DNA of 64,000 bases, taken from the NCBI GenBank assembly GCA_946550725.1, contig CAMNQX010000005.1, positions 1 to 64,000 on the forward strand. The letters run 5' to 3'. Positions 1 through 64,000 of this stretch are shown in pieces; position 1 is the first letter of the stretch, and every line of letters begins with the position of its first letter. Position numbers and translations under genes: made by a program. The stretch comes from an uncultured Clostridia bacterium. GTDB lineage: Bacteria > Bacillota > Clostridia > Oscillospirales > Oscillospiraceae. Below the pieces are notes generated by a model. That model did not search any database. It was not told where the DNA came from and saw nothing but the letters and a program-made list of their open reading frames with translations.

Positions 1-1354
1 GGATGAAGCCGGTGGTCATGATGGTCATTTTCCGGTCCCGGTCCTGCTCGATGGTGCGGGAGGCCATGATGCCGGGCACGCCGCAGCCGGTGGCCACCAG
101 CATAGGGATAAAGCTCTTGCCGGAGAGACCGAAGCGGCGGAAGATGCGGTCCATGATGAAGGCGATCCGGGCCATATAGCCGCAGTCCTCCAGAATGGCC
201 AGCAGCAGGAACAACACCAGCATCTGGGGCACAAAGCCCAGCACGGCGCCCACGCCGCCCACGATGCCGTCGATGATAAGGCCATAGAGCCAGGTACCCT
301 CAGCCACCCCCAGGGCGGTCAACGCGCTTCCGAACCAGCCGGGAACCAGCTCACCGAACAAAACGTCGTTGGCCCAGTCGGTACCCCAGGTGCCGATACC
401 GACGCCCCAGGCCTCGCCGGAGCCGTCAAACAGGGCCGCCGGAGAGGTGCCCATGGCGATAGAGTAAATAAGGAACATCACCACCGCGAAGATAGGCAGT
501 GCCAGGATCCGGTTGGTGACGATCCGGTCGATCTTGTCAGAGACGGACAGGCTGTGCTTGGCGGCCTTCTTTTTCACCGACCTGGACACCGCGTTGTTGA
601 TGTAGGCGTACCGCTGGTTGGTGATAATGCTCTCGGCGTCGTCGTCCAGCTCTTTCTCGCAGTCGGCAATATGTTCCTCCAGATGGGCCTTCAGGTCGGG
701 AGAAAGCTTCAGTTCCTCCATGACCTTTTCGTCCCGCTCAAAAAGCTTGATGGCGTACCAGCGGAGGTAACCATCCTCCACCTTGCCCTGGACGGACTCC
801 TCGATGTGCGCCAGGGCGTGCTCCACGCTGCCGTTGAACACATGGGGCAGCTCCCCGCGGGCGCGGGACTGGGCCGCAGCCACTGCTTTTTCCGCCGCGG
901 CCATGCCGCCCTCCCCTTTGAGGGCGGACATCTCCACCACCTCGCAGCCCAGGGCCGCGCCCAGCTTCTTCAGGTCGATGGCGTCTCCGTTTTTCCGCAC
1001 CAGGTCGATCATGTTCACCGCCACCACCACGGGCAGGCCCAGCTCGATAAGCTGAGTGGTGAGGTAGAGATTGCGCTCAATGTTGGTGCCGTCCACGATG
1101 TTGAGGATGGCGTCAGGCTTTTCCTTGACCAAGTAGTTCCGAGCCACTACCTCCTCCAGAGTGTAGGGGGACAGGGAGTAGATGCCGGGCAAGTCCTGAA
1201 TGACCACGTCCTTGTGGTTTTTCAGTTTGCCTTCCTTCTTCTCCACCGTGACTCCCGGCCAGTTGCCTACATACTGGTTGGAGCCTGTCAGCGCGTTGAA
1301 CAATGTGGTTTTTCCACAGTTGGGGTTGCCCGCAAGGGCGATCTTATATTCCAT
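1..1354 (-). CDS. feoB: Ferrous iron transporter B (FeoB), C-terminus beyond window
   Basis: Inner-membrane Fe(II) transporter with an N-terminal G-protein domain. It is absent from the ORF track because it has no stop inside the window; I translated it from the minus strand. It starts MEYKIALAGNPNCGKTTLFN, a G1/Walker A motif, followed by the FeoB-typical GNWPGVTVEKKEG switch, DLPGIYSL (G3) and NMIDL (G4). After an acidic helical insertion come hydrophobic segments and the Gly/Cys-rich gate-like stretch ATGCGVPGIMASRT near the window edge. About 451 codons are visible of a usual 650-800. The start is set by GAAAGGAGAG upstream of the ATG. It lies downstream of two feoA genes in the same direction, the common feoA-feoA-feoB order. 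Confidence 0.95.
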   Translation of the reverse strand, partial: MEYKIALAGNPNCGKTTLFNALTGSNQYVGNWPGVTVEKKEGKLKNHKDVVIQDLPGIYSLSPYTLEEVVARNYLVKEKPDAILNIVDGTNIERNLYLTTQLIELGLPVVVAVNMIDLVRKNGDAIDLKKLGAALGCEVVEMSALKGEGGMAAAEKAVAAAQSRARGELPHVFNGSVEHALAHIEESVQGKVEDGYLRWYAIKLFERDEKVMEELKLSPDLKAHLEEHIADCEKELDDDAESIITNQRYAYINNAVSRSVKKKAAKHSLSVSDKIDRIVTNRILALPIFAVVMFLIYSIAMGTSPAALFDGSGEAWGVGIGTWGTDWANDVLFGELVPGWFGSALTALGVAEGTWLYGLIIDGIVGGVGAVLGFVPQMLVLFLLLAILEDCGYMARIAFIMDRIFRRFGLSGKSFIPMLVATGCGVPGIMASRTIEQDRDRKMTIMTTGFI

Positions 1355-1373
1355 TTCCTTCTCTCCTTTCAAC

Positions 1374-1389
1374 GTTAGCTAATGCTAAC
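1374..1389. promoter_or_regulatory. Inverted repeat GTTAGC-N4-GCTAAC before feoB
   Basis: Perfect 6-bp inverted repeat with a 4-bp centre, 20 bp upstream of the feoB ATG. Its GTTAG-N6-CTAAC pattern recurs at 2063-2078 upstream of the first feoA. This resembles DtxR/IdeR-type iron-repressor half sites more than a Fur box. The regulator is an inference. Confidence 0.45.
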
Positions 1390-1447
1390 CTGTGGCGTAA
1401 AGAATAGCGGCTCTCGCCGCCGTGTTCGGGTGTCACGCCTCGCCTGC

Positions 1448-1684
1448 TCACGTCGGCTCGGACGCTTCCACCTCAATCATTTCCGCATCGGCCTTGCGAA
1501 CGCTAAGCTCGTAGCCCCGGACGTTCAACTCCATGGGGTCTCCTAAGGGAGCCACCTTACGAACGAAAATCTCCACTCCTCTGGTGATGCCCATGTCCAT
1601 GATCCGCCGCTTCACAGGGCCTTCCCCTCGGAGCTTGGTCACCGTGACCGTCTCCCCTACCTTGACATCCTTCAGTGTTTTCAT
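1448..1684 (-). CDS. feoA: FeoA-type SH3-like iron-transport accessory protein (copy 1)
   Basis: 78-aa FeoA-family protein, the usual size for a single SH3-like FeoA domain thought to act at the cytoplasmic face of FeoB. Typical features are LKDVKVGETVTVTKL at the N-terminus, RRIMDMGITRG in the middle and a terminal VRGYELSVRKADAEMIEV strand. It is followed about 90 bp later by feoB on the same strand. An AGGAGA-type ribosome site precedes the ATG. A second, diverged feoA lies upstream, so the locus has two. Confidence 0.9.
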   Translation of the reverse strand: MKTLKDVKVGETVTVTKLRGEGPVKRRIMDMGITRGVEIFVRKVAPLGDPMELNVRGYELSVRKADAEMIEVEASEPT

Positions 1685-1815
1685 GCTGCTCTTCTCCTTT
1701 CATCTGCATTGTCACGCTCGCGTTGGGCATATATACGCCCTGGCTTCCCTCCGACTCAGGCTGGTCTCCGGGGCCGTCGGCCCCGTCACTCGCCTTCGCT
1801 CCAGTCCATCCAGGC

Positions 1816-2040
1816 CTATATGCCTACGCTCACGCTGATCCTGTTTGCCATGGTCTTGTCCAGCGCAATACGGCTGTCCTTCACCTGCACGATCAGATTC
1901 CCCGCGATCTCGCTCACCACCGTAACATCGGCATCCACCACGAAGCCCAGCTCTGCCAAATGCTGGCGCACTTCATCCTTTCCCGTGAGCTTGCGGATGG
2001 TCACCGTCTCTCCGGCCTTCGCCATTGTCAGCGGCATCAT
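1816..2040 (-). CDS. feoA: FeoA-type SH3-like protein (copy 2, promoter-proximal)
   Basis: 74-aa FeoA-like protein: MAKAGETVTIRKLTG, then a LAELGFVVDADVTVV segment in the place of the MG[I/L]xxG motif, then NLIVQVKDSRIALD. It is the first gene of the leftward feo operon and is preceded by GGGAGGCG. It is clearly diverged from copy 1, so this is probably an old paralogue and not a recent duplication. Two FeoA proteins with one FeoB is common in Clostridia. Confidence 0.88.
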   Translation of the reverse strand: MMPLTMAKAGETVTIRKLTGKDEVRQHLAELGFVVDADVTVVSEIAGNLIVQVKDSRIALDKTMANRISVSVGI

Positions 2041-2062
2041 TTTTTCGCCTCCCTGCGCCGTA

Positions 2063-2078
2063 GTTAGTATTGTCTAAC
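2063..2078. promoter_or_regulatory. GTTAG-N6-CTAAC operator-like repeat upstream of feoA
   Basis: GTTAG-TATTGT-CTAAC lies about 22 bp before the first feoA start and has the same half sites and spacing as 1374-1389. A weaker TTAG...CTAAC pair follows at about 2092-2110. It is likely a metal-repressor site for the feo operon. The 350-bp gap 2041-2390 holds these elements, the kinase promoter and nothing else I can support. Confidence 0.45.
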
Positions 2079-2284
2079 CTCGAAGTCGCGTTTAGTTTAC
2101 TACCGCTAACTCGACTTGTCAAGCCCCCTGGAAGAAAAAATTTTCCTCCGGTCAGATACGCGGCCCCCACCCGGCAGGAGATGTTTTTGCAAATGGGCGC
2201 GGGGCTGTCAAAGACTGTCTCGAGCGTCTTTCCATGATCCATCAGGAGCGCGGCCTATTCTCTCCTTTTCTTTTTTAATGAAGT

Positions 2285-2313
2285 TTGACAAAATCACCAT
2301 TTCATGGTAAAAT
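2285..2313 (+). promoter_or_regulatory. Sigma-A promoter TTGACA-17-TAAAAT
   Basis: TTGACA at 2285-2290 and TAAAAT at 2308-2313 are separated by exactly 17 bp, about 78 bp upstream of the sensor kinase ATG at 2391. This is a near-consensus vegetative promoter reading rightward into the kinase gene. Confidence 0.7.
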
Positions 2314-2390
2314 CTTATTAATTGTACCGTCCTGCCCAGGCTTTTTCCCAACGTCCTGGGAAAAACGGTCTCGCATGGGAGGCATTCGGA

Positions 2391-5300
2391 ATGTATCGTT
2401 GTCATGTCCAATTTTATCTGCTCTCCTGCCGGGAAAAGGATCTCGCGGTCATTCAGGGGATGCCCCCGCTGGATGCCTTTACCCACTCCTTTGTCTGTTC
2501 CGATCAGATCCGGCCTGAGTGTCTGGCCGAGGCAAACGTGATCCTGGCTGATCTGCGGGGGCGGAACGGCCAAGAGACTCTGGACGCGCTGGTCCAGGGC
2601 ATGCGCCCCGGCGCGGAGCTGATCCTGCTGGCGGAGAAAGCCCAGTTGGAGCCTCTGTTGGCCGCGCTGGACCCGGTCACGGACGTCTGGACCTTCCCCC
2701 TGTCCGAAGAGGAACTGCGCTTCCGCTTCCTGCGCTGGCAGCGGACCTTCAAGGAGAAAATGGACGCCTGGCAGACCCGCCAGTATCTGGACGCCACCAT
2801 CGACCACATCCCCAACCTGGTGTGGTACAAGACCAAGGACGGCATCCACGAAAAGGTCAACAACAGCTTCTGCAAAACCGTGAACAAGACCAAGGCCCAG
2901 GTTCAGGGCCGGGGGCATGCCTATATCTGGGACGTGGAGCAGGACGATCCGGCCTGCATTGAGTCCGAGCGGATCGTCATGTCCAAGCAGGAGACCTGCG
3001 TCTCGGAGGAGACGGTGATGACCGGCGACGGGACCAAGCTGCTCACTACCTATAAATCCCCCCTCTACGACCTGGACGGCAGCGTGATGGGCACCGTCGG
3101 CGTAGCCATTGACGTGACCCAGGAACGGGCCTACGAGCAAGAGATCATGAAGAAGAACGAGACCCTGGAGACCATCTTCACCACCCTGGACTGCGGCGTG
3201 ATGCGCCACACCCTGGACGGCTCCCGCATCCTCAGCATCAACCGGGCCGCTCTGAACCTGCTGGGCTACGCCTCCCAGGACGAGATGGAGGCCGACGGCT
3301 TCTGCATGGTGGCCCAGTCGGTGGTGGACGAGGACAAAGGCATCCTGCGTCAGGCCATTCAAAGCCTGCACAAGCCCAACGACACCGTCAACGTGGAGTA
3401 CCGGGTCTGCCACCCCAACGGCGACCTGCTGCACATCATGGGCAATATCAAGCTCCTGGAGGAAAACGGAGAGCTGATCTATCAGCGGTTCCTTCTGGAC
3501 TGCACCGAACAAAAGCTGAAGGTCAAGCGGGAGGAGCTGCACAATCTGGGCCTGATCCAGGCCCTGTCCATCGACTACAATCTGGTGTGCTACTTCGACC
3601 TGGACACCGGCAAGGGCAGCTGCCTCCGGGTCAACGGCTGCCCCCATCACGTGTTGGATCAGTTCTTTGGCGGGTCGCCCATGCTGGACGAGAGCATGGA
3701 GCATTACATCAACTCCTGCGTCCACGTGGAGGACCGGGAAATGTTCCGTCATGCTGTCTCCCGGGAGCATCTGAAGCAGGCGCTGGTCAAGGACAAGCTC
3801 TTCTACACCAACTACCGCGCCCATTGTGAGGGGGAGACGCGGTATTTCCAGTTAAAAGTCGTCCGCGCCGGCACCTGGGAGGAGCGCCGGGAGATCGTGC
3901 TGGGCTTCCGCAGCGTGGATCAGGAGACCCGGAGCGAAATGGAGAAAAAGAGCCTGCTGGAAAACGCGCTGGCCCAGGCCAACCGGGCCAACCAGGCCAA
4001 GAGCATCTTCCTTTCCAATATGTCCCACGATATCCGCACGCCTATGAACGCCATCATCGGCTTCACCACTCTGGCCGCCTCCCACCTCGACAACCGCGAT
4101 CAGGTGGAGGAATACCTGAAAAAGATCATGGCCTCGGGAAATCATCTGCTGAATCTGATCAACGACGTGCTGGACATGAGCCATATCGAGAGCGGCAAGA
4201 TCCACCTGAAGGAAAAGCTGCACAGCCTGCCCGAGCTTCTGCGGGGCCTGAAGGGGATCATCCAGGGCGACGCCCACGCCAAACAGCTGGAGCTGCACCT
4301 GGACACCGTGGACCTTTTCGATGAGGAGGTCTATTGCGACCAGCTCCGTCTCAACCAGATCCTTCTGAATCTATTGAGCAACGCCGTGAAATACACCAAC
4401 CCCGGCGGCTCCATCCACATTACCGTCATGGAGCGGCCCGGCGGCCCCTCCGGACACGCCAACTACGAATTTCAGGTGCGCGACTCCGGGATCGGCATGG
4501 CGCCGGAGTTCCTCTCCCACATTTTTGAGCCTTTTGAGCGGGAGCGGAATTCCACCATCAGCGGTATTCAGGGCACCGGTCTGGGCATGGCCATCACCAA
4601 AAACCTGGTGGACATGATGGGCGGCGTCATCCGGGTGGAGAGCCGGCAGGGCGCAGGCACCCTGGTCACCGTCGTCCTCCCCTTCCGGCTGGGGGAAAAC
4701 GCTTGGCAGCAGTCCTCCGACCAGCAGGAAAGGCGGAGGCTCCTGGTGGCCGGCACCCCCTCCGAAAGCTGCCTGCGCATTTTCCGCCGGATCGACCCCA
4801 CCGCGCAGGCCGCGCCGGTGCGGGCGGTTCCCGTTTTGATCCGGGAGGGCCTGGCCAACGGCCGCCCCTACGATGCCGTTTTCGTGGACTGGCCCCTGCC
4901 TGACGACGCCTCCCTCCAGGCGATCCGTTCCTTGGCGGGCGGCGATGTGCCCATCGTCGCGCTGTCCGAATACGACTGGCCTGACATAGAAGACGAGGCG
5001 CAGGCAGCCGGCATCACTGCCTATTGCGGCAAGCCCCTGTTCCTGTCCGAGCTGCTTCGGTGCCTGAACTCCGCCCTTCACGCACCGGACGCCGTCCCCG
5101 AACCGGCCCACCCCCGCCCCGTTCCCCTGCGTTCCGGCCGCATTTTGCTGGTGGAGGACAACGAGCTGAACCAAGAGATCGCCGTGGCCATTTTGGAAGA
5201 GGCGGGCTTTAACGTGGAGGTGGCCGACAACGGGCAGCTGGCGGTAGACGCGCTGCGGAGATCCACCCCGGGCTATTTCCAGCTTGTCCTGATGGATGTG

Positions 5301-5519
5301 CAGATGCCGGTGATGAACGGCTACGAGGCCTCCATGGCCATCCGGAGCCTGGACGACCCCAAGCTGGCCTCCATCCCCGTCATCGCCATGACCGCCAACG
5401 CCTTTGAAGAGGACAAGCAGAAGGCCCTGCGCCACGGGATGAACGGACACATCGCCAAGCCCATCGACGTGGACGTTCTGTTCAAGACCCTGGACAACAT
5501 CCTGGGCCGCAACCCCTGA
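2391..5519 (+). CDS. Hybrid sensor histidine kinase (PAS-PAS-HK-REC-REC)
   Basis: About 1042 aa, probably cytoplasmic (no clear membrane segments). The ORF track starts at a TTG (2322), but ATG 2391 is preceded by GGGAGG at good spacing and is preferred. Approximate layout: PAS-like 130-250 (IDHIPNLVWYKTKDG), PAS-like 255-380 (LDGSRILSINRAALNLLGY), a further sensory region to about 520, DHp H-box SNMSHDIRTPMN near 545, HATPase near 660-775 (N box NLLSNAVKYTN, G boxes DSGIGM and GTGLGMAI), a degenerate receiver-like segment about 780-890, and a full receiver 918-1038 with LMDVQMPVMNGY and a late KP. Convergent with a related kinase at 5599-7665. Ligand and partner unknown. Confidence 0.9.
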   Translation: MYRCHVQFYLLSCREKDLAVIQGMPPLDAFTHSFVCSDQIRPECLAEANVILADLRGRNGQETLDALVQGMRPGAELILLAEKAQLEPLLAALDPVTDVWTFPLSEEELRFRFLRWQRTFKEKMDAWQTRQYLDATIDHIPNLVWYKTKDGIHEKVNNSFCKTVNKTKAQVQGRGHAYIWDVEQDDPACIESERIVMSKQETCVSEETVMTGDGTKLLTTYKSPLYDLDGSVMGTVGVAIDVTQERAYEQEIMKKNETLETIFTTLDCGVMRHTLDGSRILSINRAALNLLGYASQDEMEADGFCMVAQSVVDEDKGILRQAIQSLHKPNDTVNVEYRVCHPNGDLLHIMGNIKLLEENGELIYQRFLLDCTEQKLKVKREELHNLGLIQALSIDYNLVCYFDLDTGKGSCLRVNGCPHHVLDQFFGGSPMLDESMEHYINSCVHVEDREMFRHAVSREHLKQALVKDKLFYTNYRAHCEGETRYFQLKVVRAGTWEERREIVLGFRSVDQETRSEMEKKSLLENALAQANRANQAKSIFLSNMSHDIRTPMNAIIGFTTLAASHLDNRDQVEEYLKKIMASGNHLLNLINDVLDMSHIESGKIHLKEKLHSLPELLRGLKGIIQGDAHAKQLELHLDTVDLFDEEVYCDQLRLNQILLNLLSNAVKYTNPGGSIHITVMERPGGPSGHANYEFQVRDSGIGMAPEFLSHIFEPFERERNSTISGIQGTGLGMAITKNLVDMMGGVIRVESRQGAGTLVTVVLPFRLGENAWQQSSDQQERRRLLVAGTPSESCLRIFRRIDPTAQAAPVRAVPVLIREGLANGRPYDAVFVDWPLPDDASLQAIRSLAGGDVPIVALSEYDWPDIEDEAQAAGITAYCGKPLFLSELLRCLNSALHAPDAVPEPAHPRPVPLRSGRILLVEDNELNQEIAVAILEEAGFNVEVADNGQLAVDALRRSTPGYFQLVLMDVQMPVMNGYEASMAIRSLDDPKLASIPVIAMTANAFEEDKQKALRHGMNGHIAKPIDVDVLFKTLDNILGRNP

Positions 5520-5536
5520 CCCGGCATAAAGCAAAG

Positions 5537-5569
5537 CGGCTCCCGCCCAAAAGGCGGGAGCCGTTTCTT
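5537..5569. terminator. Bidirectional Rho-independent terminator
   Basis: CGGCTCCCGCC-CAAAA-GGCGGGAGCCG is a perfect 11-bp stem followed by TTTCTT on the plus strand and flanked by AAA on the other side. It lies between two convergent kinase genes and probably serves both. Confidence 0.85.
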
Positions 5570-5598
5570 CTCTCTTTGACCTATCTTCGCCCGGGACC

Positions 5599-7665
5599 TT
5601 ACCTGTCCCGGTCCACAAACCGCTCCATCACTTCCATCAGCTGCTCCATCTGGATCGGCTTGGCCAGGTGGGCATTCATCCCGCTCTCCATGGAGCGCTT
5701 GCGGTCCTCCTCCAGGGCGTTGGCCGACAGGGCCACAATGGGGATGGACGCCAGCGCCGGGTCGGGCAAGGCCCGGATCATCCGGGCGGCGGTATTTCCG
5801 TCCATCACTGGCATCTGGATGTCCATGAGCACCAGGTCAAAGTCTCCGGGCCGGGAGGCGCGGATCCGTTCCAGCGCCTCCTGCCCATTTTCCACCGCTT
5901 CCACGGCGCAGCCGGTCCCCTCCAGCAGCTCCGCGTAAAGCTCCCGGTTGATCTCGTTGTCCTCAGCCAGCAGGATGCGCCACGGACTTCCGGCAACCTG
6001 ACGGGCAGATGCCCCTTGCGTACCGCCCTCCCCGTGGATCTTCAGGGTCAGCGTGACGGTAAAGCAGCTTCCCTTGTTCACCCGGCTTTCCGCCGTCAGG
6101 CTCCCGCCCAGCAGCTCCACCGTGCTCTTGACGATGGTCAGTCCCAGGCCCGCCCCCGCCACACCGCTGAGGGTGCTGTTGAGCTGACGCTCAAAGGGTT
6201 CAAACAGGCGGCTCATGCTCTCGGCGGGGATCCCGATTCCGTCGTCCTCCACCTTGAAGCGGTACACGGCGTAATCCCGGGTGGAAACGCCTTCCTCCAC
6301 TACCGACAGCCGCACCCAGCCCCCGTTCCTGGTGTACTTCACCGCGTTGGACGCCAGGTGGAACAGCGTTCGCTCCAGCTTTTCCCGGTCCGCGTAGACG
6401 GCGCTGTGCCTCACCGCTGACAGGTCCACCTCCACCCGGACCTTTCCGCCTTCCGTGGGAGGCGTCACCTGATCCTTTACGGTCTCCAGCAGCTCGCCCA
6501 GGTCGCAGGGGGCCATGATCACCTGAACCTGTCCTCCTTCCAGACGGGACAGCTCCAGCACATTCCCCATCAGCCCCAGCATCTGCTGACCTGCCGCCTC
6601 GATCTGGTCCAGACACTCGTTCAGCTTTCCCTTGTCCTTCCGTGCCAGAGCGGCGCAGGCCATGATGGTGTTCATGGGCGTAAGGGTGTCATGGGAGATG
6701 TTGGACAAAAAGGCGTTTTTCGCCTCCACGGCGGCGGACGCCCGGTGCAGCGCCTGCTCCAGCAGCTCCCGGCGCTCGGTCTCGTAGGCGATCTCCTCGT
6801 CCATGCTCCGGCAGCCCCAGACGCTCTGGGCGCCTCCGCTCTCCCCCACCGCCGCCATCCGCAGCTGCAGATACGCGGTCTTCCCCTGGTCGTCCACCAC
6901 CCGGTAGTTCACATGGCTGGCCTTGGCCTCGGCCAGCCTCCGGCGGAGGGTCTCGGGTTCGGTGGCCTGGAGCAGCAGCTCCCGGTCCTCAGGGTGGACG
7001 CACCGCTCTACATAGTCGTGGATCAGCTCGCCGTACAAGCACCCCTCCCCTGCCGGGATAATGGCCTGGACCCGTCCGCTGGCCTGGTAGGGCACCGCCA
7101 GGCCCTCGTCCAGATCCACGTAAAAAATGGATTCATACTCGCTGCGGAAGCCCTCAATGATGTTCAGCCGGCGGCGCAGCTCCCGGTTGGCCGTCTCCAG
7201 CGCCGCTGCCCGCTCCTCAACCTGCTTTTGCCGCTTTTCGGTGGCATCGGCCACAAACACGTAAAACAGGCCCCGTCCCGCCTCGTCCCGCACAAAGTGG
7301 CCGTAGTCCTCCACCCAGCGGACCGATCCGTCCTTCTGCACGATGCGGTACTCCACATAGTCCAGGTCGTATTGGCTGCCCTCGATCTGCTCCCGGATGC
7401 TTTCCTCCACGCTTTCCAGGTCCTCAGGGTGGACGATCCCCCGGAAGGTATTGCCGGTGAAGCGCCGAAGCTCCTCCACCGTGTCGCAGCCAAACAGCCG
7501 CGCCACAGCCTGGTTGGCGTAGAGAAGCTCCTCCTCGCCCTCCGCCCGGTAGATAAAAAATCCGCCAGGCATCTGGTCGATGAGCTTCTGGATCTGGAGC
7601 GCGGACTGGAGCAGAGCCACCGATTCCACGTCCCACATTTTGCATCCCGGTTTCTGTCTGTCCAC
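5599..7665 (-). CDS. Hybrid sensor histidine kinase (PAS-HK-REC)
   Basis: 688 aa from a GTG start preceded by GAGGGG; an ATG nine codons on (MWDVES) is an alternative. A PAS domain at about 25-145 (MPGGFFIYRAEG, FGCDTVEELRR, then a PAC-like VEYRIVQKDGSVRWVEDYG) is followed by a second sensory segment. The DHp H-box near residue 320 reads SNISHDTLTPMNTI, with TL where most relatives have IR. The HATPase (NAVKYT, DDGIGIP, GAGLGLTIV) and a C-terminal receiver with LAEDNEINR, LMDIQMPVMDG and KP complete it. Its architecture closely matches the convergent kinase, suggesting an old duplication. Output unknown. Confidence 0.88.
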   Translation of the reverse strand: MDRQKPGCKMWDVESVALLQSALQIQKLIDQMPGGFFIYRAEGEEELLYANQAVARLFGCDTVEELRRFTGNTFRGIVHPEDLESVEESIREQIEGSQYDLDYVEYRIVQKDGSVRWVEDYGHFVRDEAGRGLFYVFVADATEKRQKQVEERAAALETANRELRRRLNIIEGFRSEYESIFYVDLDEGLAVPYQASGRVQAIIPAGEGCLYGELIHDYVERCVHPEDRELLLQATEPETLRRRLAEAKASHVNYRVVDDQGKTAYLQLRMAAVGESGGAQSVWGCRSMDEEIAYETERRELLEQALHRASAAVEAKNAFLSNISHDTLTPMNTIMACAALARKDKGKLNECLDQIEAAGQQMLGLMGNVLELSRLEGGQVQVIMAPCDLGELLETVKDQVTPPTEGGKVRVEVDLSAVRHSAVYADREKLERTLFHLASNAVKYTRNGGWVRLSVVEEGVSTRDYAVYRFKVEDDGIGIPAESMSRLFEPFERQLNSTLSGVAGAGLGLTIVKSTVELLGGSLTAESRVNKGSCFTVTLTLKIHGEGGTQGASARQVAGSPWRILLAEDNEINRELYAELLEGTGCAVEAVENGQEALERIRASRPGDFDLVLMDIQMPVMDGNTAARMIRALPDPALASIPIVALSANALEEDRKRSMESGMNAHLAKPIQMEQLMEVMERFVDRDR

Positions 7666-7800
7666 TGTCTTCCCCTCTTTTCCTTCCTGACCTGCCTAAG
7701 TTGAATGAGATATTCTATTGTAACACGATTTGGCCCATCCGTCACTATTTTTTCTAATCGAAATATAAACGTCTCCTCGTCCGCCTGTCCCAAATGGCAA

Positions 7801-7833
7801 AAGGAGCTGAGACCGCAAGGGTTTCAGCTCCTT
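7801..7833 (-). terminator. Intrinsic terminator after the FNT channel gene
   Basis: AAGGAGCTGA pairs with TCAGCTCCTT, with further pairs up to a short loop around GCAAG. On the minus strand the stem is followed by TTTT. It lies just past the stop of the leftward channel gene. Confidence 0.7.
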
Positions 7834-7836
7834 CTC

Positions 7837-8655
7837 TCACGTCTTTTGACGGCCGTGGCACCACCAGAACACGCAGCCCATCCCGGTCCCGCCGATGAGG
7901 TTTCCCAGGGTCACGGGCAGCAGATTCTTCAGCAAAAAGCTCCCCCAGGTCAGCCCGCTCAGGTCCACCCCGGCCTCTGCGGCCAGGGCGGCGTACTGCG
8001 GCACCAGCTTGGCAAACAGCCCCACGGGGATGTAAAACAGGTTGGCCACGCAGTGCTCAAACCCGCAGATCACAAAAAAGGCCACCGGGAGGTACGCCCC
8101 CACCACCCGGCCGGTCACGTCCTTGGCGCTGAGGGCCAGCAGCACCCCCGTGGTCACCAGAAGGTTGCAGAAAATGCCCAAAACCACAGCATTTCCAAAG
8201 GGCAGCGCACACTTCCCCGCCGCCAGCTTCATGGAGAACACCGCCAGCTGGCCCCCGGAGTAGTTGAGCTGCCCGAAGAAGGCGCAGCCCGCGGCGGTGA
8301 GGATGGCCCCCGCCGCGTTGCCCAGATAAACGATGACCCAGTTGCGCAGCACGCCCTTCATGGCGGTCCGACGGGCCAGCGCGGACATCACCATCAGGGT
8401 GTTGCCGGTGAACAGCTCCGCCCCGGTGAGCACCACCATGGCCAGCCCGAAGGGAAACAGCAGTCCGCTGACCACCCGTGCCAGGCCCACGTTGGAAATT
8501 GTGTGGACGGCGGTATTTGTCACCGCGCCGCCCATGGCGATGAAGAAGCCCGCCAGAACCGCCAGCAGAAACAGCTTGCCGACCGGCATCCGCGCCTTGT
8601 TGGCCCCCGCCGTCTCATAGTTGGCGGCACATTCCGCCGGGGTAAATAAGTTCAT
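7837..8655 (-). CDS. Formate/nitrite transporter (FNT) family channel
   Basis: About 272 aa, normal for FNT pentameric anion channels (FocA, NirC, FdhC). Six hydrophobic segments are evident, with the paired re-entrant motifs LTGAELFTGNTLMV and CGFEHCVANLFYIPVG, which carry the conserved family Asn/His-type elements, and a closing LIGGTGMGCVFWW. The track ORF begins 25 codons earlier, but ATG 8655 has GGGAGGAG upstream. The cargo (formate, nitrite or hydrosulfide) cannot be decided from sequence. A sigma-A promoter lies at 8702-8730. Confidence 0.88.
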   Translation of the reverse strand: MNLFTPAECAANYETAGANKARMPVGKLFLLAVLAGFFIAMGGAVTNTAVHTISNVGLARVVSGLLFPFGLAMVVLTGAELFTGNTLMVMSALARRTAMKGVLRNWVIVYLGNAAGAILTAAGCAFFGQLNYSGGQLAVFSMKLAAGKCALPFGNAVVLGIFCNLLVTTGVLLALSAKDVTGRVVGAYLPVAFFVICGFEHCVANLFYIPVGLFAKLVPQYAALAAEAGVDLSGLTWGSFLLKNLLPVTLGNLIGGTGMGCVFWWCHGRQKT

Positions 8656-8701
8656 GTCTCCGCTCCTCCCAAAAAAGCCGTCGATTTTTGTGTATGATGA
8701 G

Positions 8702-8730
8702 ATTATACCGCCCTTTCCGACGGATTTCAA
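8702..8730 (-). promoter_or_regulatory. Sigma-A promoter TTGAAA-17-TATAAT
   Basis: Minus-strand TTGAAA (8725-8730) and TATAAT (8702-8707) with a 17-bp spacer lie about 50 bp upstream of the FNT channel ATG. Confidence 0.7.
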
Positions 8731-8813
8731 TATCCGTCCTTGATTTTTCTGGACATTGTCCCCGAGACCTGTTATCCTATAGGATATCTTGTAACTGCAA
8801 GGAGGCTCCTCCT

Positions 8814-9383
8814 ATGTCCGCGAACACCCGCTTGTATGTGAAAAAGCTCACTCTGTCCGCCATGTTCCTTGCCCTGGGCCTGGTGCTCCCCCTCCTCACC
8901 GGGCAGCTCCACTCCCTGGGCAATATGCTCCTGCCCATGCACCTGCCCGTGCTGCTGTGCGGCCTGATCTGCGGCTGGCAGTACGGCGGACTGGTGGGCT
9001 TTATCCTCCCCATGCTGCGCTTTTCCATCTTTGGCATGCCCCGGATGCCGCTGGCCATTCCCATGGCCTTTGAGCTGGCGGCCTACGGCCTGATCGTGGG
9101 GAGCCTGTTCGCCCTCTCCAAAAGCAAGTCCGTCTGGGCCGTCTACCGCTCCTTGATTGCCGCCATGGTGGGCGGCCGCATCGTCTGGGCGGTGGGCCGG
9201 GTCATTCTGGCGGGGGTGTCCAACGTTCCCTTCGGCTGGCAGGTGTTCCTGACCGCCGGATTCGTGGAGGCCGTCCCCGGCATTCTCCTCCAGCTCGTCC
9301 TCATCCCCGTGATCATGGTCGCCCTGACCCGCGCCGGACTGGTACCCCTCACCGCCCGGGACGCCGTGGCCCACAAGGTATGA
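8814..9383 (+). CDS. ECF transporter S component
   Basis: 189-aa integral membrane protein resembling the substrate-binding S subunits of energy-coupling factor vitamin transporters: MSANTRLYVKKLTLSAMFLALGLVLP, then about five to six hydrophobic helices including HLPVLLCGLICGWQYGGLVG and FGMPRMPLAIPMAFELAAYG. Start chosen at ATG 8814 because AAGGAGG lies 8 bp upstream; the longer track ORF has no such signal. No ATPase or T component is adjacent, so it probably uses a shared group II module. Substrate unknown. Its stop overlaps the next gene's start. Confidence 0.82.
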   Translation: MSANTRLYVKKLTLSAMFLALGLVLPLLTGQLHSLGNMLLPMHLPVLLCGLICGWQYGGLVGFILPMLRFSIFGMPRMPLAIPMAFELAAYGLIVGSLFALSKSKSVWAVYRSLIAAMVGGRIVWAVGRVILAGVSNVPFGWQVFLTAGFVEAVPGILLQLVLIPVIMVALTRAGLVPLTARDAVAHKV

Positions 9384-10228
9384 CCATGGCTGACATCATC
9401 TCCGTCACCTCTCTGGACGACCCCCGGGTCGCCCCCTTCGCCCACCTCACCGAGCGGCAGCTTCGCTCCAAGGTGGAGCCGGCCATGGGCCTCTTCATCG
9501 CCGAAAGCCCCAAGGTCATCCACCGCGCCCTGGACGCGGGGTATGCGCCGCTGAGCCTGCTCATGGAGCGCCGCCACATCGACGGCCAGGGAGCGGAGGT
9601 CATCGCCCGCTGCCAGGCCCTGGCGGGAGAACATTTTCCGGTCTACACCGGCGAGGAAGCCGTACTGGCTCAGCTGGCGGGCTACCCCCTCACCCGGGGC
9701 GTTCTGTGCGCCATGCGCCGCCCCCCGCTTCCCGATGTGGACGAGCTGTGCCAAACCGCCCGGCGGGTGGCCGTGCTGGAGGACATTGTGGACCACACCA
9801 ACATCGGCGCCATCTTCCGCTCCGCCGCCGCTCTTGGGATGGACGCGGTGCTGCTCACCCCCTCCTGCTGCGACCCTCTCTACCGCCGCTCTGCCCGGGT
9901 GAGCATGGGCACGGTGTTTCAGGTGCCCTGGACCCGGCTGGGGGACGACCCGGCCGACTGGCCCCAGAAGGGGCTGGAGCGTCTCCACGCCCTGGGCTTT
10001 CTCACCGTGGCCATGGCCCTGCGCCACGACACCATCGACATCACCGATCCCCTGCTCACCGGGGCGGACAAGCTGGCTATCGTGCTGGGCACCGAGGGGG
10101 ACGGCCTCAAGGAGACCACCATCGCCCAGTGCCGCCACACGGTGAAGATCCCCATGGCCCGGGGGGTGGACTCCCTTAACGTGGCCGCCGCCAGCGCGGT
10201 GGCCTTCTGGGAGCTGCGGGCCAGGTAA
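9380..10228 (+). CDS. TrmH/SpoU-family RNA 2'-O-methyltransferase
   Basis: 282-aa SPOUT-class methyltransferase. An N-terminal substrate-binding-like part contains GLFIAESPKVIHRALDAG. The C-terminal catalytic knot shows the three family motifs: DHTNIGAIFRSAAALG, KLAIVLGTEGDGL and IPMARGVDSLNVAAASAVAFWE. The ATG overlaps the stop of the ECF gene (ATGA), so the two are co-transcribed; a second ATG is two codons in. Its last codons and TAA stop lie inside the left 17-bp direct repeat of the prophage, so insertion keeps the protein intact. RNA target unknown. Confidence 0.9.
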   Translation: MTMADIISVTSLDDPRVAPFAHLTERQLRSKVEPAMGLFIAESPKVIHRALDAGYAPLSLLMERRHIDGQGAEVIARCQALAGEHFPVYTGEEAVLAQLAGYPLTRGVLCAMRRPPLPDVDELCQTARRVAVLEDIVDHTNIGAIFRSAAALGMDAVLLTPSCCDPLYRRSARVSMGTVFQVPWTRLGDDPADWPQKGLERLHALGFLTVAMALRHDTIDITDPLLTGADKLAIVLGTEGDGLKETTIAQCRHTVKIPMARGVDSLNVAAASAVAFWELRAR

Positions 10229-10238
10229 CCCCAGAGAC
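10222..10238. repeat. Left 17-bp direct repeat (attL core or target duplication)
   Basis: CAGGTAACCCCAGAGAC is identical to 51860-51876. It contains the TAA stop of the upstream methyltransferase. The two copies bracket the 41.6-kb phage, so this is either the recombination core or a long target-site duplication. Confidence 0.9.
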
Positions 10239-10266
10239 TGAAAAGTCAAGAGTTAAATGCAGAAAA
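10239..10266. repeat. Left terminal inverted repeat of the phage
   Basis: It begins TGAAAAGT directly at the edge of the direct repeat and ends in TTAAATGCAGAAAA (10253-10266). The inverted copy at 51834-51859 begins TGAAGT and ends in the same 14-mer, 26 versus 28 bp overall. The complementary strand holds a TTGACT -35-like hexamer (10244-10249) pointing outward. Confidence 0.75.
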
Positions 10267-10278
10267 TTATAAAAAATT

Positions 10279-11352
10279 TTAGAACAGGCTTTTATGGAGC
10301 GTAATCCCGGCGGTCGCAGCCCACTCCATGAGGGCCCGATCGGCGCACCGCCCGCCGAGGACTTCCCGCGGGTAGTTGTTGATCCACCGCTCCACCCATG
10401 CCACCCGCTCGTTTGAGATGGTGGAGAGGTTGGTCCCCTTTGGGATCCACCTTCGGATCAGGATGTTGGCGTTCTCGTTTGATCCCCGCTCCCAGGAGGA
10501 GTACGGGTGGCAGTAGTACACATGGGTCCGGCGCATTTTCGTCAAGCACGACCGCTCCATCCCTTCACAGTCCTGGAACTCTGAACCATTATCTACGGTT
10601 ATCGTCCGAAAGAGCCTCCGGAACATTCTGGAGCCCAGCTTGCGCTCCATCCGATCTATTGCTCCCACCACGCTTTCCGTGGTCCCGTCCGGTATCTTGA
10701 TGATGATTTCTTTCCGGAGCGCCCGTTCCGTGAACACCAACAGTCGGCTCACGTCTTTCTTCCCGCTCACAACGGTATCCATCTCCCAGTCCCCGAATTG
10801 TTTTCGCAGGTTGATCTCCTCCGGGCGGTCGTCAATGCTGTCTCCGTTTGGCAACCTGGCCGCCCGGACTTTTTTGTACTTCCTCTTCCGTTTACCGCGG
10901 CGCGGCAGGTCCTTGTTGGTCAGCCCCCAGAACACGCCCTTGTCGATGTAGGAGTATACTGTCCACTTTGAGAGCGTGACCGAGAACTCCAGACCGTCCT
11001 CCTCAATCTTCTCCAGCGCCGCCCTGGGCGAGTACCCCTCGTTTGCGATCTTGCTCTGTATGTACTCAGCCAGAGCGTAGTCACTCCCGATTTTCAGGGC
11101 TGGTCCCTTGGCGGCCAGCTCCGCTCGGTATTTGTCCTCCGCCACATCCGGGCAGTATACCTCCCGGTCTACCAGCTCCGTCGTTCTTTGGATGGCCTTC
11201 CCCCGCCGCAGTTCCCGGTATATGGTGCTGTTGTGGACGTGCAAAGCGTCTGCAATCTCCTGGACCGATTTGCGCTCCTTTCTCATTTTCTCAATCTTCA
11301 ATCTGTTTTTCCACGAAAGATGGCTGAACCGCCGCCCCTTTTCGCTTCCCAT
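10279..11352 (-). CDS. IS30-family DDE transposase, candidate phage recombinase
   Basis: 357 aa, typical for IS30 transposases. An N-terminal HTH_38-like region (LSWKNRLKIEKMRKE, then VQEIADALHVHNSTIYRELRRG) is followed by the catalytic core with DWEMDTVVSG (first Asp), ITVDNGSEF (second Asp) and SSWERGSNENANILIRRWIPKG (Glu), the IS30 signature order. The reading frame is intact. It lies 13 bp inside the left terminal repeat. No matching inverted repeat occurs on its other side, whereas the left terminus does match the far end of the phage, so it probably moves the whole phage. Expression is likely repressed through the operator at 11375-11391. Confidence 0.9.
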   Translation of the reverse strand: MGSEKGRRFSHLSWKNRLKIEKMRKERKSVQEIADALHVHNSTIYRELRRGKAIQRTTELVDREVYCPDVAEDKYRAELAAKGPALKIGSDYALAEYIQSKIANEGYSPRAALEKIEEDGLEFSVTLSKWTVYSYIDKGVFWGLTNKDLPRRGKRKRKYKKVRAARLPNGDSIDDRPEEINLRKQFGDWEMDTVVSGKKDVSRLLVFTERALRKEIIIKIPDGTTESVVGAIDRMERKLGSRMFRRLFRTITVDNGSEFQDCEGMERSCLTKMRRTHVYYCHPYSSWERGSNENANILIRRWIPKGTNLSTISNERVAWVERWINNYPREVLGGRCADRALMEWAATAGITLHKSLF

Positions 11353-11374
11353 GGGCCATACCCCCTTTTTCGAG

Positions 11375-11407
11375 GGGATAATATCCCATAATATCGTAGA
11401 ATGTCAA
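11375..11407 (-). promoter_or_regulatory. Transposase promoter with overlapping dyad operator
   Basis: Minus-strand TTGACA (11402-11407), an 18-bp spacer and TATTAT (11378-11383) precede the transposase. The -10 lies within the palindrome GGGATA-A-TATCCC (11375-11387). The 13-mer TAATATCCCATAA here recurs at 11788-11800, between the XRE regulator and the cargo gene, suggesting one repressor controls both. Confidence 0.65.
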
Positions 11408-11432
11408 GAGGCCACCCGGCTCAAAAGAGAAA

Positions 11433-11459
11433 ATGCCGTAGGCTTATAGCCTACGGCAT
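11433..11459 (-). terminator. Intrinsic terminator after the XRE gene
   Basis: ATGCCGTAGGC-TTATA-GCCTACGGCAT is a perfect 11-bp stem. On the minus strand it is followed by TTTCTCTTTT just past the XRE stop; on the plus strand it is followed by AATTATTTTTT, so it may work both ways. Confidence 0.8.
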
Positions 11460-11461
11460 AA

Positions 11462-11710
11462 TTATTTTTTCTCGGCCTCCAGCAGCTCTCCCGTTGTCAC
11501 GCCCAGGACCTCCGCCATAGCCCACAGCTCGTAGTCCTGTACCATGCGCTCTCCGCTCTCGATCCGGCTGATAACATCCTGCTCCAGGATCACCCCCTGG
11601 GTCTGCACCTTGGCGGCCAGCGCAGACTGTGACAGCCGCTTTTTTGTTCGCAACTGGCGCACCCGTTCCCCGGAGATGTTCCGGCGGCCATTCATATCGA
11701 TCACTTTCAC
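11462..11710 (-). CDS. XRE-family helix-turn-helix regulator (candidate phage repressor)
   Basis: About 82 aa from a GTG start preceded by GGGAGAGG; the longer track start at 11746 lacks a ribosome site. A single Cro/CI-type HTH is visible: VRQLRTKKRLSQSALAAKV...LEQDVISRIESGERMVQDYELWAMAEVLGVTTGELL. No C-terminal dimerisation or peptidase domain is present, so it is a small repressor and not a RecA-cleaved CI. It sits between the transposase and the divergent cargo gene, with similar 13-mers near both. It is the best lysogeny-repressor candidate in the element. Confidence 0.8.
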   Translation of the reverse strand: MKVIDMNGRRNISGERVRQLRTKKRLSQSALAAKVQTQGVILEQDVISRIESGERMVQDYELWAMAEVLGVTTGELLEAEKK

Positions 11711-11782
11711 CGTCGCCTCTCCCTTCGAGATATGGGTCATTTCCATATTTTATTTGACTTTACCATGAATTGCTGGTAGTCT

Positions 11783-11800
11783 TATGGTAATATCCCATAA
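11783..11800. promoter_or_regulatory. Dyad operator between the XRE gene and the cargo gene
   Basis: TATGG-N7-CCATA (11783-11799) includes the 13-mer TAATATCCCATAA, identical to 11379-11391 in the transposase promoter. It lies in the 146-bp divergent region and is a likely XRE binding site. Confidence 0.55.
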
Positions 11801-11856
11801 AATCACAGAAAAGGATAGAGTGCAAAGCACACGAACACAGAAAGGGGCCTGCAAAA

Positions 11857-12711
11857 ATGAAAAAAAACAACTTCCGCAGCTTTATCTCCGGCGTCCTGGT
11901 CACTCTGCTCTGCGTCAGCCTTATCAGTTCCGCCGCCGCCACGATCGGCCAGCGCACTCTAACGGCAAATTACAGAGATATTAAGATTGTGCTGGACGGC
12001 AAGCAGCTCGCCCCCAAAGACGCTACCGGCTCCGTTGTCGAGCCGTTCACCGTCAACGGAACCACATACCTGCCCGTCCGCGCCATAGGGGAGGCCCTTG
12101 GCCTCTCGGTTGACTGGGACGGCAGCACCAGCACCGTGTCCCTCACGTCCGCGTCGATGGAGCTGGAAACCTCGCAGCCCGCTCCGGCCGAGCCCACAGC
12201 GGACCAGGTGGCCCGCCGCGCCTCCGCCTATGCTTTCCTTCGGTCTTGGATCGACGCCAACCACAACACCACCTTGAATGGGAACCCCGCATACTCCGAG
12301 GACGCACACCAGGCCCGCGGAGATATTCAGTATTCACTTACCCTCGACAAGGCCGCCAACGATATTACTGCCAGGATCAGGTCCACGTCTTCCTTCGACG
12401 GCATAACCTCCTGCGTCTTTATTCGTCTCGCTCCGGACAGCCATGCCTTCCCGGTGTATCTCACTCTCTCCGCTCCCGGAGAGGAAGATCCGTTTTTTAT
12501 GGGCATGGGCGACGTGTCCGCTCCCGCCCTTTCTTCTGACAGCAGCTTTTCCTTCTCTGCCCACTCTGGTGACCAGGAGGCCGTCGCAGATCGGGAGGCG
12601 TTCACAAAAGACGCCCTTCTCGATCTTCTGTCCTTCACCAACAAAGTCTTTGAGGATCACGTCTACGGCGACTACACCCTGGCTGACTTCGGCTTCACTT
12701 CCCTTGACTGA
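11857..12711 (+). CDS. Secreted copper-amine-oxidase-N-like domain protein (phage cargo gene)
   Basis: 284 aa. A signal peptide is clear: a basic MKKNNFR start, a hydrophobic core GVLVTLLCVSLI and an SSAAA region. Residues about 40-105 match the Cu_amine_oxidN1 pattern often found in exported Firmicutes proteins: IKIVLDGKQLAPKDATG, FTVNGTTYLPVRAIGEALGLSVDWDGSTSTVSL. The rest (about 115-284) is an acidic, Ser/Thr-rich domain I do not recognise. It is the only rightward gene in the phage, with its own regulatory region and a strong terminator, so it looks like a lysogenic-conversion gene expressed from the prophage. Preceded by AAAGGGG. Function unknown. Confidence 0.8.
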   Translation: MKKNNFRSFISGVLVTLLCVSLISSAAATIGQRTLTANYRDIKIVLDGKQLAPKDATGSVVEPFTVNGTTYLPVRAIGEALGLSVDWDGSTSTVSLTSASMELETSQPAPAEPTADQVARRASAYAFLRSWIDANHNTTLNGNPAYSEDAHQARGDIQYSLTLDKAANDITARIRSTSSFDGITSCVFIRLAPDSHAFPVYLTLSAPGEEDPFFMGMGDVSAPALSSDSSFSFSAHSGDQEAVADREAFTKDALLDLLSFTNKVFEDHVYGDYTLADFGFTSLD

Positions 12712-12724
12712 CCCGCCCGCTCGA

Positions 12725-12763
12725 AAAGGCCCTGGAGGTGCGAACCTCCAGGGCCTTTCTTTT
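12725..12763. terminator. Strong bidirectional terminator
   Basis: AAAGGCCCTGGAGGT-GCGA-ACCTCCAGGGCCTTT is a perfect 15-bp stem (12725-12758) followed by CTTTT. AAAA at the other foot gives a T-run on the minus strand. It ends both the rightward cargo gene and the leftward late operon. Confidence 0.9.
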
Positions 12764-15700
12764 AGTCGATTGTGGGCAGAGACAGCCCCAGCACGTCGTT
12801 CCAGTCGGTGTCGTCACCCTCCACCGATGGCAGGGACAGCCCCTCCAGCTCCTTCTCGTCCTCGGCGTTGAGGTCGTTGTAGACCTTGCGCCCCGTCTTT
12901 TTGCTGAACGGGTTGCTTTCCGGCTTCCAACTCTTGTTCTGGAGCTGCCACAAGATTGCCGCCTCCGTCTTGGTCAGCCCATCCATGGCCTTGATGGCCC
13001 TTTTCGCCTCGTCCTGGGTGGGGCTGGTGTCGTTGATGGCCTCCCGGCACTCCACATACATCTCCGGGGTAATGCCGTACCGGACGCCCACCTGGAGCCT
13101 TGCGTACTCGCTCTCTCCCATGACAGAGGACAAAGCCGCCATTTGCTGGTCTTGGCCCCTGGTTCCGTCGATGATTGCCCGGAACTTCTGGAGGTTGCTG
13201 ACCTGCTTTTTCCCTGCCTCCGGGGTCAGCTCCCCAATATCCTCCGCCAGAGACAGGGCGGCCTCGTTCCCCAGGCCCGCCTCTCTGAATTTGGAAAAGT
13301 TGGCCGAGTTGTCGCCGGATAGCACCTTCCATCCGATCCACTCCGCCACGTCCCCGGAGGCAGCGGCCTCTGCCACCCACTTGTCGGCAGCGTATCCCTC
13401 GAACAGCTCCGTCTTTGCCCGCTGGGCGGCGTAGTCGTAGAGCTTCTTGACCATCTTTGCGCGGGTCTCCTCGTCTGCCCGCTGGAAGGCCACGGAACCA
13501 ACCATGTCGTCCAACGCCCCCGCCACGCACTCTCTCCACACGCGGTCAAAGAACTGTTGCTGATATGCCCCCAGCTTCTTTTCTTCTCCGTTGACGCTGA
13601 CGCTGGACGGGGTATCGGTCGGAACCGCTCCGGTGTGGCCGTTCTCGTAGAGCTCCGCCAGGGTCTCCACCGTCTCGTCCTCGACCTTTCCCACGCGGTT
13701 GTCGAGGATGTCCCCAATGCGGGTCTCCAGGGCCCCGCCTTTGAGCCCTGACAGCTTCCCCTTGTTGGCGGTTGCCGTTGCGTCCTCGTATGCCGTGGCA
13801 AACTCCGGCGATACCCACGACAGCGCGCCCAGGGCGTAGGCCTTGATGTTGTTTGCGGGCACACCCCCAAGGTAGGTCGCCGCGGTCTCGCACACCTTCT
13901 CCAGCTCCCCCAGGTAGTCGCCCCCGTGCCTCCGGAGGTATTCGCCCAGGTCCCCACCCTTGGAGACCACATCGTAGCCCTCCTGCACGAGCTTCCCGAT
14001 GGCCGAGAAGGCGTCCTTTCCGTCCTCGAATAGGTCAACGATCTGGGTCACGCCCGGAGTTTCCACACCGTACCACTTGTCGCCCGTCACCACGCTCCCG
14101 ATGTACTCCGCCAGAATGTCTCCTCCGGCGATCATCCCGGCGTTGCTCTGGACGAAGTTCATGGTCGCCTGTGCCCCCGCCGATTTCCAGGTCAGCTCGT
14201 CCTCGTCGTCCCGGTATCTCTTGGCCTTGTTTTTCAGGAGCGCGTTAAGGAAGTTGATGGCCTCAATCCCCAGCCCAGCCAGGATCACGCCCACGACCGC
14301 CCGGCCTGCCTTGCCCCGCGCCCGCCGGAACTCGCCCTCCGATACCTTCCCGGCGGCGAAGTCCTGCTTGGCCCGCTGTGCCTCGGCCACCGTCTGCCGG
14401 AGCATATTGTACTGCTGGATCGGCACAGTTTTGAACAGCGTGAGCGCCCTGGTGATCTTGCTGTCCGAGCGCATGATCCCCGCTCGGTGCATAACGTCGT
14501 ACATAGGCTGGGACCTGGAAACGGCCTCCTCAAAGGCCTTTGCGACCTCCTTGTAGTAGGGGCTCTCCCCGGCGTCGATCTGCTCCTTGGTCCCCAGCTC
14601 CAGCTCCGGGTGCTCCCGGCTGACCATGTTTTCAGCCCAGCCCCAGATACTCTTGACGGTCCAGCCGTCCATGGCGGTGATGGCCCCACCGCCGAAGGTG
14701 AACTTCAAGACCTTGTTCTCGGACAGCTTGGATGGGTTGTTTTTGAGCTGGGCCGTCTCCGGCGTGGCGTAGCCCATGAGCCGGTATGCCAACTCGCTCG
14801 TGTAGGTGTTGATCAGGGCGTCCGGCGTTTTCAATGCCTTGGCGATGTTAGGAATGTTCTCCCAGCCCAGGTAGGTCCCCGCCAGCGGGAAGGACATGGC
14901 CTGCTTTAGGACGATGGAGGGATTGAACCCAAAGACCGAGGAGATGTACCGGGAGAGGGCGGTGTCCAGGATCCGCTCCGCGGTATCCCTTTTTCTCACT
15001 TTCCCGCCTTGCAGCTCGTTCAAAAGGTTGTCGATGTACTTCTTTCCCTCTTCCCCCCACTTGTGGGTGATGACGTCCCCGGTGCTGTTGTTCTTCTCTC
15101 TCCAGTTCAGGAGCGTCTGCCAGTTGCGGGCGGGGATCGCCATTCCCACGAAGCGGGCGGTCTGGTCCGAGTGCCGCTCAAAGGCGTCGAAGGCGCTGAT
15201 GTTGTAGCTCGGATTGACCGCGTACTGCCTCGACTTCATGTGGCCCACTCCCTCCGCCGTGGTGTCAAAGACGCCGATGGTGGTGGTCGTGTAGTTCTGG
15301 TTGGTGAAGATAGGGGCGTAGTTCTTGCTCTGGGCCTTGTCGTATCCGTAGAGGATGTTGGAGACCCGGTTGATCTCTCCTTTGGCGAACTGATTGTAGT
15401 ACCCCTCCAGCAGACGGGCCAGCTCCATCTCCTCCTCGGTGAGGTCGGAGACCAGCGCCTTCACCGTCTCCGGCGCCAGGCGGATCGTGGTGCCCTGGGC
15501 CAGGGCCTCCTGCCGTTGCCCTTTGGAATAGAGCTCCTTGTCTACAAAGGTACGGCCTCCGGTCATGTGCCGTAGGTTGTCGGTGTTCTTGCTCTCCAGG
15601 TAGAGCTGCACCTTTTGGGCCGGGGTCATATACACCTTGACGGTTTTCCCAAAGAGCGGCTTGTCGCCCTTTCCCAGCTCCAGCAGCTCCGGGACCTCCA

Positions 15701-18700
15701 CCTCGTACCAGATGGCATCCTTCCCTTGGCCGTCCGCCGTCTTCACCCAGTCGGCCCGCTCGGTCAGGAACTCCTCCAAAACCCTCTGGGAGCGCACTTT
15801 GTAGTTCCGGACAGCCCTTTCGCCCTGCTCCAGTTGCCGGGCCATGGACATCCACGTTCCGTCCTTGCGCCACCCAGCCATTCGCTCCAGGACGTTCATG
15901 GGCGTCAGGTGCTCCATGTTGAGGAAGGCGTCCAGCTTCTTCCCGGTAAAGTTGCCCTCCGCCGTCTCGATCTCCGTCTTCGCCTCTGCGTAGACCTCCG
16001 CAAAGAGGCGGCGGGCCTCGTCGTTGATCACGTTGTTCCGGTTATAGAACTCCGTCCGCAGACCGATCGCCGCCTTGTAGAGGTCCTGGAGAGCTCCGAT
16101 GTCCATGTCCGCGATCTTGTCCCCGTCCAGCCGGGCCACGATCCGCTCCAGCTCCGCCGACGGGAGGAAGTTGGGGTCGGAGGCCTTCGCCGCCTTATAC
16201 ATCTCGGCCAGGTCTTTCCAGGTGGCCCCGTGCTTCTTGCTCCAGTTGAGCTCGTTGGCGGCGCCCACGGCGTAGATGTCGATGTCTCCCAGCACCTCAT
16301 CCCAGGCTGCCCGCAGCTCCTCCGGCGCCCGGAAACGGTTTCTGGAGAGCCATTGGAGTTGTTTGAGGGTCCTTTGCTGGAGGTCTCGCAGTTGCTGGCG
16401 CTCCCGTTGCCGCGCCGCCATTTCCACCCGCTCGGCCCGCTCCTGGGCGATTTTTACCCCCGTGCGCTCCCGCAGCTTGATCTCCAGGTTGGCCTTTTCC
16501 GCAAAGGTCCGCAGGGCCCAGTCCATTTGTCGCTCCATGCCGTCCAGGAACTCGCTCTCCGGGATGAACTCCTGCTTCGCCAGGCGCGCGGTGTACTCCG
16601 CAAGGCTCATTTTCTCATCCTTGCCCTCCTCGGCAAGCTGCACGACCCGCTCCAGGATACTCTTGCTGTCCGTCTCCTCTCGGTCGAACACGCCGGGCAG
16701 GGTGTCCGCAAGCTCCATGTTCCACACGTCCACATGGTTGTCGCTTCGGTCGTTGGTCAGGTAGACCCCCGCGGCGAAGGCCCGCTTGCGGAAGTCGTTC
16801 CAGTCGTCCCCAAACTCCGCCTTCTCGCTCTCGGTGACGTAGACCCGTCCACCAACCACAGCCTGGCGTCCGTCCCGGTAGAACTCGTCCGCCTCTACCG
16901 TCATAACGCCCTCGCTATACATCCGGTCAAATAAGGCGTTGCGGTCCTCCTGGGTCAAGCTACCCTCCCGCAGGAGCCGGTCTGCGTATCCGTCGATGAT
17001 GGCTCCGATCTCCGCCTTGGCTCCCTCCGGGATCGAGAAGGTGGAGAGCATGGTCCGCCGCAGGTCGCTCTTGGCGATGATGGGCTTGCTGGGCGCCACC
17101 GCCTTCGGCTTCTTCCGTTTCTTGTCCTCCTCCGCCTCGGTCTCGTCCTCCACGGAGAACTTTGCGTTCTCCACGCTGTTGACCTTCTCCAGCCGGTCGG
17201 TGTCGTCCCCGGCCTGGTAGTCCACCACCCGGACCCCGGCCTCCTCCAGCTTGCTCCGCAACTCTGCTCCGGTGTCCTCCGGCACGATTGCGGCCAGCAC
17301 TTCATCGAAACGCACCGCCCGCTCCGGCTTCGCCTCGAAGATGTTCACGGGCATTTTGTTGATGTCACCAAAAAGGTCCACAGCCCGCCGGGCCATTTCC
17401 TCCGTGACCTGGTAGCCCGTCCCTTTGAACTCCCGGATCACGCTCTCGGGCGTAAACTCTCCGCCTCTGGCGGCCTCCACCAGAATTTCTCCGATGGTGT
17501 CCATGTCCATGAATTCGTTGCTGTACTGGCCGTGAGGCTTGCTCTTGTAGATGTCTCCCATGATGGCATAGAGCCGGTCGTGGAGTGCGTCCGTGTTCGC
17601 GTCCGCCTGCTCCTGGGTCATGTGTTGCAGTTTCCCCTCGGCCCGGTGCATATCTTCAATGCTTCCAAACCGCTCCGCCGTGACCGCCCGCAACGTTTTC
17701 ACGCCATAGAAACCGGCCACATTCCGGTTGTCGCCGCCTTCTCCCTCGGAGATCATCACCTTGGCGATGTTCTCCAGCGTTGCCGGGATGTGGGTCTGCC
17801 TAAAACTCTTGCGGTCTCCCGCCCTGGTGTACGGGTCAACCCCCGTGTTGATCCCGCTGCTCTTCTCGATCCCGCCAAACAGATCCTGGAGCCAGTTCTG
17901 GTAGTCCTTCGGATCCACCATCCCCCGGATGGCTTGCTCGGTTTTCCCGGTGTCCTCTCTGGTCGTCCTGGTCTCCGGTCCATTTTCGAGGTATTTTCTG
18001 GCGTTAAGTAGGATGGTCCGCAGTTCTACGTTGTCCAGCACATTCTCGATTTGCCCCTCGGAATAGCCTTTCTCCTGGAGGAAGGAGCTATAAGCGGCCT
18101 CCAGCTCCGTCCCATGTTCCGCGATCCACTCCTGCCACCATAGCCGTGTCGGCCTGCTGTCAGGTCGTGCGTTTCGCACCATGTCCTCGCCCATAGTAGA
18201 GATCAGGTGTTCACTAAGTTCGATGTTCCAGTCGTCCATCCTGGTCACGGTTTCCTCCATCACCGGATCCGGTAACTGCATACCGTTGTCCAAAAGGTAG
18301 ACCTTCATCATGTCCGGGTCGTCCTGATACTTTGCGAGGATCGCCGCCTCTCCGCCTTCCCGGTTGATCTGGTCCTCCGGGTAGTTGCCCCACGGGTAAA
18401 GCACGTCCACGTCCTGCCGCCCAAATTTTTTCTGGAGCTCGTAGAACTTCTTGTGCAGCCGCTCCGCAACGTCCTCGTTGACTTCATACTCCGTTGCCGG
18501 GAACGTAGGCGTCCAGGCGTCGGCGGAGTAGACCATGTTCCGCCGGTCAAATTTCGGGTCGATGGTGGTCTTATCCATCACCAGCGTAATGTCCCCGAAG
18601 TTGGTGTGTGGGATGTCCGCCTTGGTAACGGCAATACTGGGCATGGGAAAACCGCCCAAGGCTAGAGCTTTGAGCAGCTTATCAGCCGTCAAGTTGTGTA

Positions 18701-21700
18701 GGGCCACAAGGTTTTTGGTCTCCTCAACCGGTTCCTCTAGGGAGAACTTTTCTTTCGGCTCCCGCTCGGTCGGGTTTTCTGCGCCGTCTACGTCCTCGGC
18801 CTCCTCGCCTCGTCCCGCGATCTGGTCCTGCACTTCCTCCTGGAAAGTCCTGGGCAGTTTCCGCGCCTCCAACTCACCATGGCGCACCACGTCCCCAAAC
18901 GGCACTCCCTGGATGTTGACATTTTGGCCGTTGTAGGATATACTGCCCATAGAGCCACTCTGTTGCAGTTCGATGGGCCCATGCAAGCCCACCGTCCGAA
19001 GCAGCGGAATGGTTCTTTTTTTGTCTGCGTGAAGGATCTCTCCTCCCTTGATGTAGTTTAGGGCATTGTCGCGGGTGTAGGCGCTGTTCACCTTCTGCAT
19101 ATCAGCGACGACAAAGCCTCCGTCTACCGGACGCAGGTCAAGGACGGACATGATAGGCTGCCCATTCGTTGCTCTAAAGCTCCCAAATACCACCAGCCGC
19201 GTGTTTTGCCCGCGCCGATTGCTCCCCTGGCTTTTCATCACCAGCACCGGATCGTCCAGAATTTCCGGCACCCGCCTGATCTCTTCCAGGGTCATTTCCG
19301 GGTGATCTTCAAGGATGGTGGAGATTTTGTCTCCCTCCATGAAAATGTCGGCCTCTACGGCTCCCAGTCCTTGCAGAACGTCGCCGGTGCTTCCGAGGAT
19401 GAAACGCTCACCCTCCGGGCGCCCCGTATCATCCCACTCTTTCAGCTCTTGTCCAAAACTCTCGTTGACGGAGTATTGTGCCCCCGCGCTTTCCGCGGGC
19501 GGCCCCGTCCTCCGGTCGGTGGCGGCGGCGTTCTCCTGGCTTTGTCGGCCCACGCCCCGCTCTTCCATGACGGTCTCCATCGTCTCGTTGTACTGCTCCG
19601 CGTGGGCACCGAAGGCGTTGATCCCGGCGTAGGCGTCGGCAAAGATTTCTTCCATTATGGCGGCGTAGGCGGCGTCGATGGCCGCACCGTCGGCGTTGGC
19701 GGGAAGGTCGATCACGCCCCGCAGCTTTTCGATGTAAGTGTTGACGATCTTCCCGAACTCCTCCGGCGTGAAACGCTCCGTGATCCTCGCCTCGATCTCC
19801 CGCACCAGCCCCGGCGTCTGGAAGGCCTTGTCGTGGAAAATCTCATGGTCGGCAATCTGATCCGTGGTCAGCCGCATATGGTCCGCCTGGAGGATGATCC
19901 TGCCGTCCTGGGTATACACCCCCCGGACCCGTGTGGTTCCGCCGCTCCTGGTGCGAATAGGGACGGACCCCAGCACATAGGTCACGCTCCGCCCGGTTTC
20001 CCGTTGCACCCGCTCGGCGGTGGAGCGCATACCGGCGTCCCAGTCTCCCTCCTCCAGCACCGTCACAGAGGGAGTATCCGTACCCATAGTAAGGCCCAGG
20101 CCCTCCGCCGAGCTTACCCGCGCCCGCCGTAGAGCCTTTGCATAATTTTGCCTTTCAACTGCAATTCTGCCTTGTTCAGCGGCGCCGCCGGTTTGGACTG
20201 TGCCTCCTGCCAGTCTGCCGCTTTGCTCTCCGGCACCCGGACCATAAAGCCGTCCGGCGTCTCCATCATGTAGGTGGTCTCCTCCCTGGGTCGCTTGTTG
20301 TTGCTGTCCATCTTCCAGCACCGTCCTTTCCATAGTTTGCGGCGCGTCTTGCCGCCCCATATCCTCCTGCACCTGGGTCTCCGCGCCTCGGCGGGCCTCT
20401 TCCGTTCCGGCCCACTCTACGCCCTCCGTCTCGATCGGAGCTTGCACCCTCTGGCTCTCCGTGGTGATCTGGGCGCTTTGCGCCGTCTGCTGGTCGCTCT
20501 CGATCACGCCCGCAGGCTCCGGGCGCACCAAATCCACCGGCTGGTCGGTGTTTACCGTCTCGCCGGTGGGGTGTTCAGCGGTTTTAATGTTCGTCTCCGC
20601 CTCCTGTTGGGCGGCCTCGGCCTGTTCCTCCTGTTCAATGGTCAGGACGTTCTCCCGATAGAGCTTCCCCAGGTCTTGGGCGGTGATGGTCTCTCCGGCC
20701 TCCACCTTTGCCTGGAGCTGCTGGGCGATCTGAAAACTCTTTGTGGACTGGTCGCTCTCCAGCCCCGTCTCAATGATGGCCTGCACCACCTCCGGTCCCA
20801 TGCTCTGGAACTCCTTGCCCACCTTGCCGGTCTGGTAGTAGTTGATGGCGGAGCTGACCGCGACATTTCCGCCGGACAGCACACCGCCAGACAGAGCGCC
20901 GCCCAGGAAGTCCAGCCCCATAGTGAGGGCCTGGTCCTGGACCGCCCGCCAGAAGGCCTCGTTTTCACTTATGCCCTCCGCTTCGTAGGCGGCTACCGCC
21001 TGGGCCCATTGGCTCTTGTCCTTTGCGATCAGGATGTCAGCGAAGAGGTTGATGGCGTCGCTCCCTACCTCCTCCGTTCCCTCGGTAAAGGCGTTCTTGA
21101 TGATGTAGCGGATCGCTCCCTGTTCCCACTTGCCCTCCAGCAAGGCGTCCAGCGAGAACTTTTCCGTGACGACCTCCGCGATCCCCGCGATGGTCCCCAG
21201 AGCAAAGGCCTGGTCGTCGGAGAGCCCCCGGTCCTTTGCCTCGATGGTGGCGTCCGCCGCCGCCCCGGTGCCCATGATGGCGAGGGCCACCGTCTGGTTT
21301 CCTCCACTCACAGCGGTGGTAAATAGGAAGTCGCCCATGCTCATGCCCGTTTGGTATAGGAACGAGGCGGTTTTGCCCCCGAACTCATGGCCCCGGTCCA
21401 CCCAGTATTTCTCAATGTCCTGCACCACCTGGCCCCGGATGGCCGCCGGGACGTAGCTAAAGGAATTGTATGGCGCGTTCTGGTCGATCTTCCCGCTCCC
21501 CAGATATTCCCCCAGTTGCAGGGCATAAGAAATACCTTTTGTCGGCGCCATGAGGACGCTGAACACAGAGGCTCCCACCGGGTCCTCCTTTGCCCACTCT
21601 GCCCACTCCGCCTGTGTCGCCTCCCGCTGGCGGCGGTACAAGTCGCTTTTGATGAACTCATAAAACGCCCTCGCCTCCTCGGGAGACCGCGTGGCGTAGA

Positions 21701-22880
21701 TGTAGTTGTAGGTGGCGATCTCCTCCGGGCTCATGTGCTCCGCCTCTCGGTTCCCACCTACCACGCTGTCCACCATATGCCCCAGCGCGCCAGCACCCGC
21801 GCCGTAGGTGTTGTCCTGGAGTTTCAGGTAGGCCCCTGCGGCCTCTTGCCCGTTGACCCATGCGTAGAACGGGTCTTTCCAGCCGCTGTCCTTATATACC
21901 GGCGGGGCTTGCTCGTCTAGGAGGCTGGTCCAAAACGTGGCCCACTCGTCCAGGTCCTCCTCCCCCTTGGTCGTCAGCTCCTTGTTGGGCCTGCTCCCGT
22001 AATAGAACTCCTGGGCCAGATGGAGCTTTTGGGCATAAGCCTCCGCCTCCGCCTGGGTGTTGAACTTTCCCAGGTACTCGCCGGTGGCGTGATACTTTGC
22101 GATGGCCTGCTGGTCGGACATTCGGTACGGCGTCCCGCCGTCCCCGAATGCGATGGTGGGGATCACGATTTCCTTTCCGTCCTCGTTGATGGTGATACTC
22201 TGCACCGTAGAGATGGACCCGTCCGCGTTTTTGAGCTGCGGGCGGCTGTATAGGTCGATGTTGCCAGCGCCATACTGCCCCAGCTCTCGGTCGGCGGCTC
22301 CCAGCTCTGTGTAGCCCTTCAACTGCTGGTAGGTCTTGTACTCCTTCTCGTCTGCAAACTGCCCCCAGAACTCCCGATCGTTTTTGAGCCCTGCTCGGAC
22401 GTTTTTGAGATAGGAGATATTCTGCCGTACCCCCTGGAGGAATTTCCCCGTGGACCCAGCCCCGAAGGCCCCGTCGTAAAGCTCTCTGTTCGCCGCGAAG
22501 TGGTCCTGGATGGAGTATGCCCGCCCCAGCAGCTCGTCGATCTCCGCGTCCCTCGCCGTCTGGTACGCCGTATAGGTCTCCACCGGCTGGTAGGTCTTGT
22601 CCATCCTCTCCTTGTCCCCGGAGATCCGTTTAGAGAAAGCGTCGATGTCGTTGAGCCAGGGCTGCAGGTCCTCTCTGGGCGTCCTCGCCCCGCTCGTGAC
22701 CGTCCGCACCATCGGCTCCTGACCCCTGTGCTGTCTGCTCCACTCGGAGAAAGAGGGAGACCCCCCGCCCGTCTGAACGACGGACGTGGGGGTGATCCTC
22801 GTCTCTTGCTGTGTGACTTTCGGCTGGGCGATCTCTCCCGTCCTGCCCTTGTTTTTCTTGGTCCACTCAGCAAAGTTCAC
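12762..22880 (-). CDS. Giant phage polyvalent protein (3372 aa) with zincin and nuclease-like domains
   Basis: One uninterrupted 10.1-kb ORF at the end of the late operon. Near residues 205-300 is a podovirus virion-protein segment (NADGSISTVQSI, then KEIVIPTIAFGDGG and YHATGEYLGKF). Next are hydrophobic helices, a Gln/Glu-rich linker, then a zinc-metallopeptidase-like HEIFHD with a distal EEIFAD near 1012-1100. A region near 1157-1330 (GERFILGSTGDVLQGLG, then MKSQGSNRRGQNTRLVVFG) resembles BECR-fold nuclease-type polyvalent domains. A conserved LVALHNLTADKLLKALALGG domain starts near 1390. After coiled-coil-rich parts there is an LPD38-like segment near 2650 (FGFNPSIVLKQAMSFPLAG). The overall pattern matches phage polyvalent proteins thought to be injected with DNA. 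Exact domain families are inferred by eye. Confidence 0.8.
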   Translation of the reverse strand: MNFAEWTKKNKGRTGEIAQPKVTQQETRITPTSVVQTGGGSPSFSEWSRQHRGQEPMVRTVTSGARTPREDLQPWLNDIDAFSKRISGDKERMDKTYQPVETYTAYQTARDAEIDELLGRAYSIQDHFAANRELYDGAFGAGSTGKFLQGVRQNISYLKNVRAGLKNDREFWGQFADEKEYKTYQQLKGYTELGAADRELGQYGAGNIDLYSRPQLKNADGSISTVQSITINEDGKEIVIPTIAFGDGGTPYRMSDQQAIAKYHATGEYLGKFNTQAEAEAYAQKLHLAQEFYYGSRPNKELTTKGEEDLDEWATFWTSLLDEQAPPVYKDSGWKDPFYAWVNGQEAAGAYLKLQDNTYGAGAGALGHMVDSVVGGNREAEHMSPEEIATYNYIYATRSPEEARAFYEFIKSDLYRRQREATQAEWAEWAKEDPVGASVFSVLMAPTKGISYALQLGEYLGSGKIDQNAPYNSFSYVPAAIRGQVVQDIEKYWVDRGHEFGGKTASFLYQTGMSMGDFLFTTAVSGGNQTVALAIMGTGAAADATIEAKDRGLSDDQAFALGTIAGIAEVVTEKFSLDALLEGKWEQGAIRYIIKNAFTEGTEEVGSDAINLFADILIAKDKSQWAQAVAAYEAEGISENEAFWRAVQDQALTMGLDFLGGALSGGVLSGGNVAVSSAINYYQTGKVGKEFQSMGPEVVQAIIETGLESDQSTKSFQIAQQLQAKVEAGETITAQDLGKLYRENVLTIEQEEQAEAAQQEAETNIKTAEHPTGETVNTDQPVDLVRPEPAGVIESDQQTAQSAQITTESQRVQAPIETEGVEWAGTEEARRGAETQVQEDMGRQDAPQTMERTVLEDGQQQQATQGGDHLHDGDAGRLYGPGAGEQSGRLAGGTVQTGGAAEQGRIAVERQNYAKALRRARVSSAEGLGLTMGTDTPSVTVLEEGDWDAGMRSTAERVQRETGRSVTYVLGSVPIRTRSGGTTRVRGVYTQDGRIILQADHMRLTTDQIADHEIFHDKAFQTPGLVREIEARITERFTPEEFGKIVNTYIEKLRGVIDLPANADGAAIDAAYAAIMEEIFADAYAGINAFGAHAEQYNETMETVMEERGVGRQSQENAAATDRRTGPPAESAGAQYSVNESFGQELKEWDDTGRPEGERFILGSTGDVLQGLGAVEADIFMEGDKISTILEDHPEMTLEEIRRVPEILDDPVLVMKSQGSNRRGQNTRLVVFGSFRATNGQPIMSVLDLRPVDGGFVVADMQKVNSAYTRDNALNYIKGGEILHADKKRTIPLLRTVGLHGPIELQQSGSMGSISYNGQNVNIQGVPFGDVVRHGELEARKLPRTFQEEVQDQIAGRGEEAEDVDGAENPTEREPKEKFSLEEPVEETKNLVALHNLTADKLLKALALGGFPMPSIAVTKADIPHTNFGDITLVMDKTTIDPKFDRRNMVYSADAWTPTFPATEYEVNEDVAERLHKKFYELQKKFGRQDVDVLYPWGNYPEDQINREGGEAAILAKYQDDPDMMKVYLLDNGMQLPDPVMEETVTRMDDWNIELSEHLISTMGEDMVRNARPDSRPTRLWWQEWIAEHGTELEAAYSSFLQEKGYSEGQIENVLDNVELRTILLNARKYLENGPETRTTREDTGKTEQAIRGMVDPKDYQNWLQDLFGGIEKSSGINTGVDPYTRAGDRKSFRQTHIPATLENIAKVMISEGEGGDNRNVAGFYGVKTLRAVTAERFGSIEDMHRAEGKLQHMTQEQADANTDALHDRLYAIMGDIYKSKPHGQYSNEFMDMDTIGEILVEAARGGEFTPESVIREFKGTGYQVTEEMARRAVDLFGDINKMPVNIFEAKPERAVRFDEVLAAIVPEDTGAELRSKLEEAGVRVVDYQAGDDTDRLEKVNSVENAKFSVEDETEAEEDKKRKKPKAVAPSKPIIAKSDLRRTMLSTFSIPEGAKAEIGAIIDGYADRLLREGSLTQEDRNALFDRMYSEGVMTVEADEFYRDGRQAVVGGRVYVTESEKAEFGDDWNDFRKRAFAAGVYLTNDRSDNHVDVWNMELADTLPGVFDREETDSKSILERVVQLAEEGKDEKMSLAEYTARLAKQEFIPESEFLDGMERQMDWALRTFAEKANLEIKLRERTGVKIAQERAERVEMAARQRERQQLRDLQQRTLKQLQWLSRNRFRAPEELRAAWDEVLGDIDIYAVGAANELNWSKKHGATWKDLAEMYKAAKASDPNFLPSAELERIVARLDGDKIADMDIGALQDLYKAAIGLRTEFYNRNNVINDEARRLFAEVYAEAKTEIETAEGNFTGKKLDAFLNMEHLTPMNVLERMAGWRKDGTWMSMARQLEQGERAVRNYKVRSQRVLEEFLTERADWVKTADGQGKDAIWYEVEVPELLELGKGDKPLFGKTVKVYMTPAQKVQLYLESKNTDNLRHMTGGRTFVDKELYSKGQRQEALAQGTTIRLAPETVKALVSDLTEEEMELARLLEGYYNQFAKGEINRVSNILYGYDKAQSKNYAPIFTNQNYTTTTIGVFDTTAEGVGHMKSRQYAVNPSYNISAFDAFERHSDQTARFVGMAIPARNWQTLLNWREKNNSTGDVITHKWGEEGKKYIDNLLNELQGGKVRKRDTAERILDTALSRYISSVFGFNPSIVLKQAMSFPLAGTYLGWENIPNIAKALKTPDALINTYTSELAYRLMGYATPETAQLKNNPSKLSENKVLKFTFGGGAITAMDGWTVKSIWGWAENMVSREHPELELGTKEQIDAGESPYYKEVAKAFEEAVSRSQPMYDVMHRAGIMRSDSKITRALTLFKTVPIQQYNMLRQTVAEAQRAKQDFAAGKVSEGEFRRARGKAGRAVVGVILAGLGIEAINFLNALLKNKAKRYRDDEDELTWKSAGAQATMNFVQSNAGMIAGGDILAEYIGSVVTGDKWYGVETPGVTQIVDLFEDGKDAFSAIGKLVQEGYDVVSKGGDLGEYLRRHGGDYLGELEKVCETAATYLGGVPANNIKAYALGALSWVSPEFATAYEDATATANKGKLSGLKGGALETRIGDILDNRVGKVEDETVETLAELYENGHTGAVPTDTPSSVSVNGEEKKLGAYQQQFFDRVWRECVAGALDDMVGSVAFQRADEETRAKMVKKLYDYAAQRAKTELFEGYAADKWVAEAAASGDVAEWIGWKVLSGDNSANFSKFREAGLGNEAALSLAEDIGELTPEAGKKQVSNLQKFRAIIDGTRGQDQQMAALSSVMGESEYARLQVGVRYGITPEMYVECREAINDTSPTQDEAKRAIKAMDGLTKTEAAILWQLQNKSWKPESNPFSKKTGRKVYNDLNAEDEKELEGLSLPSVEGDDTDWNDVLGLSLPTID

Positions 22881-22895
22881 GGTGCTTTTCCTCCC

Positions 22896-24572
22896 TTACT
22901 TCGCCTTGGTCTCCAGGCAATACTGGACGTAGGCGGTGATGTAGTCGGCGTAGGTTTCGTATTCGCCCAGAATTGGGTCTCCCTTCCCGGTTCTCTTGTA
23001 GGCGGAGCGGCGGGAGCTCCATTCCCCGCTGGTGTACGGCGTTCCTGGATCCACGCCCTGTTGCCGCAGGAAGTGGATGGCGCTGTCGTAGGAGCTGAAC
23101 TTCCTGGGCGTGTCGTCTACCTTGGGCCCTCCCAGGTCCCCCTCGTCCTCGCTCTCCTCCTCCCACGTCTGGTAGTCGTCCCACAGTCCAGAGGAGGAGT
23201 TAAACCCGTACCGCTTGTAGTTGTCCACCTGGGCCAAAAAGCTCTTTGGCCGCCCACTCGCCTTAGCCGCAGCGAAGAGGCCGTCGTAGTCCATCTTGCC
23301 CCCCAGCAGGTTCTGCTGGGTGTTGTTTCCGTTTGCGATCCTCTTGGCCTCTGCTTTCTCCTGCTCTTGCCGCTTAAAGGCGGCCACCAGAGCGGAGACG
23401 TACTCGTTGGAGTACCCCGCGGCGTCGATCATCGCCTGGCTGGGTGTGCCTCCAGCCTGGATGATGGCGTCCACCTGGGCCCGCATAAGATCCCTCTGTT
23501 CATCCGCTTCCTCCCGCTGGAACTTTCCATGGACACCCTGGGCATACTCGTCTGTGAGCCCCGCCGCGGCCAACAGCTCTTGGCTGGGTAATCCCCCCGC
23601 CTGGAGGATAGCCGCCACCTGCTCCACGGCGTTGTCCCGGTTCCACCCGGCATTGACCCCCTGGGCGTATTCTCCGGTGAGCCCCGCCGCGGCCAACAGC
23701 TCCTGGCTGGGTAATCCCCCCGCCTGGAGGATAGCCGCCACCTGGTTCACGGCGGTCTGCCGCACCGTCTCGCCCCGCTGGTAGTCTCGCTCTTCCAGCC
23801 GGTCCGTCCGGGCCAGCTCCTCCAGGTAGCGGCCATAGTCCACCGCGTCCTGGCCCTGGAGGGCGGAAAGCTGACCCTCCAGCACCCCCAACTCGTCCTT
23901 CCAGCCCTGCCGCCAGATACCTTGTTGCTCATTGATGGCCTGGAGATCCTGGAGGCTCATGTCGTGATCCTTGATGTACTTGCTGTACGCCTGCTGGTAG
24001 AGCGTTGGGATGATGTCGTTGAGCTGGGTGGCGTAGTAGTCGCCCGCTTGGGTGGCCGCGCCTACGGCGAAGGAGGAGGGCCGCCCGCCGGTGGCGGCGG
24101 AAGCCTGGCCGAGAGCGTTGGCGGTGGCCCGTTCGCCCTCCCGGAGATACTGCTTTTTATAGACCGGCCACAGCGGGTCCGTTTCCTTGCTCCAGGAGAA
24201 CTCCCCCCGGTTCAGGATGGCGTCGAGTTGCTTCTGCCTGGCGGCGGCGGTGGGATCCTCCGGAATGACGAAAGACCCGATCTGGTCCAGCTTGGCGTCG
24301 ATTTGGCCGGGGATCTTCCCGCCAGAGATGAAGTCCGACCCGTCCGCTCCGCCGGAGTAGTTGGCATAGCTGCCCCGGAGCTGGTTTGCCGTCTGGTTGA
24401 TCAGCAGACGCGCCTCGTCCGTAAGAGCCTTCCCATAGTCCTTTTTCAGGGACAGGATGGAGTAGCCGAACTCCGGATATTTCTTTGCCGTCTCCAGGTC
24501 CGCCTGGGAAAATTGCGATAGGAGGCCGCTGTTTTGCGCCTCCTTCAAAAACCCGTCATAAGTGAAAGCCAT
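22896..24572 (-). CDS. Putative internal virion/ejection protein with tandem repeats
   Basis: 558 aa, next to the giant polyvalent gene (15-bp gap). Largely alpha-helical and Ala/Gln-rich, with GQASAATGGRPSSFAVGAATQAGDYYATQL near the middle, a motif style seen in podovirus internal proteins. Residues about 275-400 contain three copies of a 40-aa unit (AAILQAGGLPSQELLAAAGLT); two are nearly identical at the DNA level. The C-terminus (DGLFAAAKASGRPKSFLAQV) also recurs in phage proteins of Clostridia. No enzymatic motif seen. The ejection role is inferred from its position between the tail and polyvalent genes. Confidence 0.6.
   Translation of the reverse strand: MAFTYDGFLKEAQNSGLLSQFSQADLETAKKYPEFGYSILSLKKDYGKALTDEARLLINQTANQLRGSYANYSGGADGSDFISGGKIPGQIDAKLDQIGSFVIPEDPTAAARQKQLDAILNRGEFSWSKETDPLWPVYKKQYLREGERATANALGQASAATGGRPSSFAVGAATQAGDYYATQLNDIIPTLYQQAYSKYIKDHDMSLQDLQAINEQQGIWRQGWKDELGVLEGQLSALQGQDAVDYGRYLEELARTDRLEERDYQRGETVRQTAVNQVAAILQAGGLPSQELLAAAGLTGEYAQGVNAGWNRDNAVEQVAAILQAGGLPSQELLAAAGLTDEYAQGVHGKFQREEADEQRDLMRAQVDAIIQAGGTPSQAMIDAAGYSNEYVSALVAAFKRQEQEKAEAKRIANGNNTQQNLLGGKMDYDGLFAAAKASGRPKSFLAQVDNYKRYGFNSSSGLWDDYQTWEEESEDEGDLGGPKVDDTPRKFSSYDSAIHFLRQQGVDPGTPYTSGEWSSRRSAYKRTGKGDPILGEYETYADYITAYVQYCLETKAK
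23421..23750. repeat. 120-bp period tandem repeat inside the ejection-protein gene
   Basis: Two near-identical blocks start near 23561 and 23681, differing at a few bases over at least 60 bp (CCGCCGCGGCCAACAGCTC...). A third, diverged block lies near 23440. Each codes for the 40-aa unit around AILQAGGLPSQELLAAAGL. Confidence 0.85.
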
Positions 24573-24585
24573 GTCTTTTTCCTCC

Positions 24586-26217
24586 TTACTGTCTCCCAGG
24601 TTTAGATTTGAGCTCCGATCCAGCGTAGAACTCCCGGACCAGAGAATAGACCCTGCACCCTCCGGTGCCTTCCAGCTTCATCCGGTAGTGGTCACCTCGG
24701 CGTGGGATGATGGGCAGGTAGTAGGACCGCTTCGCCCCCTCCCCCAGAGCCGAGCTGACCTTCTGCCACTCACCGTCCGTGTCGAACTGGAGCCACACCT
24801 GGACCTCCGCGCCCTCGTCCAGCTCCAGCCTGATCTGGATTTTGGAGACCCCCTTCTTGTTGGGGCTCCCCTCGGTGAAGTCTCCAAACTCCGCCTTCCA
24901 GGAGAAGGAGCCCTCCCAGCCCTCGGCGTCCGGCTCGATCCCCTGCGGCCTCCCCACGGCCCAGATGTCTCCTTCGCCGGAGAGGAGGTATAGGTTTCCG
25001 CCCCACCTGGCGAAATGGGTGGCGTGGGTCTCGTCCTCGGTGTTCCACATCCCCGTCTGGGTGTCGTAGACGTGGAGCCCCCAGCCCCCGTTCTCGTCCT
25101 GCATACTCACGAAGTATTTGAGCCCGTCAGACCCGGCCACGGCGTTTTTCTTCCGCTCCAGCCCGAAGGCCTGCCCGACCGGCTGCGGGATCCCGCCGGA
25201 GTATGCTACGATCCCGGCGCGGGAGAGATAGAACAACGTCTCCCCGGCGATGGCGAGGCTCCCGGCGCTCCCGTCCGCCACCCCCAGGGTGGCGCTCCCC
25301 ATCACCTCGAAGTTGGAGGGCATGGATCCATAGACCTTGTAGATGTGGTCCTCCTTGAAAAAGACCGGGTAGCCCAAAAAGGAGATACAGCCGGTGAACT
25401 CCCCGGCGCTCCCCGTGTCCACGGCAAAGCTGTCCGTCTCCACGCCGTCGTAGACGTTCCAGTTGAAGATGTCCCCCAGCTTGGAGGCGTAGATGGTGTT
25501 CCCGTCGCAGCCCCACAGCCGGTTCTCGTTTTCGCAGATAAAGCGGAGGTCCGGGACCGTCCGCTTGATGGATAACGTCCCGTTCTCGGTGTAGGGCGTG
25601 TCCGCGTCCTTGCCGTCCAGCTTGAACACATACTCGTAGAAATAGAGCTTGTCCCCGTCGATCTCCCGGATGATAGGTGTCTTGTTGTTCTCCGGGTGCT
25701 TTGTGCAGCCGGAGATGGTCACGGCGTCGCCCGGCTTGAAGTAGTCCGCCCAGTTCACCCCCGGCGCGTGGATGGTGTTGGCCTCCGCGTCCTCCTCGAA
25801 CAGCTTGCCGTCCTTGAATGTCAGCACATTCCCGGTCCACTCCGCCTCCAGGCTCCCAAATTCCCCGTTGACGGTGTTGAACCAGGCCTTGTCCGGCAGG
25901 ATCACGATGTAGGCGCCCAGGGCCGCAAAGGTCTTTTTCCCCGGCTTCACGGTGCCCTTGCGTTCCCCGTTGTAGAAAAAGCCGTCTCCATCCACCCAGG
26001 CCGGTCCGTCCCAGGAGAAGATACCCCCCGGCTCGTCCAGGGCCTTGTACTTGAACCTGGGCGACCGCGTGGCAAGCAGGGGCGCGTAGTCGCTGGTTAG
26101 GTTTCGCATATCCCACAGCTCTCCGTCCCCCGCGCCCTGGTTGTGGTTGAGACCTCCGAACTTCACCTGGCCGCCCTTGGTGATACCGTCGGCGTAGCGC
26201 ATGGCAGGCAGTTTCAT
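24586..26217 (-). CDS. Beta-propeller-like phage tail nozzle/stabilisation protein
   Basis: 543 aa. It starts MKLPAMRYADGITKGGQVKFGGLNH and contains repeated beta-rich blades such as LRFICENENRLWGCDGNTIYASKLGD, AGETLFYLSRAGIVAYSGG and ARWGGNLYLLSGEGDIWAVG. This pattern resembles the propeller-type tail-hub/nozzle or DNA-stabilisation proteins of P22-like podoviruses. It sits between the fibre genes and the ejection proteins, fitting a short-tail component. Its ATG overlaps the stop of the upstream gene. The assignment is by pattern only. Confidence 0.6.
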   Translation of the reverse strand: MKLPAMRYADGITKGGQVKFGGLNHNQGAGDGELWDMRNLTSDYAPLLATRSPRFKYKALDEPGGIFSWDGPAWVDGDGFFYNGERKGTVKPGKKTFAALGAYIVILPDKAWFNTVNGEFGSLEAEWTGNVLTFKDGKLFEEDAEANTIHAPGVNWADYFKPGDAVTISGCTKHPENNKTPIIREIDGDKLYFYEYVFKLDGKDADTPYTENGTLSIKRTVPDLRFICENENRLWGCDGNTIYASKLGDIFNWNVYDGVETDSFAVDTGSAGEFTGCISFLGYPVFFKEDHIYKVYGSMPSNFEVMGSATLGVADGSAGSLAIAGETLFYLSRAGIVAYSGGIPQPVGQAFGLERKKNAVAGSDGLKYFVSMQDENGGWGLHVYDTQTGMWNTEDETHATHFARWGGNLYLLSGEGDIWAVGRPQGIEPDAEGWEGSFSWKAEFGDFTEGSPNKKGVSKIQIRLELDEGAEVQVWLQFDTDGEWQKVSSALGEGAKRSYYLPIIPRRGDHYRMKLEGTGGCRVYSLVREFYAGSELKSKPGRQ

Positions 26218-26603
26218 GTTTCGTCACCCTCCCGCTCGTCCCGGAAGTCCATGACCTCCAGCAGCAGCTCCAGAGCCTTCCCGGAGATACGCTCCGGCGG
26301 GGTGGATACCTTTACCTTCTCCACCTCCACCTCAACGGCGTCAAGCTCCTGCTTTTCCGCGAAGAACTTTTTCGCCTCCTCCGGCTTCACATTGAATTTT
26401 CCGTCCGGTCCCACAATGTCGCCGTCTTCGCCCGGCACGGCGTACTTTCGGATCATCTTCATTTCCTTCTCCGCGAAGAACTGAACATGGGGATCCAGCC
26501 TTGCCTTTGCCATACAGAGCGCATGGGCGAAAGAAAAGCCCGCCTCCGTCTCCATCGTCTCGCACAGAACCCGGTGTACCTCCACCGCCTTCAACAGCTT
26601 CAT
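26214..26603 (-). CDS. Small phage protein, DUF1617-like
   Basis: 129 aa from ATG 26603, preceded by AAAGGAGGAAACG; the track ORF's longer start is not supported. Mostly helical and acidic: MKLLKAVEVHRVLCETMETEAGF, then a MIRKYAVPGEDGDIVGPDGKFNV segment. The shape (helical pair, short Gly/Asp loop, helical pair, LDAVEVEVEKVKV tail) resembles DUF1617 proteins found near phage tail genes. It overlaps the nozzle-like gene by 4 bp, implying coupled translation. Function unknown. Confidence 0.55.
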   Translation of the reverse strand: MKLLKAVEVHRVLCETMETEAGFSFAHALCMAKARLDPHVQFFAEKEMKMIRKYAVPGEDGDIVGPDGKFNVKPEEAKKFFAEKQELDAVEVEVEKVKVSTPPERISGKALELLLEVMDFRDEREGDET

Positions 26604-26617
26604 ATCGTTTCCTCCTT

Positions 26618-28429
26618 TTAGACAAGCCCGTATGCTTTCAGGGCGGTTACAAGATTGCTTACCACGCTCTCCACGCTCCCGGAAGAGGAGACCGTCTTTT
26701 TCGCCACAGGGCTTTTCCCAAAAAAGCCCAGCTTTTCGGTTGCGCTCAAAATGGTCAACCCGGAGGTGTTGGTGTGCAAGGCCTTGAAGTATCCGCCACC
26801 CCAACAATGGGTGGTGTCCCCCAGGTTTGGCACCGTTGAGCTGTTCGTGACCGGCGTGATACTCGGCCCTTCAATCTTGATCCCGTATGCACTTCCTCCG
26901 ATCGTGAGGGATGTCGCCTGGATCTTCATGGTCCCGACGATATTTCCGCTCACAGATCCGATATACAGTTGCCCCGCGGTCGTCGCGTCGATCACCTTAT
27001 TCCCGCTTCTGTCGTAGATCGACTTGACCTTTAGGCTGTCCACGTCGATCCGCTCCGCCTGGATGGTTCCGGTGGTGATCCGCCCACCGTCGATTACGGT
27101 TTTGCCGCCGGAGGCTAGGTCCTTGCTCCTGATGATGTCGGCGTCGATGTACTTGGCGGCGATGGTTCCCGTCTGGATGTTGGCTCCGCTGATAATGGTC
27201 GTTCCGTCTTTCAGGTTTCCCGTGCGGACCACATCGGCGTCGATGTACTTGGCGGCCACGGTGCCCGTTTTAATGCAGGCCCCGTCGATGGTGGTCGTTC
27301 CTCCAGACAAACCCGTAAAGGTCACAAACCCCGTCATTTTGATCTCCTGGCTGCTGATGGACGTGCTCCCGGATTTCAGCTTGATCGTAGAGGTGGTGGA
27401 CCCGTTCGTGACCTCCAGCGTAAACCCATCCACCTTTTGCGTCAGCTTGGAGATTTCCCCCGCGGCGTTCTTGATCTCCGTGGAGAGGGTCGTCGCCGTC
27501 TGCTGGAGGGTAGACACGCTCTTCTCCGTGTTGGTGACCCGCGAGGTCAGAGATGTTGCCGTCTGTTTAAGGGTCGAAATACTGCCCTCCGCGCCGCTCA
27601 CCCTGGAGGATAGCGAGGCCGCCGTCTGCTGGAGCACGGATACATCCCCCTGGGTGGAGACGATCGTGGCCGTGATGTCCTTGGCCGTCTGCTTGATCTC
27701 CGAGGAGTTGGCCTGCACCTTTCCTTCCAGGTCCGTCTTGACCTCCTCCACCCGGCTCGTGATGGCCTCGGCTGTCTGCTTGATCTCCGAGGTGTTGGCG
27801 CTGATCCGCCCCGCAAGGTCAGTCTCCACGCTGGTCACGCGGGAGGTGATGTCCGTGGCCGTCTGCCTGATCTCCGAGGTGTTGGCCTGGATCTTTCCGT
27901 CCAGGTCTTTCCGCACCTGCTCCACCCGGCTCGTAATGGCCGTGGCGGTCTGCTGGAGGGTGGAGATGTCCCCCTGGGCGTTTTGCACCTGGGTTGTCAG
28001 GGAGGTGGCCGTCTGCTGGAGCGCGGAGATGTCTCCCTGGGCGTTTTTGACCATCGCCGTGATGGAGGTCGCCGTCTGTTGGAGCACGGAAATATCCCCC
28101 TGCGCGTTGGCGACCATCGCCGTGATAGAGGTCGCCGTCTGCTGGAGGAGGGAGATATTGCCCTCGTTGTCTTCCACCCGTCCCAGGATACCATCCGCCC
28201 GGCTGTTCATGTCTCCGATCTGGACGTAGATGGGGTCCGTCAGACCCTTGCTGTATTCCTCCAAGGCTTTCAAATTCATGTTGGCCGTGTCCAGATTGTG
28301 CAGAGTATACCGCAGTTGCTCCACCAGCATGAAAAGATAGTTCTGGATGGTGTCGATCTTATCGTTCGGGCTCTCCTGGCCCGTAAAGGTAGGGAAGTTG
28401 GTGTCAACGTAAAGCCAGTTGGACGGCAT
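26618..28429 (-). CDS. Long coiled-coil phage tail spike/fibre protein
   Basis: 603 aa. The N-terminal part (WLYVDTNFPTFTGQESPNDKIDTIQNYLF) resembles virion-attachment segments. Residues about 75-340 are a long heptad-rich stalk of repeating units like TATSITAMVANAQGDISVLQQ, often trimeric in fibres. Then a beta-rich region with repeated IKTGTVAAKYIDADVVRTGNL modules and a C-terminal domain with GLTILSATEKLGFFG. Preceded by GGCGGTGAAACC. It is one of two fibre-type genes; the other carries the DGR variable region. Likely a stalk or baseplate fibre. Confidence 0.7.
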   Translation of the reverse strand: MPSNWLYVDTNFPTFTGQESPNDKIDTIQNYLFMLVEQLRYTLHNLDTANMNLKALEEYSKGLTDPIYVQIGDMNSRADGILGRVEDNEGNISLLQQTATSITAMVANAQGDISVLQQTATSITAMVKNAQGDISALQQTATSLTTQVQNAQGDISTLQQTATAITSRVEQVRKDLDGKIQANTSEIRQTATDITSRVTSVETDLAGRISANTSEIKQTAEAITSRVEEVKTDLEGKVQANSSEIKQTAKDITATIVSTQGDVSVLQQTAASLSSRVSGAEGSISTLKQTATSLTSRVTNTEKSVSTLQQTATTLSTEIKNAAGEISKLTQKVDGFTLEVTNGSTTSTIKLKSGSTSISSQEIKMTGFVTFTGLSGGTTTIDGACIKTGTVAAKYIDADVVRTGNLKDGTTIISGANIQTGTIAAKYIDADIIRSKDLASGGKTVIDGGRITTGTIQAERIDVDSLKVKSIYDRSGNKVIDATTAGQLYIGSVSGNIVGTMKIQATSLTIGGSAYGIKIEGPSITPVTNSSTVPNLGDTTHCWGGGYFKALHTNTSGLTILSATEKLGFFGKSPVAKKTVSSSGSVESVVSNLVTALKAYGLV

Positions 28430-28491
28430 GGTTTCACCGCCTTTCTAAAACGGGGATGGGGCCCGGCTGTTCGCCGGACCCCGCTGGGTAC

Positions 28492-29340
28492 TTATTTGTC
28501 GTAGAGGCCCGCTCGGTCGTTGATGGTGAACTCCCGGATCATGTCCACCGTCAGGTTCAGGTCGGCGGGGTAGCCCGCCTCGTCCTTCTTTCCGCTGGAG
28601 CCCCGGAGATACCCCTTGCCGATCATCTTGTAGATGGTGGCCGCCGCCCAGGGCAGCTCCTTCTCGATCTCCGCCACGGTGTTGTACCGCTTGGGCGCGA
28701 CCGCCTCCAGGATCTCCTTTTTGGCCTCCTCGATCATCCTTTTCACTTCGTCCATGTCGATGTCCTCCTTGGTGTTGTTGTCTGGCGCGGTGGGCACGGT
28801 GGCGTTGTGAGCTCTTGCGTCCACCCACCAGTAGTAGTTGACCTGGGAGAAGAAGGTCTTGGGGTCTCCGTTCTCCCGTGCCGTCCTGGCGCTTGCCGGG
28901 TCGTTGATCCGGATTTTCCCGTCCATCCACCACACCACCACAAAGTGGCCGCTGGTTGTCCAGGTCCCAGGCCCCATGAGCGCGATGATGTAGTAGCCCT
29001 GTTTCAGCAGCTCCAGCACCCTCTGGTGGTTCTGGTGGTCCGGCTTTCCGTAGGTCTTTTGCCAGTTGAGCATATCGCACTCGATTCCAAATGCGGCGAA
29101 CTGCGGCTTGAAATAGGCGTAGGCGGTCCCGTGCTTCAATGCCTTGTACCCGTGGGCAACGCTCCAGGCACAGGCGTCCTCCGGGGTGTACTTCTTCCCG
29201 GTGATGGTCTCAATGAGCATGGTCGCCGAGGTCGGCCCGCAGCCCGCACTCTTGATGGTGGAGTTTTCTCCCGGCACCCGGTAGGGTTTCGAGCCCCACC
29301 GGGCGTCATACTGCTTGTAGCTGACCGGTTTCTTGTTCAC
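28492..29340 (-). CDS. Endolysin, C39-like peptidase with C-terminal repeat domain
   Basis: 282 aa from a GTG overlapping the holin stop. The N-terminal papain-like peptidase_C39 domain has Cys in KSAGCGPTSATML (about 33), His in SGHFVVVWWMDG and Asp in IRINDPAS, a plausible C-H-D triad for cleaving peptidoglycan peptides. A linker leads to a predicted helix (DEVKRMIEEAKKEILEAV). The C-terminal region (IEKELPWAAATIYKMIGKGYLRG, ending INDRAGLY) matches a domain common in endolysins of Clostridia phages, probably cell-wall binding. It pairs with the adjacent holin for lysis. Confidence 0.85.
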   Translation of the reverse strand: MNKKPVSYKQYDARWGSKPYRVPGENSTIKSAGCGPTSATMLIETITGKKYTPEDACAWSVAHGYKALKHGTAYAYFKPQFAAFGIECDMLNWQKTYGKPDHQNHQRVLELLKQGYYIIALMGPGTWTTSGHFVVVWWMDGKIRINDPASARTARENGDPKTFFSQVNYYWWVDARAHNATVPTAPDNNTKEDIDMDEVKRMIEEAKKEILEAVAPKRYNTVAEIEKELPWAAATIYKMIGKGYLRGSSGKKDEAGYPADLNLTVDMIREFTINDRAGLYDK

Positions 29341-29786
29341 GCCCGCTTGCCCTCCTCGCCCTTGTCACCCTGCTCACGCAGCACGTCCAGCATATTTTTG
29401 ATGAAGGCAGGGAACGGGACCCCCATGATCCCCAGATTTTCCACTAAAGAAAGGCCCTCGTTGCCCACAAAGAAGAGGATGATAGCCATGCGGATGTAGG
29501 TGGTCCCCAGGGTCACGTCCAGTCGCACTCCCAGCGCCACCAGGCAGAAGATAATGACCTTCTTGCAAAGGCCCTTGAAGTTCGCCTTGCTGTCCATGGC
29601 CCCCGTGGCGCTCTTCGGGCTCTTTTTCCAGATGGCGGCGACCATCCAGCCGGTCAGCAGGTCCAGCACCACAAACGTGATCAGCAGGGCCAGGGCGTTG
29701 TCCCAGCCGCCCATGGCCTCCGAGATCAGCGTCCCCACAGCGGCCAGCGCCGCCAGGATCCCGTTTTTCAGCGTAAAGATTTTCAT
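29337..29786 (-). CDS. Phage holin (toxin-secretion/lysis family)
   Basis: About 149 aa from ATG 29786, preceded by GGAGG; the track start at 29801 lies within that site. Three hydrophobic stretches (ILAALAAVGTLISEAMGGWDNALALLITFVVLDLLTGWM... and MAIILFFVGNEGLSLVENLG) plus a charged C-terminus (LREQGDKGEEGKRA) match the Phage_holin_4 family that permeabilises the membrane. The stop overlaps the endolysin GTG. It is directly downstream of the reverse transcriptase, so RT, holin and lysin form one transcriptional string. Confidence 0.88.
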   Translation of the reverse strand: MKIFTLKNGILAALAAVGTLISEAMGGWDNALALLITFVVLDLLTGWMVAAIWKKSPKSATGAMDSKANFKGLCKKVIIFCLVALGVRLDVTLGTTYIRMAIILFFVGNEGLSLVENLGIMGVPFPAFIKNMLDVLREQGDKGEEGKRA

Positions 29787-29791
29787 TTGAC

Positions 29792-30976
29792 TTACCTCCA
29801 TTCGTTGCTTCGGTTTCTCACGATCGTTTTGAGTTGCCGGATGTCCACCGGCTGAATGTACTTTTCCTGGATCTTGTAGCTGTCACAATGCCGGAGCTGT
29901 CCCGCCCGGCTCAAAAATCCCGCCGCCTGGTGGAAGGATATGTTCCTGCCCGTGGCCTGCTTCTTCTGGATCTTTCTGCTCTGCCTGGTCAGCCGCAGGA
30001 AGTTCCTGCCTCGCAGGGTGACGTGCTCGTGGTCAAAGCGGTATCCCACCGCCGCTACCCTCCGCGGGCGGCGCAGGCTCCGTTGCCGAGGCGGCAATAG
30101 GCGGTGTCTCTTTTCCGCCGCTCCCGTAAATCCGGTTCGGTATACCTGCCAGTTTCCCTTCATCTTCACGCCCAGGTCCGCCTCGAAGTGCCGCTCCAGG
30201 GCCTCGCGGGCCCGGTGCAGCTTGCGCTTGTTTGGGCCGAACAGGGTGAAGTTGTCCATGTGCCGGACCTCGTATTTCACGCCCGGATCCCGCTCCATCA
30301 GGTGGTCGGCCCGCTCCAGGTAGAAGTTCGCCAGCCATTGGTCCAGGTAAAACCCGATCTCGATACCCACCTTTCCACGGGCCAGGTCTCGGGCGGTCAG
30401 CCCCTTCTCCATGGCCCCGCCCAGTCCGCCGGGGTAGCACGTCACCTCCACCATCACCAGCAGCAGGAAGGTCTTGTCCTTGATCTTCCGCTCCAGAGCG
30501 TCCAGCAGACCCTCCAGCGGGATCGAGGGGTAGTAGTGCTTGATGTCCGCCTCCATGGCGTACTTGGTGCCCTTTGGGTCCTTCTGGAGCACCTGCATGA
30601 TCCGCTTCCGTACCCTCGCCCCGCCCCGGCCCGGAACAGAGGCGCAGGACCACGGGCTCATACCCCGCATGAGAACGTCCTGCATGGCCGTCACCGTGAG
30701 CTGGTGCATGATTGCGTCAGGGAAGAAGGGGATGGAGGATATTTCCCTCCACTTCTCGCAGTTCGGGTCGTAGATCGTTCTGTGGGTCGGCTGGCGCGGG
30801 GTGAAGTCGTGGTTCCTCACGATCTCCACCATCCGCGCCGTGTAACCCTCCACGTCCTCCAGGACCTGCCGCACACCCCGTCGGCGGCGTTTCCCTTTGG
30901 CGGCCTTGACGATACACCGCCTCACGAAGTCCGTGTCCTTCATTCGTTCATACAGAAAACCCACTCGTTTCGGCAT
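29792..30976 (-). CDS. DGR-type reverse transcriptase with atypical catalytic motifs
   Basis: 394 aa from ATG 30976 (MPKRVGFLYERM), preceded by AAGGAGG; the track's start 28 codons earlier lacks one. RT palm motifs are present: YAMEADIKHYYPSIP near 140 (motif A), GIEIGFYLDQWLANFYLE near 207 (the QG/SQ region diagnostic of DGR RTs, with DQ in place of SQ) and YEVRHMDNFTLFG near 237 (YxDD as HMDN). The first catalytic Asp of each is retained. A basic C-terminal thumb follows. The gene lies immediately downstream of the TR. It is predicted to make adenine-mutagenised cDNA from TR RNA for retrohoming into the fibre gene. No accessory Avd-type gene was recognised. Confidence 0.9.
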   Translation of the reverse strand: MPKRVGFLYERMKDTDFVRRCIVKAAKGKRRRRGVRQVLEDVEGYTARMVEIVRNHDFTPRQPTHRTIYDPNCEKWREISSIPFFPDAIMHQLTVTAMQDVLMRGMSPWSCASVPGRGGARVRKRIMQVLQKDPKGTKYAMEADIKHYYPSIPLEGLLDALERKIKDKTFLLLVMVEVTCYPGGLGGAMEKGLTARDLARGKVGIEIGFYLDQWLANFYLERADHLMERDPGVKYEVRHMDNFTLFGPNKRKLHRAREALERHFEADLGVKMKGNWQVYRTGFTGAAEKRHRLLPPRQRSLRRPRRVAAVGYRFDHEHVTLRGRNFLRLTRQSRKIQKKQATGRNISFHQAAGFLSRAGQLRHCDSYKIQEKYIQPVDIRQLKTIVRNRSNEWR

Positions 30977-31107
30977 TTTCAAATGCCTCCTTGTTTGCCT
31001 TCGGTGCCGTTCAAATCCTCGCGGCTTACTAGGCCCCGTCCTGTGCGGCAAAATTTTCACCTAGGGGTGAGGAAAAGTCTACGCATTGGTGTCGTGGGTG
31101 AACAAGA

Positions 31108-31242
31108 AGCCGCGCCCCCACCGTCGCGTTGGAGTTCGTCGCCGTTTGGTTGCCGTTGAAGTACCACATCCCAGCGTTGGTGGTGTTCGTCCGGGAGCCA
31201 CCAGCGTAGAGAGCCCGCCAAGTGGTGTTCGAGTTCACGCGG
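31108..31242 (-). repeat. DGR template repeat (TR)
   Basis: 135 bp aligned without gaps to VR at 31411-31545. Ten positions differ and every one is an A on the TR coding (minus) strand. The TR coding strand has 29 adenines, and none of its 106 non-A positions differ. It would read [14 protein letters not shown]..., with AAC-rich codons typical of templates. The non-coding interval 30977-31388 contains the TR plus a spacer of about 145 bp between VR and TR. Confidence 0.95.
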
Positions 31243-31359
31243 GACCGGCAAAAAATCCGGGGCGCAGCGTAGACAGTCCCTTTTTCGGCCGCCTGGCGGC
31301 GGCCCGTTGTGTCGGCCGGATGGTCTCTTGGCCCCGGCCTTCTTCTTTCCTTTTGGCTC

Positions 31360-31383
31360 CCAGGGGGGTTGCGACCCCCCTGG
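31360..31383. other. Hairpin/cruciform 3' of the variable repeat
   Basis: CCAGGGGGGT-TGCG-ACCCCCCTGG is a perfect 10-bp GC-rich stem with a 4-nt loop. It starts 5 bp past the fibre-gene stop. DGR targets often carry such a hairpin downstream of VR, where it promotes retrohoming. The loop is CGCA on the coding strand, not the GRNA described for the Bordetella phage. Confidence 0.8.
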
Positions 31384-31388
31384 ACCCC

Positions 31389-34140
<2,752 letters not shown>

Positions 34141-34154
<14 letters not shown>

Positions 34155-34527
34155 GTGCTCTTGCCTCCTCGCTGATGTACCCCTCCGCCGGGTCGTAGGT
34201 CGTGCCGAACCAGCGGAGGAAGTTGGCGTAGTGTTCGTTGTAGGTCTGCATGGTGTTCTGGTACTTGTTGTACTCCCCGTTGGCCTCGTCGATCTTGGCG
34301 CACAGCCAAAGGGTGTAGATGTCGTCGTGGGGCGGGGCCACCAGCAGCTCCGTCTCCATGTCCCGCTCGGCGGTGTAGGCGAAGTCCGCGATCTCCAGCG
34401 TCGCCAGAAGGAACACGTCGGCGGCCAGCCTGCCCTCCAGCTCCGCCAGCCACCGCACCTTCACGGCAGAGGAGAAGGCGTTGGGCTTCACCTCGTCCAC
34501 ATAGGCGATGGCGTCCTTGACCTTCAC
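34141..34527 (-). CDS. Conserved small virion-module protein, function unknown
   Basis: 128 aa from a GTG that overlaps the glycosyltransferase stop (GTGA). Starts [39 protein letters not shown]; the middle has [49 protein letters not shown]. This helical pattern is common in Firmicutes phage head-tail regions. It could be an adaptor/connector, but no defining motif was seen. It is not Avd-like by motif, though it precedes the DGR target gene. Confidence 0.6.
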
Positions 34528-35600
34528 AGTTCCGCCGCCTCCTTCCCGTTTTCCCGCCGGAGGAGGGCCAGATTGTCCCGAACCCGCTCGTTGCCCGGAT
34601 CCAGCCGCAGGGCCCTTTCGGCCCATTCCTCCGCCTCCCTGGGACAGCCAATGTGCCACATGGCGACGGAAAGGATGTCCTCCACGCCGCCGCCCCAGGC
34701 TCCGCCGTCGTTGATGTACTCGTCGCTCTTGGTCTTGATGTCGGCAGCTTTATGGCCGTAGTAGGCGCAGGTCTCCCACGCCTCCTTGAAGTAGTAGACC
34801 CGCTCGGCCTCGTACCAGCTCTCCCGGATGTCCGGGGCCGTTCCAATGCCGCGCAGGGCCCAAAGCTCCGCCTTCTCCAGGTCGCCCAGGCCCAGGTAGC
34901 ACTCCGCCAGGTAGCGCATGGTGGCGGCTCGTTCTGCCCGCCAGGCGTTCCTCGTGCCCAGGTGCCGCACGAACTCCCGGATCGCGTCCTCCCAGCGGCC
35001 ATAGTAGAAATACTCTCGGCCCAGGTAGTGGGCGCAGCGGGGATCATCCTGGTTTTCCTTGGCGGCCAGCTTCAGCAGGGGAAGGTACTGCCCCCGGCTC
35101 TTGCCGTTGTCCGGGTGGTGGACCGTCTGCATGGCGGGCACTTCCACCAGGCACGGGCACTCCCTTTCATAGACCAGAACCTCGTGGACGGGGTAATGCC
35201 AATGCCACCCCCGCCTCGCGTGGGCCTTGCCCTGGAGGAAGGTGGTGTTGCCCCTGACGCAGGTGAACCTCGCCATGTCCGCCGCCGGGTGCCAGGCCTC
35301 CTCCAGCTTCTCCCGCCAGCCAGGGGACAGCTCCTCGTCCAGGTCCACGCACACGCAGATGTCCGTGTCCTCCGGGATCAGCCGCATGGACCGGTTGCGG
35401 GCCACGTCGAACCGCCAGGGCTCGATCCTCTCCTGACAGACGATAACGCCCATGTCCGCCAGCAGCTCCACGGTCTTGTCGGTGCTCCCGGTGTCCAGGA
35501 CGGCGATGTAGTCAGCCGGTGCAGCGGAACGGACGAACCGCTCCACGTTGGCCTCCTCGTTCTTTGCGATGGCGTAGACGCAGATTTTCAGCTTTTCCAT
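34524..35600 (-). CDS. Phage GT2 glycosyltransferase with TPR tail
   Basis: 358 aa from ATG 35600, preceded by AAGGAGG. N-terminal GT-A fold (about 1-210): KICVYAIAKNEEANVERFV, LDTGSTDKTVELL and a DxD-like VCVDLDEELSPGW. The C-terminal half holds TPR-like helices (HYLGREYFYYGRWEDAIREF, YLAECYLGLGDLEKAELWAL, EWAERALRLDPGNERVRDN). Lies between the capsid and fibre genes on the same strand. Likely sugars modify virion or host-surface structures, or mask the particle; acceptor and donor unknown. Confidence 0.85.
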   Translation of the reverse strand: MEKLKICVYAIAKNEEANVERFVRSAAPADYIAVLDTGSTDKTVELLADMGVIVCQERIEPWRFDVARNRSMRLIPEDTDICVCVDLDEELSPGWREKLEEAWHPAADMARFTCVRGNTTFLQGKAHARRGWHWHYPVHEVLVYERECPCLVEVPAMQTVHHPDNGKSRGQYLPLLKLAAKENQDDPRCAHYLGREYFYYGRWEDAIREFVRHLGTRNAWRAERAATMRYLAECYLGLGDLEKAELWALRGIGTAPDIRESWYEAERVYYFKEAWETCAYYGHKAADIKTKSDEYINDGGAWGGGVEDILSVAMWHIGCPREAEEWAERALRLDPGNERVRDNLALLRRENGKEAAEL

Positions 35601-35677
35601 TGAGCTGCCTCCTTGATAGAAAAGGAGGGGCGGGCGTAACCCCCGCCCCTCCTCTGTGCTTGTTGGTTGCCGATGTA

Positions 35678-36682
35678 TCAGCCCTTCAAGGTGTCCCCTC
35701 CGGTCACACCGCCGATGGCGGCAAAGCGGAAGTCGTTGAAGGTGGCGTTGAACCGGCTGCGGCCCTTCCACACATTGGCGTCGGTGTTCTCGTCGATGAA
35801 GGACTTGACCGCAAGCTGCACCCGGTCGTTCCACACCGCGCCGCCGTAGGTCTGGTTGTAGCTCTGGTCCATCAGGATCCAGGGCTTGGTCTCGGCGGTG
35901 ATGAACTGATTGAGGTAGCTCCAGACGATCACGGTCCAGCGACCGAACTGGAAGTTGAACCCGTTGTTGGCCGTGGCGGGATCCTTGTCCGCGCCGATTG
36001 CGGCGAACACGTCCTTCTTCAAGGAGGCGATGTCCGGGATCAGGATGGTGGTGGGAGCCACGTCCAGGATCTCGTCGTTGTCGCCCCGGAAGAGGTGCAT
36101 GGTGGTCTCCATCTTGCTCAAAGCGTCCACGGAGAAGGCGTCGGAGAACAGATTGCTCTGCTTCTTGCCGGAGACCTTGCCCACATGGTTCTTGCTGAAC
36201 AGGGGCACACCGTCGGCGGTGGTGATGTCAAACTCCTTGCCCTTGAACTTCACCTTGCCGCTCCCGGTGATAGCCCCGCCGTAGAGGGCGGCGCCAAACA
36301 TCTCGCGGGTCCGCTTGTAGCTTGTCATAAAGGCCGCCGGGGCCTTTTTCAGGTCCATCAGCTTGCCGTCCTCCACCATCTCCTGGGAGACCCGGAAACG
36401 GTCCTTCCAGGTGTCGTAGACCAGCATTTTCTTGTAGCCCTCCTGCATCCCATCCTCGGGATAGGCGCCGTTCTCGCCCACGGGCTCGAAGCCGCTCATG
36501 GCCGTCATGGTGGTGTAGAGGTCACCGAAGTTCTCGCTGGTCCCCATCAGGAACAGCTCTTTCAGCACGCTCTCCTGCTCGAACTGCTCCCCGCGGCTTT
36601 CGAGGAACATACGGATCGGGGCCTGGACGTTGCCGTATACGCTGTCGGCAAGGCCGGAGCCCTCGGAAAAAATGATCTTCAT
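35678..36682 (-). CDS. Major capsid protein, HK97-fold type
   Basis: 334 aa, directly downstream of scaffold and decoration genes. MKIIFSEGSGLADSVYGNVQAPIRMFLESRG, then a central FDITTADGVPLFSKNHVG and a C-terminal GGAVWNDRVQLAVKSFIDENTDANVW: an arrangement common in capsid proteins of Firmicutes podoviruses. The start has GGAGACGAACGCC upstream. Size is normal for an HK97-fold capsid subunit. Fold is inferred from position and sequence style. Confidence 0.8.
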   Translation of the reverse strand: MKIIFSEGSGLADSVYGNVQAPIRMFLESRGEQFEQESVLKELFLMGTSENFGDLYTTMTAMSGFEPVGENGAYPEDGMQEGYKKMLVYDTWKDRFRVSQEMVEDGKLMDLKKAPAAFMTSYKRTREMFGAALYGGAITGSGKVKFKGKEFDITTADGVPLFSKNHVGKVSGKKQSNLFSDAFSVDALSKMETTMHLFRGDNDEILDVAPTTILIPDIASLKKDVFAAIGADKDPATANNGFNFQFGRWTVIVWSYLNQFITAETKPWILMDQSYNQTYGGAVWNDRVQLAVKSFIDENTDANVWKGRSRFNATFNDFRFAAIGGVTGGDTLKG

Positions 36683-36700
36683 GGCGTTCGTCTCCTTTCT

Positions 36701-37126
36701 TTAGCCGTTGCCGCCCGCAGGCGCAGCCGCGGCGGCGGTGGTGAAGCGGCCCCGCACAAGGTCTCCCTTGGCGATGCCCTCGGCGTAGGTGATCTCGAAG
36801 GTGCCCGCCCCCGTGGTGGCCTCCAGGCCACCGGCGGCAACCTTGATCTTGCCGCCCACCTTGGCGTCGGTGGCGGCGGCGGCCAGGGTGGTCTCGTAGA
36901 TCTCGTCGTCGCCCACCCGAACCACGGGCAGGCTCTCGCCGTCCGCGACGGTGCCCTCTTTCATGCACACATAGGGCGGCGTGGTGGCGCTGGCGGCGCT
37001 GATGGCAGCCAGCTTGCCGTTGGTGACGGTGAGGAGCTGCCCCACCTGGTAGGTGCCCGCCGCGGCGGGCAGATACTCCCAGGGAGTGGCGGCCCCGGTG
37101 TCGCTCTTAACAGGCAGAAAAGACAT
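36701..37126 (-). CDS. Capsid decoration/stabilisation protein candidate
   Basis: 141 aa, between scaffold and capsid genes, the usual place of head-decoration proteins. Beta-rich, Ala/Gly/Thr-rich sequence: YLPAAAGTYQVGQLLTVTNGKLAAISAAS, ending GRFTTAAAAAPAGGNG. This resembles DUF2190/decoration families that form trimers on capsids. Preceded by AGGAGGAAATC. No enzymatic motif. Confidence 0.6.
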   Translation of the reverse strand: MSFLPVKSDTGAATPWEYLPAAAGTYQVGQLLTVTNGKLAAISAASATTPPYVCMKEGTVADGESLPVVRVGDDEIYETTLAAAATDAKVGGKIKVAAGGLEATTGAGTFEITYAEGIAKGDLVRGRFTTAAAAAPAGGNG

Positions 37127-37157
37127 GATTTCCTCCTATTCCAGGGCCTCTCGGCCC

Positions 37158-38153
37158 TTACGGTTTCTTGTGTTTGTTGTAATACTCCTGGATCTGTGCC
37201 TCGGTGGCGTCGGGGTTCATCAGCCGGAACATCCGCATTTCCTCCGGCGGCACGGTGGCCGCCCCCGCCCCCTGGGGCTTGGTGGTGGTCAGGTGCTCCT
37301 TGCCCCGGATGTTGGTGGCCGTCTGCTGCCTGGCCGCCTCGGCGGTCTGCTGCTCCAGCCGTTCCCGATTCGCCAGCTTGAAGGCGTCCAGATAGGAGAG
37401 GTGGTTCTTGGTCACATAGTCGTAGAACTGCTTGGCCGTAGGCATTTTCAGAAGGTCCGCCACGTCCTTGATGGACGGGTCCAGCTTCTGGATCTCCACC
37501 ATCTCGGCGGCGATCCTCCGCTGGGCGGCGGCCTTCTCCTGCTCCTCCTTTGCCTGGTCGGCCTGCTGGGCGATCTCCTGGGCCCGCTTCACGGCTGGGT
37601 GCTCGGAGATCACCTGGTCCAGGTCCTCCTGGGTCAGCTTGCCAGCTTTCAGGTCCTTCTGGAGCTTCGCGGCGTCGAACGCCTTCTTCCATTCCCAGAA
37701 CTCCTCCATGCTGGTGATGGGCTCCCCGGTGAAGGTGTTTTTGAGCTGGGCGGACTTGAAAAAGCCCTCCAGCTCACCCTGGCTCTTCTCCCGCTCGGCC
37801 TGGATCGCCTTTTCCACGGCGTCGTCAATGGCGGCCTGCTGTTCCTGCCGCCGCCTCTGTGCCGCCGCCTCCCGGCGCTCCTCCTCGCTCATGGGAGGTT
37901 TCCCGCTCGGCTGCTCCTCCTGACCCCCTTTCGGGGCGGCGGGCTGATCGGCGGGGTCGCCCTCCTCGGTGGCAGGGGCGGCGGGCTCCTGCTCTTGTTC
38001 GCCTAGGGCGCCGTCCGCGGGCGCTCCGTCCTCGGTGGGCTGCTTTCCCTGGTCCGCAGGGGCGGCGGTCTCCCGCTCTTTCGCGCCTTCCGCCGGAGTG
38101 TCCGGCGTGATCCCCAGGGCTTCGTAAACCTTCTGTTCAGTAAGCTCGGCCAT
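37158..38153 (-). CDS. Scaffolding-like head assembly protein
   Basis: 331 aa, highly charged and largely predicted helical. An acidic Pro/Ala/Glu-rich N-terminal part (ERETAAPADQGKQPTEDG) leads to long helices (EERREAAAQRRRQEQQAAIDDAVEKAIQAEREK; AKEEQEKAAAQRR). The C-terminal segment (PPEEMRMFRLMNPDATEAQIQEYYNKHKKP) is a recurring phage scaffold ending that may bind capsid. It lies between portal and capsid genes. The start has a good ribosome site. Confidence 0.75.
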   Translation of the reverse strand: MAELTEQKVYEALGITPDTPAEGAKERETAAPADQGKQPTEDGAPADGALGEQEQEPAAPATEEGDPADQPAAPKGGQEEQPSGKPPMSEEERREAAAQRRRQEQQAAIDDAVEKAIQAEREKSQGELEGFFKSAQLKNTFTGEPITSMEEFWEWKKAFDAAKLQKDLKAGKLTQEDLDQVISEHPAVKRAQEIAQQADQAKEEQEKAAAQRRIAAEMVEIQKLDPSIKDVADLLKMPTAKQFYDYVTKNHLSYLDAFKLANRERLEQQTAEAARQQTATNIRGKEHLTTTKPQGAGAATVPPEEMRMFRLMNPDATEAQIQEYYNKHKKP

Positions 38154-38246
38154 AATGCCTCCTGTCCGGCCTATGGCCGGGTGCCATTTTCCCGCTTTTG
38201 GCTTGCGTAGTTGTCGGCCCCGTGCCGACGTTGGTGGCGATGTCGG

Positions 38247-38375
38247 TTACTTCTTCCGACCGGCGCGGAGGTCGCTGCCCGTCTTAACGGTGCCCTTCTT
38301 GGCGTCCGTGGTCTGCTTCGGAGCCTTGACGACCTGCGTACCGCCGTTCTTGATCCGTCCGGCGTAGCCTTCCAT
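38247..38375 (-). CDS. Very small basic phage protein (42 aa), below ORF-track cutoff
   Basis: Read directly from the minus strand: MEGYAGRIKNGGTQVVKAPK then a Lys/Thr-rich tail ending LRAGRKK. AAAGGAGG lies about 10 bp upstream of the ATG, and it neatly fills the portal-scaffold gap in the same direction. Small Lys-rich proteins at this position occur in related phage head modules. Function unknown. Confidence 0.6.
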   Translation of the reverse strand: MEGYAGRIKNGGTQVVKAPKQTTDAKKGTVKTGSDLRAGRKK

Positions 38376-38433
38376 ATGGCGGTGTCCTCCTTTCTGGTGG
38401 ATTTGGCATTTTCCCGCGTTGCCGTGCGTATGG

Positions 38434-40599
38434 TTACATGAGGGCTTGCCCCATGAGACCGTCTTGCTGTGTCGCTCCCGCTTGGCCGCCCGGCTTGGCC
38501 ATGCCCATCGGGAGGCCGCCCTGGGCCTGCTGGAGCTGTTGCTGGGCCAGCATTTGCGCCTGGGCCGCCGCCTGTTCCTGCTCCAGCCGTTTCTCCAGGA
38601 ACGTCTTGGTGCTGTTCGCGCCAGGGTAGTGCAGCTCCTCCATCTTCGCCCAAAAGAGGATCAGGGTCTCTGTCTTGGTGGGATCCCCAAACGCCCCCGT
38701 CTGGAGGTTCATGCGCGTCTCCTGCCACATGGCCTCCCGGTTGGAGGCCAGCGGGGCGGAGGTGTCGCAGGAAAAGAGGAAGTCGGTGTTCCAGTAGTAG
38801 TTGCCGTCCGCGTCCTGTTTCAGAAAGTCGTAGCGGCTGAACTCCTCGTACTGGGTCTCGCCCTTGAAGTTCTTGAAGGTCACCGGCCTGGGCTCGTCAC
38901 CGTAGGCCAGGGCGAATTTGAAGATCAGCTCGAACAGCTCCGCGTAGGCGGCGTTCTTCATCACCCGCTTGCTCTCCAGCCGTCCGGCGGCCTGGGCGGC
39001 GGAGAACTCCTTGGCCTTGCCTGAGGTAGCCGTGGCGTCCCGGCGTCCCTGGAAGCTGTCTGTAATGCCCAAAATCTGCCGCGCCTCCTCGTAGACCTGG
39101 GAGAGGTACAGCAGCTCGTACTGGAGATCGCCAGAGAAGTTGTAAACGCCAATAACCGCCTTGTCGGCGGGGTTTCCGATGTACCATCTCTCCCCGTCGT
39201 CTGGGTCGGTACGCAGGTTCGCCCGGTCGGGCAGGGTGATCCTAGTCCCCGCTTTAATGAGCCGGTCGATGATCTTCTGCTCCATGCGGTTCACCGTGTT
39301 CTGCTGGTCTGCGATCACGTCCACGTCCGAGTTGCCCAGCAGCTTGCCGTATACGCTCACGCTCCGCTGGAGAATGATGGGGAAGATGTCGGGCCGGTAG
39401 AAAGGGATAAGCGTGGGGACCATGCCCGGCGTTCCGTCCTCTCCCATGCCGGGGTGCATACCGGGGACCACCAGCCCGGAGGCGTTGGTGATGGGCACCA
39501 TGACCTGCTCGTACTCCTGCTCCTGGTCCACAAACTCCTCGCCGCCGCACCAGGGGCATGGGCCGCCGTCATATCGCTCCGGCTCCTCCGGCGCGGTCTC
39601 GCTCTGGAGAGGGATGGCCTCCAGCCCCGGCTCCACGCCCTCCATCTCCTGCTGGGCCATGCCCCGCGCTACCATCTGCCCGGCCATGGCCCGCTCGGTC
39701 ATATCCTCCGGGACAAGCCCTCCGGCAAATCCCCGCGCCGGGTCAGGCAGGAGGTTTCCCATGCCGTGGTCCCTGTCGTTGTTGATGATCTGGCCGGGGA
39801 GAGGGCGTACCCGCCCGCACTTCTTACAAACCGGCTGGCGGCGGCCCTGGTAGTTCTCCAGGTCCTCCAGCTCCACGTCGTTCACCCAACAGTACCGGTC
39901 GATCCCGCCCTGTTCGTTTCGCTCAAAGCCGATGTAGAGCGTCAGGGCGTCCTCGTTTCGGTCCTCGTCCCCGGCGGCTCGCACCTCCGGCTCACTTTCA
40001 CCCTCGTCCCGCACGTCCACGCCATACTTGCGCTTGATGGCCGCCTTCGTCGTGGGGCACTTGATGATGAACCAATCCATGTCCTGGATCCCGGTGTAGA
40101 CCCCCGGCTGTGGGGCGAACTGCTTGGGGTGGATCACGCTCACCACCTCCTCGCCCACGGTGGAGTGCGTGTGCTTGCTGTTGTCCCACTCCACCAAAAA
40201 GCCGACGCCCCCCTGGATGGGGACCGTCCGCTCCGCCATGTCGTTCATGCGCTCGAAGGGGAGACGGTCGAGCTCGTTGCGGATCAGGTGCTCGATCACC
40301 TCCGCCAGGCGCTCGTCCTCCTTGTGCTTGGCCGTCACCTTGGGCTGTGGAATGGCAGAGGAGACCTGACTTTCGATGTTCTCAAAGACGATGTTGCGGA
40401 CGTGGCTGGTTTTCTTCTTTCCGCCGGACTTCGTGGCGTCGCCCGGAACCAGAGGTTGCAGGGTCCTATCCCCGTTGTAGATCCGCTCCCGCTCGTCCAT
40501 GCGCTCGACTTCCGAGCCAAAGGCGGCGTCGCTTTGCGCCAGCCGCTCCTGCCAGACCCGCAGCTTCTCCGGCTTTTTCGCGGTTTTCTTTTTCGCCAT
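38434..40599 (-). CDS. Portal protein, large podovirus type, with zinc-ribbon insertion
   Basis: 721 aa, large like P22-type portals. N-terminus basic (MAKKKTAKKPEKLRVWQERL); the clip/stem region has IFPIILQRSVSVYGKLLGNSDVDVIADQQNTVNRMEQKI and the DSFQGRRDATATSGKAKEFSAAQAAGR segment typical of portals. Residues about 260-370 contain an insertion with two CxxC pairs, CKKCGRVRP and CPWCGGEEF, that looks like a zinc ribbon. The C-terminus is Gln/Met/Gly-rich, resembling the P22 barrel extension. Follows the large terminase on the same strand. Confidence 0.88.
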   Translation of the reverse strand: MAKKKTAKKPEKLRVWQERLAQSDAAFGSEVERMDERERIYNGDRTLQPLVPGDATKSGGKKKTSHVRNIVFENIESQVSSAIPQPKVTAKHKEDERLAEVIEHLIRNELDRLPFERMNDMAERTVPIQGGVGFLVEWDNSKHTHSTVGEEVVSVIHPKQFAPQPGVYTGIQDMDWFIIKCPTTKAAIKRKYGVDVRDEGESEPEVRAAGDEDRNEDALTLYIGFERNEQGGIDRYCWVNDVELEDLENYQGRRQPVCKKCGRVRPLPGQIINNDRDHGMGNLLPDPARGFAGGLVPEDMTERAMAGQMVARGMAQQEMEGVEPGLEAIPLQSETAPEEPERYDGGPCPWCGGEEFVDQEQEYEQVMVPITNASGLVVPGMHPGMGEDGTPGMVPTLIPFYRPDIFPIILQRSVSVYGKLLGNSDVDVIADQQNTVNRMEQKIIDRLIKAGTRITLPDRANLRTDPDDGERWYIGNPADKAVIGVYNFSGDLQYELLYLSQVYEEARQILGITDSFQGRRDATATSGKAKEFSAAQAAGRLESKRVMKNAAYAELFELIFKFALAYGDEPRPVTFKNFKGETQYEEFSRYDFLKQDADGNYYWNTDFLFSCDTSAPLASNREAMWQETRMNLQTGAFGDPTKTETLILFWAKMEELHYPGANSTKTFLEKRLEQEQAAAQAQMLAQQQLQQAQGGLPMGMAKPGGQAGATQQDGLMGQALM

Positions 40600-40611
40600 G
40601 GTGTCTCACTC

Positions 40612-42126
40612 CTATCTCTCCGGCTCCCCCCACATCCTCAGGAGCAGTTCCCGCTCGGACGCGGTGGCCTTGTTGTAGTCCTCCCACATATCCTCGGACC
40701 ACTTCCGCCCGCCGGTCTTCTTTTCGCCTTTGACCTCCATGCTCTGCTGGGGCCTAATGAAGTGGGCGATGGCGAGGGCCATAACGCAGTCGTCGTGTGC
40801 TCCAGGCTCGGCCTCCGGGCGCAGCTTCTCGTTGCGGACGAAGGTGAGCATTTCCAGCAGGGTCGTCTCGTCGTTGAACAGTTCCATGTGATCCCGCGCC
40901 ACCCGGATCAGCTCGGCCAGGATCACCGGCCTGGTCTTGGCGTTGGTCTCAAAGCCAAAGGCGTGTCGGAGAGCCCCCCCGTAGTTGTCCGGCAGCTCCC
41001 GGACGTAGAGGTTTTGGTAGCCCATGAGGTCCAGCATTTTCACCGGGAAGGTGGAGTAGTTTGTCTCCGGGCCCAGCATGGCCTCGTTATAGTACATCCC
41101 CAGGGCGTAGACCTGCTTGGCGTAGGTGTCCTCGTCGTACTGATGGCGGACAATGCACACCTGCTCTCCGGTGATGTTGTCCAGCGTCTGGGCCACAAAC
41201 CAATCCGAGCCGTCCCCGGCGGTGTCTCCGCCGACCACATAGGGCCGCCCGGCCTCCGGCTCCCGGTAGATTTTCACCGGCCCGCTCGGATCGTCCACCC
41301 ACCGGATGTTGGAAATGTGGATCCCGTCCGCCGCCTCGTCATACTCGAAAAGGCCCGTCCGCAGCGGCGCTTGCAGGAGCTCCAGCCGTGCGGAGATGGC
41401 CTTGGCGTTGAATACCGTCTTGCCCGTCACGCCCCATTGTCCCAGGGCGTAGACCATGTAGTAATACGGGTCCGTGTCCTTGAAGGCCTCCAGCGTCTCC
41501 CGTGCCTCCTGGATCAAAAAGCGGTTGTCCTTGTAGGTGCTCTCGTGGGTGGTGGCCCGCGGATCCTTGCGATCGAAAAACCGCCGTTTCAGCCAATGGG
41601 TGATGGCGATGGGGTTGAAGGTCAGGATGATCTGGAGGTAGTAGGGGAAGTCCGTCCGGAGACGGATGTCGAGCTGGTCAAAGTCGCTTTCCTCCAGCTC
41701 GGAGGCCTCCTCGATCCAGATACCCGTGATGTTGTAGATGGATTTGAGCTTTTCCACGTCGTCCAGACCGGCGAAGAGGATCACGCTCCCGTTGGCGAAG
41801 GTGATGGTCATGTCGCTCTTGTTGACCTTCGCCCCTGCGTCCGGGTAGAACTCCGCGATCTGGTCCCGGAGCTGGTCAAAGCAGCTTGCCCGCAGCGTCC
41901 GGGCTACCTTCCGGCAGACCAGCCAGCGGTGGCCCGGCTCCGACGTGACCCTCTCCAGCACCTTCCGCCCGGCGAAGATGGACTTGCCCGAGCCGCCGCC
42001 GCCTTTCAAGACCAGGTAGCGGTGTTCGTCGAAGAACAGCGGCAGGAAGGCCTTGTTGTTGGTCTGCTTGATGTTCTTCCACCACAAGGCGGTGTCCAGC
42101 AGGCGGTCCAGCCGCTTTTCATCCAT
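40612..42126 (-). CDS. Terminase large subunit
   Basis: 504 aa DNA-packaging motor. ATPase: Walker A KGGGGSGKSIFAG near 42-54, Walker B/catalytic TGIWIEEASELEE near 135-147 and a coupling motif LTFNP. RNase-H-like nuclease: GGDTAGDGSDWF near 290, and HDDCVMALAIA near the C-terminus holding the last acidic residues. Overlaps the small terminase stop by a few bases, indicating coupled translation. Length and motifs are standard for PBSX-family terminases. Confidence 0.95.
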   Translation of the reverse strand: MDEKRLDRLLDTALWWKNIKQTNNKAFLPLFFDEHRYLVLKGGGGSGKSIFAGRKVLERVTSEPGHRWLVCRKVARTLRASCFDQLRDQIAEFYPDAGAKVNKSDMTITFANGSVILFAGLDDVEKLKSIYNITGIWIEEASELEESDFDQLDIRLRTDFPYYLQIILTFNPIAITHWLKRRFFDRKDPRATTHESTYKDNRFLIQEARETLEAFKDTDPYYYMVYALGQWGVTGKTVFNAKAISARLELLQAPLRTGLFEYDEAADGIHISNIRWVDDPSGPVKIYREPEAGRPYVVGGDTAGDGSDWFVAQTLDNITGEQVCIVRHQYDEDTYAKQVYALGMYYNEAMLGPETNYSTFPVKMLDLMGYQNLYVRELPDNYGGALRHAFGFETNAKTRPVILAELIRVARDHMELFNDETTLLEMLTFVRNEKLRPEAEPGAHDDCVMALAIAHFIRPQQSMEVKGEKKTGGRKWSEDMWEDYNKATASERELLLRMWGEPER

Positions 42127-42664
42127 CGCTCTCGTCGCCCTCTCTGAACTCCTCCATCAGCTCCCGGAGGAGGGCCGCCCGCTCGGAGGCCGGGATGGTG
42201 GCGACCGTCATGGCCTTCCGGGCCCCCGGCCCCATCTCCACCTCCCGCCGCTCGGCGTAGCCGTAGTGGTTTTGGAGATACTGGATGATCCCTTTCAGGT
42301 TGCTCCCGCTCCTGGTCAGCAGCTCCATCTCCAGGTAGGCCAAAAGCTGCTCGTTTACCCACTCGGTCGCTTCCGCCAGATCCGGATTGAGGCTTGCGTC
42401 GCAGTAGTTGTCCCAGGTGGAGCGGTGGATCCCCAGATAGTCGCACATCGCCCCAATGCTGGGCGGGACTTCAAAGATCCTCCGCCTGATCGGCTCCCTG
42501 GCGTCGTTGCAGATGTCCACCGTCTTTTTAACTTCGTGGCCCCACTCGTCCGTCGTCCCCGTCGGAACCCGCTCAGTGAGGGTGATTGTCCGGGAGATCG
42601 AGGCAAAGTATCCTTCCAGCGCCTTTCGGAGGCTCCTGGCCCCGTATTTTCGTTTCGCTCCCAC
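42119..42664 (-). CDS. Terminase small subunit
   Basis: About 181 aa. The track starts at GTG 42673, only 1 bp after AGGAGG; GTG 42664 has normal spacing and is preferred. The body includes EVPPSIGAMCDYLGIHRSTWDNY, an HTH-like DNA-recognition segment, and LLTRSGSNLKGIIQYLQNHYGYAERREVEMGPG, typical of packaging-initiation subunits. It sits immediately before the large subunit. The 204-bp gap upstream holds an inverted repeat near 42684-42724. Confidence 0.85.
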   Translation of the reverse strand: MGAKRKYGARSLRKALEGYFASISRTITLTERVPTGTTDEWGHEVKKTVDICNDAREPIRRRIFEVPPSIGAMCDYLGIHRSTWDNYCDASLNPDLAEATEWVNEQLLAYLEMELLTRSGSNLKGIIQYLQNHYGYAERREVEMGPGARKAMTVATIPASERAALLRELMEEFREGDESDG

Positions 42665-42683
42665 GGATTTCACCCTCCTTTCC

Positions 42684-42724
42684 AGTTGACAATAACACGG
42701 AAAACGTGCGTCGAACCGTCAACT
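42684..42724. promoter_or_regulatory. Inverted repeat upstream of the late operon
   Basis: AGTTGAC (42684-42690) and GTCAACT (42718-42724) form an inverted repeat, with CACG-GAAAA-CGTG nested inside. It sits 20-60 bp before the small terminase start. It may be a late-promoter operator or packaging-related site. The rest of the gap (42725-42868) is GC-rich with no clear gene. Confidence 0.35.
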
Positions 42725-42868
42725 TTTCAGAATTGCGTCAGGGCGCAAAAATATCCCCGAGCCCTTGCGGTGTCGAGGTTGTGACTGTCCCTATGTGGTT
42801 TTGCTATCCTATCGCGCGCCCGCGTGTGCGCCCCCGCCCCCCGGTGTGCGCGTTGGGTTCTGAAAAAT

Positions 42869-43669
42869 CTAACAGTTCTTTCGCTCGGCCCGGCGTTTCT
42901 TTCCCTCCGGCAGAACGTAGCGTATGTACTGCGGGCGGCCCGGCTTGAACTCGCTCCGGTGGAGGAGCTTTGCCCCGGCTGGCACCCGCAGCTCCCCGGC
43001 GGTGAGGGCCGCTCTGTCCTTGGGCACCGGGCGGATCATGTTGCGGGTTGAGCCGTACTTCTTGGCGTCTGGCACCTTGCGAACCTGTCGGGCGAAGTAT
43101 TCCGCGATCGGGGTGTAGTCGTCTTGGCTTGATAGCGGCTCCCAGTTCACACCGCCCCAGCCCAGCTCCTGCCACTTGCGGATGAACGCCTCCCGGCAGC
43201 CCTTTGGTACGACCAGGTGGTGGTGGACCCGGACCACCTCCCCAGTCTCTCCGTCCATGTCCGATGTGATCCAAAGGGCCCGCAGCTCCACCCCCTCCGG
43301 TAGGTCTCGCTTGACCCGCCGGAGGAAGTTCCGTATTGCGTGTTCCGCGGCGGCCCTCTGAATGTCCAGCAGCTCCGTCTCGTCAGCGTGGTCTGGGTCC
43401 ATCCCTTGGCCCCTGGCCCAGTCCATGATCCGCCCCAGGCCCTCCTCCGAGTAGTCCAGGCCCATCAGATCATCCCCCGGCCCGTAGTTTGCATTCAGGG
43501 TCCTGGCCATGCGCTTCTCCGCCGAGTGCTCGTTCTGCTCCTGCTTCTTTGCCTCCGACCGGAGCTTCCTTTCCGACCTGGACGGCCTCGCTCCTGGGAC
43601 CCAGTATTTGGTTTTTTCCCCGACGTTCCCCGCCTCGTATGTGCGGATCATCCAGTAGCCCTCCGCCAT
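42869..43669 (-). CDS. HUH-type replication initiator-like protein
   Basis: 266 aa. Basic N-terminus, then a domain with LRRVKRDLPEGVELRALWITSDMDG and VRVHHHLVVPKG (HxH metal-binding HUH motif), then tyrosine-containing DDYTPIAEYFARQ and a GSTRNMIRP segment resembling Rep proteins that nick DNA at rolling-circle origins. A long hairpin upstream (43767-43824) could be an origin. The start has TAGGAGGTAG upstream. It is the only replication-like protein recognised in the phage; the catalytic Tyr is not certain. Confidence 0.7.
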   Translation of the reverse strand: MAEGYWMIRTYEAGNVGEKTKYWVPGARPSRSERKLRSEAKKQEQNEHSAEKRMARTLNANYGPGDDLMGLDYSEEGLGRIMDWARGQGMDPDHADETELLDIQRAAAEHAIRNFLRRVKRDLPEGVELRALWITSDMDGETGEVVRVHHHLVVPKGCREAFIRKWQELGWGGVNWEPLSSQDDYTPIAEYFARQVRKVPDAKKYGSTRNMIRPVPKDRAALTAGELRVPAGAKLLHRSEFKPGRPQYIRYVLPEGKKRRAERKNC

Positions 43670-43766
43670 GATCTGCTACCTCCTATCCCTTGGTCATAAA
43701 GTTAGGCTCCTACCGAGCCCAAAAAATAAAGGGGTCCATATTTAATTGTATGGGGAGCTTGTCCCA

Positions 43767-43824
43767 CCCTCTGGCGTTCTCTCCGCGGCGCCGGAAACGG
43801 TGTCGTGGAGAGAGGGCCAGAGGG
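43767..43824. other. Long near-perfect hairpin with GAAA loop upstream of the rep gene
   Basis: About 26 base pairs (with several G-T pairs and one mismatch) around a GAAA tetraloop: CCCTCTGG...CGCCG-GAAA-CGGTGTCG...CCAGAGGG. In a 182-bp non-coding gap. Possible origin, structured leader RNA or terminator; no strong T-run follows. Confidence 0.7.
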
Positions 43825-43851
43825 GCGGCCCGGCTGATTGCCGGTCCGCCC

Positions 43852-44133
43852 TTATGCCCCGATGGGGAAAGATTTGTAGTATTTTCGGACGATCCGCTCC
43901 AGCGTCGAGCGGGAAAGGTGGTGCTTTAGGCAAATCTCCGTCGCCCCCGCGTCGGTGGTCACGAACTCGAACAAGGCCTGGTAGTAGTCTCCCCCGGCGG
44001 CCTCCATGCACAGATCGACCACGGCCTTCTGCTTGTCCGGCGGCAGCTCGTTATAGATCCTTGACGTGAAGTAGATGTAGCCCTGCTCGTTGTAGCCTAC
44101 CGGTACGGAGTTTTTATAGCGAAACACATTCAT
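43852..44133 (-). CDS. Small phage protein of unknown function
   Basis: 93 aa, preceded by GGAAAGGAGGCGG. MNVFRYKNSVPVGYNEQGYIYFTSRIYNELPPDKQKAV, then DAGATEICLKHHLSRSTLERIVRKYYKSF, which resembles a helix-turn-helix segment. It may regulate replication or late genes. Same strand and closely spaced with its upstream neighbours. Unrecognised family. Confidence 0.6.
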   Translation of the reverse strand: MNVFRYKNSVPVGYNEQGYIYFTSRIYNELPPDKQKAVVDLCMEAAGGDYYQALFEFVTTDAGATEICLKHHLSRSTLERIVRKYYKSFPIGA

Positions 44134-44164
44134 CCGACCGCCTCCTTTCCCGCTCGTGTTTGGT

Positions 44165-44371
44165 TTACGCCTCGTCCTTGCCCTTGGCCTCCCGCCGCCT
44201 AGCGCGGTGGGCCTTGCCCAGTCTCGCCAGGGCCCGCATGATCCCCAGGCCGCTCCGCCCGGTGTAGAGCCCCAGCCGCCGGGGCGCGGACCCCTTCATG
44301 TGGGCCGCCGCCTGCATATGGCCCTTGTGGCTCCGATGGGACCGCTTCTTGTGGTTGATTGCGCTTGCCAT
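44165..44371 (-). CDS. Small strongly basic phage protein
   Basis: 68 aa with about 20 Lys/Arg and several His (HKKRSHRSHKGHMQAAAHMKG; RRARRREAKGKDEA). Its start lies next to the stop of the preceding gene. It may bind nucleic acid; unrecognised. Confidence 0.5.
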   Translation of the reverse strand: MASAINHKKRSHRSHKGHMQAAAHMKGSAPRRLGLYTGRSGLGIMRALARLGKAHRARRREAKGKDEA

Positions 44372-44372
44372 G

Positions 44373-44582
44373 TTACGCTTCCTCCTTTTTCTTTCTCCGC
44401 CGCTTGGCGGACGGTGCCTTCTCCGCGGCCCGCTTGGCCGCCTCCAGACGTTTCTTGTCCTTGTGCTCCCGGTATTCGTTCCGGATTTGGTACAGCTCTC
44501 CCGGTTTCAGGTGGGAGACCAGCTCCCCATAAGATATGTGCCGCCTCCCAGCCTCCCAAGCCAGGGCGTCCAGATCGTTCAT
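44373..44582 (-). CDS. Small helical basic phage protein
   Basis: 69 aa from ATG 44582 (GGAGGTGAAAAG upstream); the longer track ORF is unsupported. MNDLDALAWEAGRRHISYGELVSHLKPGELYQIRNEYREHKDKK, ending in a Lys/Arg-rich tail. It has an HTH-like SYGELVSHL segment. Overlaps the ASCH gene stop by 4 bp. Unrecognised. Confidence 0.6.
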   Translation of the reverse strand: MNDLDALAWEAGRRHISYGELVSHLKPGELYQIRNEYREHKDKKRLEAAKRAAEKAPSAKRRRKKKEEA

Positions 44583-44863
44583 CTTTTCACCTCCACAAAC
44601 GCCAGGATTTGTAGCACCCAGCACGTCTCCTCCGGGTTTCCTCCCCACTCCGGCTTGGCTCCTTTTCTCCGCTTCGGCACTACCTCGGCCAGTATTGCAG
44701 GGCTGTCCAGTCGGTAGCCGTTCCGCAGTATAATCCCCACAGGCTCACCCTCGTACTTGCGGAACCGGGCCGCGTAGTAGGGCGTGTTCGCTCGGTATTC
44801 CTCCAACTTCTTCCCGGCCCGGATCATGTCGTACCACTTTTTCTTGATCGGCAGCGTCAGCAT
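44579..44863 (-). CDS. ASCH-like domain protein
   Basis: 94 aa from ATG 44863; the longer track ORF is mostly out-of-frame shadow. MLTLPIKKKWYDMIRAGKKLEEYR is the classic ASCH opening (LxIKxxWxxxIxxGxKxxExR), followed by GIILRNGYRLDSPAILAEV. ASCH domains bind modified nucleosides or RNA. In a phage next to MTases and a radical SAM protein it might handle modified bases. The start is preceded by AGGAGG. Confidence 0.72.
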   Translation of the reverse strand: MLTLPIKKKWYDMIRAGKKLEEYRANTPYYAARFRKYEGEPVGIILRNGYRLDSPAILAEVVPKRRKGAKPEWGGNPEETCWVLQILAFVEVKR

Positions 44864-44874
44864 ATCCGCGCCTC

Positions 44875-45081
44875 CTATTCCGCCCAGCCGTCCAGGACCA
44901 CCACAGGGCGGCCCGGACGGTCTTCCTGCTCCTCTGCGGTCCTGATCGTGAAGTCCAGGTCGATCAAGCCAGGGTCGTCCGGCACTTTCTTGCACTCGTC
45001 CCTTGTCGCCAGGCGACGGAAAACCACCTCCGCCCCGGCGGGCATGATCGCCAGCTCTGCCATGAGCTCGTAAACCTTCAC
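44875..45081 (-). CDS. Small conserved phage protein
   Basis: 68 aa from a GTG overlapping the radical SAM stop (GTGA). VKVYELMAELAIMPAGAEVVFRRLATRDECKKVPDD, then an acidic end. A short beta-rich fold is likely. Similar small proteins (ELMAELSxLPAGAEV) are common in Clostridia phages. Function unknown. Confidence 0.6.
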   Translation of the reverse strand: MKVYELMAELAIMPAGAEVVFRRLATRDECKKVPDDPGLIDLDFTIRTAEEQEDRPGRPVVVLDGWAE

Positions 45082-45794
45082 TTCGCCGCCTCCATTTCCT
45101 TCCGCAGGCTGTCCTTGATGTAGTAGTCCAGCCCCCTCTGGCAGCACAGCAGCTCCGCCTCATGCCCAAATGCCGCCCAGTTGACCCCAGGCAGAGGATG
45201 GTAGTTCAGCTTGCCAATCTTCACCTTGTCGAAGATGAACTTGCTGGCGTCCAGCGTCCGCAACACCAGCGCAGGGTCCAGCACCGGCTCAAAGGAGGCC
45301 CAGGTTTTGATCCCCGCCTCCTTGGCGCGGGCGGCGATCTCCACCCGCTCGGACGGCAAGACCGCCCCCGGCTCCGCCTCATGGGCCATACCATCCCAAC
45401 ACGAGATGGTCACGCCGTACCAATCCTCGCCGTCCAACAGGTCAAAGTCCCGGCTCCCGTCGCCCTTGGTCAAGATCTGGACGTGGTTTCCGGCAGCCTT
45501 GACGGCCTTGATAATCTCCCTTGTGGCGTTGGTGTCGTGCCCCCCAGGGTAGGGATCGCAGGTAAAGCACAGGTGGATGGTCTTGCCCGTGATGGCCTCC
45601 CGGTCAAGCTGTCGTTTGACCTCCTCCACAATGTTCTCCCTGGGCTCCACACAGCCGTGGAACTTCTCCACCTCCCGGCGCAGAACGCCAGGAGCGAAGC
45701 AGTAGTAACAGCGGTGCGGGCAGCCGGTGTAGATGTTGATGGCGTAGTCGCCGTACTCCTTCGCCTTTCCCTTCGGTATGTAGATCGGTTTCAT
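45078..45794 (-). CDS. Radical SAM domain protein (SPL-like)
   Basis: 238 aa from ATG 45794 (AAGGAGG upstream). Radical SAM cluster motif in CPHRCYYCFAPG (CxxxCxxC), then GKTIHLCFTCDPYPGG, ILTKGDGSRDFDLL and WASFEPVLDPALVLRTL, a pattern shared with spore-photoproduct-lyase-like proteins found in many phages. It could repair or modify DNA; no substrate is known. Overlaps the MTase-like gene stop (ATGA), so coupled in the modification block. Confidence 0.85.
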   Translation of the reverse strand: MKPIYIPKGKAKEYGDYAINIYTGCPHRCYYCFAPGVLRREVEKFHGCVEPRENIVEEVKRQLDREAITGKTIHLCFTCDPYPGGHDTNATREIIKAVKAAGNHVQILTKGDGSRDFDLLDGEDWYGVTISCWDGMAHEAEPGAVLPSERVEIAARAKEAGIKTWASFEPVLDPALVLRTLDASKFIFDKVKIGKLNYHPLPGVNWAAFGHEAELLCCQRGLDYYIKDSLRKEMEAAK

Positions 45795-46439
45795 CTTTGG
45801 CCTCCTTCTAGAAGTCCTCCCCATTGTTGCGCCATAGCGCGGGCAACGCCTGGTGGCGTTTTAGCTCTGTTGATGGCGTCCTGGCCGCGCCTCGCGGCTC
45901 CGTAGGTCCTCTTGTCCTTTCGCCCCGTCCCTGACGGGACGTATGGGCCTACCGGCTTACGGTCTGGCGTGGTCGGGACGAGAGGAGGTAGTCCTTTGAT
46001 CCACAGCCTGGTCTTTTTTGTGTACGGCCAGGTCCCGTCGTCGTCGAACAGATAGGGCTGTATCTCTTGGGTGTGGGGCGGCATTTCAAATATCCTGGAA
46101 GAGACAGGATTTTCTACCGCGATCCTTGGACAGTCCGCCTCCCAAAACCGCAAGAAGAAGGCCTTGGCCTCCAGCCCTTTCTGGAACCGCTCCGTGTCCA
46201 GTTTCCCCTTGGTCGGGTATAGGTGGCAGGCTCCGGCGTTGGACAGGTAGGTGCATGGCGGGAACGCCAGGATCATGTCCCACCGGATTTTCAGCAGCTC
46301 CAGCGCGTCCACCTGCAAATGGTATTCAGGGTGCCCCCCCCCCGCATGGTAACAGGTCGCAGCTATAAGCCTCATGGCCCAACTCTCGAAAAGCGGTCGC
46401 CACCGCCTGGCTCTCTTCACAGGCGACAAGAACTCTCAT
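45791..46439 (-). pseudogene. C5-methyltransferase-like gene, out of frame by one base at a G10 tract
   Basis: The true start is ATG 46439 (AAGGAGGAGTT upstream), coding MRVLVACEESQAVATAFRELG, a typical phage MTase opening. At the G10 tract (46334-46343) this frame runs into a TGA after 37 aa. The downstream frame continues at once with HPEYHLQVDALELL, FPPCTYLSNAG (PPC, motif IV) and IAVENPVSS (ENP, motif VI) through to GGLLEGGQR. Removing one G gives an uninterrupted 215-aa protein. So it is either phase-variable and OFF here, or a homopolymer miscall. Its stop overlaps the radical SAM start. Confidence 0.8.
46334..46343 (-). repeat. G10 homopolymer, frame-breaking (MTase-like gene)
   Basis: Ten C on the plus strand, ten G in the gene. 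G9 would keep the frame open; G10 gives TGA three codons after the tract. Confidence 0.9.
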
Positions 46440-46448
46440 AACTCCTCC

Positions 46449-47455
46449 TTAAAACATCCTGATCTGAAATTCTCCGTCCAACATCTCCCAGCGAAAACGC
46501 CTGTCACCTGGAATTAGCAGGCCCTCGTCCTCCATCTGGAAACGTCGATCATAGTCGTGGACGGTGCTGGAAGTCGGTTTCCCTGATTTGTCCGGCTTGC
46601 CTGGCTTGAAGTATACCGGGCTGTCGGTGTCCCACTTTAGCAAGAGTGCCCACAGTTCCGGGTATTCTTTTCGGAGGAGACGGAGCTGGTTGACGCCCTG
46701 ATTGTGACAAAACCAGCAACCGTCCCGGCAGCCGGTCTCATAGACAGGAGCCAGGATGCCCTCATACTGACAGTAGAGACCGCACAGCCCCTCCTCGATG
46801 CCGAACTCCACCAGAGGAGCCCGCTTGCGATCCGAGAGCTGGCCGAACCGTTTAGGCTCGTCCGCCGCTATGCCGAGGTACTCCACGATATTTGTACCGC
46901 CCCTCGGGGTGGGGCCCTCCAAAAACTCGGTCTTGAGCTTCTGGCACCATTGTCCCCTTCGGTTGATGGATACCGGGAACCCATATATGCTTGAGCTTTT
47001 GGCACCAAGGCCCTCTTTGCAGAGGAAACCCCGTCGGAAGCCCTTGGTACTTTGAGTGATTTCTGGCACCAAGGCCCCCACAAGGTCGGGAAGCCTAGGA
47101 TCGTTCCCTGCTGTTTGCAGCACCCCCCCCCGCATTTTTCGGCCCTGCGCTCTGGGACACGGTAAAACATCTGCTCGTATGTTACTTTCTTTCCATCCCG
47201 CATGGCACACAGATGTTCAACCTCAATGCGGTACTTTCGCCAAACAAACTCGTCAAAGCGAGGCTCGAACTCCACCATCTTTGGGTGTTCTCCTCGTATG
47301 GTGTCGGTTGCCCACACAGTTGTCGAGGTGATCCGATCCAGCGGGAGGCCGCGGGAAACAATCACCTCCAGCATTTTCGTGCTGTCTTTTCCGCCAACGC
47401 TTACGCGGGCTATGTACTGTGTGTCTCGGCTCTGGATCGTCAGTTCTGTTCCCAC
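46449..47455 (-). pseudogene. PAPS-reductase-like gene split between two frames
   Basis: N-terminal frame from GTG 47455: YIARVSVGGKDSTKMLEV (PP-loop-like), RITSTTVWATDTIRGEHPKM, TYEQMFYRVPERR, then GFPTLWGPWCQK before drifting into nonsense. The C-terminal frame picks up at IYGFPVSINRRGQWCQKLKTEFL and continues NIVEYLGIAADEPKRFGQLS, CGLYCQYEGILAPVYETGCRDGCWFCHNQG and a good C-terminus. Between them the segment GFP...WCQKLK is present three times as degenerate copies at the DNA level. A G9 tract (47123-47131) lies in frame just before. Relatives act in sulfur/adenylyl transfer or DNA modification. Likely inactive as written. Confidence 0.75.
47123..47131 (-). repeat. G9 homopolymer in the PAPS-reductase-like gene
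   Basis: Nine G in the coding strand (KCGGGCC). In frame with the N-terminal part here. One of four G9-G10 tracts within 3 kb. Confidence 0.9.
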
Positions 47456-47466
47456 GTCTCCACCAC

Positions 47467-48378
47467 CTAGAACAAAGTCTCTTGCACTCCAGCCTGCTCT
47501 GCCTGGAATATCCGCCACTCTGCCATATCGCAGTAGTCCCGGTTGATCTCGCATCCCAAGAACTTCCGCCCTAGCCGTGTGGCCACCACGCCGACGGTCC
47601 CGCTCCCGGTAAACGGGTCTAGAACCGTGCCTCCCGCCGGGCTTCCCGCCAGTATGCACGGCTCTACCAGCTTCTCCGGGAACATAGCGATGTGGTCACA
47701 CGGCGCTTTTGTCGTGGCGACGCTCCACACATCCCGCTTGTTGCGGGTCAGCCCGTCCCCGACGGCCTTCATCGGTTTATCCTTGCCCTGTTGCCTGGTA
47801 GACCCCGCCTGACTTCCAACGTCCTGTCTCATGCGGACCACCGTACTCTCCGCCGAAAGTTCCCGGATCGCGTCCGCGTCGAAGTAGTAGCGCGGCGATT
47901 TTGTCAGGAGGAAGATGTACTCATGGCTCTTGGTGCAACGGTCCCTCACGCTCTCCGGGAGGCAGTTTGTTTTATTCCAGATGATGTCCTGGCGCAAATA
48001 CCACCCATCCGCCCGGAGGGCAAAGGCCAGCATCCAAGGGATGCCGATCAGGTCCTTGTACTTATAGCCCTTTGGGACGTGCTTTTCGGTATGACCAGCT
48101 TTGTTCCTTGTGTTCCCTGGCGGGTTTCTTCCCGACCTGGTGGCATAACTGTCTCCGATATTGACCCACAGGGTCCCGTCCTCCCGCAGGACCCGCCGGA
48201 CTTCACGGAACACATCCACCAGGCGCTCGATGTACTCCTCCGGGGTGGCCTCCATTCCGATCTGGCCGTCCGCACCATAGTCTCGGAGGTTGAAGTATGG
48301 CGGCGATGTCACGCAGGTGTGGACGCTTTCCGCTTTTATCTTTTTCAGCCCCACCTTTGCGTCCCCACAGAGGATCAC
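47467..48378 (-). CDS. Site-specific DNA methyltransferase (amino-MTase, TSPPY type)
   Basis: 303 aa. Starts MILCGDAKVGLKKIKAESVHTCVTSPPYFNLRDYG; the [S/T]PPY catalytic motif comes before the AdoMet motif (FTGSGTVGVVATRLGRKFLGCEIN) at the C-terminus, the beta-class order. It resembles N4-cytosine or N6-adenine MTases. No restriction partner is visible, so it probably protects phage DNA or regulates. Directly downstream of the MT-A70 gene. The start is preceded by AAGGGGGCGG. Confidence 0.9.
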   Translation of the reverse strand: MILCGDAKVGLKKIKAESVHTCVTSPPYFNLRDYGADGQIGMEATPEEYIERLVDVFREVRRVLREDGTLWVNIGDSYATRSGRNPPGNTRNKAGHTEKHVPKGYKYKDLIGIPWMLAFALRADGWYLRQDIIWNKTNCLPESVRDRCTKSHEYIFLLTKSPRYYFDADAIRELSAESTVVRMRQDVGSQAGSTRQQGKDKPMKAVGDGLTRNKRDVWSVATTKAPCDHIAMFPEKLVEPCILAGSPAGGTVLDPFTGSGTVGVVATRLGRKFLGCEINRDYCDMAEWRIFQAEQAGVQETLF

Positions 48379-48390
48379 ACCGCCGCCCCC

Positions 48391-48939
48391 TTAAACCTCA
48401 TCTCCCCAGGCGTCCCAGCCCGGCGCCCGCTCACGGGCGAAAAGCTCAATGCGTGGCACGTCGCCCAGCAACTCCACGATCCGCCCCCGCACCTCCGGCG
48501 GCTTTCGGCTGTGGCCTGCAAACGGGGCCTCCACGATCTGATGTACCCGGTGGCTCTTGACCCGCTCGGAGGCCTTGAACTCCTTGGAGACGCCCAGCAG
48601 GCACACCTCGGCGTTGGCCCGTGTGTAGTGCCCCATGCCCCAGTAGTTCGTCCCGCTCTTCGGATTTTTCTTGACCCACACAAACGCCGCGCCGACGTAC
48701 CTAAATCCCCACGCCTCCATAACTTGGAGCGCATCCTGGATCTTTGGGAAAGTTGCCCAAAGGAAGAGGCAAGCCCCCCCCCCAGCAACTTCGGCCACTG
48801 GCAAATTGCATATATCCTCCGTGTTCATGGTCTCGTAGTGTTGCCGCGCAATCCCTCTAGCGTTTTTCAGACCCCCAGGGTAGCTCCACGGAGGGTCTGC
48901 GTAGATGATCTGGTATTTCTTTGAAGGGAACGGGATCAT
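48391..48939 (-). CDS. MT-A70-family adenine methyltransferase
   Basis: 182 aa from ATG 48939 overlapping the upstream stop (ATGA). YQIIYADPPWSYPGG holds the DPPW catalytic motif; ACLFLWATFPKIQDALQVMEAWGFRYVGAAFVWVKKN and SRKPPEVRGRIVELLGDVPRIELFARERAPGWDAWG complete the family. Predicted N6-adenine DNA (or RNA) methylation. A G10 tract (48774-48783) codes GGG in frame here between VAEVA and ACLFLW, so this gene is ON; a G9 would break it. Confidence 0.92.
   Translation of the reverse strand: MIPFPSKKYQIIYADPPWSYPGGLKNARGIARQHYETMNTEDICNLPVAEVAGGGACLFLWATFPKIQDALQVMEAWGFRYVGAAFVWVKKNPKSGTNYWGMGHYTRANAEVCLLGVSKEFKASERVKSHRVHQIVEAPFAGHSRKPPEVRGRIVELLGDVPRIELFARERAPGWDAWGDEV
48774..48783 (-). 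repeat. G10 homopolymer in the MT-A70 gene (in frame)
   Basis: Ten G in the coding strand between GCT and CTTGCC. Loss or gain of one base would truncate the enzyme before its FLW core. Confidence 0.9.
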
Positions 48940-49331
48940 GCGTGCTCCTCCTCCCCAAGGCAAGAACCAAGCCTTATATACCCTCTCAACGGCACGTTCA
49001 GGTACAGCGCAGCGGCCTTACCCTCTACCACGAACATCCTAGCCCGCACCAGCAAGGCGTTTTGGATTGGATCCTCTGTTGCCTCTAAAAGCACTTCATC
49101 GGAGCTCAAAAGTTCTTTTGCCAGCGCCTCGCACAGACGGTTCTTGCCGTACCACACCAACTCCGGCACCTGCATTTTGGTTCTCTCCCAGTCGTCCAGT
49201 CGGCAGGTGGCTTGTAATATGCGATACGAAATATCCGCCTTTACAGGGTGAATGGTCTGGCTGTATTCCACGGTGTACCCGCCCAGCTTGCGGATCAGCC
49301 AAAGGCGCAGCCGTTCAAGCAGCTTTCTCAC
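48936..49331 (-). CDS. Phage protein of unknown function
   Basis: 131 aa from GTG 49331, overlapping the PemK-like stop by 4 bp. Basic N-terminal helix (RKLLERLRLWLIRKLGG), then ISYRILQATCRLDD, ELLSSDEVLLEATEDPIQNALLVRARMFV and a short Glu-rich end. No family recognised. Between toxin-like and MTase genes, coupled to both by overlaps. Confidence 0.6.
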   Translation of the reverse strand: MRKLLERLRLWLIRKLGGYTVEYSQTIHPVKADISYRILQATCRLDDWERTKMQVPELVWYGKNRLCEALAKELLSSDEVLLEATEDPIQNALLVRARMFVVEGKAAALYLNVPLRGYIRLGSCLGEEEHA

Positions 49332-49807
49332 GGGTCAATACCCCCCCCCCGCATCACACGCCCCAGCAGGGACGTGTAGAGCTCCTTGTAGGTGTCCCGC
49401 TCGGCGGTGACTTTCACCAGGTCCTCCGCCCGGTTGCCCGGCATGATCTTCACCTGGCGCACACCGCCCAGCTTGTCGCAGACCTCCCGGCGGATAGCCT
49501 CCAGCTCCTCCGACGGCAGGGAAGTGATGTAGTGGAGCAGCCTGGACTTGTCCACGGTGTAGAGCTGCCCGCACACGGCCCAGCTCTTCCTGTTCAGCCC
49601 GGACACCGGGACGCAGTTTGCCCGGCCCTCATGGTCGGAGGCGGAACACATCACCACCCACACCACGCCGTTGTTGTCGTTGAAGTTCTCGTCGCTCACG
49701 ATTACAGCAGGGCGGTCTTTCAGCATTTCGTGTCCGGTGCCGTGTGGAATGGAGCACAGATAAACCTCCCCAGGCCGAGGCAATTCGCGCAAATCATAGG
49801 TGTTCAT
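49328..49807 (-). CDS. PemK/MazF-like protein
   Basis: 159 aa from ATG 49807. PemK/MazF fold: RPGEVYLCSIPHGTGHEMLKDRPAVIVSDENFNDNNGVVWVVMCSASDH, then VPVSGLNRKSWAVCGQLYTVDKSRLLHYI. This family includes mRNA-cleaving toxins. The C-terminus extends beyond usual MazF and ends in a G10-coded RGGGIDP tail. An RHH-like small gene two genes upstream might be its antitoxin. Whether it is toxic is unknown. Confidence 0.72.
   Translation of the reverse strand: MNTYDLRELPRPGEVYLCSIPHGTGHEMLKDRPAVIVSDENFNDNNGVVWVVMCSASDHEGRANCVPVSGLNRKSWAVCGQLYTVDKSRLLHYITSLPSEELEAIRREVCDKLGGVRQVKIMPGNRAEDLVKVTAERDTYKELYTSLLGRVMRGGGIDP
49341..49350 (-). repeat. G10 homopolymer at the 3' end of the PemK-like gene
   Basis: Ten G in the coding strand. 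A one-base change would alter only the last few residues and the overlap with the next gene's GTG, possibly its coupling. Confidence 0.85.
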
Positions 49808-50013
49808 CCCTCCACCTCCAGCTTCAACCACCAAAGCGGGTCGTTGCGCTCCTCGTTGTGCGGGCAGTTCTCGGCGTCGCAGTTCTCCGACGGGCACTTA
49901 TCGCAGAACTCCCGATGGAAACGCTCGTCCCACGGCCCCTCCGCGATAGGCAGAGACCCCAGGAAATCTCCCAGGGTCTCCGGCGAGGCGGTGATCTTCT
50001 CGAAGTTCGTCAC
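49804..50013 (-). CDS. Small Cys-rich phage protein
   Basis: 69 aa. MTNFEKITASPETLGDFLGSLP, then CDKCPSENCDAENCPH, a possible metal-binding cluster, and LWWLKLEVEG. This layout is very common among small early proteins of Clostridia phages. Overlaps both neighbours by 4 bp. Role unknown. Confidence 0.65.
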   Translation of the reverse strand: MTNFEKITASPETLGDFLGSLPIAEGPWDERFHREFCDKCPSENCDAENCPHNEERNDPLWWLKLEVEG

Positions 50014-50234
50014 GCCTTCACACCTCCGCCCACCTTGCCAGCCCCCGGCGGCGTGTGCCCTTCGTAGAAGGCAAGGGCGGTCTCCATGTGCTTGAACAGC
50101 CCCATCATCACCGTGTTCTCCAGCATATACTCGATGGTGACACCGTAGCGGGCGGCTTGCGTCTCGGCGCGCTTGTAAAGGTCGCTCTCCTTGTCAACGG
50201 TCAACGTGATGTTCTGGTAATGAAAATCAGCCAT
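50010..50234 (-). CDS. Ribbon-helix-helix-like small protein (possible antitoxin)
   Basis: 74 aa, preceded by CAGGAGGACTAAATC. NITLTVDKESDLYKRAETQAARYGVTIEYMLENTVMMGL fits an RHH strand-helix-helix plan, as in Arc/MazE-type antitoxins. It lies two genes upstream of the PemK-like gene in the same overlapping string. Could also be an early regulator. Confidence 0.55.
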   Translation of the reverse strand: MADFHYQNITLTVDKESDLYKRAETQAARYGVTIEYMLENTVMMGLFKHMETALAFYEGHTPPGAGKVGGGVKA

Positions 50235-50237
50235 GAT

Positions 50238-50909
50238 TTAGTCCTCCTGTTCCACCGGCGCCACGTCCGCGGCGTCGAACAGCGTAATGTTGGTGATGGG
50301 GTCGCCCTGCTCGATCTGGTTTTCCCAGTCCATAGAGGCGATGTGCTGGATCTTCTCCAGGTCAGCCCCGGAGAACCGCCCCGGCGCGATGTAAACCGTC
50401 CAGTCCCGCCAGGCGAAGATCCCCAGCACCCCCCCAGCGGCCATGTTGGTCGTAAACTCGTCGCTCTTGCCCACGGTCTTGAAGTCGATGATCTTCAAGA
50501 GCTCCACGTCGAAGGCGTATACCTCGCCCTTCTCGGTCTGGTAGAGCTGCCAGCGGTCCCGGTAGATCACCGGGATCTTCTTCATGGGAATCGCACCCTT
50601 GTGGGCGTCCGGCAGGAGGCCGTTGTGCTTCTCGGCCATTTCCGGCAGCATGGCCTGGGTGGAGCCGTTCTTGTTCACCATCATGGGCTCCATCGGGAGA
50701 TAGCCCACATCCTTGACCACCTGAACAGCCGCCTCCCTGGGCAGCATATTGGTCTCACACCGAATGGCCCAGGCCGCGCCGTTGATGATGATGGTGTGGC
50801 GCTTCCACGGCCCCGCCTCGATCGTGCCAGGGATGATCTCGTACCCGCCACTCTTATATGCCGCGGTCAGCACCTTGCAAAGGCTCTTTTCATGGAGCAT
50901 ACCTTCCAT
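50238..50909 (-). CDS. Phage early protein, function unknown
   Basis: 223 aa with good ribosome site AAAGGAGAAGAAA. MEGMLHEKSLCKVLTAAYKSGGYEIIPGT; beta-rich later part KIPVIYRDRWQLYQTEKGEVYAFDVELLKII. Acidic C-terminus. No family recognised; it may be a nucleic-acid processing or anti-host factor by position among early genes. Confidence 0.6.
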   Translation of the reverse strand: MEGMLHEKSLCKVLTAAYKSGGYEIIPGTIEAGPWKRHTIIINGAAWAIRCETNMLPREAAVQVVKDVGYLPMEPMMVNKNGSTQAMLPEMAEKHNGLLPDAHKGAIPMKKIPVIYRDRWQLYQTEKGEVYAFDVELLKIIDFKTVGKSDEFTTNMAAGGVLGIFAWRDWTVYIAPGRFSGADLEKIQHIASMDWENQIEQGDPITNITLFDAADVAPVEQED

Positions 50910-50921
50910 TTTCTTCTCCTT

Positions 50922-51107
50922 TCAAATCATGTGGCACAGAGCCACGGTCACAAGGACCAGGACCCCGGCGGCCACCACAACAAACATCCCCGTCAGGAAC
51001 TTGTCCAGCCGCTCCATCCGCTCCCGGTGGCGGCGCTCCACTCGGCTCTCCGGCCTGGTGAAGGTAACGGTGACGTAGTAGGGCTTGTCCCACACTCCCT
51101 TGCTCAC
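50922..51107 (-). CDS. Small phage membrane protein
   Basis: 61 aa from GTG 51107, overlapping the upstream stop. Charged half (TRPESRVERRHRERMERLDKFL) then one hydrophobic helix (GMFVVVAAGVLVLVTVALCHMI): a single-pass tail-anchored topology. Function unknown. Confidence 0.6.
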   Translation of the reverse strand: MSKGVWDKPYYVTVTFTRPESRVERRHRERMERLDKFLTGMFVVVAAGVLVLVTVALCHMI

Positions 51108-51484
51108 GCCTCCACCCCCTCGGTCCGCCCGACCTGGATGGTGGGAGCAATCAGCGCCACGGTCAGCATGGACAGCACATTCGTCACCGGAGCCCCCAGC
51201 ATAACCGCAAGCTCCCGGATCAGGACGGCCACACCGTTCAGCGCCGCCGAAGTGCTGGAGGCCTCAATGTTCCGCGCGAAGGTCATAGACCCCGGCGTTT
51301 TCTCCAGAGTGATCTTGCAAGCCGCGGCGATGGCCGCCTGGATAGCGGCAGCGTCGTCCTCGGTCGCCTTGTCTCCCGGCGCGCCAGCCGCCACGGCGGC
51401 CTCTCCGTCCTTCTTACAGTCGCAGATTTCACCAGGATCCAGGCTTGCCCCGCAGTCTGGGCACTCTCTCGGAGCGTATCCCAT
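51104..51484 (-). CDS. Zinc-ribbon phage protein
   Basis: 126 aa, strong site AAAAAGGAGGACAGC upstream. N-terminal CPDCGASLDPGEICDCKK is a zinc-ribbon-like four-Cys motif. Later helices (AIQAAIAAACKITLEKTPGSM; LNGVAVLIRELAVMLGAPV) are Ala-rich and partly hydrophobic. Unrecognised early gene. Confidence 0.6.
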   Translation of the reverse strand: MGYAPRECPDCGASLDPGEICDCKKDGEAAVAAGAPGDKATEDDAAAIQAAIAAACKITLEKTPGSMTFARNIEASSTSAALNGVAVLIRELAVMLGAPVTNVLSMLTVALIAPTIQVGRTEGVEA

Positions 51485-51500
51485 ATCGCTGTCCTCCTTT

Positions 51501-51794
51501 TTAGGCTTCAGCAGGGCGGCGGCCCTGGTTGCGCCGGTTCTGTTGGTACACGGTCTCGCCCTGCTCTGCGCTATACTTCCGGCGGAAGTTCTTGTCCAGA
51601 ACCTCTCGACCCGCCTCGTCGTAGACCTGGCCCCTCCGCAGCTCGGTATATACCGTGGCCTGGCTGATCCCCAGCTCGGCGGCGATTTCCACCGGCGCGG
51701 CGTTGTCGTCTTCCCACATCCTCTCGATCTTCTTTCGGTCGTCCAGCGTCAGGTTTTTCACTTCATTCACCTCGTTTTTATTCGCTTCCGCCAT
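51501..51794 (-). CDS. Orphan IS30-like HTH protein at the right phage end
   Basis: About 97 aa (ATG 51794; GTG 51770 is preceded by CGAGG and is an alternative; the track TTG 51803 sits in a T-run). LTLDDRKKIERMWEDDNAAPVEIAAELGISQATVYTELRRGQVYDEAG matches the HTH_38/IS30 recognition domain (compare STIYRELRRG in the left-end transposase), without any catalytic core. It may bind the same terminal repeats or promoters. First gene of the early string. Confidence 0.7.
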   Translation of the reverse strand: MAEANKNEVNEVKNLTLDDRKKIERMWEDDNAAPVEIAAELGISQATVYTELRRGQVYDEAGREVLDKNFRRKYSAEQGETVYQQNRRNQGRRPAEA

Positions 51795-51808
51795 ATCCGG
51801 CAAAAAAA

Positions 51809-51844
51809 TAATGCAGAAAAAGGTCTAAAAACCTTTTCTGCATT
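51809..51844 (-). terminator. Hairpin plus T-run inside the right terminus
   Basis: AATGCAGAAAA(A)GGT pairs with ACCTTTTCTGCATT (14 bp, one bulge) around CTAAAA. On the minus strand it is followed by ATTTTTTT, so it should stop leftward transcription entering from the host. Its outer arm is also part of the right terminal repeat. Confidence 0.7.
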
Positions 51845-51859
51845 TAATGTACTACTTCA
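51834..51859. repeat. Right terminal inverted repeat of the phage
   Basis: Read inward on the minus strand: TGAAGTAGTACA then TTAAATGCAGAAAA, abutting the right direct repeat. It mirrors the left end (10239-10266). A -10-like TTAAAT or TACATT lies here, pointing into the early genes. Confidence 0.75.
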
Positions 51860-51876
51860 CAGGTAACCCCAGAGAC
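51860..51876. repeat. Right 17-bp direct repeat (attR core or target duplication)
   Basis: CAGGTAACCCCAGAGAC, identical to 10222-10238. The next host promoter starts 12 bp further on. Confidence 0.9.
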
Positions 51877-51887
51877 GCTTTCTCCCC

Positions 51888-51916
51888 TTGCCTTTCTTTT
51901 TTATCTTTGCTATAAT
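51888..51916 (+). promoter_or_regulatory. Sigma-A promoter TTGCCT-17-TATAAT
   Basis: TTGCCT (51888-51893), 17 bp, then perfect TATAAT (51911-51916), about 28 bp before the M50 protease start. It lies outside the phage, so the downstream operon keeps its own promoter. Confidence 0.8.
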
Positions 51917-51943
51917 AAGGTATTCTGGAATTGCTGTCGGGAG

Positions 51944-52648
51944 GTGGACAAGCTGAGTTCCCTGCAAAATTTCCTTCAGAGCTTTGACCTGCACGCCTTT
52001 CTCATAACGGTCTTTTCCGCTGCGGCCGCTCTGTTCTGCCTCACCGTCCACGAGCTGTCCCACGGCGCGGTGGCCTACGCCCTGGGCGACCCCACCGCCA
52101 AAGACGAAGGGCGGCTCACCCTCAACCCCATCAAGCACATCGACCCCCTGGGCCTGGTGCTGATGATCACCGCCCATGTGGGTTGGGCCAAGCCCGTGCC
52201 GGTGGATATGCGCTACTTTAAGCATCCCAAGCGGGGCATGGCCCTCACCGCCCTGGCGGGTCCGGCCTCCAACTTCCTGCTGGCGTGGGTGTTTTTGCTG
52301 CTGGCCAGTCTGCTGCTCCGGGTGCTCTCCCTCTCCGCCCCGTGGCAGCTCTATGTGCTCATCTTTCTAGTCAATGCCGCGCTGCTGTCCATCGGCCTGG
52401 GGGTGTTCAACCTGTTCCCCATCCCACCCCTGGACGGCTCCAAGATCCTGTTTTCCTTCCTCCCCGACAAAATTTACTACACCATCCTCCGCTACGAGCG
52501 TTATATCATGCTCCTGCTGCTGGCGCTGGTGTGGTTCGGGGTGTTCAGCGGGCCGCTTTCCACGCTGATCCTCTGGGCGCTTCGCGGCCTCTGTTTCCTC
52601 AGCGGCCTGCCCTTTGATTCCGCTTTGCTCCTGTTGGCCATGGCGTAG
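51944..52648 (+). CDS. Site-2 protease-like M50 metallopeptidase
   Basis: 234-aa membrane protein. Zinc motif HELSH (TVHELSHGAVAY) in the first hydrophobic helix, then LNPIKHIDPLG and the second metal motif NLFPIPPLDGSKI; four to six hydrophobic segments. Matches the short S2P/RseP-like family (YwhC/Rv2869-type) without PDZ. Substrate unknown. The GTG start lies very near GGGAGG, so the exact start is uncertain. First gene of the scpAB operon. Confidence 0.88.
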   Translation: MDKLSSLQNFLQSFDLHAFLITVFSAAAALFCLTVHELSHGAVAYALGDPTAKDEGRLTLNPIKHIDPLGLVLMITAHVGWAKPVPVDMRYFKHPKRGMALTALAGPASNFLLAWVFLLLASLLLRVLSLSAPWQLYVLIFLVNAALLSIGLGVFNLFPIPPLDGSKILFSFLPDKIYYTILRYERYIMLLLLALVWFGVFSGPLSTLILWALRGLCFLSGLPFDSALLLLAMA

Positions 52649-52672
52649 CGTTTTGATTTTTCTGCCGGAAAG

Positions 52673-53485
52673 GTGGTGAGGGCCGTGGAGGAATTGACCT
52701 TCCATCTGGAAAAGGTGGTCAAGGCGAAGGCCGACGATCTGGAGGACTTTAACGGCCCTCTGGATCTGATCCTCAGCCTGCTCTCCAAAAACAAAATGGA
52801 GATCAAGGACATTCAGATCTCCCTGATCCTGGAACAGTATCTGGCCTGGATGGAGCGGCGCAAGGCCCTGGACCTGGACGTGGCCAGCGAGTTCGTCACC
52901 ATGGCCGCCCACCTGGTGTATATCAAGACCCGAATGCTCCTGTCCATCAACGACGAGGAGGCCATGAGCGAGATGGAACAGCTCATCGCCTCCCTGGAGG
53001 AGCATCAGCGGGCGGAAAGTTATTTGAAGATCAAGGCTGTAGCGCCTCAACTTGGGGAACGCTATCTCTATGGCCGGGACTACATCACCAAAGGTCCCGA
53101 GCACCTGCCCGTGAATCGGATCTACCGCTACCAGCACCAGCCAAACGACCTCTTCCGCGCCATTTCCAACGTGTTGGAGCGGGTGGACAACCACCTACCG
53201 CCGCCCCTGGCGGCCTTTGAGGGCATCGTGGGCCGGGAGCCGTACCCGGTGAGCGACAAGGCCAGCGAGGTCATCGCCCGCCTGCGCACCTTCGGCGTGG
53301 CCCGGTTCCTCTCCCTCTTTCAGGGGAGCCGCTCCCGCAGCGAGATCGTGGCCACCTTTTTGGCCGTTTTGGAGCTGTGCAAGGCCTGCCGGGTGATGCT
53401 GGCGGGCACCGCCGAGGACTGCACCGTCACCTGTATCGACGACACGGACGAAGAGCTGACCGACATCTCGGTAGACGCATATTAA
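52673..53485 (+). CDS. scpA: Segregation and condensation protein A
   Basis: About 270 aa kleisin of the SMC-ScpAB condensin. LTFHLEKVVKAKADDLEDFNGPLDLILSLLSKNKMEIKDIQISLILEQYLAWM is the typical N-terminal kleisin region; LASEFVTMAAHLVYIKTRMLL-like and the C-terminal winged helix (SRSEIVATFLAVLELCKACRV) follow. GTG 52673 is the track start; GTG 52685 has better spacing. Followed by scpB. Confidence 0.93.
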   Translation: MVRAVEELTFHLEKVVKAKADDLEDFNGPLDLILSLLSKNKMEIKDIQISLILEQYLAWMERRKALDLDVASEFVTMAAHLVYIKTRMLLSINDEEAMSEMEQLIASLEEHQRAESYLKIKAVAPQLGERYLYGRDYITKGPEHLPVNRIYRYQHQPNDLFRAISNVLERVDNHLPPPLAAFEGIVGREPYPVSDKASEVIARLRTFGVARFLSLFQGSRSRSEIVATFLAVLELCKACRVMLAGTAEDCTVTCIDDTDEELTDISVDAY

Positions 53486-53499
53486 AGGAGGCGAACGCC

Positions 53500-54294
53500 A
53501 TGGAACTGAAGGACACCCAAGCCGCTCTGGAGGCCATTTTGTTCGCCGCCGGGGAGCCTGTGGGGGTGGAACGGCTGTGCCTCACCCTGGAGCTGGACCG
53601 GGAGACAGTGGACGAGCTGTGCTCCCACCTGGCCGACCAATACAGCTACGAGCGCCGGGGGCTGCGGGTCCTCAAGCTGGACAACGCCTGGCAGATGGCC
53701 TCCGCCCCGGAATACGCCGATATCATCCGCCAGACCTTTGAGAGCCGCAAGCCCGCCAAGCTCTCTCAGCCCGCTTTGGAGGTCCTCTCCATCATCGCCT
53801 ACTTCCAGCCCACCACCCGGGCCTATGTGGACCAGGTCCGTGGGGTGGACAGCTCGTACACCGTGGGTCTGCTGCTGGAGCGGGAGCTGATCGAGGAGTG
53901 TGGGCGGCTGGCTGTGCCGGGACGGCCCATCCTCTACCGCACCACCAGAAACTTCCTGCGCTCCTTCAGCCTGTCCTCCCTGGACGAGCTGCCCGAGCTG
54001 CCAAACTCCACCGCCGAGGACGGCCAGCTCACTCTGGAGCTGCAGGCCAACATTGAAAAGCTCCGCGCCCAGGAGGAGATGGCCAACGTCTCCGACGACG
54101 AGCTGTTGGAGGCCGCGGCGAAGCTGGCTGCGGAGGAGGCCGCCCAGGCCCTCTCTCCGGACGAGTTCCCGCCCCAGGACGACCCGGAGCCGTCTGAGGC
54201 ACCACCGGAGGACGACCCGGCAGAGGTCGATGCGCCTCCCGCCGATGAGCCTGACGCGCCGCCCTCTGACCCCGAAGGACGGGACGGCCTATGA
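53500..54294 (+). CDS. scpB: Segregation and condensation protein B
   Basis: 264 aa from ATG 53500 (AAAGGAGGCGAACGCC upstream); the track ORF starts inside scpA. Tandem winged helices: QAALEAILFAAGEPVGVERL, then KPAKLSQPALEVLSIIAYFQPTTRAYVDQVRGVDSSYTVGLLLERELIEECGRL. The last 80 residues are an unusually long acidic Pro/Glu/Asp-rich tail. Partners with ScpA and SMC in chromosome organisation. Confidence 0.93.
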   Translation: MELKDTQAALEAILFAAGEPVGVERLCLTLELDRETVDELCSHLADQYSYERRGLRVLKLDNAWQMASAPEYADIIRQTFESRKPAKLSQPALEVLSIIAYFQPTTRAYVDQVRGVDSSYTVGLLLERELIEECGRLAVPGRPILYRTTRNFLRSFSLSSLDELPELPNSTAEDGQLTLELQANIEKLRAQEEMANVSDDELLEAAAKLAAEEAAQALSPDEFPPQDDPEPSEAPPEDDPAEVDAPPADEPDAPPSDPEGRDGL

Positions 54295-54896
54295 TCCCTC
54301 TCCTCATCGTCCTTCTGGCGCTGCTGCTGATCGCCCTGCTGCCCCTGGGTGGGCGGGTGCGGTACAACGAGGATGGTCTTTTCGCCGCCTTGCAGGTCGG
54401 CCCCGTTTCCATCCCTCTGTTCCCTCCTAAGGAGGAAAAGCCCCCCAAGGAGAAAAAGCCCAAACAGGACAAGCCCAAGCAGGCGGACGACCACCCCAAG
54501 CGGGGCGGACCGCTGGCGCTGGTGAAGAGCTGTCTCCCCCTGGTCAAGCCCACGCTGGAGGGCGTCCGCAGGCGGCTGACCATCGACCGGCTGGAGCTGC
54601 ACGTGGTCTGGGCCGCTCCCGACCCTGCCGACGCGGCCATGGGCTACGGCGCGGCCAACGCCGCTCTGGGCGTGATCTGGCCTATCCTGTGGCAGAGCTT
54701 CAAAATTCGCAAGCACTCTGTGGGCATCGACGTGGACTTTGACGCCAACCAGCCGACCCTCTATGCCGAAGCTCTGCTGACCATGACGGTGTTCCAGGTC
54801 CTGACTCTGGCCCTCCCCCTGCTGTTCAAATTTTTGAAGATATACCGCGCTGTCAACGCCGCTCCCGAAGGCGAAACTGTGAAGAAAGAGGCGTAA
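54291..54896 (+). CDS. DUF2953 membrane-anchored protein
   Basis: 201 aa; start overlaps the scpB stop (ATGA). N-terminal hydrophobic helix (IPLLIVLLALLLIALLPLGG), a Lys/Pro-rich stretch (EEKPPKEKKPKQDKPKQ), then LTIDRLELHVVWAAPDPADAAMGYGAANAALGVIWPIL, matching the DUF2953 pattern of sporulation-associated Firmicutes. Directly precedes gerW, its usual neighbour. Role unclear. Confidence 0.8.
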   Translation: MIPLLIVLLALLLIALLPLGGRVRYNEDGLFAALQVGPVSIPLFPPKEEKPPKEKKPKQDKPKQADDHPKRGGPLALVKSCLPLVKPTLEGVRRRLTIDRLELHVVWAAPDPADAAMGYGAANAALGVIWPILWQSFKIRKHSVGIDVDFDANQPTLYAEALLTMTVFQVLTLALPLLFKFLKIYRAVNAAPEGETVKKEA

Positions 54897-54900
54897 CATC

Positions 54901-55320
54901 ATGGCTGAACAAGAAAAAGCTCCCAATTCCACCCCCATCGACTCCCTGATGACCACCACTCTGGCAAAGCTGAAGGACATGGTGGACGTGGACGTGATCG
55001 TGGGCAAGCCCATTGAGACCCCCGACGGCACCACGCTGATCCCCGTTTCCCGCCTGTCCATGGGCTTCGGCTCCGGCGGCAGCGACTTCGCCGGGAAGAA
55101 TCACAAGGACAACACCCCTTACCACTTCGGCGGCGGCTCCGGCGCCGGGGTGAAGGTGGACCCGGTGGCCTTTCTCATCATCAAGGACGGCTCGGTGCGC
55201 CTTCTGCCCATCGGCATCCCCGCCATCTCCCCCGCCGGACGCGCCGTGGAGATGGTGCCCCAGCTGGTGGACAAGATCACCGACTATTTGGACCGCCAAA
55301 AGGATAAAACCGGCCTCTAA
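54901..55320 (+). CDS. gerW: GerW/YtfJ-family sporulation protein
   Basis: 139 aa. IDSLMTTTLAKLKDMVDVDVIVGKPIETPDGTTLIPVSRLSMGFGSGGSDF, a Gly-rich linker, then VDPVAFLIIKDGSVRLLPIG, diagnostic of the YtfJ family needed for germination in Bacillus. Supports a spore-forming host. Follows DUF2953 by 4 bp. Confidence 0.92.
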   Translation: MAEQEKAPNSTPIDSLMTTTLAKLKDMVDVDVIVGKPIETPDGTTLIPVSRLSMGFGSGGSDFAGKNHKDNTPYHFGGGSGAGVKVDPVAFLIIKDGSVRLLPIGIPAISPAGRAVEMVPQLVDKITDYLDRQKDKTGL

Positions 55321-55361
55321 GCCCATACTAAGGTCACTCTGTTCCCGCGAGGTGACCTTAT

Positions 55362-56540
55362 ATGCGCCCCTTTCCCCGCAAATTTACCGCTTTTTCCTGT
55401 GTTTGTGCCCTTTTATGCCTGCTGTCCGCCCCGGCCCGCGCCCTTGAGACCTCCGCCGCCAGCGCGGTGGTGATGGACGCCGGGTCGGGTCGTGTCATCT
55501 ATTCCCACAATCCCAACGAGGAACGCTCCATCGCCTCCATCACCAAGCTGATGACCGCTCTGGTGGCGGTGGAGCACACCGACGACCTGGACGAGACCGT
55601 CACCGTCTCCCCTCTGGCCGCCGGGACCGAGGGGTCATCCATGTATCTGGCCGCCAACGAACAGCTTCCCCTGCGCCACCTTCTTTACGGTCTTTTGCTC
55701 CGCTCGGGCAACGACGCCGCGGTGGCCATCGCCATCCACTGCGCCGGGGACGTGGAGACCTTCGCGGGGTGGATGAACGACAAGGCCGCTGAGCTGGGCC
55801 TTCAGCACTCCCACTTCGCCAACCCCAACGGGCTGGAGGCGGAGGGGCACTACTCCTCCGCCTACGACATGGCCCTTATCGCCAAGGCCGTGCTGGAACA
55901 GCCCACCCTGGCGGAGATCGTGGCAACCAAGTCTATCACCCTGGGAGAGCGGTACATGGAGAACCACAACAAGCTCCTGAGCCGCTACGAGGGCTGCATC
56001 GGCCTCAAGACCGGCTACACCAAGGCGGCGGGCCGCACTCTGGTGTCTGCCGCCCAGCGTATGGGCACCACCTTCATCGCCGTCACCCTCTGCGACCCCA
56101 ACGACTGGGACGACCATGTGGCCCTGCTGGACGACGCCTTTTCCAAGTACCACTCCCACCTTCTGGCCCGGAGCGGCAAGGCGCTGGCCACCGTGGCGGT
56201 GGAGGGGAGCCTTGCCCATTCCGTCAGCGTGGTCACCGCTTCTGAGGTGCGCTATCCCCTGTCTGACGGCGAGACCCCCTCTGTCCGCATCCGCCTACCC
56301 GCCCGCCTCAAGGCCCCGGTCCGCCAGGGGGAGGTGGTGGGCGCGCTGGTCTACTTTCTCAACGGGGAGGAGATCGGCCGCACCGACCTGATCGCCGCCG
56401 CCTCCGCCCCCCGCAACGCCCCCGCCGTCTTGGAGGGCCGCTTCGGCCTCTTCCGCCCCGCAGGGGTGGATACCCTGTCCGCCGGCCTTCCCTACTGGCG
56501 GGGGCCTCTGTCCCGCCAGAGCATATTTTTGGCCGTATAA
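55362..56540 (+). CDS. dacF: D-alanyl-D-alanine carboxypeptidase, DacF-type
   Basis: 392 aa secreted penicillin-binding protein. Signal peptide FTAFSCVCALLCLLSAPARA; SxxK in SIASITKLMTALV (about 56), SGN in LRSGNDAAVAIAIH and KTGYTKAAGRT (KTG). A C-terminal beta domain follows. Trims peptidoglycan pentapeptides; DacF forms act in sporulation. An 8-bp inverted repeat AAGGTCAC/GTGACCTT just upstream covers the ribosome site. Confidence 0.92.
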   Translation: MRPFPRKFTAFSCVCALLCLLSAPARALETSAASAVVMDAGSGRVIYSHNPNEERSIASITKLMTALVAVEHTDDLDETVTVSPLAAGTEGSSMYLAANEQLPLRHLLYGLLLRSGNDAAVAIAIHCAGDVETFAGWMNDKAAELGLQHSHFANPNGLEAEGHYSSAYDMALIAKAVLEQPTLAEIVATKSITLGERYMENHNKLLSRYEGCIGLKTGYTKAAGRTLVSAAQRMGTTFIAVTLCDPNDWDDHVALLDDAFSKYHSHLLARSGKALATVAVEGSLAHSVSVVTASEVRYPLSDGETPSVRIRLPARLKAPVRQGEVVGALVYFLNGEEIGRTDLIAAASAPRNAPAVLEGRFGLFRPAGVDTLSAGLPYWRGPLSRQSIFLAV

Positions 56541-56562
56541 CCCCACCAAGGAGATGACCCCT

Positions 56563-57261
56563 ATGGAAGAACGCCTTCAAAAGCTCCTCTCCGCCGCCGG
56601 CGTCTGCTCCCGGCGGCAGGGGGAGGAATACCTCTCCGCCGGGCGGGTCACGGTCAACGGCCAAGTCGCCCGCCTGGGGGACAAGGCCGACCGGTCGCGG
56701 GATATCGTGGCCCTGGACGGCGTCCCCCTGCGCCCCGTGGCGCGGCATACATACTTGATGCTCCACAAGCCCGCGGGCTATGTCACCACCCTCTCCGACG
56801 AGAAGGGGCGCAGGACCGTGGCCGATCTGGTGGCGGACTGCGGCGTTCGCGTTTGGCCGGTGGGACGGCTGGACTACGACTCCGAGGGACTTCTCCTGCT
56901 CACCGACGACGGCGACCTCACCCATCTCCTCACCCACCCCAGCCATGAGATCGAAAAGGAGTACCACGTCACCGTGGCCGGGGACGTGGAACAGGCGCTG
57001 CCCATCCTCCGCGGTCCCATGGAGCTGGACGGCCAACCCCTTGCCCCCGCCCAGGTGGAGGTTTTGGGTCCCCACCGCCTGCAGGTCGTCATCCACCAGG
57101 GGAAGAACCGCCAGGTGCGGCGGATGTGCGCCCTGGCCGGACTGGAGGTCAAGCGCCTGGTGCGGGTGCGGGAGGGAGACCTTCTGCTGGGCAGCCTTCC
57201 CGCCGGGAAGTGGCGGCGGCTCACTGTGGAAGAAGTAACCAATTTGCGCCTTGCAAGATAG
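56563..57261 (+). CDS. rluB: RluB/RsuA-family rRNA pseudouridine synthase
   Basis: 232 aa from ATG 56563, 9 bp after AAGGAG; the track ATG at 56554 abuts that site. N-terminal S4 domain (MEERLQKLLSAAGVCSRRQGEEYLSAGRVTVNGQVA). Catalytic Asp in GRLDYDSEGLLLLTDDGDL; then KEYHVTVAGD and GKNRQVRRMCALAGLEVKRLVRVREG. Isomerises a 23S (or 16S) uridine. Confidence 0.92.
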   Translation: MEERLQKLLSAAGVCSRRQGEEYLSAGRVTVNGQVARLGDKADRSRDIVALDGVPLRPVARHTYLMLHKPAGYVTTLSDEKGRRTVADLVADCGVRVWPVGRLDYDSEGLLLLTDDGDLTHLLTHPSHEIEKEYHVTVAGDVEQALPILRGPMELDGQPLAPAQVEVLGPHRLQVVIHQGKNRQVRRMCALAGLEVKRLVRVREGDLLLGSLPAGKWRRLTVEEVTNLRLAR

Positions 57262-57284
57262 TGCATTTTTTCTTGCAAAAACAC

Positions 57285-57313
57285 TTGTCTTTTCCCCAGC
57301 GTTGGGGTATGAT
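57285..57313 (+). promoter_or_regulatory. Sigma-A promoter with palindrome in its spacer
   Basis: TTGTCT-17-TATGAT. The spacer contains CCCCA-GCGT-TGGGG, a perfect 5-bp inverted repeat that could be an operator for the RpiR-type regulator it drives. Confidence 0.65.
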
Positions 57314-57363
57314 TAGGAGCGACGATTTTTTTCGGCCTTCGGGCCGTTACGGAGGTTTTACCC

Positions 57364-58236
57364 ATGAACCGTGATATTTTATCCAATATCCAGGCACAAA
57401 TGCCCACCTTTTCTAAGGGGCAGAAGCTCATCGCCAACTTTATTTTAAGCTCCTACGACAAGGCCGCCTTCATGACCGCCAGCCGCCTGGGCAAAACGGT
57501 GAAGGTCAGCGAATCCACCGTGGTCCGCTTCGCCGCGGAGCTGGGCTATGACGGCTACCCCGCCATGCAGCGCACCCTGCAGGAGATGATCCGCAACAAG
57601 CTCACCTCGGTGCAGCGCATCGAGGTCTCCGACGATCGCATCGGCAACCACGACATCCTCTCCATGGTCATGCAGTCGGATATGGACAAGGTCCGATCGA
57701 CATTGGAGCAGATCGACCGGGAGGCCTTTGACGGCGCGGTGAGCGATATTGTCGCCGCCAAGCGCATTTATATTCTTGGGGTGCGCTCCGCGCGGGCGAT
57801 CTCCACCTTCCTGGCCTTCTACTTCAACCTGATCTTTGAAAACGTCACCCATGTGGCCGCCTCCTCCGCCAGCGAAGTCTTTGAGCAGCTGCTGCGGGTG
57901 GGACCGGACGACGTGGTCATCGGGGTCAGCTTCCCCCGGTACTCCAAGCGCACAGTGGCGGCCATGTCCTTTGCCCACGACCGGGGGGCGCGGGTCATCG
58001 CCATCACCGACTCGGAGACCTCCCCCCTGGCGGAGACCGCCGACCGGATACTCATGGCAAAGAGCGACATGGTCTCCTTCGTGGATTCTCTGGTGGCGCC
58101 GCTGAGTTTGGTCAACGCCCTCATCGTGGCCATCAGCCGGGTGAAAAAGCAGGATATCTCCAAGTCTCTGGGTGAGCTGGAGCATATCTGGGCGGAGTAT
58201 GAGGTCTACGAGACCGTGGAGGATCAAAACGCTTGA
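57364..58236 (+). CDS. RpiR/MurR-family transcriptional regulator
   Basis: 290 aa. N-terminal HTH_6 (FSKGQKLIANFILSSYDKAAFMTASRLGKTVKVSESTVVRFAAELGYDGYPAMQRTLQEM). C-terminal SIS sugar-phosphate domain (AKRIYILGVRSARAISTFLAFYFNLIF; DDVVIGVSFPRYSKRTVAAMSFAHDRGARVIAITDSETSPLA). Probably senses a phosphosugar; target unknown. It may bind the palindrome in its own promoter. Stop overlaps the next gene. Confidence 0.9.
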   Translation: MNRDILSNIQAQMPTFSKGQKLIANFILSSYDKAAFMTASRLGKTVKVSESTVVRFAAELGYDGYPAMQRTLQEMIRNKLTSVQRIEVSDDRIGNHDILSMVMQSDMDKVRSTLEQIDREAFDGAVSDIVAAKRIYILGVRSARAISTFLAFYFNLIFENVTHVAASSASEVFEQLLRVGPDDVVIGVSFPRYSKRTVAAMSFAHDRGARVIAITDSETSPLAETADRILMAKSDMVSFVDSLVAPLSLVNALIVAISRVKKQDISKSLGELEHIWAEYEVYETVEDQNA

Positions 58237-59486
58237 AAACCGGCAGCGTAGTGGTGGTGGGCGGCGGCGCGGCGGGGATGCTGGCGGCATTGACTGCGCG
58301 GCAGGCCGGGTGTGACGTTACCCTGCTGGAGCGCAACCCCAAGCTGGGCCGTAAGCTTTACATCACCGGAAAGGGCCGCTGCAACCTCACCAACCACTGC
58401 ACCGTAGAGGAGGCCCTGGCCCACATCCCCCGCAACGGCAAATTCCTGTTCAGCGCCATGTCCGCCTTCCCCCCCTCCGCCACCGAGGCGCTGTTTGAGG
58501 GGCTGGGCGTTCCCTTAAAGGTGGAGCGGGGCAACCGGGTGTTTCCCGTGTCCGACAAATCCAGCGATATCATCGACGCGCTGTTTACCGCCCTGCGCCG
58601 GGCGGGTGTGTCCATCGTGGAGGGCCGTGCCGCCGCCTTGGAATACAAAGGCGGGCGGGTGGCGGCGGTCAAGGCCGACGTGGGCCGCTTCCCCGCCGAG
58701 GCGGTCATCTTAGCCACCGGCGGCCTGTCCTACCCCGCCACCGGCTCCACCGGGGACGGCTACGCCCTGGCCCAAAGTGCGGGGCACACCATCGTGGAGC
58801 CTTGCAGCTCCCTGATCCCGCTGGTGGCGGAGGGCTGCGCCCCTTTGCAGGGGCTGTCCCTGAAAAACGTCACCCTGTCCGTCACAGGGAAAAAGCCAAA
58901 GCCCTTATATAAGGAGCAGGGAGAGCTTCTCTTCACCCACTTCGGCCTCTCCGGGCCGCTGGTGCTGTCCGCCTCCACCCATCTGCGTCACTATGACCGC
59001 GAGGCGTACACCGCCCACATCGACCTGAAACCCGCTTTGACCTGCGAGCAGCTGGAGGCCCGGATGGTGCGGGACTTGGAGGAATACGCCAACCGTGACC
59101 TGTCCAATTACATCCTCACCCTGGTCCCTCACCTGCTCGGCCCGGTGATCTTAGAGCGGGCCGGAGTGGATGGTGGCACCAAGCTCCACTCCCTCACCCG
59201 GGAGGCGCGGCGTGCAATCACCCTGACGCTGAAGGACCTGTCCTTCCTCATTACAGGCCCCCGTCCGGTGGAGGAGGCCATTGTCACCACCGGCGGAGTG
59301 AACGTGAAGGAGATCGACCCCAAGACCATGGCCTCCAAGCTGTGTCCGGGGCTGTACCTGGCCGGAGAGCTGCTGGACGTGGACGGCTACACCGGGGGGT
59401 TCAATCTGCAGATCGCCTGGTGCACAGGCAGGGCGGCGGGAGTTGCCGCCGCGCAATATGCGTCCGAAGGAGGAAACGACCTATGA
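58233..59486 (+). CDS. HI0933/YhiN-family FAD-dependent oxidoreductase
   Basis: 417 aa from a TTG overlapping the RpiR-gene stop, GGAGG 10 bp upstream. FAD/NAD-binding GSVVVVGGGAAGMLAALTARQAG, then NPKLGRKLYITGKGRCNLTN, a family signature, ATGGLSYPATGSTGDGYALA and TTGGVNVKEIDPKTMASKL..GLYLAGELLDVDGYTGGFNLQIAW. Function of the family is not settled. Confidence 0.9.
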   Translation: MKTGSVVVVGGGAAGMLAALTARQAGCDVTLLERNPKLGRKLYITGKGRCNLTNHCTVEEALAHIPRNGKFLFSAMSAFPPSATEALFEGLGVPLKVERGNRVFPVSDKSSDIIDALFTALRRAGVSIVEGRAAALEYKGGRVAAVKADVGRFPAEAVILATGGLSYPATGSTGDGYALAQSAGHTIVEPCSSLIPLVAEGCAPLQGLSLKNVTLSVTGKKPKPLYKEQGELLFTHFGLSGPLVLSASTHLRHYDREAYTAHIDLKPALTCEQLEARMVRDLEEYANRDLSNYILTLVPHLLGPVILERAGVDGGTKLHSLTREARRAITLTLKDLSFLITGPRPVEEAIVTTGGVNVKEIDPKTMASKLCPGLYLAGELLDVDGYTGGFNLQIAWCTGRAAGVAAAQYASEGGNDL

Positions 59487-60163
59487 CCCACTGCGCCATC
59501 GCCATCGACGGCCCCTCCGGAGCCGGAAAATCCACTCTGGCAAAAGCCGCCGCCAAAGAGCTGGGCTTTCTCTATGTGGACACGGGAGCCATCTACCGCA
59601 CCGTGGGCCTGGCGGCCCTCCGCCGGGACCTCTCCCCCTCCGACGAGACCGCCGTTCCCGCCATGCTCCCGGAGCTGGTCATCACCGCCGGGTATGGCCC
59701 GGACGGCCTGCAGCATATGTATCTCCAGGGGGAGGACGTGACCGAGGCCATCCGCCAGCACGCCGTCTCCGACGCCGCCAGCCGGGTGTCCGCCATTCCC
59801 GCCGTGCGGGACTATCTCCTGGAAATGCAGCGCCGCTTTGCCGCAGAGCACGACGTGGTCATGGACGGCCGGGATATCGGCACGGTGGTGCTGCCCGACG
59901 CCCAGGTGAAGATCTTCCTCACCGCCGCGCCGGAGGCCCGCGCCCGCCGCCGCTATGATGAGCTGCTGGCCCGGGGCCAGGAGGCGGACTTTGAGACTAT
60001 CTTGGCGGATGTGAAGGCCCGGGATCACCGGGATACCCACCGCGCCGCCGCCCCGCTTCGTCAGGCCCCCGACGCCGTGCTGCTGGACACCACCCAGCTT
60101 GACCTGGAGGGCAGTCTGGCACGGCTACTATCCATTATCAAGGAGCAGCTGCCCCATGAATAA
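59483..60163 (+). CDS. cmk: Cytidylate kinase
   Basis: 226 aa from ATG 59483 (GGAGGAAACGACC upstream); the track start is within the previous gene. P-loop IDGPSGAGKSTLAKAAAKELGFLYVDTGAIYRTV, then MDGRDIGTVVLPDAQVKIFLTA and RDHRDTHRAAAPLRQAPDAVLLDTT. Phosphorylates CMP/dCMP. Clustered with plsC and ispH, a common clostridial order. Confidence 0.95.
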   Translation: MTHCAIAIDGPSGAGKSTLAKAAAKELGFLYVDTGAIYRTVGLAALRRDLSPSDETAVPAMLPELVITAGYGPDGLQHMYLQGEDVTEAIRQHAVSDAASRVSAIPAVRDYLLEMQRRFAAEHDVVMDGRDIGTVVLPDAQVKIFLTAAPEARARRRYDELLARGQEADFETILADVKARDHRDTHRAAAPLRQAPDAVLLDTTQLDLEGSLARLLSIIKEQLPHE

Positions 60164-60761
60164 ATTCTGGTTCCACTTTTTTTACATTGTTGTCTGGCCT
60201 ATTTTCCACCTGCTCTTTCCCTCCAAGGTCGTGGGACGGGAGAAGGTCCCTGCCGCTCCCGTCCTCCTGTGCTCCAACCACACCCACTTCACCGACCCCA
60301 TCTACATCCTCTACGCCATGAGGCGCAAGGAGGCCCCCGCCATTATGGCCAAGGCGGAGCTGCTGCGCATCCCCGTGCTGGGGTGGATCCTGAAGCAGAT
60401 GGGCGTCTTTGGAGTGGACCGGGGAAAGTCCGACGTAAAAGCGGTGAAAACCGCCATCAAGTCCCTGAAAGACGGCAAAAACCTTCTGGTGTTCCCCGAG
60501 GGCACCCGGGTGAAGGAGGAGGACAGCGCCGAGGCCAAGACCGGCGCGGCCATGCTGGCCCTGCGCACGGGCGTGCCCCTCGTCCCCATCTGGATGCCGG
60601 CGAAAAAGAAGCTGTTCCGCCGCACCCCCGTGGTGTTCGGGGAGGCGTACTACCCAGAGGGTGCAGAAGGCACACGTCCTACTCCGGAGGACTACCGCCG
60701 GGTGGCGGACGATCTGATGGCGCGCGTCAAGGCCCTGGGGGAGCAGTACCATGGAAATTAA
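60156..60761 (+). CDS. plsC: 1-acyl-sn-glycerol-3-phosphate acyltransferase
   Basis: 201 aa from ATG 60156 (AAGGAGCAGC upstream). Hydrophobic N-terminus FWFHFFYIVVWPIFHLLF; acyltransferase HxxxxD in CSNHTHFTDPIYIL; VFPEGTRVKEED motif III; LVPIWMP. Membrane phospholipid synthesis. Overlaps cmk and ispH-S1 ends. Confidence 0.92.
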   Translation: MNKFWFHFFYIVVWPIFHLLFPSKVVGREKVPAAPVLLCSNHTHFTDPIYILYAMRRKEAPAIMAKAELLRIPVLGWILKQMGVFGVDRGKSDVKAVKTAIKSLKDGKNLLVFPEGTRVKEEDSAEAKTGAAMLALRTGVPLVPIWMPAKKKLFRRTPVVFGEAYYPEGAEGTRPTPEDYRRVADDLMARVKALGEQYHGN

Positions 60762-62829
60762 GCTGGCGAAAACCGCCGGGTTCTGCTACGGCGTGCGCCG
60801 GGCGGTGGAGTTGGCGGAGCGGCTGGCGGGCAGCGGCAAGCCCTGCGCCATGCTGGGCAGCATCATCCACAACGACCATGTGATCCAGCGCCTGAAGGCT
60901 CAGGGGATGGCGGTCTGCGCCTCCATGGACGAGCTGCCCCCCAGCTGCGCCGTCCTGCTCCGCTCCCACGGCGAGCCAAAGGCCGTCCACGACGCGCTGA
61001 AAGCAGGCGGCTGGGAGGTGGTGGATGCCGCCTGTCCCAACGTCACGCGCATCCACGACCTGGTGCGCCAGGCGGAGGAGGAGGGGCGCATCCCCCTTAT
61101 CGTGGGCGATCCGGGCCATCCCGAGGTCCAGGCCATCGCCGGTTGGTGTCAAGCCCCCGTGGTGGCGGACGGCCTAAACGGTCTGAAACAATGGCTTTTG
61201 GCGGACGAAAACCGCCGGGAGCTGCCCCTCACCATGGTCTCTCAGACCACCGCCCACTCGCTGACTTGGAAATCCTGCGTGGAATTTGCAAAAAAAGTGT
61301 GTACAAACTTGAAAATCTTTGATACAATATGTAATGCTACCTATGCCCGACAGGAGGAAGCTCTGGCCCTGGCGGAGGAGTGCGGCGCCATGATCGTCAT
61401 CGGCGACCCCAAAAGCTCCAACACCGCAAGGCTGGCGGAACTTTGCAGGGCGCGGTGCGTCAAAGTGGTATGTATTACCGGCGCATCGGAATTGGACAAG
61501 GCTCAATTCACAGAGCTTGCCAAGGTCGGCATCACCGCGGGCGCCTCAACGCCCGGGTGGATAATAAAGGAGGTCTATGACATCATGAGCGACGAAAACA
61601 ACTTTGAGATCGAGGAATCCTTTGCTGAAATGCTGGAGAAGTCGATCAAAACTTTGCATACAGGAGAGAAGGTCACCGGTATCGTAACTGGGCTAACCCC
61701 CACCGAAGTCCAGGTAGACCTGGGCACCAAGCACGCGTGCTACATTCCCCTGAATGAGCTGACCGACGACCCCAACGCCAAGGTGGAGGACCTGGTAAAG
61801 GTCAACGACGAGATCGAGTGCTTTGTGGTCCGGGTCAACGACCAGGAGGGCGTTGTCACCCTGTCCAAGAAGCGTCTGGACAGCGTGAAGAGCTGGGACG
61901 ACATCGAGGCCGCCGAGGAGGATCACTCCATCCTTGAGGGCGTCATCACTGAGGAGAACAAGGGCGGCATCGTGGCCAGCGTCCGCGGCGTGCGCGTCTT
62001 TATCCCCGCCTCCCAGTCCGGCCTGCCCCGGGGCGCCGACCTGGCTTCCATGCTCAAGCAGAAGGTCCGCCTCCGCATCACCGAGGTCAACCGTTCCCGC
62101 CGCCGCGTGGTGGGTTCCATCCGCGCCGTGGAGCGCGAGGAGCGCGACGCCAAGGCCGCTGAGGTCTGGGAGTCCATCGAGGTGGGCAAGGTCTACCAGG
62201 GCACCGTCAAGTCTCTGGTGAGCTACGGCGCGTTTGTGGACATCGGCGGCGTGGACGGCATGGTCCATATCTCCGAGCTGAGCTGGTCCCGCATCAAGCA
62301 TCCCTCCGAGGTCGTCAACGTGGGTGACCCCGTCACCGTTTACGTCCTCTCCTTCGACAAGGAGAAGCACAAGATCTCCCTGGGCATGAAGGACCGCAGC
62401 CAGGATCCCTGGGCGCTGTTCAACGAGAAGTATGCCGTAGGCAGCGTCCTCACCGCCAAGGTGGTCAAGCTCATGACCTTCGGCGCCTTCGCCGAGGTCC
62501 TGCCCGGCGTGGACGGCCTGATCCATATTTCCCAGCTCTCCGACCACCGGGTGGAGAAGCCCGAGGACGTGGTGAAGGAGGGCCAGGAGGTCACCGTCAT
62601 GATCACCGCCATCGATCAGGAGAACAAGAAGATTTCCCTGTCCATCCGCGCGCTCATGGAGGAGGCCCAGGCCGCCAAGGCTGCGGAGGCCGCCGAGCCT
62701 GACGAGGTGGTCGCCACCAGCGACAGCGAAGCCACCACCGTGGCCCCCGCTTTTGTGGAGGAGGCCGAGGCGCCCGCCGCTGAGGAGGCTCCTACCGAGG
62801 AGGCCGCTCCCGCGCCCGAGGCGGAGTAA
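60751..62829 (+). CDS. ispH: Bifunctional IspH - ribosomal S1-type protein
   Basis: 692 aa. Residues 1-280: IspH, the 4Fe-4S enzyme making IPP/DMAPP, with Cys in [15 protein letters not shown] (about 13), [11 protein letters not shown] (about 97) and [10 protein letters not shown] (about 194), plus [14 protein letters not shown]. From about 300 on: four S1 RNA-binding repeats ([103 protein letters not shown]), then an acidic Ala/Glu tail. This fusion is well known in Clostridia. Confidence 0.95.
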
Positions 62830-62866
62830 TTCCCCATTTACCAAAGCTCGTTTGAGAATGGGCACG

Positions 62867-62903
62867 CCCGTGCCGGGCGTGCCCATTCTTTTCGCGTAAA
62901 GGA
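62867..62903 (+). terminator. Terminator after ispH-S1
   Basis: AATGGGCACGCCC-GTGCC-GGGCGTGCCCATT is a perfect 13-bp stem followed by CTTTTC. Confidence 0.85.
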
Positions 62904-62914
62904 GGCCGCGTCCC

Positions 62915-64000
62915 ATGCTCACCGGCAACAACGTTCCTGAATTTTGCCGCCTGCGCCGTCAGGCCATCGCACTGGACTACCCCACCCTCAATCCCCAGCA
63001 GCTGGAGGGCGCCCTGACGACCCAAGGGCCGCTTTTGCTACTGGCGGGCGCGGGCAGCGGCAAGACCACCGTGCTCATCCAGCGCATCGCAAATCTCATC
63101 ACCTACGGCTGCGGCTCGGACAGCGGCCAGTGCCCTTCGTGGGTCACCCCCGACGACGTACAGTTTTTGCGGGACTATGTGGCCTCCAAGGGCCAGGGGG
63201 ACCGGCTGCGGATGCGTCAGCTCTGCAGCCTGGACCCTGCCCCGCCCTGGTCCATCCTGGCCATCACCTTCACCAACAAGGCCGCGGGAGAGCTGAAGGA
63301 GCGTCTGGCCGCCAAGCTGGGGGACGCCGCCCAGGATATCTGGGCCGCTACCTTCCACTCCGCCTGCCTGCGTATCCTCCGCCGGGACATTGACAAGCTG
63401 GGCTTTGACAAGTCCTTCTCCATCTATGACACCGACGACTCCCTCCGGGTCATCAAGGAGATCCTGAAGGCCAAGAACATGGACGACAAGATCTTCGCCC
63501 CCCGGACCATCCTGGGTCAGATCTCCAAGGCCAAGGACCAGGAGCTGCTGGCCAAGGAGTATATGGCCCGCCAGAAGGCCACTGGCGACGTGTATCTGCT
63601 CAAGGTGGCGGAGGTCTACACCGAGTACCAAAAGCGGCTGTGGGATGCGGGAGCGCTGGACTTCGATGACCTCATCCTCCACACCGTCCGGCTGTTGGAG
63701 GAGCATGAGGACGTGCGGGCCTTTTATCAAAACAAGTTCCGCTATGTGCTCATCGACGAGTATCAGGACACCAACGCCCTGCAATACCGCCTGTCCTCCC
63801 TGCTGGCGGGGGGACGGGGCAACATCTGCGTGGTGGGGGACGACGACCAGTCCATCTACCGCTTCCGGGGGGCCACCATCCAGAACATCCTGTCCTTCGA
63901 GGACCAGTACAAGGGGGCTAAGGTCATCCGTCTGGAGGAAAACTACCGCTCCACCGGCCACATCCTGGACGCCTCCAACGCCGTCATCGCCAACAACCAG
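62915..64000 (+). CDS. pcrA: UvrD/PcrA-type DNA helicase, N-terminal part
   Basis: First 362 codons, cut by the window edge. ATG 62915 has AAAGGAGG upstream. Q-motif/Walker A: TLNPQQLEGALTTQGPLLLLAGAGSGKTTVLIQRIANLI; Ia FTNKAAGELKERL; motif Ic TFHSACLRILRR; Walker B YVLIDEYQDTNALQY; motif III VVGDDDQSIYRFRGA; motif IV RLEENYRST. An insertion after Ia-preceding residues (CGSDSGQCPSWVTPDDVQFL) is longer than in classical PcrA. SF1A helicase for repair and replication. Confidence 0.93.
   Translation, partial: MLTGNNVPEFCRLRRQAIALDYPTLNPQQLEGALTTQGPLLLLAGAGSGKTTVLIQRIANLITYGCGSDSGQCPSWVTPDDVQFLRDYVASKGQGDRLRMRQLCSLDPAPPWSILAITFTNKAAGELKERLAAKLGDAAQDIWAATFHSACLRILRRDIDKLGFDKSFSIYDTDDSLRVIKEILKAKNMDDKIFAPRTILGQISKAKDQELLAKEYMARQKATGDVYLLKVAEVYTEYQKRLWDAGALDFDDLILHTVRLLEEHEDVRAFYQNKFRYVLIDEYQDTNALQYRLSSLLAGGRGNICVVGDDDQSIYRFRGATIQNILSFEDQYKGAKVIRLEENYRSTGHILDASNAVIANNQ

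Follow-up and report, generated by a model that had tools for sequence, protein, structure and literature searches.

What is the 3372-residue protein encoded at positions 12762–22880 (minus strand) of the window, the 64,000-nucleotide stretch of an uncultured Oscillospiraceae genome analyzed here, and what might it do for the phage that carries it? An earlier note, made from the letters alone, took it to be a phage polyvalent protein, a single open frame filling a quarter of the phage and combining virion-type sequence with a zinc-peptidase motif and nuclease-like parts. The frame is indeed single and uninterrupted, beginning with a GTG start codon after a purine-rich stretch that resembles a ribosome-binding site (AAGGGAGGAAAAGCACC-GTG), while the plus strand across the same interval carries many stops. 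Since the 3372-codon open frame is accompanied by two Pfam matches above their cut-offs and by a match to the 3513-position profile PHROG 22978 with an E-value of 1e-209, it is not a product of chance. The surrounding element is bounded by a 17-bp direct repeat (CAGGTAACCCCAGAGAC) at 10222–10238 and 51860–51876, which encloses a span of 41.6 kb (10239–51859). The giant gene measures 10.1 kb, or about 24% of this span, and "a quarter of the phage" is therefore correct; 40–43 kb is also a frequent size among related IMG/VR contigs.

The element is a short-tailed-type prophage. On the same strand upstream of the giant gene lies a late region encoding the small and large terminase subunits (large subunit at 40612–42126, PF04466, E = 2e-46), a P22-like portal protein (38434–40599, PF16510, PHROG 156), the major capsid protein (35678–36682, PF25209, PHROG 371), a collagen-like tail protein, a holin, a member of an internal virion protein family (24586–26217, PHROG 511, E = 5e-85) and a 558-residue protein that matches no family (22896–24572). 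The giant gene sits directly downstream of these virion genes, and is followed on its 3′ side by a terminator-like hairpin and a gene on the opposite strand (11857–12711). The late region also harbors a diversity-generating retroelement (29792–31545), composed of a reverse transcriptase gene (29792–31060, minus strand), a template repeat (31104–31242) and a variable repeat (31407–31545) located 3′-terminally in the collagen-like tail gene; the two repeats mismatch at 11 positions, 10 of them template adenines. The early region (45078–48963) holds a radical-SAM-like gene and two DNA-methyltransferase-like genes, as judged by eye from their translations.

The ends of the element have features of their own. 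A 14-bp terminal inverted repeat (TTAAATGCAGAAAA) lies just inside the direct repeats. A gene for an IS30-family transposase occupies 10279–11352, and about ten relatives have homologues 44–65% identical to it on the downstream side of their giant gene. Because of this recurrence, and because no tyrosine or serine integrase was seen, the transposase probably serves as the phage's integrase, in line with what has been proposed for the Faecalibacterium prophage Lagaffe. Near the opposite end, at 51501–51803, is encoded a small protein resembling only the helix-turn-helix N-terminus of IS30-like transposases. Two near-identical 23-bp repeats beginning TAATATCCCATAANATC, of which none would be expected by chance, separate the transposase gene from the opposite-strand gene (11379–11401 and 11788–11810), and are possibly repressor or transposase sites. 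An empty integration site was not found in same-genus genomes, where three stretches were read and none had the M50 gene beside the rRNA-methyltransferase-like gene.

The N-terminal portion of the giant protein has the character of a virion component, as had been claimed. Residues ~194–300 (21981–22301; this and all following segments of the protein are on the minus strand) are 44–50% identical in tblastn comparisons to a segment common to podovirus internal-virion and DNA-transfer proteins, in Zobellviridae, SPN1S-type and Rhizobium phages, including those of Klebsiella phage Klyazma (annotated as IVP-C-like), SPN1S and Bas106. This segment is followed by an N module (residues 321–800; 20481–21920), delineated by profile mapping and corresponding to positions 243–662 of PHROG 22978. 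The middle of the protein is matched in 31 of 301 same-family genomes, and alignment-based scans recovered 43 genome loci, mainly from Oscillospiraceae and Lachnospiraceae with some from Bacteroidales (including the isolate Millionella massiliensis), together with 78 viral loci, whereas single-sequence scans of viral contigs with the same middle region yielded one relative or none. Cultured strains carrying relatives include Oscillibacter sp. ER4, Flavonifractor sp. An100 and Faecalibacterium prausnitzii APC923/61-1. GenBank phages contain no near full-length homologue, and the C-module matches there are two unannotated faecal contigs.

Relatives were surveyed in a set of 83 distinct giants of at least 2300 residues (2.3–5.4 thousand residues). 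The N module is present in 55, the C module in 56, MuF_C in 16 and PBECR5 in 77, the last count partly reflecting selection, as most giants were found through PBECR5. Related giants, over 80 in number, follow a fixed layout: an N module, then an HExxH protease, interchangeable enzymes and a C module. Other enzymes are found in the interiors. An ART-PolyVal domain occurs in 7 of 11 scanned giants; LPD3, LPD23, PBECR2, PBECR3, RadC, M23 and LPD38 each occur in one or two; and MuF_C precedes PBECR5 in some proteins and comes after it in others. Modular exchange is also evident from pairwise distances of the N, PBECR5 and C modules, which are nearly uncorrelated (rho 0.10–0.16 across 35 giants). 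The window protein itself is 58% identical to one relative (L037) in the N module and 58% identical to another (L156) in the C module. These comparisons indicate that enzyme cargo is freely swapped between related phages.

The cargo of the window protein consists of two predicted enzyme domains. The first, the BECR-nuclease-like segment of the earlier note, is identified by Pfam as MuF_C (residues 1188–1289; 19014–19319; PF18819, E = 1e-12, 48.5 bits against a cut-off of 27.6). Its AlphaFold2 (AF2) model consists of helices followed by four strands, with His1193 at a helix end and Ser1266 in strand 4; the serine is conserved in all nine aligned sequences, and the histidine varies among relatives. 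The second, PBECR5 (PF18814, E = 6e-57, 193.6 bits against a cut-off of 25), is matched by the Pfam model over residues 1377–1570 only. The sequence LVALHNLTADKLL, containing an LVALHNLT motif, had been read as a domain in its own right; it does belong to a genuine Pfam match with a BECR annotation, but constitutes the beginning of PBECR5 and not a separate domain. Across 79–85 divergent sequences, H1395 (99%), S1415 (99%), T1457 (100%), E1849 and K1851 (100% each) and E1860 (99%) are conserved, and N1448 is likewise invariant or nearly so. These positions cluster at both ends of a ~530-residue stretch, the last three lying outside the Pfam model, and both halves occur together in nearly all relatives (119 and 112 matches, the remainder mostly lost at contig ends). 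Judged by this co-conservation, PBECR5 is a single ~530-residue module, longer than its Pfam model (residues 1377–1911; 17148–18752).

The AF2 model of this module is confident (pLDDT 93.6 over 551 residues, pTM 0.82), and a Foldseek search with it returned no solved structure at E ≤ 0.001; against viral models, it returned ten significant matches, all large phage proteins. Sequence searches of solved structures with the PBECR5, protease, MuF_C and C-module profiles gave no convincing match, and a search of a defence-system library gave none. By its Pfam label, PBECR5 is a predicted BECR nuclease. The published BECR description places the histidine in an N-terminal helix, followed by four to five strands with a Ser/Thr in strand 4, whereas in the AF2 model the invariant H1395 belongs to strand 1, and a helix and two strands come next; because of this discrepancy the "nuclease" label is to be taken only as a prediction. 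It is possible, if tentatively so, that PBECR5 is another kind of enzyme, for instance an ADP-ribosyltransferase-like one, that modifies proteins or nucleotides instead of cutting RNA. The strand position of the histidine speaks for such an enzyme, as do the invariant residues at both ends of the unit with their second set beyond the Pfam model, and the loosely similar strand–His–helix opening of DarT-type proteins. Against it, comparing the profile of the PBECR5 core to samples of DarT and ART-PolyVal gave nothing significant, the yardstick alignments being small and some of their rows wrong-strand, and Foldseek returned no significant solved fold. Profile comparison as a means of choosing between ART and BECR was set aside, being significant in neither direction with such weak yardsticks. 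An enzyme of this other kind would be compatible with the delivery scheme proposed below. In its fullest form, which we consider conceivable but doubtful, PBECR5 would be a new enzyme fold or a strongly remodeled ART-like one, not a BECR nuclease, and a protease of constant position would release it inside the host cell from a standard frame that delivers pluggable enzymes.

That protease is the zincin-like metallopeptidase module at residues 871–1134 (19479–20270). The zinc-peptidase motif HEIFHD spotted in the earlier note spans residues 1012–1017 (HEIFH, 1012–1016, at 19833–19847), and is followed by E1078 and D1082, residues of the third-ligand type that are invariant in 15 aligned sequences. 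HExxH is retained in 28 of 30 profile matches to the module, and the combined HExxH and E(E)xxAD signature is conserved in relatives. An AF2 model of residues 871–1372 (pLDDT 79.4, 26 sequences) shows a mixed sheet, the helix that carries HExxH and another bearing E1078, a predicted order of secondary structure that fits a zincin; the hallmarks of zincin-like metallopeptidases (MPTases), a sheet before HExxH and a glutamate in the following helix, are thus both found in the giant protein. Foldseek with this model returned no solved structure at E ≤ 0.001, and the best matches, to IrrE, DPP III and others, were weak (E about 1–3) for a query of 502 residues comprising two domains.

HExxH occurs in 75 of the 83 giants, where composition predicts 3.8 motifs across the entire set; its absence from the other eight implies that the protease is dispensable. 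Both flanks could be mapped in 49 giants; of their 53 HExxH motifs, 50 fall within the gap between the N module and PBECR5, a gap that makes up 21% of the length, and in 44 of the 49 the protease lies at the border of the N module and the enzymes. HELTH, HEAGH and HEIFH variants occupy this same position among relatives. An alternative, which we regard as unlikely, is that the zincin is an effector cutting host proteins and that the giant protein enters whole, without self-cleavage. Such an effector is permitted by Iyer et al. (2017), and MPTase-bearing polyvalent proteins of plasmids undergo transfer at full length; however, an effector would be expected to move like other cargo, and here the cargo is swapped and reordered while the protease stays at the N-module border. 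Because its place between structural and enzymatic parts is constant as the cargo changes, self-processing is the more likely role, and a position-fixed protease appears to make more sense as a processing device than as one more piece of cargo.

Beyond PBECR5, the C-terminal region begins with a segment at most 64% identical to its closest relatives (residues 1916–2380; 15741–17135) and ends in a poorly conserved tail (residues 2871–3372; 12765–14270), neither of which matches any family. Between them lies the C module (residues 2381–2870; 14271–15740), matched by PHROG 28077 and PHROG 22978, large, conserved and devoid of enzyme families. The LPD38-like part once proposed here does not hold up, as Pfam LPD38 matches neither the giant protein nor any of 37 C-module sequences; LPD38 is present somewhere in one related giant. 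Given such structural-type ends and such a C module, and given that the MuF_C of phage Mu itself is described as inactive, one might regard the whole as a purely structural ejection or tape-measure-like protein whose enzyme-like domains are inactive relics. This is improbable in view of the catalytic-type residues kept in the protease and across the 79–85 divergent PBECR5 modules, and of the recognizable ADP-ribosyltransferases inside relatives; the outcome named in the earlier note as telling against its reading, structural domains alone with unconserved catalytic residues, is not what was found. Less plausible still is a prophage-encoded polymorphic toxin aimed at rival bacteria and paired with an immunity gene, for although MuF-family toxins have their genes in the head regions of prophages (PMC11699363) and domain swapping is common to polymorphic toxins, the cargo here is in the middle instead of C-terminal, there is no N-terminal MuF domain, and the hairpin and opposite-strand gene stand where a same-strand small gene would be, with no convincing one seen after the giant gene.

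We favor, with a probability of roughly 0.6, the reading that a short-tailed temperate phage of Oscillospiraceae carries this polyvalent protein in its virion, with structural ends enclosing interior enzymes that a border protease frees to act at the start of infection. The ejection-protein-like segment and N module, together with the C module, would form a structural frame that is packaged into the head and leaves through the tail. Co-injection is likely, given where the gene lies relative to the virion genes, its ejection-protein segment and the N4 precedent discussed below. The HEIFH zincin would then cut its own polypeptide at the border of N module and cargo, probably on or after entry. 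Released in this way, MuF_C (a BECR-type, RNase-like domain) and the large PBECR5 module may act a single time, on RNA of the host or the phage or on something else met early. The earlier note had the protein acting on host defences or host proteins; no result of the analysis points to a particular target. Counting against the favored reading are the eight giants without HExxH, the strand position of H1395 in the PBECR5 model, the failure of both AF2 models to match a solved structure at E ≤ 0.001, and the missing sequence relation to the N4 protein. If the reading is right, a quarter of the phage genome goes into a device that delivers exchangeable enzymes just once. Iyer et al. raised the idea of self-cleavage, and the constant place of the protease, together with the boundaries at which cargo is swapped, opens it to direct testing in cultured hosts. 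PBECR5 presents a confident predicted fold without a solved relative.

How does this protein compare with known systems? The MuF polymorphic toxins (Apk2, Bxa; PMC11699363) share the setting of prophage head-region genes with swappable enzyme domains, but the giant protein lacks a MuF domain, carries its cargo internally and has no immunity gene that could be found. PHROG 22978 matches the N module, then MuF_C and PBECR5 and finally the C module, just as they follow one another in the window protein; the profile has no functional annotation and does not match residues 1916–2380 or 2871–3372. The polyvalent proteins of phages, whose features were described by Iyer et al. (2017; PMC5512222), likewise bring several disparate predicted activities together in one very large virion-region polypeptide, with recurrent zincin MPTases, PBECR and MuF_C cargo and extensive domain mosaicism. 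The window protein, in turn, unites at least two domains of disparate predicted activity (the zincin-type module, MuF_C and PBECR5). It differs in its inventory of domains, which showed no methylase, helicase or ParB, and in the fixed layout of N module, protease, cargo and C module within a lineage of short-tailed gut phages. As the polyvalent class was already known and an existing PHROG profile covers this architecture, the giant protein belongs to a known class, and its domain content, gene neighborhood and cargo swapping among relatives bear out the original assignment. The closest working precedent is the virion RNA polymerase (vRNAP, gp50) of Escherichia phage N4. No sequence relation is detectable between the two in any module, and the giant protein contains no RNA polymerase. 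The N4 enzyme is a 3500-residue protein of a short-tailed phage, packaged and injected, with its enzyme in the middle and with N- and C-terminal domains credited with genome injection and encapsidation (PMC4496689, citing unpublished data), and it, too, bears an HExxH-type motif, HELVH, at residue 2228.
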